From a virus, in the IMG/VR virus record IMGVR_UViG_3300006793_000276, positions 1 through 24,305 of that record: a stretch of DNA of 24,305 nucleotides; one strand, written 5' to 3'. Position 1 is the first letter of the stretch. The number at the start of each line of letters is the position of its first letter. The notes under the pieces were generated by a model, which saw nothing but the letters and a program-made list of their open reading frames with translations, was not told the DNA's origin and ran no database searches. A program made the translations under genes and the position numbers. Positions 1 through 24,305 of the stretch are shown here, piece by piece.

Positions 1-24
1 ACCCTAACCGAGCGTCCTTTCGCC

Positions 25-65
25 CCTCGCTATTCGCTCGTAGATATGTCCTCGCTATTCGCTCG
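25..65. repeat. 16-bp direct repeat pair with flanking inverted copy
   Basis: CCTCGCTATTCGCTCG occurs at 25-40 and again, identically, at 50-65, 25 bp apart start to start. CCGAGCG at 8-14 is the reverse complement of CGCTCGG at 60-66, so the pair can also fold back on the left edge. The second copy runs into GGGGGTTTTG (64-73), so a terminator for an upstream transcript is possible, but the T run is short and the loop would be long. The copies sit immediately before the tandem structured element. What lies left of position 1 is not visible, so a longer array cannot be excluded. Confidence 0.6.
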
Positions 66-74
66 GGGGTTTTG

Positions 75-175
75 TGTCTCAAACAACCTAAGTAGGTTGA
101 TGCCGACAGCTTTACCACTTTCGTAGATGAGACTTAGCAGGAAACTAAGTCACACCTACGAAGTGCCAAGGGTGA
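75..175 (+). ncRNA. Structured RNA-like element, tandem copy 1
   Basis: First of two adjacent ~100-nt units; the first 47 nt (75-121) are identical to 176-222. It contains a near-perfect hairpin, CAACCTAAGTAGGTTG at 84-99, and a longer one: TTCGTAG (120-126) pairs with CTACGAA (156-162), extended inward by T128-A154 and G129-C153 and by GACTTAG (131-137) with CTAAGTC (145-151), closing a 7-nt loop CAGGAAA (138-144). CAC (116-118) and GTG (163-165) can extend the base with a one-base bulge. Compared with copy 2, three pairs change on both sides together, the pattern of a conserved RNA fold. I do not recognise the family; it does not fit hammerhead, glycine, glnA or cobalamin consensus elements as I know them. 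The strand is assumed from the downstream genes. Confidence 0.6.
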
Positions 176-275
176 TGTCTCAAACAACCTAAGTAGGTTG
201 ATGCCGACAGCTTTACCACTTTTGTAGATCTGACCTAGCAGGAAACTAGCTCAGACCTACAAATGCCAAGGGTGA
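176..275 (+). ncRNA. Structured RNA-like element, tandem copy 2
   Basis: Directly abuts copy 1. It repeats the hairpin CAACCTAAGTAGGTTG at 185-200 and the long hairpin: TTTGTAG (221-227) with CTACAAA (257-263), TCTGA (229-233) with TCAGA (251-255), and CTAG (235-238) with CTAG (246-249) around the same CAGGAAA loop (239-245). Relative to copy 1, C122-G160 has become T223-A261, T134-A148 has become C235-G249, and G129-C153 has become C230-G254. One pair is lost (C234 against C250) and one gained (T231-A253 where copy 1 has A against A). The shared ending GCCAAGGGTGA closes both units. Roles open to it include a phage non-coding RNA, a leader control element, an RNase III processing site or, at DNA level, a packaging site near the small terminase gene. 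Confidence 0.6.
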
Positions 276-564
276 ATTCCTCCCCATTAAGCAAAAGCCT
301 TTTGAAAAAGGTCTTGGGGTTATAGGGGGCAAACGACGGCTCGAGCTACGATGCAGACTATGAGTCCGCACCCCACCGTTACGCAACTCGTTGATGCTCA
401 GGCACAACATCAACATTGACTTCAACATTGAACCTCGGTTGAACACTATCACCCGTGATCTGACCTCAAACACACCCCAACCCCCCGTGGTACCTCAACT
501 ATCATCGCACCCGTACTTGAGATTAATATATAAAGTTAGTAGGTAACCTTTAGGCTTTTTGTTT

Positions 565-602
565 CCGGTCAGAATTTTACAACCGATAGACCCCCCGACC
601 GG
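565..602. promoter_or_regulatory. 6-bp inverted repeat upstream of the operon
   Basis: CCGGTC (565-570) and GACCGG (597-602) are perfect inverted copies separated by 26 nt, ending 45 nt before the first start codon. They could form an RNA stem in the leader or flank a protein-binding site. No T run follows, so an intrinsic terminator is unlikely. Six-base inverted repeats arise by chance, hence the low confidence. Confidence 0.25.
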
Positions 603-613
603 GGTAGGGTACC

Positions 614-629
614 TTAAATAGATATTTAA
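614..629. promoter_or_regulatory. 16-bp palindrome just before the first gene
   Basis: TTAAATAGATATTTAA is two 7-bp arms, TTAAATA and TATTTAA, around GA, ending 18 nt before the ATG at 648. Its position and symmetry fit an operator or an AT-rich promoter core for the late operon. As a stem it would be weak, because it is all A/T with a two-base loop, so a DNA-level role is more likely than a terminator. No standard sigma-70 pair of boxes can be drawn around it. Confidence 0.3.
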
Positions 630-647
630 CTTATTTAGGGAACCCAT

Positions 648-1043
648 ATGGCACGAAAATCTGGAGCAAAATACATACAAGAAGACATTCACCGTTTTGT
701 CGACGATGGAGACTTCGAGAATGCGGTTAATGTTCTCAGAAATGGGATGAAAGCGACCCACGTTGTTCGAAGAAGTAAGGAAAACGGCGAAAGAGGGGTT
801 GATTACGAAGAAGTACCCGATCACGGAACCCGAATTACCTCCGCAAAGCTGGTTCTCGAGTACGGATTCGGTAAAGCAGCGACCAGACACGACATTACAA
901 TGACCAAAGAAACATCAACCGTCGCAACACCGGCCGAAATCATGGATAGACTACGAGATTCAGGCGCTCAACTGGCCGATATTATCGATGTTTACTCCGA
1001 AACAGTGGAAAAAGTCCCCATGGAGATTGAAAACGATGGATAA
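648..1043 (+). CDS. Probable terminase small subunit
   Basis: This 131-residue protein opens the operon, after an AGGG ribosome site (637-640) 7 nt before ATG. The N-terminal half is mixed-charge and helical. Around residues 62-78 it reads GTRITSAKLVLEYGFGKAA, resembling the 'AAK-hhLEYGhGKP' signature seen in many short small-terminase proteins. The C-terminal third (PAEIMDRLRDSGAQLADI) is a helical, acidic tail that could contact the large subunit or other subunits. In known phages this protein binds the pac or cos site and regulates the motor. The size fits the shorter small terminases, and its place upstream of the large terminase supports the call, although seven genes lie between them. 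Small terminases diverge widely, so the name is probable only. The stop codon overlaps the next start by 8 nt. Confidence 0.55.
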   Translation: MARKSGAKYIQEDIHRFVDDGDFENAVNVLRNGMKATHVVRRSKENGERGVDYEEVPDHGTRITSAKLVLEYGFGKAATRHDITMTKETSTVATPAEIMDRLRDSGAQLADIIDVYSETVEKVPMEIENDG

Positions 1044-2046
1044 TCAAAAAGGAAAAAAATGGTGGGCTTTACACCGCCCCGAAGATCCCGAAGGAGATGC
1101 CCAGATAGCAAAAAATATGGACTACGCGGAAAGTATAGGAGCCTTGAAGCCTAGTATGAGTAATACCATCCAATTAGAGCCTATTGAGACCGATCTTACT
1201 GGTTGGGGTCCGGAATATCACCGCAGAAAACGGGAACCAATGGAGCCGTACTATGTTGAAAACCTGAATTTTGACGATGCGGTGCAAAAAGAGTTCCCAA
1301 ACAGAGATGCAGAGGTCGAGCAATACTTATTGAACCAGGCACACAAGCGTGGACAAGATCCAAACCGACCTTTTCAGAAGATTCTTAAAGCACCCGATTG
1401 GGGTAAAGGTGGCGATAAAATTAGAACCGAGTACCACGATCCAAAATCTCAATCGCGGAAAACTACGGAAAAGGCTCATTATGCGCCCCGCCAAGTAGTA
1501 GGCTACTATTTAGATGAAGACGGCGGTCCGGATAAAAACAATCCCTACATAGAGGATACAACAATTCGACTTTTTGAGAAAGAACCAACCGATCCCAGCG
1601 AGCCTTATGGTAATTCAGAATACCCATACATTCACGAAGCTATGCACCACATAACTTCGGACCAAGGCGGTTCAGGTTACGAGCGTAATTTCGATTTTGG
1701 TAGTCCTTGGTTAAACAGTCCAAATGAGATTATGTCGGAGGCCGCTAAGCGTAAAAGAGCGTATGTACACGGGAGTAACGGATACGCAGAGGGTTTCGAA
1801 CCCCCAAATCAAAAATGGTTAGATTCAGCTCACCCAGCTGTAAAAGAAGGCAAACCAATACCTGAAAAACATATCGATGATATGTTTATAGACTGGATGA
1901 ATAAAGACAATGCAGGTTGGGGCGACTCTTACCGATATAATCCCGAAGACTTTCCAGTAGAACTTTTCAAAGAAGCCCTAAGACTAGGCAAAAACGACCA
2001 AAAACCCGCGGGCATGTTTACAGGCCGTAAATCACAGAACGCATAA
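1036..2046 (+). CDS. Predicted zinc-metallopeptidase-like protein (HEAMHH)
   Basis: I place the start at ATG 1036, which overlaps the previous stop and has GGAG at 1022-1025, giving 336 residues. The same frame is open to an ATG at 988, but that would add 16 residues inside the upstream gene and lacks a better ribosome site. Residues 200-205 read HEAMHH, a textbook HExxH zinc site preceded by aromatic and hydrophobic residues (YPYI). Glu231 or Glu235 in NEIMSEAAKRK is a candidate third ligand, as in gluzincin-type enzymes. The N-terminal ~150 residues are polar and rich in Asp, Glu, Lys and Pro and look flexible. No signal peptide is visible, so it would act in the cytoplasm or inside a particle. 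Its role could be virion-protein maturation or host-protein cleavage; the sequence does not decide. The giant protein at 9599 carries a second HExxH site. Confidence 0.65.
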   Translation: MDNQKGKKWWALHRPEDPEGDAQIAKNMDYAESIGALKPSMSNTIQLEPIETDLTGWGPEYHRRKREPMEPYYVENLNFDDAVQKEFPNRDAEVEQYLLNQAHKRGQDPNRPFQKILKAPDWGKGGDKIRTEYHDPKSQSRKTTEKAHYAPRQVVGYYLDEDGGPDKNNPYIEDTTIRLFEKEPTDPSEPYGNSEYPYIHEAMHHITSDQGGSGYERNFDFGSPWLNSPNEIMSEAAKRKRAYVHGSNGYAEGFEPPNQKWLDSAHPAVKEGKPIPEKHIDDMFIDWMNKDNAGWGDSYRYNPEDFPVELFKEALRLGKNDQKPAGMFTGRKSQNA

Positions 2047-2050
2047 CTTT

Positions 2051-2248
2051 ATGAGCAAAGAAGAAATAAAAACCGCCGAAGAGCAATTCGAGCACGAATT
2101 ATCCAATGTATTTGTCCGCTGGTGGGAGGAATCCGACCTGGATGAACTCGAAATGTCTCAAATTGCAATAGAAGTAGTAGAACGCTTTTGCGACACCACA
2201 GTCGATTTTGAATCAGACATCGACCTGAGCGACATGGATGATGAGTAA
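2051..2248 (+). CDS. Small highly acidic protein, unknown function
   Basis: 65 residues, starting 4 nt after the preceding stop; no clear Shine-Dalgarno site. About 23 residues are Asp or Glu, concentrated in an amphipathic N-terminal helix (residues 3-20) and an Asp/Glu-rich tail. VFVRWWEESDLDELEMSQIA gives it a small hydrophobic core, and the single Cys is in ERFCDTT. I do not recognise a family. Acidic proteins of this size in phage late operons may be chaperones or DNA mimics, but nothing here shows that. It is supported as a gene by tight packing: the next gene begins inside its last codons (11-nt overlap). Confidence 0.65.
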   Translation: MSKEEIKTAEEQFEHELSNVFVRWWEESDLDELEMSQIAIEVVERFCDTTVDFESDIDLSDMDDE

Positions 2249-2597
2249 GCTTAAAACATTCACACGAAGTCTGGTAAACTTACCGCTAGCACCGGTAAAT
2301 ATGTATCGAAGAAGCCAGGTTCCTCGGAAATTAAAAGAAACTGCATTTGGAACTAATGCTTCAATTAAATACCCAGTTGAACCTAACTACGTAGAGTTGT
2401 GGAAATCTCCCAAGTCTTATCAATACGAAGTAGAATCTACAGTAGATCTACGGCCGCCACCACCGGTGCCACCACCACCTCCTCCTCCACCTACGTCTAG
2501 ATCTGGTGGAAGTTACGCCCTTTCTACTTTCCCTAAAAATTACAAACCCGGAATGAGCAGACGCACAGGCACGGGAATCCATCCTTTACACAGATAG
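2238..2597 (+). CDS. Small basic protein with polyproline tract
   Basis: 119 residues. The start overlaps the preceding gene by 11 nt; ATG 2238 and ATG 2241 are both possible. The first 35 residues are basic (TRSLVNLPLAPVNMYRRSQV and following). Residues 73-85 form a proline run, PPPPV followed by eight prolines, encoded by mixed CCA/CCT/CCG codons, and the tail is Gly/Ser/Arg-rich. No fold is recognised. The proline run would stiffen the chain and would slow ribosomes without elongation factor P. It could be a minor virion or linker protein; function unknown. Confidence 0.65.
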   Translation: MMSKLKTFTRSLVNLPLAPVNMYRRSQVPRKLKETAFGTNASIKYPVEPNYVELWKSPKSYQYEVESTVDLRPPPPVPPPPPPPPTSRSGGSYALSTFPKNYKPGMSRRTGTGIHPLHR

Positions 2598-2599
2598 TT

Positions 2600-2785
2600 A
2601 TGGACAAAATAACCGCTTATAACTCCGATATGATGGAGAAGGATATGAAAATCCAAGACCTAAAGGTGGTTATCGATACTGCACAGGCTGCGCTAAGGCG
2701 CGCCCAAGCCGTAATTAAATCCGAGGAAGATAAAAAACATGTGTTTAACCCAAGCGCCAAGTGGGTACTTAACTATAAACTGTGA
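2600..2785 (+). CDS. Short helical protein, unknown function
   Basis: 61 residues, starting 2 nt after the previous stop. Residues 10-48 (DMMEKDMKIQDLKVVIDTAQ and the following AALRRAQAVIKSEEDK) have regular hydrophobic spacing typical of a single long helix or short coiled coil. The C-terminus, AKWVLNYKL, is more hydrophobic. It has no signal peptide and no recognised family. Its start lacks a clear ribosome site, and ATGs at codons 11 and 12 are alternatives. Exact packing between neighbours, including the GTGA overlap with the next gene, supports it as real. Confidence 0.6.
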   Translation: MDKITAYNSDMMEKDMKIQDLKVVIDTAQAALRRAQAVIKSEEDKKHVFNPSAKWVLNYKL

Positions 2786-3585
2786 AGTCTGTATCCGTAA
2801 TGGCAACAGGGTCAGCTCTTCGCGAGGTTACCTTTCTCATATACTCGATCAGAATGTTATACAACTGCCCGATTTACGTGGTTTGTGACGACTATGTATA
2901 CACCAAGCTTAAAAGGATGGGTTTTTTATGGTTAAATCTAAAAGCCAGCGCAAACCCCGATGATTTAAAGAAAGCCGCCCACGAAACCGAATCCGTCAAA
3001 AGCCACAACGATTTCCACTCTGCGGGGGCAATTTGGACTAAAATAGGTGCTATGGAGTGGGCATTGGAGGAAGAAGGCGAAACTTTGTTTTTAGACGCGG
3101 ATATTGTCTTAAACAAACCAATTCACGAAGATATTCTTACTGATGTCGATGGAATGATATCCCCCCATTACCACACGGGGGATACTCTTATTGATAATCA
3201 GACATACGGAGCATTTAACGCCGGGTATGTGTTTGCCAGGCATTGTGATTTTGCGAAGGTTTGGAAAGAAATATACCTAACCCGATCAGCATTCTACGAG
3301 CAGCAGGGCATGATTTGGTTTTTCGAGCATTTCGACATGGGGGTCTTTAACAAGAACCACAATATTGGATTTTGGAGATTTGCTAAAAAATGGAAGAAGG
3401 GAACTCTTAGATTAGACGATTGGGGTATAGATTGGCCTAAAGCCAAATCTTTTCATTTTCACGCCTTTCCCGAAACTTATTCAAAAGCCAACAAAGGCTT
3501 AACCAGGGGTTATAATTTGCTCAAAGAAGAAATGGTTGAGCGTCTTAACCCAGAACTAAAAAAGATATATAATGATCTACTCTAA
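2782..3585 (+). CDS. Glycosyltransferase, nucleotide-sugar type with DxD motif
   Basis: 267 residues from a GTG start that overlaps the previous TGA (GTGA). The GTG is preferred to ATG 2800 because the first beta strand (KSVSVMATG) of a Rossmann-like GT-A fold would otherwise be lost. PIYVVCDD follows as the next strand. Residues 102-108 (TLFLDADIV, Asp105-Ala-Asp107) are the metal and nucleotide-sugar binding DxD site, and GAFNAGYVFAR matches the 'FNaGvhh' acceptor-side motif of GT8/GT77-like enzymes. KSFHFHAFPETY near the C-terminus is a plausible metal-binding histidine segment. No transmembrane helix is seen, so it is likely cytoplasmic, moving a sugar from a UDP- or GDP-sugar to an unknown acceptor. 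It is the first of a three-gene cassette with a sulfotransferase and another glycosyltransferase. Confidence 0.75.
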   Translation: MKSVSVMATGSALREVTFLIYSIRMLYNCPIYVVCDDYVYTKLKRMGFLWLNLKASANPDDLKKAAHETESVKSHNDFHSAGAIWTKIGAMEWALEEEGETLFLDADIVLNKPIHEDILTDVDGMISPHYHTGDTLIDNQTYGAFNAGYVFARHCDFAKVWKEIYLTRSAFYEQQGMIWFFEHFDMGVFNKNHNIGFWRFAKKWKKGTLRLDDWGIDWPKAKSFHFHAFPETYSKANKGLTRGYNLLKEEMVERLNPELKKIYNDLL

Positions 3586-4207
3586 AGAAGGCAACTGGGC
3601 ATTCGTCCATGTCCCAAAGAACGCTGGTACATCTTTCGTTAAACCTTTACGGAACCCCAAAATAAGAAAGGCGTTGGGCGTCGAGTTTCTAGAAAAAGGT
3701 CACTCTCTTCACCACAACAAGTGGAGCTGGTGGTCTCAGTTCGACGAGGTCAAGTCCTTGACCCCCGTGGCTATATGCCGAAACCCTTGGAGTAGGGCGT
3801 TGTCCATGTATCTATACAATATCAAGAATGCCGTTGCCAACATAGAGGAAGAGTGGGCAAGGCTCGATCACGCTCGCCTGTCGTTAGATGGCTTCAAAAG
3901 GTCATGGATGCCCGGCGGGTTTTTCGTAGACAAGCACGGCATAGACTTTGAGTATGACAAGAACACGGGGAGAGCGTGGGCGCAGTCAGATAATCAATGT
4001 TCGTGGCTAGATGGCTCATCAAAGAAAAAATGGTTTCGCCTTGAGGATGGATTAAATGATTTCTGCAAATTCACAAAACTACCCAAACCAGAAGTTTTAA
4101 ACGCTACTGTAAAAGTTAATTACCGAGACTATTATGATGACGAACTAGTGGAAAGAATAGGTACTCTTTTCGCTAAAGATGCCAAGCTAGGGGGGTACTC
4201 ATTCTAA
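3572..4207 (+). CDS. PAPS-dependent sulfotransferase (Sulfotransfer_2-like)
   Basis: 211 residues. The start overlaps the upstream gene by 14 nt with no clear ribosome site, suggesting coupled translation. FVHVPKNAGTSF (residues 11-22) is the 5'-phosphosulfate-binding loop of PAPS sulfotransferases. Arg70 to Ser78 in CRNPWSRALSMY is the 3'-phosphate-binding motif, with Arg and Ser spaced 8 apart as in the family. His44 in KGHSLHH is a candidate catalytic base. The C-terminal YYDDELVERIGTLFAKDAKL and following GGYSF match the usual tail of carbohydrate sulfotransferases. Expected reaction: transfer of sulfate from PAPS to a sugar hydroxyl, with PAPS supplied by the host because no PAPS synthesis gene is present here. 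Bracketing by two glycosyltransferases implies a sulfated glycan. The protein is shorter than typical Golgi relatives because it lacks a membrane anchor. Confidence 0.85.
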   Translation: MIYSKEGNWAFVHVPKNAGTSFVKPLRNPKIRKALGVEFLEKGHSLHHNKWSWWSQFDEVKSLTPVAICRNPWSRALSMYLYNIKNAVANIEEEWARLDHARLSLDGFKRSWMPGGFFVDKHGIDFEYDKNTGRAWAQSDNQCSWLDGSSKKKWFRLEDGLNDFCKFTKLPKPEVLNATVKVNYRDYYDDELVERIGTLFAKDAKLGGYSF

Positions 4208-5001
4208 TGAAAGTGCTAATATATCAAGTTTTCGTAACAGGCAGTCTAAAAGTGAAACACGACGCACTTATCGAAGAGTCAACCAGTAGTTTAAAAACAT
4301 ACTCAGATCATTACGGCATCGACTACACTTTTGAGTCCAAACCCACCTTTACCCCAGAGCAATTACCAAAAGATGCCGATAAGAGAATGCGGTTCTACTG
4401 GGCGATGGATTTATGCAAGCCCGAGCTTAGGCATTATGATTACATCGTACACTTTGATGCCGACATCATAATGCAGGAGGGTGCCCCTGATATCCGAAAA
4501 GAGTTAAAGGGCGATTTTATGGCAAACCGCGATCCGATTGATTACTTAGGTGAGTGGAACCGTCCTATGGCGTCGTTAAGAAGAGCTTTTGTCTTCCGTA
4601 ATGTCTCCGATCACTTTGGGTACCCTTGGTATAATCACTTCAATTCAGGCGTTTGGGCTTCTTCTCCAAAAGCAAGAAAATTGATTTGGGAAAATTGGCA
4701 AAAGGATGCCTTTAAATCTTACGAGGAAAAAGCCCCAAAGAGCTTTCCTTTTAAATTGGGCAACCCATATGGGGGAGACCAAAACATCCTAAACAACATC
4801 GTCCATAATTCCGACTTAGACTTTGTCCCTCTTGATTGGAAATGGAACGCATTAAGTGACACGCTTAAGAATTTAGATAAGGCATACGCCATCCACTACG
4901 GCGCAAAAGTTGGTAAGTTTCTTTACAACAACCCCGAATATCGGGACAAGACCCCCCTTAGCAAAGAAGCAATTAAGTTAATGGAGGAACAGATGCAATG
5001 A
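4207..5001 (+). CDS. Glycosyltransferase, GT8-like
   Basis: 264 residues; the start overlaps the previous stop by one base (TAATG), and an AGGGGGG run lies upstream at about 4189-4195. The N-terminus (KVLIYQVFVTG) is a beta strand. HFDADIIM places the DxD site at Asp84 and Asp86, FNSGVW at 145-150 matches the conserved substrate loop, GGDQNILNN (189-197) carries the second acidic site (Asp191), and IHYGAKVGKF (229-238) resembles the C-terminal histidine motif HxGxxKPW of GT8 retaining enzymes. It is therefore a better match to GT8 than the enzyme at 2782, and the two are not close copies. Donor and acceptor are unknown. The last bases overlap the large terminase start by 4 nt, so the sugar cassette and packaging gene share one transcript. 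Confidence 0.8.
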   Translation: MKVLIYQVFVTGSLKVKHDALIEESTSSLKTYSDHYGIDYTFESKPTFTPEQLPKDADKRMRFYWAMDLCKPELRHYDYIVHFDADIIMQEGAPDIRKELKGDFMANRDPIDYLGEWNRPMASLRRAFVFRNVSDHFGYPWYNHFNSGVWASSPKARKLIWENWQKDAFKSYEEKAPKSFPFKLGNPYGGDQNILNNIVHNSDLDFVPLDWKWNALSDTLKNLDKAYAIHYGAKVGKFLYNNPEYRDKTPLSKEAIKLMEEQMQ

Positions 5002-6746
5002 CAGACAAAGAACAGCAGTTAGCCAATTTAATCCGAATCGACCCCGAGGTCTGGTTCTCAACATTTGCCGTCATTAAGGATAAGAGGGGCAAAGATATTA
5101 AACCTAAAGCGAATACGCTACAAAAGCGTATGTTCGACCATTATAGAAAATGCCAAGTAGAAAAAAAGCCGTGCAAGATGATCATTCTAAAACCCCGTCA
5201 GAAGGGGGCGAGCACATGCGCTCAAGCTCTGACATACCACCACATGAGGAAGCACGAGAATCTGGCGGGCTCTCTGATGGGGGATATTGCGGGGACGAGC
5301 GACAAAGTCTTCGAGATCTATCGGAGATACGCCGAGAACGACGCCTTTCCGTGGGACGATACCGGAACAAATCTCGAGGATGGAGGCAATCTGGCAGACT
5401 TAATGAAACTAAGGTCCAAAAGTGCGTACGGAAAGGAAACCGCCGGATCGAAAAACGCAGGTCGAAGCGGAACTATCCAGGTCGGTAATATGACTGAGGT
5501 CGCTTTCTGGCCTAATACGGGACAAAAAGACCCCGCTCTTGGTTATCTACAGTCGCTGTACGACGGAGACAATGTTTCACTAGTTGTTGCCGACTCTACA
5601 CCGAATGGCCCAGCCGGTTGGTTTTATAACACATGGGTGCAGGACAATGAATGGGCTAAGATATTTGCCGCTTGGTGGGAGTTCGAAGATTCCGAAATAC
5701 CTTTCAAATCTGAAGTTGAACTTCAAGATTTCAAAGACACTATGACCGATGACGAGAAGTCAGAAGTCGAGCGTTTCGACGTAAACTGGGAGCAAATGCA
5801 TTGGAGAAGGAGAACTCTTCAGGACAAATGTAATGGCGATGTTTCTAAGTTCCGCCAGGAGTATCCATCGGATCCCGAAGAATGTTTCTTAATGTCGTCC
5901 CGCCCTCGTTTCCAGATTGAAGTACTAAAGGAAATGGCAGATGCGGCTCCTAAACAAGATAAAACCGTAGGTAGTCTAAGCTTACAGCCAAATAAGTCGG
6001 TATCTTATAATTTAGACAGGGCAGGGTCTTGGGTTGTTTACGAGCAACCTGAAGAAGATTCGAAGTATGTCATAGGCGTTGACACTTGTACTGGTGAAGA
6101 TCAGCAAATGCAAGGTTTAGCAGCCGACCCTGACTATCATAGCGTGCAAGTTTGGAAAGCTCCTTACGAAGATTGGCACGGAGACTGGCACGTAGCGAGG
6201 TTAGTTGCCCATCACCACTCTCGGGTAGAGATCGGAGTTCTCGCCGAGGAGATTGTCGCGGCAGCAACCTGGTACGGAAAGGCTTTCGTAGTCCCCGAAA
6301 TCAACAATAGTGGGTTAGCGATAATTAAATATCTACTAGAAGCGGGTTGCCATGTCTATCAACGAAGGAAAGTTAACAATTCAACAGGGATGGTCGAAAA
6401 GTTCTTTGGGTGGCAAACAGACAAAATAACAAGAAAAACATTAATCGACCATTTAGCTTCCGAAATCATGGATAGGAACATCGATATACCAGACGAAGGG
6501 GTGCTAAAGGAGTTAAAAACATTTATTATAAATGAAAAAGGAAAACCCGAAGCGGCACCAGGGCATCACGACGACCATGTCATGGCAACAGCGCTAGCCG
6601 TGTACAATATCGATTCCGCTACTACATTTAGAAAGCACAAGAAAAGAAAAATTACGAACAAGATGCTTAGGAAAAACCCAGGGCTTCTATGCCCAGACGG
6701 TTTTATGAGGGTTCCATTATCGGAATACAAGCGGTTGAGGAGGTAA
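4998..6746 (+). CDS. terL: Terminase large subunit (packaging ATPase and nuclease)
   Basis: 582 residues, usual for the family. ATG at 4998 has GGAGG at 4983-4987 and overlaps the upstream stop by 4 nt. The ATPase half has the phage-type Walker A LKPRQKGAST (64-73), Walker B ending NMTEVAFW with Glu167 as catalytic acid, and the coupling motif ADSTPNG (198-204). EYPSDPEECFL (288-298) is the typical linker signature. The RNase H-like nuclease half shows VIGVDTCTGED (Asp362), FVVPEINNSG (Glu434) and HHDDHVMATALAVYN (Asp525 or Asp526), so both domains look intact. It powers DNA translocation through the portal and cuts the concatemer. Codons from about 5190 to 5500 are distinctly GC-richer (about 55% in three sampled 60-base lines) than the end of the gene (32% in one line). 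Confidence 0.95.
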   Translation: MTDKEQQLANLIRIDPEVWFSTFAVIKDKRGKDIKPKANTLQKRMFDHYRKCQVEKKPCKMIILKPRQKGASTCAQALTYHHMRKHENLAGSLMGDIAGTSDKVFEIYRRYAENDAFPWDDTGTNLEDGGNLADLMKLRSKSAYGKETAGSKNAGRSGTIQVGNMTEVAFWPNTGQKDPALGYLQSLYDGDNVSLVVADSTPNGPAGWFYNTWVQDNEWAKIFAAWWEFEDSEIPFKSEVELQDFKDTMTDDEKSEVERFDVNWEQMHWRRRTLQDKCNGDVSKFRQEYPSDPEECFLMSSRPRFQIEVLKEMADAAPKQDKTVGSLSLQPNKSVSYNLDRAGSWVVYEQPEEDSKYVIGVDTCTGEDQQMQGLAADPDYHSVQVWKAPYEDWHGDWHVARLVAHHHSRVEIGVLAEEIVAAATWYGKAFVVPEINNSGLAIIKYLLEAGCHVYQRRKVNNSTGMVEKFFGWQTDKITRKTLIDHLASEIMDRNIDIPDEGVLKELKTFIINEKGKPEAAPGHHDDHVMATALAVYNIDSATTFRKHKKRKITNKMLRKNPGLLCPDGFMRVPLSEYKRLRR

Positions 6747-6769
6747 ACAACTAAAATTAAGGTAATCAA

Positions 6770-9592
6770 ATGGCAGATAAAGAAGCAAAAGTTGGCGACT
6801 GGGCTCTTAAGGTAATTGATGGCAAAGTTTATAAGTATAAAATAACAAGTGGTGGTGGGGGTGGGTTTGTACCGTCGCCAGAAGCTTTAGTAACTTCAAA
6901 GTGGTTAAGAGAAAATAGAGATAAAATTGCGTATTATAACCGCGATCTGGCTCAATACCCCGAAATAATGAAGTTGCATGTTGCCAGCGAGGCAAAAGAT
7001 TCCGGGATGACTGAATCGGTCGACGACGCTATAGAAGAAATTTACGTAGATACCCCTCTCGAAGAGGGTATGAATGAGCCTTTTGACCCGAATAAGGCGA
7101 CTATAGATAACCCAACCCCCGCACCCGAAAACAAACCCAAACCCGCACCCGCACCCGAAAACAAACCCGGCGTAAAACCCACCGAGGTCAAACCCAAACC
7201 CGTCACTATGGACCGACCTTCAAGACCCGGGCCTCAAGATGAAATTGATAAAATATCAAAAGGTGTCGGCAATCTTCCCATTAGTAAACCTCGTCAGGGT
7301 AACCCCGGCAGCTCCATACCCGATATGGCTGGAGCTAGAGATCGTGCCGCAATTGAACATTGGCGCGGTAAAAAACTTAAAGAAGCAATCGAAGACGACG
7401 AGCAGAGCAGAAGAAAAAATAAGATCATCGGTGCGTGGGCCGACGGAAAAGCTGGCTACGGCTGGTGGGACAACGCAACCGACGCAGAGAGAGCAAAAGC
7501 TTCTGCCGCTTTTACAAGAGATTCCCAAGCCGGGAAATACCACCCAAATAATGTCAAAAATGACCCGAACAACCCAACCTACCGGGCTCCCGCAGATATA
7601 GTTCAAGAAATTGACAGAGTAAACGGCGGGCCTTCGAAAAGAGCGGATGCCCAAGTTATCCGAGAACTTAAAAAGAATGTAGTCAAGGGTAATGATGTAG
7701 TTAAAACTGATGGGTTCGACCCAGTAGCTTTTAAAAATACCGACGAGTATAGAGAAATGCTTAAGCAGTATTCTTTAGAAAACCCAGGAGGCGAAACAGT
7801 GGAAGAAGGGACAATGGGCCCTTACGCCGATTTTAACAGACCCGCCGCCGCAAAAATTAGACAAGAGCGATTCGATCCTTCTAAGATGTCGGACGGTTTT
7901 GGCGCAGATAGAATAAAAAAAGAAGAAATGAAGCCATGGCTTCAGAATTTAGTAGACCCGCCAGCTCCCGAAACACCAAGCGGTCCTTACATCGGTGCGG
8001 AAAATACACCTAAAGGCCAGCCATTAGACAGAGAAACCGATTACGCCGACAGCATAGAGCAGTCACCTCCCCGTATTCAAGAACTCCCTCCCCAGGATCC
8101 CTTTGAAGAGCCCCCGCCCGGCAGTGGCTTTAACGGAGAAGGTATTACAGGCAGAACAGGCCCAGCCCGCGGCGGGTTAGTCGATGGCGAAGACACTTCT
8201 AACGATAAAGGCATGTACATCGACGGCGAAGACACTGCTAATGATGAGGGTTTTTACTACGACAAAGGCAGAACAGGCCCACCTGAGCAACCCGCTCCTT
8301 CAATGGAAGAGCCCGCTCCAGCTCCCGTAGATGAGGTTACCGAAAGGTATAAAACTAATGACCCCAATGCTTTTTCAGTAGAAGAAAGCCGCGGACCAGG
8401 TTCGGTGGCACCAACACCCGCTCCCGCACCCGCTCCCGCAGATGAGGTTACCGAAAGGTATGAAACTAACGACCCCAATGCTTTTTCAGTAGAAGAAAGC
8501 CGCGGACCGGGTTCAGTATCGCCAACACCAGAACCAAAACCCGAGCCTCAATCAGGCTCAGGTCAAAGTGGTAATTTCTCACTGGACACAATCGACCAAC
8601 TCCCAGTGCCACCGCCCGTATCTCCCACCGATCGCAAATACCCTGATGGTTTAGAGAACTCTCCCGTATTTAACCCCCCTAGTCCTCCAACTCGTCAGCA
8701 AGATTTAGAAACGGTTCAAAATATTACACACAGGGAGACTCCAAAAGAGCCCGCTCCAGCTCCGGCTCCGGCTCCGGCTCCAGCCCCAGCCCCGGCCCCG
8801 GCCCCGGCCCCGGCCCCTGCCTCTATGGAAGAGCCCGCTCCAGCTAGAGTTCCTTTTCAACCCGCACCGGTAGAGAGGTCTAGTAGTTCTGCTGCCAGCA
8901 ACGCTAGGCCTATGACTCAGGCCGAAATGTACTTTAATGCTATTAAAGAGAACGCGTTAGCAGCGGGAAGAACTATAGAAGACGCCCGCAGAGATTTTCA
9001 ATTAAAGTGGCAGCAAGCTTCCAAAATGCATCCCGCGGAAAGAGATAATCACGTTAATCAATATGTGTTATCTACATCCAAAAGGGCGACTCAACCTAAC
9101 CCTCTTAGTGGTAATAGAGCCGAAATAGACGCATATAACGAACAAGAAAGACTTTCGGGTATGGGTTGGAAGGATAGAATGCAAGCCCAAGGTTTAGGTG
9201 AAGAGGATATGATAAGAAACCGTGTTAACGACGACATACTAGAATCAACCAAGGGTGCTGGCCCTCGCTTTTTCAGTAACCCTCGGTACGGCAATGCGCT
9301 TAATGCTCAACACGCTTATCAAGATTGGCGTAAAGGTTTAAACCCAGGCCAAACCCAAACGCATGAAAAGTTTCTGTACCCCGAAGGAGTCCCATCTGTA
9401 GGCGATATAATGGGTGCCAAAAAACAAGAAATATTAAACAACGACATGCGCAACCCGGCCCCTCAATTCCCCGCCCCTCAAATGGGCCCCGGAGGTTCTC
9501 ACACTGATGTAGCCATGTCTCAACTAGATAAACTACCAAAAAGAGAGCAGGCCAGAAGATTAGGGCTCAACCACCTTACCAACTCATTCTAA
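6770..9592 (+). CDS. Large disordered Pro/Ala-rich repeat protein, unknown
   Basis: 940 residues from ATG 6770, with TAAGG 7 nt upstream. The first ~80 residues look folded (GDWALKVIDGKVYKYKI, then a five-glycine stretch), and the last ~220 (from MTQAEMYFNAIKENALAAGR) are helical and charged. Between them lies a long low-complexity region rich in Pro, Ala, Glu, Gly and Asp, with GEDT(S/A)ND repeats, a 37-residue duplication and an 11-unit Ala-Pro tract. No enzyme motif, signal peptide or membrane helix is visible. It lies 23 nt after the large terminase and 6 nt before the giant protein, so it is probably a virion or assembly protein working with one of them: a disordered linker, scaffold or ejected partner. 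The family is not recognised. Confidence 0.8.
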   Translation: MADKEAKVGDWALKVIDGKVYKYKITSGGGGGFVPSPEALVTSKWLRENRDKIAYYNRDLAQYPEIMKLHVASEAKDSGMTESVDDAIEEIYVDTPLEEGMNEPFDPNKATIDNPTPAPENKPKPAPAPENKPGVKPTEVKPKPVTMDRPSRPGPQDEIDKISKGVGNLPISKPRQGNPGSSIPDMAGARDRAAIEHWRGKKLKEAIEDDEQSRRKNKIIGAWADGKAGYGWWDNATDAERAKASAAFTRDSQAGKYHPNNVKNDPNNPTYRAPADIVQEIDRVNGGPSKRADAQVIRELKKNVVKGNDVVKTDGFDPVAFKNTDEYREMLKQYSLENPGGETVEEGTMGPYADFNRPAAAKIRQERFDPSKMSDGFGADRIKKEEMKPWLQNLVDPPAPETPSGPYIGAENTPKGQPLDRETDYADSIEQSPPRIQELPPQDPFEEPPPGSGFNGEGITGRTGPARGGLVDGEDTSNDKGMYIDGEDTANDEGFYYDKGRTGPPEQPAPSMEEPAPAPVDEVTERYKTNDPNAFSVEESRGPGSVAPTPAPAPAPADEVTERYETNDPNAFSVEESRGPGSVSPTPEPKPEPQSGSGQSGNFSLDTIDQLPVPPPVSPTDRKYPDGLENSPVFNPPSPPTRQQDLETVQNITHRETPKEPAPAPAPAPAPAPAPAPAPAPAPASMEEPAPARVPFQPAPVERSSSSAASNARPMTQAEMYFNAIKENALAAGRTIEDARRDFQLKWQQASKMHPAERDNHVNQYVLSTSKRATQPNPLSGNRAEIDAYNEQERLSGMGWKDRMQAQGLGEEDMIRNRVNDDILESTKGAGPRFFSNPRYGNALNAQHAYQDWRKGLNPGQTQTHEKFLYPEGVPSVGDIMGAKKQEILNNDMRNPAPQFPAPQMGPGGSHTDVAMSQLDKLPKREQARRLGLNHLTNSF
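8183..8260 (+). repeat. 39-bp in-frame tandem repeat (GEDT unit)
   Basis: Two adjacent 13-residue units, DGEDTSNDKGMYI and DGEDTANDEGFYY, are encoded at 8183-8221 and 8222-8260. Synonymous and nonsynonymous differences have accumulated, so the duplication is not recent. The units are acidic and tyrosine-bearing. A related GRTGP motif flanks the block on both sides (near 8150 and 8270), so the duplicated segment may once have been longer. Confidence 0.7.
8330..8551 (+). repeat. 111-bp in-frame tandem duplication
   Basis: Two adjacent 37-residue copies start at Asp521 (8330-8440) and Asp558 (8441-8551) of the 940-residue protein. Both begin DEVTERY(K/E)TNDPNAFSV and continue EESRGPGSV, differing mainly in their proline-rich ends (Ala-Pro versus Glu/Lys-Pro). 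The DNA is nearly identical over the first ~80 bases, so the copies are recent or kept alike by recombination. The length is a multiple of three and preserves the frame. Confidence 0.85.
8753..8818 (+). repeat. Hexanucleotide Ala-Pro codon repeat, 11 units
   Basis: Eleven consecutive Ala-Pro codon pairs. The first five use GCT CCA/CCG and the last six use GCC CCA/CCG/CCT, so two homogenised sub-blocks sit side by side: the mark of replication slippage or unequal recombination rather than coding selection alone. Copy changes would lengthen or shorten the linker without breaking the frame. The tract is followed by SMEEPAPA, which also occurs upstream near 8300. Confidence 0.85.
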
Positions 9593-9598
9593 ATTAAT

Positions 9599-12500
9599 AT
9601 GGGTCTTCTCGATGATTTAGATCTTGGAAGAGAGGCGTATTCAAAAAAACGTCCTCTCAAACTAGAGGGGTTCGAAAGGCCAGTACCAAAACCGGAACCA
9701 ACCCAACGACCCGCCAATTGGACCCCCGAGTTGGCTATGGAAGAAGTAAGATCAAAAAGATCAACTTCAGGCCAAACTCCCGCGTGGGACCCACCCGCGG
9801 AAGAGCCTTCTTTACAGGAAACCGACCCTAACCTTGCTCAGGCTTATAAGGATATTAATACTTTTAAAAAAGATATATCCGCGTTATCAAGCGACGTAAG
9901 TAATTATAAAGAAATAGCGGGCACTAAGACAAACGCTCTTAATGATTTTTATGAAAACACCGTCGCTCCTTTTTGGCAGGAACAGTTTAGCGAAGGATTC
10001 CTAGAAACTCCCGAACTAGACCTAAAGAAACCCGAATCTATTGACGGGTTTTTTAAAGACATAGACTCCCGGTATGACGGTTTTCAAAAAAGAGTAGACG
10101 AAGGGGATACTTCTTGGTTTGGAGAAGACGAGCAATTAGGTCGCGCTTCTCGTATGCTGAAAGGTAAAAGAAAATACGACCTTATTAAGCAAAAGCACGC
10201 AAGAATGCTTAAGGACTACCATCAGTCCCAAAATGCTTTTAATAGTGCGGAAGCCCGTAAAAAAGCAATGAAGGAAGCTCTTATGAGTCTCCCCGAAAAT
10301 GCAAGAAGGGCGGCAGGTACTTGGAAAGAAGAAAACCCGGATAAAACTCTTACCCCGTCCCAGATAAACTCTTTGCTTGATAAACAGAAATTTGAAAAGC
10401 CTCAGTACAGTCTTACCGGCGATTTAATAAACCCCGACAAAGTTGACCCCAGGTTAAATCTTGATGAAGGCGATTACTACTCCAAAAAAGATCAGGATAG
10501 GCAGGGCAAAAGATTAGGTGCGGTAGAAAAGTACGGACTAAGTGGGCTTCAAAAAGATCTAAAAGAATTAGATACCGCCACTAAGCTTAAAAAACACGGA
10601 ATGATGTATTCCGTTTTAGGTGAGATTGCTAATCGTTCTATTTACATAAGTGCTGCTGAAAAGGAAGCAATTAACTTAGACCGAATTAAAAAAGCCGGGT
10701 TTGGTTCTTATAAAGGAACCGATATTAACGAAGCTATTGAAAATCTCGGCGGAGAAGATCGTATAATTGCGGCTTCTTTAGTCGAAAATGTTGGAAAGGC
10801 TCATGTCGCTTTAGAAAGGGCAAAAGTATTTCACGCCGCAAATGTAAAACAAAAAGGAGCAGAAGAAGCAAAACGAGAAATAGAGCTAGCCGAAAAGAAC
10901 TTTAGTGCCGCTTTTAACGCAGCAATACAGGGTGGATTTGGGGAGGAAATAGAAAAAAGAGGGAGGTCAAATAGTTGGTACGGCAATTTGTATAACGCCT
11001 ACCGAGCTGGTGATTTACTCGAAGACGCAAGTGATTTTACTTTAAAACTTGCCGGGTATAGTGAGTTTACTCAAACCGACGCCAAAAAATTAATAGACAT
11101 CATGACCGAGATGCAGAATCTCGAGACATCTGAAACCTATAAATCGTATAAGCAATCTTCTTCCGATAATTTACTAGACGCGTTTGGTAATATATTTAAG
11201 CACGGTCTTGCAATACCCGAAATGGTTACTGAAACTTTGACCGGTTTCTTTAACACATATTTTACAGAAGCTCCACGAACTCTAGCGATTACAACGGGAA
11301 CGGGGGCTTTGGCAGGTACCGTAATAACCCCGGGAGCTGGTACTTTAGCAGGAGCTGGAACGGGGGCCGCTTGGGGTTTAAGACTAAATGCCGGTGTTTC
11401 TTCATTTGTAATGGAGTATGTCGGGGAGTTTCTTTCCGAAATGGAAAAAGCTGGCGTCGATTGGCACAACCCTAACGTGTTTATGGCGGCTTTCAACAAC
11501 CCCACATTAATGGCGGAAGTTAGAGAGAAGGCTACTAAAAAAGCGGGAGGTGTTGCTTTTTTTGATATTATTGCCGCCGGTATAGCGGGTAAAACGATGA
11601 GGTTAGTAAAAAACCCATCGTCGTTGAAAAAACTACCAAATGGAGTAAAAGCATTTAGGCAAGAGTTAGACGCCGGAATCCAAGTCAGCTCAGCACGCCA
11701 ATCACTCGCCATGGGTGCAGAGCTCGCCGTACAAGGTGGCTTAGGTGGTACAGGTGAAGCGGTTGGTCAACTTCTTACTTTAGACCCAGGCGAAGAAATA
11801 GACTGGGATGCAATTGCGGCCGAAATGGGTATCGAAGCTCTCGGGCCGGGAGGTTGGGGTTTTGCAACAAACTATGCCCTTTCTAAATTCAGAGGGGGTT
11901 ACGCACTCGAAGATCTCACGGGTACAGAAGCTAATATTTTAAACAAAGAACAAACCGCCGACGGGTATGTAGAGCAAGTAGACCAGGCGGGTTTTCGTTA
12001 CGAAAGGAGGAGGTTTAATACAGCTCAAGATTATCTTAATTATGTAGTCGAACAGACTGGTATGGATCTTAATTCTCCTACCGGTTTCCTCGTAAGCAAA
12101 CTTGTAGGGTTTGCCCAGGCTTCAGGTAAAATTGGAAACCTCGGAGTTGTGGTTGCAGATAGGACTCCTTTCTCCGGTTCAACTACCCGTGGTGCTTATA
12201 ACAACGGTACAATATTTCTTAACAAAAAAGCCTTAGCCGGCAGGGAAGATAGTACTCCTTTCGTACTTCTTCACGAAGGTGGTCACTATATCCAAGATAT
12301 GTTCTTCACACCCGAAATGGTGTCGGACATGTACGGCAAGTATCACGGAGACGACGACGCAAAGAAACTATCATGGGCTCAGTACAAGCTAGGTAGGCAA
12401 GTACTTAGCCTCGAAGATCTTTCAACTAGTGAGCTTAATACCGTAAACAGTACCTTTGACACTACTTCAGATTTAGTTAAGCACGCCGAGTGGTTCACCT

Positions 12501-15500
12501 CCCAAGTAGGAGCAGCTCTTGCAATTGAGAGTGGTTTAGCCGGAGGTACAAAGGTAGACTCAAATGTCAAAAAAGCCGTTAGGGCTATGATGAAGTACAT
12601 CACTGGTGACGAAAGCGTTGAGCAGTTTTTCCCACCCTCACCCGAGTCTGATGCTGACGGAGCCGTTAGATTAGCGCTACTTGCGCAACTCGGTTTTGAT
12701 CCAAATACTTTACAAAATAACAGAGCCGCATTTGTCGCTGAAGATGGGTCACAGGCCGCTGGTACGACGGTGAATCCGTTTGAAGTGAACTTAGCTAATA
12801 TGGCTAATTGGGATCAGAATACTAGAGATGTGTGGGCTAGGATTTTGGGTTACAAAAACTGGAAGAGTTTACCTAATAAATTTAAAAGAGGTGGGGCGGT
12901 TAGGAGAGATAAAACTCTTGCCGGTGGTGGTGACCCTACAGCAACCGTCGACCTTTCTGATCCCGAAGTTCAACAAAAACTTTATAAAGGATCTAACATC
13001 TCTAAACCCGTAGCTACCGAGACTCAAGAAGGCGGAGGCAACCTAAAGAAAGTAACAACGCTATCTCCCGAGAAAAGTAAGACCGGAGGTAAAGTTGGAG
13101 CGGCGGCAAGAACCGCGTTGTCCAAAGGAGCGGCGGAAACTGATGTCGAAGAACTGGGCAGTAAAACTATAAAAACTAGCGCCGGTGAGCCGCTCAACAT
13201 AATTAAAAAAGCCGGAGATGGCGGTCCAATTGATTTAAAAGGAGTACCTAAAGAAAGAAGCCGAGTAGAGAGCAGAATAAAAGAGATCAAAGACACCATT
13301 GCGGAACTCAAAACTCCTAATAAGGTTTGGGATTCTAGTGAAAAAACCGGTCCTAGATGGGTAGAACAGCCCCGTTTTGAAACCGCCGAAGACCAGAAAA
13401 AGGCAATAGCTCCTCTTGAAAACGAGCTAAAAGGATTAGAAGCTAGATCTAAAAATATCAAAGAAGTACCCGTTTCAAAAGGAGGTAAGCCAATCCCCGA
13501 AGGACTTGGAACTGGGCCTAAGGACGAGTTCTCAATAGCAAAGCAAAAGGTAGATAACATAATCGAAAAAGCCGGCGAAGCCACTAAGCCTAAGCCTGCT
13601 AAAGTAGAAGTCGTTAAACCTAAACCCGTTCCTACTAAGAACAAGTCGGGTAAGCCTAACATCGCGAGAGACCCCATCGCTAAAAAGGATAATCTCGATG
13701 AAGTTAAACCTACCGTAAGTAAGCAAGAAAAAGAAGCGGACAAACCTAAGGAAGTAGCTAAATCAAAAGTTACTCCTAAAAAACTTTTTGAAGACCCTAA
13801 GCCGATAAAGGAGTCTACTTTAAAAAAGCTAGAAGCAAAAAGTGAGAAAAGAAAAGAACAGGCTGTCGAAAGTAAAAAAGACAGAGATGCACCTGATTCA
13901 GTAAAAGATGTTCAAGATAGCATTTCCGAACTTTCTAGGCTTAATAATAAGGAGATGGCGGGCAGGATTTCCAAAGCGAAAAAAAGTATAATAAAAAGAA
14001 AAACGGAGCAAATCCAGTCTCTTACAAAAGATGATCTCATGAATATGAAGATCAATGGGAAGAGCCGTAAACTTTCCGAAGTTAAACGAAGTTTGTTAAA
14101 AAAAGTATCAGTAGACCCATTAGACATACTAAGGGAGCTGTTGTTTCCAGGACTAGACCCGGATTCTAATATATTCGAAGCTTTAGGTTTCTCCGAATTT
14201 GAAGATATTTTCGATGGTCTGGAAGCGAAAACATTGACCCCCGATCAAATAAAGAAATTAAATTCTAAAATAGAAAATTATTTCGATAACAATTTACCCG
14301 AGCTATCTGAACAAGCACCAGTTGTAGAAGGAGTTTTAGTCCCTTACGGAGTTCACGATGTTAGTATACCTGGTGCTGCCGCATTAAATGGAAAGACTGA
14401 GAAGAGTGTTCAAATTTCATTTACGAATAACTTAGGTGAAGAAGGCGACATTATTAATGTAAAAGGTAAGCGTCAAAAAGAAGGAGGTATTTGGTATGGC
14501 GATAAAGAATTTACCCCCGTTAAAGGAAGATATGGATGGGAGATCTTAGGAAAGAAAGAACTTCTTAAAGACGGGAAAGTATACGCTTATAAATATTCTT
14601 TAAAGGCAGTCACCGAAGACCAAGCTCGTCGCGATTTACCCTGGCACGAAGTACCAGCGTCAGCTATCCCAGGGAGACTTAACGATTTTAGTGTAGCGGA
14701 CAATAGGGGAGGTAAGGTTTCCCGAGAAAATTTCAGAGATCCATTGTCTCCAATTACCCGTCAATATTTATCAATAGGTCAAGCTCTTCGCGGGAAATCA
14801 AAGACAGCTTTAACCGCAATGTCCGGCGACTGGAACAACAAAGCCAAAGAAGGTATACCCGCTAGGAATGCTTATCGTTTATTCCGAGCTATGTCTAAGG
14901 GTGATGTTGATTACGGCCTACTTGAGACATTGTACGGAAAGGACACTGATACTTCTAAAGTTAGCTACGATGATGCAAGAATGATTGGTACGATGGTGCT
15001 TGGGGCGTTGGCTCCGGCAAGGACTACTTCCAAGAGAAGAGTCGCATCGATGCAGAAGAATTTAAAATCAAACTTCGACCCAGTTGAAGAAAAATTAGAA
15101 AAAGAAAACAAAGCGAGCGGGGGTAGGGCGGAGTCGTACGAGCAAACAACTTTTAAGATAGATGAAGAAGGTAATACTATTAACTTTCTTCGCGGACTTT
15201 ACAGCAGAATACGAGCTGATGAAAAAAGTAGGCAAAAATCAAAAGACGATTTAAGAGCGGCGGACCTTGTCTTGATCGACCTTATGAATGCAGAAGATCA
15301 GTTCGGCATGACTAAAGATCAAATCAGGACGGAGCTTACTACCTTGTTCACCGATCCGAACAATGAATTCTTCGGCTTGGTCGATGTTTTCCGTGCTGGC
15401 ATCGATGTTCAATCCGGAGACGCAACTAAAGTAGCAAAACGCTTTGAAGATGGCCGGCCGGTTATTACACCAACCGAAGACCAAGCAAAAGCTCTTGATA

Positions 15501-18500
15501 AAGATTTTGCGGAAATAGAAGGCCTCGGTAAGTCTATGTCCCCCGATGTAGTAGGGACTGAAAACGAAGGCGGAAGTGGTAAATCTACAATTTCATCTAA
15601 ATCCGTCCGTAAAGAAAAATTCACACCGGATGAGTTTACCGTGGAAGATTCAGACTTGGCCACCCCCAAACCCGAAGAAGGGACTTGGCAGGATTTATTC
15701 ATTAATGGGATTGGCATGGAGGCTAGTTATGATTGGGTTAAACTAATAGCGGAAAAACTTAAAGAGCGCGGTTTAATTCCGAAAGATACCGTTATAGTAA
15801 GCCACCCCGAAATCCGTGAACTTGACGCCTCTCTGTCCAGAGTCGAAGCAGACCAACGCCATGCAAACAGGACTATTCTTACTCCAAGAGTCCTCGCTAA
15901 TATTATAGAAAAAAACGGTATTGATAATTTAATATCTTTACCTGATACCAATAAACAGGGCAGGGTAACCGAAGGCGGCCCGGGTTCTGGGATGTTATTT
16001 TATTCCTCGATACTATCAAAAATGGTTAGCGAGTACGGGAAGATTACTAAGGGTAAAAAAGGTGTTGTTGACGCGGGTATAACCCCAGCCGAGCTTTATA
16101 AAAGAGCCATTGAACTATTCGGAGAGTATAGAGATGGCGGCGCAAGATGGGCCAAGAAACATGACAATGGTTTTGAAGTTTCCTCTAAAGCACCGACTAA
16201 GTTAGGTAAGTCTTTTAGTGCTTTTAACGCAAAGCTTTCAGACGGAAAGTCTATTGAGCACCATTACCAAGTAAATGTAAAAGGCCACGCGAGTATTAAA
16301 GAAGGCAAGGGTAAGCCACCAAAAGACACTAGTATAGACAGTTTTGCCGAGTACAAAAAACTTTGGGAGCAATACGCCGAAGAAAACCCGAAGAAAATAG
16401 AAGCGTTAAGAAAAGCCGCCGAAGGTAAGGTTTTGACGGACATGTTTGCTACAACTGATGTTAATCAAGCAAGAGCGTTGGTCGATATCATAAAACCATC
16501 AAGAGAGCTTACAGATAAAGAGTGGTTTAAATTTGTAGAGCTGTTTGGCGGTCCCGAAGATACGACGATTGATAAAGATTCGAGATATACACAACAAAAA
16601 AGAAACGCCGAAAAACAATTCGCCTTTGCTTATTTTGCTCAGTTTATAAGAAAACGCGTTGCCGAAATGGGGGGTATGGAAGAGAAATTCGGCGATAAGA
16701 TTGCAACCGAAGGGGCTAGTGAAAATGTTGTTGAGAGTAAGCCCGGTGTAGAAGATCTAGACAGCCCCGAATCAAGAAGTGTAGAAGACTTAGGCCCCGC
16801 TGCCGAAGTTGAAAATGTGTCAACCGAAGAAGCGGATGGGGAGTTCATGAGTCAAATTGAGTCTAATGAATTAGCCGATGCAATGATGGATCCTCTCACT
16901 AAAGGGAGCACAAAAAAGAATTGGAAAAAAGCCGGAGTAATTTCAAACTTAGGGCCTCTCTATAAAAATATTCGGAAGTATTTAGATATGTCCGATGCTG
17001 ACATGGCTAAAGATAAGAATTTAGCCAGCTTGCTCAAAAAAGATAAATTCCAATCGGGCTTGCTTAAAAACAAATTTCACAAAGGCACCTTTACCCCTAA
17101 ACAGGTGAGGGACATGGCAAAATCAATACTTAGCCCAGACCAAGTTAATAACGCGGAGTCTGACGGCGAGGCGGCTGCAAAGCTCCAAGCTTTAATTGAT
17201 AGTCGAAAAGAGGGAGTCGAAGACAAGGCCAAGAGTGCAAAGGAAAATAAAGCAAAGCGTGAAAAAGCTAAGGCTCAAGAAAAGAATGAAGCCCTCGACC
17301 CTAAGTACGGCGACGACAGATCAATAACCCTCGGATCCGAGATCACACTCGTTTCAGAAATGCCCGCTTTACTTTCCGAAAGGATGGCAGCTTCTTTCTT
17401 AGCATCCGCAAAAGGTGGGTTTAATTTACTACCTGAGGAGATGCGTTATAAGATTCGCGTTACTATATTTAACCAACACGCTACTCTAGAAGATATAGCG
17501 GTTAAATTACAAAAAGATTTAAACCTTAAGTACGGGACTGAAGCGAGAGACTTCTTCGATATGATGGGGGTCGTCCTACCCACCTACGCAAAGGTAAAGA
17601 TTGCATCAAGAGAATTTAATTCAAGATTCCGTGAGCCAATAGTAGAAGCACTTAAAAAGTACGGCGTTACTGACAGAGTATTCGGTAAGTACGTGCAAGC
17701 ATTAGCAGCCGGTACTTTTAATAGGCACGTAAGAGGACTTCTTATGGAAGCCCAGAGTGATGTGATGTCGAGTATAGCCGATAGGCAGAAGAAAATAAAC
17801 GATCACGAAAGTTCTTTAGGCGCTGAATCGATTACCGATACTACAAAAAAAGAGCTTAAGGAAAGTATTAGTAAATATAAATCCGAAATTAAGCAGCTTG
17901 AAAAAGATTTCGAATCATACAGCTTCACAAACTATCATAATAAAGATGGGGAATTTGCACCTTCTGGTTTCTCAGACAGAGAAGCAGCTTTATTAGTTGA
18001 GAGTTCCAAAAAAGACCCTCAAATGATGAAGCTTCTTAAAGACAAAAATGACATCATGGGTCTGTGGGCTAAGATGAATGCTACAACTATAAAGGTAGCT
18101 CTCGAAACCGGTCAGATAAAACAAGACGAAGCGTTTAAACTAATTACCGCAAAGAGCCGAGCTAACTCAGCCGAAGGTTTGGTTGATGTCGTTTTCAACG
18201 CTCTTGGGTTAGATAAGAAGGACGATCAGTACAAAGAAAACGCTAAAATAATAAGAAAGACTTTTAACTCAGAAAGTTTTAAATATCAGCGAAACGAGGA
18301 AAAGGGGAGCATGCCCGAAGGCTACCATTACTCACCTATGCAAGGGTTTGAGGACAATGAATTCCATTACGAAGAACAGGAATCATTGGAACAACTGGTA
18401 ACCGGTAAAAGTGGCGGTAGCTCTGGTTGGCAGTCTAAAAGAAACAACGATGTTGGTAAAAGGGTCATGGGTCGCCGGACGGGGGTAGATAAACCTAATC

Positions 18501-20836
18501 CCGAATCCGCACTAGCCCACGCTTTTCTTGCTCACGATGCAATGGTTATGAGAGGAGCTAAGATTGCACCCGGTCAAAGAATCCGCGAGTGGTATGAGCT
18601 TTTCCTCGAGATGCATAAAAACAAAGACAACCTCGGAGAGAAAATCGAGTGGTCTGAGCGTTTTAGCGAGGTTGCTAAAAACAACGGCATTGAAGGTTTA
18701 ATGAACGATAAAAGAAAAAGACAGATTGTCTTTAACGAGTTCAATGAATTTTTCGATGTATTAGAGGAACACGAAGACGGTAAGATGCCGACTCAGACCG
18801 GCTTAAAACTAAAGACAAAAGTAGTTAACGGCAAAGAGCGTATCGTTATAAGGAAAGGCGAAATACCTATTAACATAGCAAATGACCCATCCTTGTTCTT
18901 GGTTAAAAACGGAGGTGAACTTCAGTTCGTTAAATTTAAACTAAAAGATGGTAAAAAAGGAGACGGTAAGACTCTTACATCAAGAGGAGCCCGCCTCACC
19001 TCTGAGTTAAGTAATTTAAATTACCAGCCCAGCAATCCTTTGTTCAGAGCCATTCAGATACCTACCAGGTTCTTGGCACAGATGTATACTTCGTTTAACC
19101 CGGATTTCCTTTTATCAAATGCCGTTAAGGATGCGATAACCGGTATGATAAATGTTACCGAGGATGAAAAGAAAACAATATTTAAAGATTTAATAAATCC
19201 CAAAAACTACGGAAGAGCGGTAAAAGCTATTTACAAAGTAGAGCGGGAAATGGAGCAAGGACCAAGGTCAGCGAAGTATAAAAACATGCCCTTAGAGGAG
19301 GCTCTTAAAATTGGAGATAATGACTGGGAGGGTTGGTTCAGGTTCTTCGAAGCTAATGGTATGCGTACCGCGTTTACTAGCCAAGATGAAGTTACGCAGT
19401 ACATGGAAGCCGTAAAAGAAGACATAGGAATACTTTCCAAAAGAGGTAAGTTCTCTAAGGCCAAAATGAAGCTTCTCGAAAGCAATATAGTAAAAACTGT
19501 TGAGGCGATGAATGCGGGTGTTGAAAATGCCATGCGTTTACTAGTTGCAAAACATTTACTTAAAAAAGGTTTTACCGTTCAGCAAGCGGTCATGGCGGGT
19601 AGAAATATATCTGTGGACTTTAACAGAAAAGGAACTCTCAGTTCCGGAATCGGTTCGTTATTCCTATTCTTCAACGCAGGCGTTCAGGGTAATCTCCGAA
19701 TGATTAAATCAATGGTGGGCCGGGATAGGGTGGCGGCCGCTAAGTTAATTACCGGGATAATGGCTTTCTCTTTTACTTGGGGCTTGCTTCAAAGAATGTT
19801 GACCCAACACGATGAAGATGAAGACGGGGAGAACGAAGGCAACCACTACGACAGATTAGGCGACTTCGAAAGAGATACTAATTTAACAATGTTCTTCCCC
19901 GGTACTGATTACAATGTCCGCATCCCTCTTCCTTGGGGTTATAATTTATTTTGGATGATGGGCCAAAAAGCGGCTAATGTAGCGGCTCAAAGCATGGGCT
20001 CTTCTATGGGTGGGTCGGGTATTATTTCGAACGGCACAAACGCCATGTCAAATATCTACTCCACATTTAACCCACTTGGTGGAACTTTAATGCCCGGGTT
20101 TATTGCTCCTCTTTATCAAGTCGCTCAAAATGAAACTTTTTACGGAGCCCCGATTACGAAACCCAATCGTCAATTTGAAGAAACCCCAGCCGCTTTTAGA
20201 AGTAGTAAAAATACAAAAGAATTTTTTGTAGATTTTTCTAAGAAAATGAATGGGTGGCTCGGTGGAGATGAAATTACTCCGGGGTCTATGAAAAGGATGT
20301 TCGGGTCTGACGAGGTTGTAAACCCAATGGAAGATTGGAGCTGGGCGTTGTCAGGTAGTGATCTTGAACATATATTTGAAGGGTACACGGGTGGGCCAGG
20401 TGCAACTTTTTCAAGATTAGTATCAGGAGCGTACAGCGGTATTAACGGGAACCTAGACATGAATTGGGCAGAAGTACCCGTTTCCCGAAGGTTTTTTAGA
20501 GAAGGTTACTCGTCATACATGACTTCTAAAAGGTTTTACAATTTAAAGAAAAGAACCGACAACGCTAACGAGTATGTTAAAAATCTTAAATCCGGTAAAA
20601 ACATCAAAGAATCAAAAGAAGCTATATCTGGTAATAGGGATTTATTACAAATAAAACCTATGGTAGACGCCGCCGATACAAAAAGAAAAGCAATTCAGAG
20701 ACTTGTAGATAAAGTTAATGCATCTCAGTTGTCAGAATCGCAAAAGCTTGATAAGGTAGAGAAATTAGAAAAGCAACGGGTGGCTGCTTGGCTTAAAGTA
20801 TTGTACAAAGCAAGGAAGATGGGAATTGACGTATAA
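9599..20836 (+). CDS. Giant phage polyvalent protein: zincin plus LPD38 module
   Basis: 3,745 residues, nearly half the window, starting 6 nt after the previous stop; no ribosome site is obvious. In order: helical N-terminus (1-520); a glycine/alanine-rich, membrane-like stretch (about 561-620, GTGALAGTVITPGAGTLAGA); a second small-residue region (700-750); a zincin with HEGGH (His892, Glu893, His896) and possible third ligand Glu964; a Lys/Glu linker (about 1150-1470); several unassigned domains, including one at about 2185-2300; and a C-terminal part (about 2900-3620) that I recognise as the LPD38-containing module of phage polyvalent proteins. Such proteins are thought to be packaged in the head and injected with DNA. 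It could form an ejection conduit, cleave host proteins, or both. N4-type virion RNA polymerase motifs were looked for and not found. No internal stop or frameshift is seen. Confidence 0.85.
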   Translation: MGLLDDLDLGREAYSKKRPLKLEGFERPVPKPEPTQRPANWTPELAMEEVRSKRSTSGQTPAWDPPAEEPSLQETDPNLAQAYKDINTFKKDISALSSDVSNYKEIAGTKTNALNDFYENTVAPFWQEQFSEGFLETPELDLKKPESIDGFFKDIDSRYDGFQKRVDEGDTSWFGEDEQLGRASRMLKGKRKYDLIKQKHARMLKDYHQSQNAFNSAEARKKAMKEALMSLPENARRAAGTWKEENPDKTLTPSQINSLLDKQKFEKPQYSLTGDLINPDKVDPRLNLDEGDYYSKKDQDRQGKRLGAVEKYGLSGLQKDLKELDTATKLKKHGMMYSVLGEIANRSIYISAAEKEAINLDRIKKAGFGSYKGTDINEAIENLGGEDRIIAASLVENVGKAHVALERAKVFHAANVKQKGAEEAKREIELAEKNFSAAFNAAIQGGFGEEIEKRGRSNSWYGNLYNAYRAGDLLEDASDFTLKLAGYSEFTQTDAKKLIDIMTEMQNLETSETYKSYKQSSSDNLLDAFGNIFKHGLAIPEMVTETLTGFFNTYFTEAPRTLAITTGTGALAGTVITPGAGTLAGAGTGAAWGLRLNAGVSSFVMEYVGEFLSEMEKAGVDWHNPNVFMAAFNNPTLMAEVREKATKKAGGVAFFDIIAAGIAGKTMRLVKNPSSLKKLPNGVKAFRQELDAGIQVSSARQSLAMGAELAVQGGLGGTGEAVGQLLTLDPGEEIDWDAIAAEMGIEALGPGGWGFATNYALSKFRGGYALEDLTGTEANILNKEQTADGYVEQVDQAGFRYERRRFNTAQDYLNYVVEQTGMDLNSPTGFLVSKLVGFAQASGKIGNLGVVVADRTPFSGSTTRGAYNNGTIFLNKKALAGREDSTPFVLLHEGGHYIQDMFFTPEMVSDMYGKYHGDDDAKKLSWAQYKLGRQVLSLEDLSTSELNTVNSTFDTTSDLVKHAEWFTSQVGAALAIESGLAGGTKVDSNVKKAVRAMMKYITGDESVEQFFPPSPESDADGAVRLALLAQLGFDPNTLQNNRAAFVAEDGSQAAGTTVNPFEVNLANMANWDQNTRDVWARILGYKNWKSLPNKFKRGGAVRRDKTLAGGGDPTATVDLSDPEVQQKLYKGSNISKPVATETQEGGGNLKKVTTLSPEKSKTGGKVGAAARTALSKGAAETDVEELGSKTIKTSAGEPLNIIKKAGDGGPIDLKGVPKERSRVESRIKEIKDTIAELKTPNKVWDSSEKTGPRWVEQPRFETAEDQKKAIAPLENELKGLEARSKNIKEVPVSKGGKPIPEGLGTGPKDEFSIAKQKVDNIIEKAGEATKPKPAKVEVVKPKPVPTKNKSGKPNIARDPIAKKDNLDEVKPTVSKQEKEADKPKEVAKSKVTPKKLFEDPKPIKESTLKKLEAKSEKRKEQAVESKKDRDAPDSVKDVQDSISELSRLNNKEMAGRISKAKKSIIKRKTEQIQSLTKDDLMNMKINGKSRKLSEVKRSLLKKVSVDPLDILRELLFPGLDPDSNIFEALGFSEFEDIFDGLEAKTLTPDQIKKLNSKIENYFDNNLPELSEQAPVVEGVLVPYGVHDVSIPGAAALNGKTEKSVQISFTNNLGEEGDIINVKGKRQKEGGIWYGDKEFTPVKGRYGWEILGKKELLKDGKVYAYKYSLKAVTEDQARRDLPWHEVPASAIPGRLNDFSVADNRGGKVSRENFRDPLSPITRQYLSIGQALRGKSKTALTAMSGDWNNKAKEGIPARNAYRLFRAMSKGDVDYGLLETLYGKDTDTSKVSYDDARMIGTMVLGALAPARTTSKRRVASMQKNLKSNFDPVEEKLEKENKASGGRAESYEQTTFKIDEEGNTINFLRGLYSRIRADEKSRQKSKDDLRAADLVLIDLMNAEDQFGMTKDQIRTELTTLFTDPNNEFFGLVDVFRAGIDVQSGDATKVAKRFEDGRPVITPTEDQAKALDKDFAEIEGLGKSMSPDVVGTENEGGSGKSTISSKSVRKEKFTPDEFTVEDSDLATPKPEEGTWQDLFINGIGMEASYDWVKLIAEKLKERGLIPKDTVIVSHPEIRELDASLSRVEADQRHANRTILTPRVLANIIEKNGIDNLISLPDTNKQGRVTEGGPGSGMLFYSSILSKMVSEYGKITKGKKGVVDAGITPAELYKRAIELFGEYRDGGARWAKKHDNGFEVSSKAPTKLGKSFSAFNAKLSDGKSIEHHYQVNVKGHASIKEGKGKPPKDTSIDSFAEYKKLWEQYAEENPKKIEALRKAAEGKVLTDMFATTDVNQARALVDIIKPSRELTDKEWFKFVELFGGPEDTTIDKDSRYTQQKRNAEKQFAFAYFAQFIRKRVAEMGGMEEKFGDKIATEGASENVVESKPGVEDLDSPESRSVEDLGPAAEVENVSTEEADGEFMSQIESNELADAMMDPLTKGSTKKNWKKAGVISNLGPLYKNIRKYLDMSDADMAKDKNLASLLKKDKFQSGLLKNKFHKGTFTPKQVRDMAKSILSPDQVNNAESDGEAAAKLQALIDSRKEGVEDKAKSAKENKAKREKAKAQEKNEALDPKYGDDRSITLGSEITLVSEMPALLSERMAASFLASAKGGFNLLPEEMRYKIRVTIFNQHATLEDIAVKLQKDLNLKYGTEARDFFDMMGVVLPTYAKVKIASREFNSRFREPIVEALKKYGVTDRVFGKYVQALAAGTFNRHVRGLLMEAQSDVMSSIADRQKKINDHESSLGAESITDTTKKELKESISKYKSEIKQLEKDFESYSFTNYHNKDGEFAPSGFSDREAALLVESSKKDPQMMKLLKDKNDIMGLWAKMNATTIKVALETGQIKQDEAFKLITAKSRANSAEGLVDVVFNALGLDKKDDQYKENAKIIRKTFNSESFKYQRNEEKGSMPEGYHYSPMQGFEDNEFHYEEQESLEQLVTGKSGGSSGWQSKRNNDVGKRVMGRRTGVDKPNPESALAHAFLAHDAMVMRGAKIAPGQRIREWYELFLEMHKNKDNLGEKIEWSERFSEVAKNNGIEGLMNDKRKRQIVFNEFNEFFDVLEEHEDGKMPTQTGLKLKTKVVNGKERIVIRKGEIPINIANDPSLFLVKNGGELQFVKFKLKDGKKGDGKTLTSRGARLTSELSNLNYQPSNPLFRAIQIPTRFLAQMYTSFNPDFLLSNAVKDAITGMINVTEDEKKTIFKDLINPKNYGRAVKAIYKVEREMEQGPRSAKYKNMPLEEALKIGDNDWEGWFRFFEANGMRTAFTSQDEVTQYMEAVKEDIGILSKRGKFSKAKMKLLESNIVKTVEAMNAGVENAMRLLVAKHLLKKGFTVQQAVMAGRNISVDFNRKGTLSSGIGSLFLFFNAGVQGNLRMIKSMVGRDRVAAAKLITGIMAFSFTWGLLQRMLTQHDEDEDGENEGNHYDRLGDFERDTNLTMFFPGTDYNVRIPLPWGYNLFWMMGQKAANVAAQSMGSSMGGSGIISNGTNAMSNIYSTFNPLGGTLMPGFIAPLYQVAQNETFYGAPITKPNRQFEETPAAFRSSKNTKEFFVDFSKKMNGWLGGDEITPGSMKRMFGSDEVVNPMEDWSWALSGSDLEHIFEGYTGGPGATFSRLVSGAYSGINGNLDMNWAEVPVSRRFFREGYSSYMTSKRFYNLKKRTDNANEYVKNLKSGKNIKESKEAISGNRDLLQIKPMVDAADTKRKAIQRLVDKVNASQLSESQKLDKVEKLEKQRVAAWLKVLYKARKMGIDV
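12053..12500 (+). other. Zincin-like metallopeptidase domain in the giant protein
   Basis: Covers residues of about 819-967. FVLLHEGGHYIQDMF supplies HExxH at 892-896, with the codons for the first His at 12272-12274. Before it lie beta-type strands, IGNLGVVVADRTPF and GAYNNGTIFLNKKAL, like the edge strand that positions substrate in other zincins. KHAEWFTSQVG (Glu964 at 12488-12490) is the kind of downstream helix that gives the third zinc ligand in gluzincins. The order strand, HExxH helix, EW(F) helix recurs in phage polyvalent proteins. Activity and substrate are unknown; it may act on host proteins or on the giant protein itself. Confidence 0.65.
19022..20420 (+). other. LPD38-type module of the giant protein
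   Basis: Residues about 3142-3608. Landmarks I associate with LPD38: FNPDFLLSNAVKDAITGMI (transition from the preceding helical part), VDFNRKGTLSSGIGSLFLFF with NAGVQGNLRMIKSMV, a hydrophobic helix AAAKLITGIMAFSFTWGLLQ (about 3379-3400), an acidic cluster DEDEDGEN, a beta-rich NVRIPLPWGYNLF, then FNPLGG, the NETFYGAPI segment and GYTGGPG (3596 onward). Upstream, GYHYSPMQGFEDNE near residue 2908 and GRRTG near 2960 match what usually precedes the module. The module marks injected phage proteins; its own biochemical role is, to my knowledge, unproven. Confidence 0.75.
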
Positions 20837-20847
20837 CAAATGATATC

Positions 20848-22887
20848 GTGAAGAATACAAATTTAGTACTAAGTCGTGAACAGGAAGAAAAACTCGTGGA
20901 GTACGCACTTGAGCGAGTTGAAAGCTTAAAAGAAGACAACTCCGCGCGTATAAGTAGTGACTTACACTCTTGGTCTGTTTATCAAAATGACCGCAAGGAT
21001 AGGGACGCTATTGACAGTATCTTCGCTCAATCAAATGTCTCCGTTCCTTTAACTAGTTTAGTCGTAGACCATTTTTTAGCTAGAGCTGAAGATGAGATAA
21101 CAGGGACAAGTCCTTATTTCGAATTTAAACCACAAGGTGTTTCCGATACGGTTTCCGCCGAATCTTTTAATAGGTACTTCCATTGGAAATTGGAAGACAA
21201 AGGTAGGATCCGAGAAAGATTAGAAGAAAGTTTTCTTCATATATTCTTACAAAGAGCAGCTATTTTTAAGTCCGTTTACGAAGAGCGTAAATCTGTATGG
21301 TACGATTTAGAAAGAAGCGCTCTGTTTGATAATGAGACTCAAGAGTTTGTAGAACTTCTTGAGCAAGGGCCTGTTATAGAAGGAGACGCACCAATGTTTC
21401 CCGAGGTTAACCCAGAAACCGGCGAAACCGAGACACGACTCGAAGCAGACCCTTCGTTCACCGTAACTCCTGGAAAGCACGAATTTAAACCATACCCCGA
21501 AGGTGTGCCGACCGAGCAAATTAAGTACAAAGGTCCTAGGTCGGTGGTCGTTGATTCGGACAGGTTCTTGGCCCCAAGTTCAGTAGAGCACCTAGAGTAT
21601 GCCGACTTCATTGGCGAGCTTTACGATAAAGATTTAAATTGGTGCCGCGATATATTTTTTGAGCGTGAGTGGTTTTCTTTTTCCGACTACGAAGAGGCTG
21701 TAAAGAAGGACTCTAACCCTAGAACAAAAAGTAAAAAGAACGAAGATTCTAAGGACAGTAAAACTTGGGAAAAAGAAAAGATTCCTATGGTTCCCGTAGT
21801 TGAATGTTGGATTTCAAAAGATATACTAGGAACGGGGCAGCCTCAAGATTTCTGCGTATTTATAGATACTGAAATTAAAAAAGCTATTTTTTACGAGTAC
21901 ACAGCTAAGCTCACCCCCGACAATAAACCACCTTATGTAACCGTAGCGATCGGTAAGATGAATAATAAATGGTGGGGTCCGAGTCTTCCTGAAAAAATAA
22001 GAACATACCAAGAGTACATCGATAAACAGTTTAATAGCGAAAGCTATCGTAACGAGTTGTCCGCTAATCCTATTATAGGTGTAAACCCTCAGGCAGTAGA
22101 AGACGAACCCGAAGATGTCGAGCTCCACGCGGGTAAGTTATTTCAACTTAAAGACCAATACAGCATGGACGATTTTCTTTCGTTCTCGGCTTTACCTAAT
22201 TTAGATAACAAGACCCAGGAGTTAATCGATTTTGTATTCGGCATGGTTCAACTTTGGCTTGGGGTTAGTAATATGGCACAAGGAGATTACCAAGCTTTAT
22301 CGCCCGCTAATACTGCAACGGGAGTTGAGGCAACTTTAAACGAAGCTTCTAAAATAGGGCGAAGGTGGATGCGTAGAATCGTAAGAGGGTTTGAAGAGCA
22401 CCTTGCAAAATTAATAAAAGTTGCAATGGCAACTATGGACGAAGCTGAGGTCTACGAATACATGGAAGGGGATGTGGCCGCTTTTGCGGAGATGACTCCC
22501 GAGATGATTTCGGATCTTGAGATGAATTGTAAGGTCATCCTTTCACAGGACCAAGGACAGCGGGCTATCGAAAAAGCCAACCTTGCTCTTCAGGTTCAGG
22601 AAAGATTTTTACAGCATCCACCCGAAATTCGACCATTCAGCCGCCCAATGTTTAAGCGCATTTTAGACGCCCTTGGTTACGAAAATACCGAAGAACTTTT
22701 ACCAGAAGCCGCACCACCTGACCCTAAAAGCGAAGCTGAGATTATGAAACTCATGGCGGATGCACAGGGCACAGGAGGAGGAGCTGGGCAAGCCCCAGAA
22801 GCGGGTGATCAAATCAACGCACAAGTCCAGGGGATGGGTAACAGCAACCCTCAAGGCGAAAATCAATATCAACAACAGACAGGATAA
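20848..22887 (+). CDS. Portal protein
   Basis: 679 residues, in the range of P22-like portals. The only workable start is GTG 20848, 11 nt after the giant gene's stop, since the next in-frame Met codon lies far inside the protein; no Shine-Dalgarno site precedes it. PLTSLVVDHFLARAEDEITG near residues 72-91 is the conserved early wing helix; KWWGPSLPEKIRTYQEYIDK and the following FNSESYRNELSANPIIGVNP match the stem and clip region, and SPANTATGVEATLNEASKIG with RRWMRRIVRGFEEHL form the long crown-side helices. The C-terminal 60 residues are Gly/Gln/Asn-rich and disordered. The portal dodecamer forms the vertex through which the terminase pumps DNA. Lying after the giant protein instead of directly after the large terminase is unusual. 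Confidence 0.9.
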   Translation: MKNTNLVLSREQEEKLVEYALERVESLKEDNSARISSDLHSWSVYQNDRKDRDAIDSIFAQSNVSVPLTSLVVDHFLARAEDEITGTSPYFEFKPQGVSDTVSAESFNRYFHWKLEDKGRIRERLEESFLHIFLQRAAIFKSVYEERKSVWYDLERSALFDNETQEFVELLEQGPVIEGDAPMFPEVNPETGETETRLEADPSFTVTPGKHEFKPYPEGVPTEQIKYKGPRSVVVDSDRFLAPSSVEHLEYADFIGELYDKDLNWCRDIFFEREWFSFSDYEEAVKKDSNPRTKSKKNEDSKDSKTWEKEKIPMVPVVECWISKDILGTGQPQDFCVFIDTEIKKAIFYEYTAKLTPDNKPPYVTVAIGKMNNKWWGPSLPEKIRTYQEYIDKQFNSESYRNELSANPIIGVNPQAVEDEPEDVELHAGKLFQLKDQYSMDDFLSFSALPNLDNKTQELIDFVFGMVQLWLGVSNMAQGDYQALSPANTATGVEATLNEASKIGRRWMRRIVRGFEEHLAKLIKVAMATMDEAEVYEYMEGDVAAFAEMTPEMISDLEMNCKVILSQDQGQRAIEKANLALQVQERFLQHPPEIRPFSRPMFKRILDALGYENTEELLPEAAPPDPKSEAEIMKLMADAQGTGGGAGQAPEAGDQINAQVQGMGNSNPQGENQYQQQTG

Positions 22888-22892
22888 CTATC

Positions 22893-23099
22893 ATGGCAAA
22901 TAAATACAATCACTCAAAAGTACCAAATGCTTTTAAACAAAAACGCACCAATGCTAGATACAAGATAGCAAATATAAAAGTTGGTGGTAAACGCCAATTA
23001 GGTAATAACTTCGGACTGTACGCACACCCACTCGGGAAGACTTACGCTAAAGCAACCGGCGTTATCGGTAAAACTAACAGAGCCGCTTCGGTAGCTTAA
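22893..23099 (+). CDS. Small basic protein without acidic residues
   Basis: 68 residues, 5 nt after the portal gene, with AGGA at 22881-22884 8 nt before ATG. It contains about 10 Lys and 4 Arg and no Asp or Glu. It is glycine- and asparagine-rich with no long hydrophobic run: FKQKRTNARYKIANIKVGGK, then a less charged C-terminal half. It looks like a small DNA- or RNA-binding or head-associated protein, but no family is recognised. The stop overlaps the next start by one base (TAATG). Confidence 0.75.
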   Translation: MANKYNHSKVPNAFKQKRTNARYKIANIKVGGKRQLGNNFGLYAHPLGKTYAKATGVIGKTNRAASVA

Positions 23100-23380
23100 T
23101 GAGCGATATTGTTCTATTCGACAAGCTTTCCGATGTCAAAAGGCTCACTGTTGACGAGGCTTTTACGCATTTGGAGAAAAGGTTTCAAACAGAAAGAGGC
23201 CGTTATCTCTCCAGAATGCTTGACCGCGAAACAAGTCCCGAGGAGACAATTGCTCTCAAGGCCGTCGTTAACGCGTTGGAGACTTTATCGCCGATGGCTC
23301 TCGCGGAAGCAGTCATCAAAATAGAATCGAAGAATCTTAAGAAGCATAGTCCCGAAATGTTTAAGGTTAAAAAGGCATGA
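23099..23380 (+). CDS. Small helical protein between portal and LamG gene
   Basis: 93 residues, mostly helical: LTVDEAFTHLEKRFQTERGR, RETSPEETIALKAVVNALET and PMALAEAVIKIESKNLKKHS form three amphipathic helices, followed by a basic tail. No enzymatic motif is visible. One-base overlap upstream and four-base overlap downstream indicate coupled translation. Short helical proteins next to portal genes can be head-tail connectors or scaffold parts, but no family is recognised here. Confidence 0.7.
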   Translation: MSDIVLFDKLSDVKRLTVDEAFTHLEKRFQTERGRYLSRMLDRETSPEETIALKAVVNALETLSPMALAEAVIKIESKNLKKHSPEMFKVKKA

Positions 23381-24234
23381 GCGCTTATTACAGTAAAAAT
23401 ATAGTGAGTAAGGTTGCCGGAAGACCTGCCCCACTTAAATTTAGCGGCGTACCTCGCGGTTATAAATTGCCCGGAACCCCAGATCCCGTAGATAAGGCGG
23501 GCACTGTTGTAAGTAATGTTGCGCCAACTGTACCACCATGGACGCCGGCCAATATAGCGAAAATATTTTGGTTTGATTCTAGTGATTTAAGCACAATCAC
23601 AAAAGACGCATCCAATTTTGTAAGCCAATGGGCTGACAAGAGTGGAAATGGCAATCATGCCACACAAGCAACATCATCAAGCAAGCCGACTTACACAGTA
23701 TCAGATTCATTATTAAATAATAAATCCTCAATTTCGAGTGCTTCCCAGAATGGTCAGATCGGGCTGGACCTGCCGAGCACTTCTCTTCAGGAGATCTTTG
23801 TGGTTGCTTATTACAAAGATGGCTTAGACACAACATTTGACAATTATAACGCCCTGATCTCTGGTCCGGGAAATGTCGGTCAATACCGAATAATGGGTGA
23901 TAAGGGAAAAAGTAACTGGTGGTCAACGACTAATATATTTAACGACGGTGGAACTTTCAAAAATGGGGCAACCACTTCAAACTTCGCTGTATTACCCATG
24001 CCGGCAACCTTACTCCGCTTTACCAGTTCTGCTGCCAGAAACGAGACAAGAGGAATTCTTTATAATACAAAAAGTTCAGATCGTGGCTGGGTTGGAGGAG
24101 TCGGTGAAATTATTGGTCTTTCTGCAATTTCTTTGACAAGCGACCGTCAAAAAATCGAAGGTTATCTTGCTCATAAGTGGGGACTCGCAGCAAACTTGCC
24201 AAGCGGTCACGCTTATAAAACTAAAGCACCTTAA
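23377..24234 (+). CDS. LamG/concanavalin A-like lectin-fold virion protein
   Basis: 285 residues, overlapping the upstream gene by 4 nt (ATGA). Residues 1-60 are a proline-rich arm, including GTPDPVDKAGTVVSN and VPPWTPANI. From about 65, FWFDSSDLSTI followed by VSQWADKSGNGNHATQ is the usual entry of a LamG/concanavalin A-like beta-sandwich. The end, GEIIGLSAISLTSDRQKIEG with YLAHKWGLAANLPSGHAYK, is the terminal 'KIEGYLAHKWGL...LPxxHxY' signature common to such domains in aquatic bacteria and their phages. These domains bind carbohydrate or decorate capsids and tails. Lying just after the portal, it may be a head decoration or host-adhesion protein. The glycan ligand cannot be predicted. Confidence 0.8.
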   Translation: MSAYYSKNIVSKVAGRPAPLKFSGVPRGYKLPGTPDPVDKAGTVVSNVAPTVPPWTPANIAKIFWFDSSDLSTITKDASNFVSQWADKSGNGNHATQATSSSKPTYTVSDSLLNNKSSISSASQNGQIGLDLPSTSLQEIFVVAYYKDGLDTTFDNYNALISGPGNVGQYRIMGDKGKSNWWSTTNIFNDGGTFKNGATTSNFAVLPMPATLLRFTSSAARNETRGILYNTKSSDRGWVGGVGEIIGLSAISLTSDRQKIEGYLAHKWGLAANLPSGHAYKTKAP

Positions 24235-24235
24235 A

Positions 24236-24305
24236 ATGAGCGATCGGGGTTATATAGTCTTAGTTTTAGATATATTACTAATAGCGGCAATGCTGCTTTT
24301 GGTTA
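24236..24305 (+). CDS. N-terminus of a membrane protein, cut by window edge
   Basis: ATG 24236 lies 1 nt after the previous stop and the frame stays open to the window edge (23 complete codons). It reads MSDRGYIVLVLDILLIAAML followed by LLV: a short polar start then about 17 hydrophobic residues, i.e. one membrane segment with a likely cytoplasmic N-terminus. Holins, other small phage membrane proteins and virion membrane-contact proteins all fit. It is too short to name. No ribosome site is seen, as at several other starts in this array. Confidence 0.55.
   Translation, partial: MSDRGYIVLVLDILLIAAMLLLV

Follow-up and report, generated by a model that had tools for sequence, protein, structure and literature searches.

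A structured element of about 100 nt, present in two head-to-tail copies at the left end of a 24.3-kb virus record (the window, by which we mean the whole stretch of DNA that was analysed), has a fold that is under selection. The record belongs to a family of uncultured marine phages. No Rfam family covers this structured phage element; covariation supports its fold, and there is clear evidence that it is exchanged as a module.

Layout of the tandem element

The two copies lie within a 647-bp non-coding region. The features of the window are as follows, with strand given where one applies.

75–175 (101 nt): element copy 1, type A; 99 of 100 positions identical to L005 positions 2559–2658
176–275 (100 nt): element copy 2, type A, head-to-tail with copy 1 and 91% identical to it
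75–108 (+): P1/P2 domain of copy 1; P1 75–78/105–108, 5×5 internal loop 79–83/100–104, P2 84–89/94–99
121–161 (+): P3 long hairpin of copy 1; P3a 121–126/156–161, mismatch A127·C155, P3b 128–137/145–154, loop 138–144 (CAGGAAA)
176–209 (+): P1/P2 domain of copy 2, same as in copy 1; P1 176–179/206–209, P2 185–190/195–200
222–262 (+): P3 long hairpin of copy 2; P3a 222–227/257–262, mismatch A228·C256, P3b 229–238/246–255, loop 239–245
276–647 (+): conserved late leader, directly 3′ of copy 2; context, outside the element
648–1043 (+): 131-aa ORF conserved in the family, putative small terminase subunit by position alone
4998–6746 (+): terminase large subunit (TerL; phrog_24361, 2e-17; phrog_2, 1e-14)
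20848–22887: SU10-type portal

The sequence-only reading had described two abutting copies that share 47 bases and then differ mostly in paired positions, and this description held in its particulars. Specifically, positions 75–121 are identical to 176–222, and the eight substitutions and one 1-nt deletion (at 163) that separate the copies are all in the long-hairpin part, with 8 of 8 substitutions at paired positions of that one hairpin. The three double changes listed at the outset are likewise exact (C122–G160 to T223–A261, G129–C153 to C230–G254 and T134–A148 to C235–G249), and to these we add one pair that is lost in copy 2 (C133–G149 to C234·C250) and one that is gained (A130·A152 to T231–A253), neither of which, like the deletion, the sequence-only reading had mentioned. 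Random placement of eight substitutions over the whole element never gave three or more compensated pairs in 200,000 trials; with placement restricted to the hairpin, this happened at a rate of 8.5e-5. Fold z-scores for copies 1 and 2 are −3.3 and −3.4 on the plus strand and −6.2 and −4.8 on the minus strand.

The element is non-coding, as stops interrupt all six reading frames through it. No intrinsic terminator (a G+C-rich hairpin followed by a U run) was called on either strand of 75–275, no sigma-70 promoter was called in positions 1–1100 of the window, and no promoter or terminator able to yield a separate small RNA from the element was found.

With respect to the surrounding genes, the 131-aa ORF gave no PHROG or Pfam match, and the window also encodes a 3745-aa LPD38 protein. 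An ORF at 3572–4207, between the 131-aa ORF and TerL, carries the motif VHVPKNAGTSF, which we take to be the P-loop of sulfotransferases; a Pfam search of this ORF at E 0.001 returned no match. The late leader is conserved in seven relatives, and strong conservation of 276–647 is seen in L077, L010, L014, L013, L009 and L018, with the blocks GGGGTTATAGGGGG, GCAGACTATGAGTCYGCA, ACCCCCCGTGGTACC and ACAACCGATAGACCCCCC. This leader is possibly a structured RNA with long-range GGGG/CCCC pairing; its pairs are mostly invariant, so covariation is as yet uninformative there.

Homologous copies and covariation

In IMG/VR, a scan yielded one more copy that is nearly identical; it belongs to L005 and occupies the corresponding position, about 540 bp 5′ of the same conserved ORF. 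Relatives identified through their terminase provided diverged copies in L077, L010, L014 and L013/L011, all upstream of the conserved ORF. There are thus five further distinct copies in relatives, all at one location, between the early-gene terminator and the packaging-gene leader. In the structural alignment the diverged copies match those of the window at only about 41–50% of positions, yet they fold alike when folded independently, with no structure supplied.

The shared architecture consists of P1 (NGTC/GACN), a 5×5 internal loop (TYMAA/ATRCC), P2 (CAACCT/AGGTTG, becoming CAAACTT/AAGTTTG), a short joiner with CTTTAYC, and a long hairpin with an A·C mismatch six pairs up. The pairs of P1 and P2 are kept in every homologue except for the outer P1 pair of L005, and they include double changes (P2 C87–G96 to A–T; P1 T–A to C–G). 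The letters of the P1/P2 internal loop are nearly invariant, and P3 drifts: across the homologues, both sides have changed in two pairs of P3a and in the eight proximal pairs of P3b, and one P3b pair occurs in all four Watson–Crick types.

Because MAFFT placed the 3′ half of the diverged copies wrongly, the structural alignment used to count covariation was made by hand, and all of its rows were verified against the DNA. Over all seven copies, pairing is intact in 171 of the 177 pair cells, and double changes occur in 12 of the 27 pairs. These figures lean toward the structure because the alignment was built with it in mind, and their exact values need care because the rows are few, fall into two groups and were aligned under structural guidance. 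Slid controls, in which the partner was shifted by 1–3 columns, offset this bias in part and gave 42–73 paired cells and 0–4 double-changed pairs. Among 5000 column shuffles, none reached the observed paired-cell count, 70 reached the extra-type count and 289 reached the double-changed-pair count. The independent folding of each sequence agrees in direction with these counts.

Taken together, the pairs kept and the double changes show that the fold is under selection. The proposal of a selected fold was to fall if homologues lost the pairing; instead, the five distinct homologues keep P1, P2 and P3 with many double changes. The further suggestion of a novel class present in tandem stood in part: the element matches no Rfam family, but the tandem arrangement is found in this contig only and may not be a trait of the class, as all homologues are single copies. 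The group is so far small and drawn from one phage family, and the R1 covariance model, run over 27 viral records, found no further true copies.

Searches of known families

The initial impression that the element fits no known riboswitch, ribozyme or phage RNA consensus agrees with a covariance-model scan against Rfam 15, which at gathering score gave no match for the window, L044, L038, L020, L024, L037, L077 or L014. Relaxing the threshold to E up to 5 brought up nothing credible, the best sub-threshold hit being to a microRNA family at E 0.66, and a search for tRNA and tmRNA found none. Against annotated phages (50,697 records) and plasmids (72,556), blastn returned only chance matches of 24–31 bases, and an exact 20-mer found no match in 85,000 bacterial and archaeal species genomes.

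Several candidates raised by pattern searches were rejected. A degenerate pattern matched 30 stretches in bacterial and archaeal genomes, none with more than four P2 pairs. The IMG/VR pattern matches L002–L004, L006 and L007 have only the 18–19-base core and no P2 stem, and matches L134–L153, which also have no P2 stem, were likewise put down to chance. The pattern TCAAACN{10,22}GATGCCGACAG gave 49 stretches, all chance except L005. A likeness to the Cas12a repeat, GTCT...GTAGAT, was weighed and set aside, since the diverged copies do not retain the 3′ half.

Exchange of the element within one slot

Comparison of the window with its relatives shows an element that is exchanged as a unit. Between the window and L005 the element is 99% identical but TerL only 74%, and blastn aligns nothing of the two regions beyond the element and about 12 bp upstream of it. 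Conversely, the leader of the window is 85% identical to that of L077 (279–652 against 511–905) right after an element that is only about 42% identical. By these alignments the element is a swappable cassette, exchanged among related marine phages in one slot. It is also absent from the close relative L009 (TerL 90% identical) and from L018, and is dispensable.

In the L005 lineage the slot is bounded by CCGAGT, after the early terminator, and by the sigma-70-like leader promoter, which in L005 lies downstream of the element (TTGACT-18-TATTAT, 2691–2720). The slot measures 4–7 nt when empty, as in L030, L034 and L052, and 109–144 nt when filled, by type A in L005 and by unrelated structured elements in L020, L038 and L044. 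The elements of the other two types are the following.

L038 6151–6225 and L020 1690–1765: type B element, in the same slot, fold z −7 to −11
L044 553–652 (= L056) and L024 4413–4510: type C element, in the slot in L044 and inside the leader in L024

Type B has perfect hairpin stems of 19–20 bp, unrelated in sequence, around a conserved CATATATCTC...CTGAAG. Type C has a long hairpin around GACGCTAAAGCGTCGACAGC and unrelated 13–14-bp stems around a conserved TTCGCTGT...CGCTAAAGCGTCGACAGCTGG...GCCTC. Each of the two types is thus represented by two examples with entirely different stems and a common core.

Two further features of this region were observed. In L037, at about 2370–2620, the slot has a duplicated flank, GGTCACGAGCAAGCTCGCTCCATTGA, around another structured-looking insert. 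Directly 5′ of the element is a small hairpin with a TTCG loop (window 40–74; GTCCTTCGGGGG in L077 and GTCCTTCGGGAG in L005), which seems to have been partly co-transferred with the element.

Strand preference and nick-like sites

The minus strand folds better than the plus strand by 2–9 kcal/mol in seven of seven copies, mainly because the conserved mismatch (A·C in five copies, C·A in one and T·C in one) becomes G·U or U·G there. The outer P1 pair is T–A, T·G or C–G in six copies and A·A in L005, and this series, with T·G in L077, is a normal wobble route on the plus strand only. The wobble evidence for strand is therefore contradictory, with the A·C mismatch favouring the minus strand and the P1 T·G of L077 favouring the plus strand.

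A separate observation concerns the motif ACTATCAY, which occurs 138 times on the plus strand of the family contigs and 0 times on the minus strand. Of 72 family contigs, 16 start with ATCA, their first base being the A that follows ACT, against a background of 0.5% (binomial P ~6e-22); not all of the contigs counted are independent, as one virus may have been recovered from several samples. Contigs with this start include L010, L011, L013, L031, L032, L036, L037, L045, L055, L060, L065, L066, L078, L079 and L083; L078 and L083, whose TerL is 100% identical to that of the window, start at window positions 501 and 6136. Plus-strand ACTATCA sites in the window are at 445, 498, 6133, 12367, 16012, 17931 and 22887. 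The pattern strongly suggests physical, strand-specific single-strand nicks at ACT|ATCAY in this family. In the Pseudomonas putida phage tf, nicks follow the consensus TACT/RTGMC and are found on one strand only (PMC3517423). The ACT|ATCA pattern, read here from sequence, resembles that consensus and has a likeness to the nicks of phiKMV-like phages and T5.

Possible functions of the element

The reading that we favour, tentatively and at somewhat less than even confidence, is that the element is an accessory structured small RNA that acts in trans by binding a protein through the invariant P1/P2 internal loop. Such an RNA would be made during infection, with the loop as the recognition surface for a host or phage protein and P3 as a scaffold or protection, and a tandem copy would give a higher dosage. 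Since the element is dispensable and its place in the slot can be taken by unrelated structured elements, it would most likely be cargo acting in trans, with a host function or defence as a possible target, and not an essential component of the late operon. A near-invariant core beside a drifting P3 is, moreover, what is expected of a recognition core. Counting against a small RNA is the size of the swapped unit, which is barely longer than the structure and so brings along no signals for its own expression.

Second, and in our view on the unlikely side, is an RNA that acts in cis at the boundary of early and late genes and controls read-through into the late operon, either through a put-like action of the nascent transcript on RNA polymerase or as an RNase III-type processing site of the mRNA. 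The element does sit between the early terminator and the late operon in the contigs that span that region, its layout of two stem-loops is like that of put, and P3, at about 17 bp with a single mismatch, would be a suitable substrate for an RNase specific for double-stranded RNA. Nonetheless, close relatives (L009 and L018) manage without it, unrelated elements replace it in the slot, and the minus strand folds better. The position of the sigma-70-like promoter in L005 is also awkward for control in cis, as the main leader transcript, starting 3′ of the element, would lack it.

Third in our ranking, and rather improbable, is a hairpin or small mobile element at the level of DNA, whose inverted repeats, single-stranded or extruded as a cruciform, would be recognized by a nickase, a recombinase or a protein of replication or packaging, and which would move as DNA. 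The nearly exact exchange boundaries and the head-to-tail duplication fit this idea, as do the strand-specific nick-like sites nearby and the occurrence of type C at two different places (the slot in L044, the leader in L024), and wobble pairs that favour neither strand consistently are to be expected of DNA. However, a conserved core whose stems covary freely is seen more typically in RNA than where DNA is recognized by its sequence; neither a target-site duplication nor a transposase was seen, and type A is found in one slot only. The tandem itself could also be an artefact of assembly, in which two population variants were joined head to tail, although we regard this as quite unlikely, the least probable of the explanations given here. 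The contig starts only 74 bp upstream of copy 1, no other contig of the same phage spans the region (L078 starts at window position 501), and single copies are the rule in the homologues; yet an assembler faced with a bubble of two variants would normally keep a single copy instead of making a tandem, the two copies meet exactly, and the sequence after them runs on into the leader shared with L077. The element itself is in either case confirmed in other contigs.

Returning to a small RNA acting in trans, a broader form of this proposal is that the slot takes up, as cargo, structured small RNAs that are unrelated to one another and exchanged between phages (types A, B and C), each combining a conserved core with stems that vary freely; they would serve as trans-acting RNA "morons" in counter-defence or host takeover. 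We hold this to be doubtful, more so than a DNA hairpin. If the element is an RNA, the slot would be a place from which unrelated phage small RNAs could be collected directly as a set and tested singly. If it is DNA, it would be an unusual exchanged hairpin that marks the boundary of the early and late regions.

Comparison with known systems

RNA anti-CRISPRs (Racrs) are small non-coding phage RNAs that act in counter-defence (PMC10651486), and they mimic CRISPR repeats. On an informal comparison, the element bears no evident likeness to such repeats. Tandem structured RNA repeats that are carried or amplified by phages are also known in the type III antitoxin ToxI and its phage-borne mimics. 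The ToxI repeats are, however, pseudoknots of about 36 nt that adjoin a toxin gene, whereas the element consists of plain stem-loops over about 100 nt. No type III antitoxin family (ToxI and relatives) was matched in Rfam, and no toxin gene was found beside the element in the window, which starts 74 bp 5′ of copy 1 and whose neighbouring ORFs match only phage structural genes in Pfam and PHROG.

The put RNA binds the β′ zinc-binding domain of RNA polymerase and suppresses termination. In phage HK022, putL and putR encode this non-coding intergenic antitermination RNA in two copies per genome, each of about 70 nt with two stem-loops (PMC9378689). Like put, the element is a phage intergenic, non-coding sequence with two adjacent stem-loops in one strand and two copies in the genome. 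The put sites lie 3′ of early promoters with the copies far apart, whereas the element is about 100 nt long, follows the early terminator and is dispensable, and the comparison is one of layout, not of sequence. A put-like position or action is doubtful here, and it is in layout that HK022 put is the closest known system to the element.

Follow-up and report, generated by a model that had tools for sequence, protein, structure and literature searches.

Phage-encoded glycosyltransferases decorate capsid and tail proteins in the mycobacteriophages Che8, Corndog and Myrna (Freeman et al. 2023, via PMC12363180 and PMC11256854), and this virion glycosylation offers a parallel to the role that we propose below for two enzymes, GT1 and GT2. 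These mycobacteriophage systems differ, however, from the locus described here in that they operate in other hosts and that the available parts of the two articles mention no sulfotransferase; as presented there, the glycosyltransferases of Maravista, unlike our cassette, are also encoded close to the 3' end of the genome instead of amid capsid genes (PMC12363180, PMC11256854). Phage sulfotransferases were known before as well. Those of phrog_3347, Prochlorococcus phage P-SSM7, Ralstonia phage phiRSL1, Pelagibacter phage Mosig and Stenotrophomonas phage DLP_6, and those of giant viruses, resemble the sulfotransferase studied here, ST, in fold and PAPS motifs or in sequence, but pairing with the GT1 family is not known there. 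The original prediction had regarded enzymatic sulfation of a phage particle as new. Since ST matches enzymes annotated in P-SSM7 and phiRSL1, phage sulfotransferases are not new in themselves; as to the particle, we found neither sulfated phage particles nor a GT1-ST cassette described in the open-licence literature, in which phrases for phage- or virus-encoded sulfotransferases gave no match. What is new is the conserved, virion-linked cassette.

The window, that is, the whole 24.3-kb virus record analysed, belongs to a marine bacteriophage and encodes a large terminase, terL (4998..6746, plus strand), which matched phrog_24361 (E 2e-17) and phrog_2 (E 1e-14) in a PHROG search and whose best match among isolate phages was 27% identical. 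A portal protein (20848..22887, plus strand; phrog_1216, E 1e-24) and a 3745-aa protein (9599-20836) are also present, the latter carrying an LPD38 (large polyvalent protein) domain in its C-terminal part and, as seen by eye, a HEGGH motif that may be that of a metalloprotease. At 75-290, 5' of the first gene, two near-identical copies of ~95 bases (TGTCTCAAACAACCTAAGTAGGTTGATGCCGACAGC...) were noticed by eye only. The cassette consists of three plus-strand genes, GT1 (2782..3585, 267 aa, GTG start), ST (3572..4207, 211 aa) and GT2 (4207..5001, 264 aa). GT1 and ST overlap by 14 bp, ST and GT2 by 1 bp (TAATG), and GT2 and terL by 4 bp (ATGA). On the other side, a 61-aa protein (2600..2785, plus strand), also found in the relative L007 (87%) and in Verrucomicrobia phage L140 (59%), overlaps the start of GT1 by 4 bp (GTGA). 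The coordinates and overlaps proposed earlier were all verified, as were the motifs DAD, PKNAGTS, RNPWSRALS and IHYGAKVGKF.

ST, which bears PKNAGTS and RNPWSRALS, is predicted to be a PAPS-dependent sulfotransferase of the PF03567 type acting on a sugar. Pfam matched PF03567 in 13 of 13 ST relatives (best 1e-17), the window ST alone scoring below threshold (E 0.04), and PHROG returned phrog_3347, 'Galactose-3-O-sulfotransferase' (E 3e-5). Residues K16, R70, P72, R75 and S78 were invariant in 13 sequences and correspond to the PAPS 5'-phosphosulfate loop and the 3'-phosphate motif RxPxxRxxS. The top PDB matches of the structure model (pLDDT 84) were all sulfotransferases, led by heparan sulfate 2-O-sulfotransferase (Z 8.8, the next at 8.7); these Z-scores are modest but in agreement with motifs and Pfam. 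The phage enzyme has fold, Pfam family and motifs in common with the heparan sulfate 2-O/6-O-sulfotransferases, from which it differs in its smaller length (211 aa) and in sequence, at about 15% identity. Among viral structure models, ST matched sulfotransferases annotated in P-SSM7, phiRSL1 and giant viruses, and also gp5.1 of Roseobacter phage SIO1.

GT1 contains DAD at residues 105-107, invariant in its relatives, as well as GAFNAG and HFHAFPE. Its structure model, of moderate confidence (pLDDT 66), matched glycogenin and LARGE1 with Z 13.7 and LgtC with Z 13.2 (VIA-align). GT1 thus has the fold and the DxD motif in common with these GT8 enzymes, but is 11-16% identical to them, and neither GT1 nor its L085 homologue gave a match to Pfam GT8. 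Because this match is absent, we name GT1 a GT8-like glycosyltransferase of predicted GT-A fold and do not place it in GT8. GT2 (DAD, FNSGVW, IHYGAKVGK(F)) is a putative GT8-like enzyme by motif; the sole GT2-type match was that of its homologue in L086 to PF01501 (Glyco_transf_8), at E 1.2e-4 and below the curated cut-off. The window GT1 and GT2 had no credible family in Pfam or PHROG, and profile comparison detected no relation between them. PDB sequence searches returned nothing useful from single sequences of GT1, ST and GT2, nor from profiles of GT1 and GT2. GT1 had no match among 50,697 phage records; its homologues were found in >20 phage contigs. The enzyme classes first proposed were upheld in this way, the sulfotransferase by PF03567 and fold, GT1 by its structure model and fold match, and GT2 by its motifs and one homologue with a weak Pfam match.

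We surveyed 78 loci encoding relatives of terL (lineage A). Between a conserved small acidic protein (2051..2248 in the window, plus strand), which forms the left border, and terL, which forms the right one, these phages carry a cargo slot, 3-2915 bp long and different in most of them, which holds small basic proteins, lysozyme and methyltransferases (Methyltransf_24 in two). The trio was present in 3 of 64 fully spanned slots, complete each time, and its only carriers were the contigs L001 and L002, which are identical to the window, together with L007 and a close relative of L007, L076 (record G008). It is therefore dispensable in lineage A, which counts against a role in virion decoration. 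The original prediction had also emphasised the location directly upstream of terL. The 4-bp overlap makes this true, but the position is incidental because it is a hypervariable cargo slot. A sulfotransferase was found in none of the 74 GT1-less loci of the survey, a control that represents one lineage only.

Between the window and L007, identity was 92% for GT1, 52-56% for ST, 67% for GT2 and 88% for terL, with dN/dS values of 0.07, 0.17 and 0.08 for GT1, ST and terL, respectively; synonymous sites were saturated in GT2. Between L086 and L087, dN/dS was 0.09-0.13 across GT1, ST and GT2 (0.13 for GT2 itself). All three can be regarded as genuine, intact genes that overlap one another and evolve under purifying selection. 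The pS between the window and L007 reached 0.72 in ST and 0.82 in GT2 and was lower in GT1 (0.46) and terL (0.51), and the window ST was 59% identical to that of L085, a phage with another terminase (see below), versus 56% to that of its sister L007. An exchange of ST between lineages is suggested, and only suggested, since the tree test did not reject the grouping of window and L007 (p 0.20).

The slot of the window also encodes a Pro-rich protein (2238..2597, plus strand) with the C-terminal tag GTGIHPLHR. The peptide GTG[NIL]HPxxR/K ends 24 ORFs located within the slot 5' of terL or close to it (window 2238-2597; L044:3634-4233, L045, L026, L012, L021, L074 and others), which represent 13 distinct proteins, some unrelated and one a T4-type lysozyme. 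It had no internal occurrence among 9069 ORFs and is conserved as a peptide, because synonymous sites vary. It is possibly a virion-packaging or targeting tag.

Searches with ST and GT1 uncovered a second lineage (lineage B: L083-L091 and L140), whose terL has no detectable relation to that of the window. In these contigs, genes for a scaffold, an SU10-type MCP and two small proteins precede GT1, ST and a variable third gene, which are followed by a decoration protein, a glycine-zipper lipoprotein, a tail protein and an S74 tail fibre. GT1 (47-51%) and ST (46-57%, apart from the 59% obtained for L085 in the comparison above) overlap in the order of the window and were found together in every spanned locus. 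The third gene is GT2 (50-54%), a divergent GT2 (29%, L086/L087) or none (L083-L085); hence GT1 and ST form the core and GT2 is optional. The expectation that the genes travel together was borne out in part, as all-or-none presence of the trio in lineage A and as the GT1-ST pair in lineage B, and did not extend to GT2 throughout. Independent contigs that encode homologues in this order, with matching overlaps, place the trio beyond chance. Two side observations can be added: a GT2 homologue at L110:15564-16934 has a methyltransferase domain fused at its N-terminus, and a small protein resembling the glycine-zipper lipoprotein recurs in GT1 phages with otherwise different genes (L105:9053-9538, L107:18473-18892, L118, L120, L121, L124).

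More distant GT1 relatives, down to 31% identity, also adjoin virion genes. In L118, GT1 overlaps a fibre gene of the Mtd_N/LamG type, and genes for ST, O-methyltransferase and GT25 come next; GT1 comes after collagen-like fibres in L128-L131 and L134, and lies beside a head-tail adaptor in L132/L133. The link to virion genes put forward in the original prediction thus recurs both in a lineage with an unrelated terminase and at these loci, and nothing pointed to an early takeover of metabolism, which it had argued against. In L128, L129, L132, L133 and L122, the GT1 domain is part of 547-648-aa proteins with extra domains, beside fibre or neck genes. Downstream of GT1 there is often a varying assortment of glycan enzymes, among them sulfotransferases other than PF03567 (PF17784 in L119/L120 and L124; PF13469/PF00685 in L127). 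By a hand count of types defined at < about 90% identity, a confident sulfotransferase lies near roughly 11 of 18 GT1 types, and the five most diverged types, beside collagen-like or neck genes, have none nearby. A tally by locus gave 17/23, but several of the loci counted nearly duplicate one another, the case of L125 is weak (Pfam E 0.07), and self-matches are contained because some queries derive from those loci.

We lean towards the view, which we hold to be somewhat better than even, that the trio is a late-expressed virion-decoration module: GT1 would glycosylate a component of the virion, and ST, together with variable partners, would elaborate the product. In its favour stand the enzyme families and folds and the intact motifs; the genes also evolve under purifying selection, keep their order and overlaps, and sit next to virion genes in both lineages, whose terminases are unrelated, as well as at distant GT1 loci. 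The cassette would be co-translated late with the particle genes. GT1, its most conserved member, would prime by attaching a sugar to a capsid, decoration or fibre protein, GT2 would extend this sugar, and ST would sulfate one of the sugar's hydroxyl groups, with PAPS made by the host as donor, yielding an anionic sulfated glycan on the particle. A conserved GT1 beside variable ST and GT2 fits a fixed priming step with variable finishing steps. As for PAPS supply, the host of a related phage, the Verrucomicrobia single-cell genome AG-908-P09, encodes an APS kinase. We conjecture that such a glycan could serve to adsorb to, or to mimic, sulfated polysaccharide on the surface of Verrucomicrobia. 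What we infer are the acceptor, the sequence of the reactions, expression at a late stage, the location of the product on the virion and its purpose; for the first, two proteins had been proposed. The LamG-like virion protein (23377..24234, plus strand) is not a general acceptor, because its gene was not found in the trio-bearing sibling G008, and the Pro/Ala/Ser-rich protein (6770..9592, plus strand), a candidate, is not a specific one, being present in trio-less relatives too. Against virion decoration, a late-gene position is equally expected of any recently inserted cargo.

Genes of other phages, such as the serotype-converting gtr and oac genes, alter the host surface. The cassette might likewise modify a host surface polysaccharide, for lysogenic conversion or superinfection exclusion, its location among late genes being fortuitous. 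The scanned genome collection contained GT1 only in AG-908-P09, on contig 22, within a lineage-B phage. This contig continues into bacterial genes (ketoacyl synthase, histidine biosynthesis, M42 peptidase), so that the phage looks integrated, unless the single-cell assembly is chimeric, and lysogenic conversion stays conceivable. The same genome has 81 sulfatase matches. On its contig 43, the locus L155 combines a Wzt-type ABC ATPase, glycosyltransferases, methyltransferases and at least 5 sulfotransferases (several PF03567, Sulfotransfer_3), which suggests a sulfated host surface polysaccharide and makes such a glycan a plausible substrate. The prophage state, however, comes from one single-cell assembly, a kind in which chimeras occur, the cassette overlaps tightly with late structural genes in two lineages and is fibre-adjacent elsewhere, and among the listed neighbour ORFs we noticed neither a flippase or polymerase nor a Gtr partner anchored in the membrane. 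We regard a function on the host surface as unlikely, but as the foremost and a serious rival to virion decoration.

The host of the window phage is itself likely a member of the Verrucomicrobiota. Lineage A-type terL (45-51%) and portal (38-41%) occur together in two Verrucomicrobiota genomes, once on a 633-kb contig; this search covered Verrucomicrobiota genomes only, and the host call is uncontrolled because a single phylum was covered. In the Verrucomicrobiota genome G237 (L148:4669-7533), a terL of the window family is split by a LAGLIDADG intein, giving 954 aa versus about 580.

Given that the slot differs in almost every relative, the three genes could also be unrelated cargo with separate functions or none. 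We consider this improbable: lineage B keeps their order and overlaps at another genomic position, no partial trio occurs in lineage A, and dN/dS is low. Proteins, small molecules and carbohydrates all serve as substrates of enzymes with the sulfotransferase fold, so that ST might sulfate a virion protein directly, for instance on tyrosine, independently of GT1 and GT2; this we judge very improbable, as heparan-sulfate 2-O/6-O enzymes lead the Z-score list, albeit by small margins only, and sulfotransferases are repeatedly paired with glycosyltransferases. Hypermodification of phage DNA bases by the trio, for which systems combining glycosyltransferases and sulfotransferases, as in our cassette, have been proposed (Iyer et al. 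2013, as cited in PMC10829341) and to which a C5-cytosine-methylase-like gene seen by eye in lineage B might point, is scarcely credible, because the hydroxylating partners, Tet/JBP and thymidylate-synthase-type hydroxymethylase, were found in 0/11 records searched, several of them fragments.

Returning to decoration of the virion, such viruses may coat their particles in sulfated sugars, since the same set adjoins shell and fibre genes in unrelated viruses of marine Verrucomicrobia. In its boldest form, which we put forward tentatively and as rather doubtful, a phage GT8-like family not described before would form the centre of a mobile and modular cassette for glyco-sulfation, which would furnish the particles of tailed phages with sulfated glycans. 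Where the hosts are marine Verrucomicrobia rich in sulfatases, these glycans would imitate sulfated polysaccharides of the host or of algae, and the sulfotransferase and its partners would be swapped like serotype genes. Enzymatically sulfated sugars belong to the surface chemistry of eukaryotic and algal glycans. If the proposal is true, phage particles would carry them too, which has not been demonstrated for phages in the literature searched; this would bear on the adhesion of such phages to hosts and marine gels and on their interplay with sulfatase-rich hosts, and GT1 would provide a sequence marker for finding them.

Follow-up and report, generated by a model that had tools for sequence, protein, structure and literature searches.

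A giant phage protein with conserved ends, a variable middle and a mobile cassette of predicted NADAR fold

What is a phage protein of 3,745 residues built to do? The question is raised by a 24,305-base IMG/VR record of a bacterial virus, probably marine, analyzed over its whole length (the window), in which a single giant ORF lies immediately upstream of the portal gene (Table 1). As the original prediction of a single gene had supposed, the frame is uninterrupted, and a related ORF was found in 24 of 24 related records. These homologs, together with a closest full-length relative of ~58–63% identity across both ends, mark the giant ORF as a gene rather than a chance frame. The reading that we favor, with a probability of about 0.6, is that the giant is a polyvalent chassis, incorporated in the virion and delivered together with the DNA, whose ends carry a zincin and an LPD38 domain and whose swapped cargo includes a NADAR domain.

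The 940-residue product of the neighboring upstream gene is Pro/Ala-rich and of low complexity. Its counterparts at the same place in relatives are 396–1,192 residues long, and in the two nearest relatives it is conserved only in parts, mainly at the C-terminal end. It was considered as a detached fragment of the giant and rejected, having no similarity to it. Closer to the start of the window, positions 3572–4207 contain a possible sulfotransferase-like gene (phrog_3347, E=3e-5; Pfam Sulfotransfer_2 at only E=0.04).

Table 1. Features of the giant ORF and of its surroundings in the window
Feature	Residues of giant	Window position	Strand	Remarks
Large terminase subunit gene		4998..6746	+	phrog_24361 E=2e-17, phrog_2 E=1e-14
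Gene of 940-residue Pro/Ala-rich protein		6770..9592	+	between terminase gene and giant; neighbor, not part of giant
Giant ORF, 3,745 residues		9599..20836	+	ATG start; no internal stop
Conserved N-module	about 1–1050	9599..12748	+	alignable in all homologs, 21–61% identity
Uncharged Ala/Gly-rich stretch	561–594	11279..11380	+	inside long predicted helices; earlier "membrane-like" segment
Zincin-like metallopeptidase domain	about 774–980	11918..12538	+	AlphaFold model and VIA
HEGGH active-site motif	892–896	12272..12286	+	H, E and H invariant in 37/37
Presumed third zinc ligand (E-W-F/L)	E964	12488..12490	+	E in 36/37, D in 1/37
Variable middle ("cargo bay")	about 1051–2600	12749..17398	+	without similarity to most homologs
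Mobile NADAR-like cassette	2182–2304	16142..16510	+	predicted fold and mobility
Candidate catalytic residues	E2220, K2228, D2281	16256..16441	+	invariant in 75/75 aligned sequences
Conserved C-module	about 2601–3745	17399..20833	+	alignable in all homologs
LPD38 domain	3415–3628	19841..20482	+	PF18857 E=1e-23
Portal protein gene		20848..22887	+	phrog_1216 E=1e-24
Gene resembling phage virion structural proteins		23377–24234		downstream of portal gene

Conserved ends around a variable middle

Eighty related loci were recovered by a portal search. The giant ORF was immediately upstream of the portal gene in each of the related IMG/VR loci examined (22/22), and 20 of these 22 giants were complete. 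Nineteen of the complete giants were single ORFs of 3,313–5,845 residues and one was split in two. The split giant (L120, reverse complement, 5349–18270) consists of a 2,491-residue ORF with the N-module and an HEAIH motif, and a 1,815-residue ORF with the C-module. The second ORF starts at a TTG just past the stop of the first and in a different frame, either through a natural split or through a sequencing frameshift.

The N-terminal 1,000 residues of the window giant found matches in all 24 of the related virus records searched and in none of 50,697 phage records. Both end modules could be aligned throughout the homologs, and between residues ~1000 and ~2640 most homologs gave no match. Set by fixed offsets, the length of the middle in relatives ranged from 1,194 to 3,726 residues. 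Closer subgroups of giants have middle segments in common at 25–50% identity. The middle is therefore a patchwork rather than wholly unrelated sequence, and the reading that giant middles have nothing in common was discarded as too strong. The giant reads best as a chassis of conserved ends around a cargo bay in which domains are exchanged.

The original prediction left more than 1,500 residues unassigned, and correctly so: searches of Pfam, NCBIfam and PADLOC found no domain above cut-off in the middle of the window giant. Comparison of 13 giant middles with Pfam likewise yielded no family reaching its cut-off. Sub-threshold matches were seen in the middles of L112 (near residues 2330–2370 of the giant) and L117, to SprT-like (E 3e-4, near HETWH) and CBM_5_12 carbohydrate-binding (E 3e-4) families.

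A cassette of predicted NADAR fold in the variable middle

Within the variable middle, the cassette at residues 2182–2304 follows a distribution of its own. It is 74.8% identical to its counterpart in the L111 giant and 68.3% identical to that in the L214 giant, at 23–27% identity between the backbones of those giants and that of the window. L108 and L109, the nearest relatives, lack it, and the alignment continues across the insertion point. Only three giants of the window's lineage were seen with the cassette. PHROG 9995 matches residues 2184–2299 of the giant, and a search with the cassette alone returned 80 virus loci and 9 bacterial loci. It occurs as many free-standing genes of about 125–170 residues, mostly in the very large genomes of jumbo phages, and also within many unrelated giant ORFs. 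In phiKZ the domain adjoins the DNA polymerase gene, and cyanobacteria and Variovorax carry further copies in proteins encoded on plasmids. Cassette-bearing proteins outside the window's giant lineage lacked both the N- and the C-module, and most had only the cassette itself in common with the window giant. By these sequence comparisons, the cassette has been exchanged horizontally between phages.

A further segment, residues 2270–2423 of the L111 giant, is 53% identical to residues 2132–2290 of the L214 giant, with N-modules that are 25% identical, and is a candidate for another exchanged cassette. In the unrelated giant of L198 (ORF 835–6312), the NADAR cassette is followed by SLOG-like and helicase-like segments and by HEYAH, as read by eye. 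Sub-threshold matches to GNAT acetyltransferase and SAP families were seen beside the cassette in the unrelated giants L213 (residues 1176–1233) and L216 (residues 1192–1216).

The AlphaFold model of the cassette, built from 75 aligned sequences, reached a pLDDT of 90.2 and a pTM of 0.83. Its best Foldseek match in the PDB was the Geobacter lovleyi NADAR 8bat (probability 1.00, E 7.8e-3), with the next matches at E >2. VIA aligned 8bat at Z 9.1 over 119 residues and 8bau at Z 6.8, both of them NADARs, and no other of 66 chains reached Z≥2. In the viral library BFVD, NADAR-annotated proteins came among the weaker matches, after close relatives. Matches of the cassette to RIO kinase and staphylocoagulase were short and weak, found no support in the predicted fold, and were rejected. 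The Pfam family PF22397 (NADAR-DarT1) matched the cassette sequence at E 0.0015, with 18.5 bits against a cut-off of 27. It was matched by only 5 of the 75 cassette members at E≤0.1, and the unrelated DUF488-N3i was also matched by 5 of the 75, with a better best E. Since the gathering score was not reached, the cassette is filed as NADAR-like by fold and not as a PF22397 member. It has the NADAR fold in a single predicted model. The earlier suggestion that the middle may hold effector domains thus finds a predicted, effector-like example in this cassette.

NADARs reverse guanine ADP-ribosylation and serve as antitoxins of DarT1 (PMC11543638, PMC11125620). The candidate catalytic residues of the cassette resemble, in order and spacing, the E/K/D set that matters in the E. 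coli C7 NADAR (PMC11543638), with 8 residues from E to K in the cassette versus 7 in C7. In vitro activity of a phage NADAR need not translate into protection of cells from DarT1 (PMC11125620). For viral NADAR and related domains, virion packaging has been suggested, mostly as proteins that stand alone (PMC9503650). DarT1-type NADARs were searched for in the cassette-carrying genomes and none was found. Phage-encoded NADAR-like enzymes that neutralize DarTG1 have reportedly been described.

The substrate of such an enzyme could be DNA or a soluble compound. The closest solved structure and the sole NADAR sequence match both belong to the DarT1-associated, DNA-acting subfamily, and the proposed catalytic residue is an Asp, as in that subfamily (PMC11543638). 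These points speak against action on a soluble substrate, whether riboflavin intermediates as for YbiA or ADP-ribose-based immune signals. A soluble substrate is still a real, if lesser, possibility: YbiA has the same fold, soluble ADP-ribose derivatives have been argued to be the main substrates of phage and other viral NADARs (PMC9503650), and the by-eye reading of the L198 giant places a SLOG-like segment after the cassette.

The conserved ends

The LPD38 end that had been proposed for the giant was confirmed: with 84.8 bits PF18857 exceeded its gathering score of 27, and profile positions 2–188 of 189 were covered. A profile of the C-module matched a ~2,790-residue Stx podophage protein (phi296 XYY30081.1; E 1.4e-99 over the main stretch), a ~3,060-residue protein of Vibrio phage 252E42.2 (E about 1e-100), BcepIL02 gp70 and JC1 gp69 (E 1.7e-64 for the last). 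Fifty shuffled controls gave no match. For JC1 gp69, 51 unique peptides were recovered from virions purified on CsCl (PMC9144972). This C-module homolog provides the strongest evidence for a virion location of the window giant, which is probably built in as well; it is a relative that has only the C-module in common with the window giant and lacks both the N-module and the cassette. The head storage originally proposed is consistent with this homology.

The zincin-like domain lies in the N-module. An HExxH motif would be expected about 0.03 times in the giant from composition. The zincin alignment comprised 37 sequences, most of them about 20–27% identical to the window giant, and in it the motif and the later Glu were conserved (Table 1). 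An AlphaFold model of residues 470–1090 (621 residues) had an overall pLDDT of 66.5, with about 75–90 in the zincin part. The model runs from strands to the HExxH helix (H414–433) and on to a later helix with E964 (H489–508), which is the order described for the zincins of polyvalent proteins (PMC5512222). The best VIA chains over residues ~780–1000 were anthrax lethal factor (Z 6.8 and 6.3), IrrE (4.7) and selecase (4.5), all below 8, and VIA also aligned the window zincin with residues 2124–2357 of N4 gp50 (Z 4.6). Foldseek of the 621-residue model gave no significant match. Given Z scores below 8 and this Foldseek result, we weigh the conserved residues as strong evidence and consider the fold likely. 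The zincin claim of the original prediction is supported by these residues and by the zincin-like order of secondary structure. ABC-transporter-like VIA rows over the N-module helices look like generic helix packing and were set aside. Comparison of the zincin with the N4 C1 domain by profile was suggestive only (E 0.0097, probability 4%). Overall, the assignment of residues ~774–980 as a zincin is well supported, and its peptidase activity is predicted.

Such a peptidase might cut a host protein after injection, with the remainder of the giant serving as its delivery vehicle. The catalytic residues are retained in every homolog, the nearest solved folds include IrrE and lethal factor, the latter with host proteins as its targets, and Iyer et al. 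allow such a role for some polyvalent zincins (PMC5512222). However, the zincin sits in the constant chassis and not in the variable cargo, so a housekeeping role such as self-processing fits better than a fast-changing host target, and the same work favors processing of the polyvalent protein itself. We therefore regard a host effector as unlikely.

The Ala/Gly-rich stretch ahead of the zincin had been described as membrane-like. It is indeed an uncharged Ala/Gly-rich run, but its transmembrane hydrophobicity was not borne out: the best 19-residue Kyte-Doolittle mean of the region was 1.42, against a usual transmembrane cut-off of about 1.6. Glycine-zipper patterns showed no excess over shuffles. 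Since the run falls short of a classical transmembrane segment, the idea of membrane crossing is weak. The phage giant ORFs of L179–L188 (up to 2,424 residues in the stretch covered) have only residues ~486–760 of the window giant in common with it, and in them the helical segment preceding the zincin occurs without the peptidase. PDB sequence searches with profiles of the N-module, the C-module and the cassette returned nothing meaningful.

A mainly structural ejection protein, as in an N4/T7-like ejectosome with channel-lining helices, a filler middle and a relic zincin, would suit the mostly long helices of the N-module model, the presence of residues ~486–756 without a zincin in other phage giants, and the precedent of N4 gp50, an ejected protein of ~3,500 residues with an HExxH domain and a large helical C-terminal part (PMC12633501), but is improbable: both the HExxH and the Glu, which a relic should have lost, are retained; the middle holds a transferable, sharp-bounded domain that is also a free-standing gene; and homology of the C-module to the gp50 C-terminal domain was rejected at the sequence level, with no similarity detectable by profile comparison (probability 0.5%).

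Proposed role and known systems

For the preferred reading, that of a polyvalent chassis built into the virion, the following course can be proposed. The conserved ends would package the chassis into the virion of a tailed phage, and the giant would enter the cell together with the phage DNA, with its NADAR cargo present ahead of any phage gene expression. There, the NADAR may take ADP-ribose off guanines of the phage DNA or off a soluble ADP-ribose signal, and this would counter a DarT-type (perhaps DarTG-type) defense. The zincin would most likely cut the giant itself, before packaging or after entry, freeing pieces. We infer the virion location, the injection, the enzyme activities and the targets of the giant alike. 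A wider proposal, held tentatively and at somewhat less than even odds, is that the whole lineage injects such a chassis with a counter-defense slot, in which the NADAR, as a virion-delivered ADP-ribosyl hydrolase, would protect the incoming genome and the other middles would form an effector reservoir.

If this holds, the unassigned middles, at 1,200–3,700 residues per phage, would constitute a large reservoir of unrecognized effectors. The constant-variable-constant layout would offer a simple route to new effectors, and the middles are almost without Pfam matches. The phage counter-defenses against ADP-ribosylation in the literature consulted, such as AdfB of ICP1 (PMC11481870), are made after infection starts; a NADAR within a virion-type giant would be ready as soon as infection begins. 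The cassette is a compact unit of 125 residues and is also found as a gene on its own, which makes its activity directly testable.

Among known systems, the giant resembles polyvalent proteins (PMC5512222) in its very large size, its several unrelated domains, its zincin-like peptidase, its phage-specific LPD-series domain and its location among packaging and head genes. Its unrelated enzymatic domains, both predicted, are the zincin, from motif and conservation, and the NADAR, from fold. In contrast to polyvalent proteins, it has no familiar Pfam effector domain, its N-module is absent from the 50,697 phage records searched, and its cargo is a NADAR domain, which PMC5512222 does not mention.

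The DarB-like giants of Bcep22-like phages, BcepIL02 gp70 and JC1 gp69, have a homologous C-module with LPD38. They lack the N-module and cassette of the window giant and instead carry a lytic-transglycosylase-like part and a methylase/helicase part (PMC9144972). No Pfam family of the lytic-transglycosylase-like part or of the methylase-helicase dyad was found in the window giant (at E≤1 for the dyad). The C-module is likewise homologous in the Stx podophage giant and that of Vibrio phage 252E42.2, but in these the N-module and cassette were not detected and the gene lies elsewhere in the genome.

The virion RNA polymerase of N4, gp50, is comparable as a virion protein of about 3,500 residues with an HExxH zincin-like domain. 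In gp50 the zincin follows the polymerase, whereas that of the window giant is in the N-terminal half, and the C-terminal parts of the two proteins have no detectable homology. A tblastn search with three pieces spanning the giant gave no vRNAP match; 401 records of the collection match the C-terminal region of the N4 vRNAP.

With NADARs, including the DarT1-associated antitoxin 8BAT, YbiA and phage NADARs, the cassette has its predicted fold in common, as well as the comparable order of its invariant E, K and D. It is shorter, at about 125 residues, falls below the Pfam cut-off and is embedded in giant virion-type proteins. No DarT toxin partner was seen in the window. Taken together, the giant is best described as a polyvalent protein whose N-module is specific to its lineage, whose C-module, with LPD38, is known from podophages, and whose NADAR-bearing middle is exchangeable.
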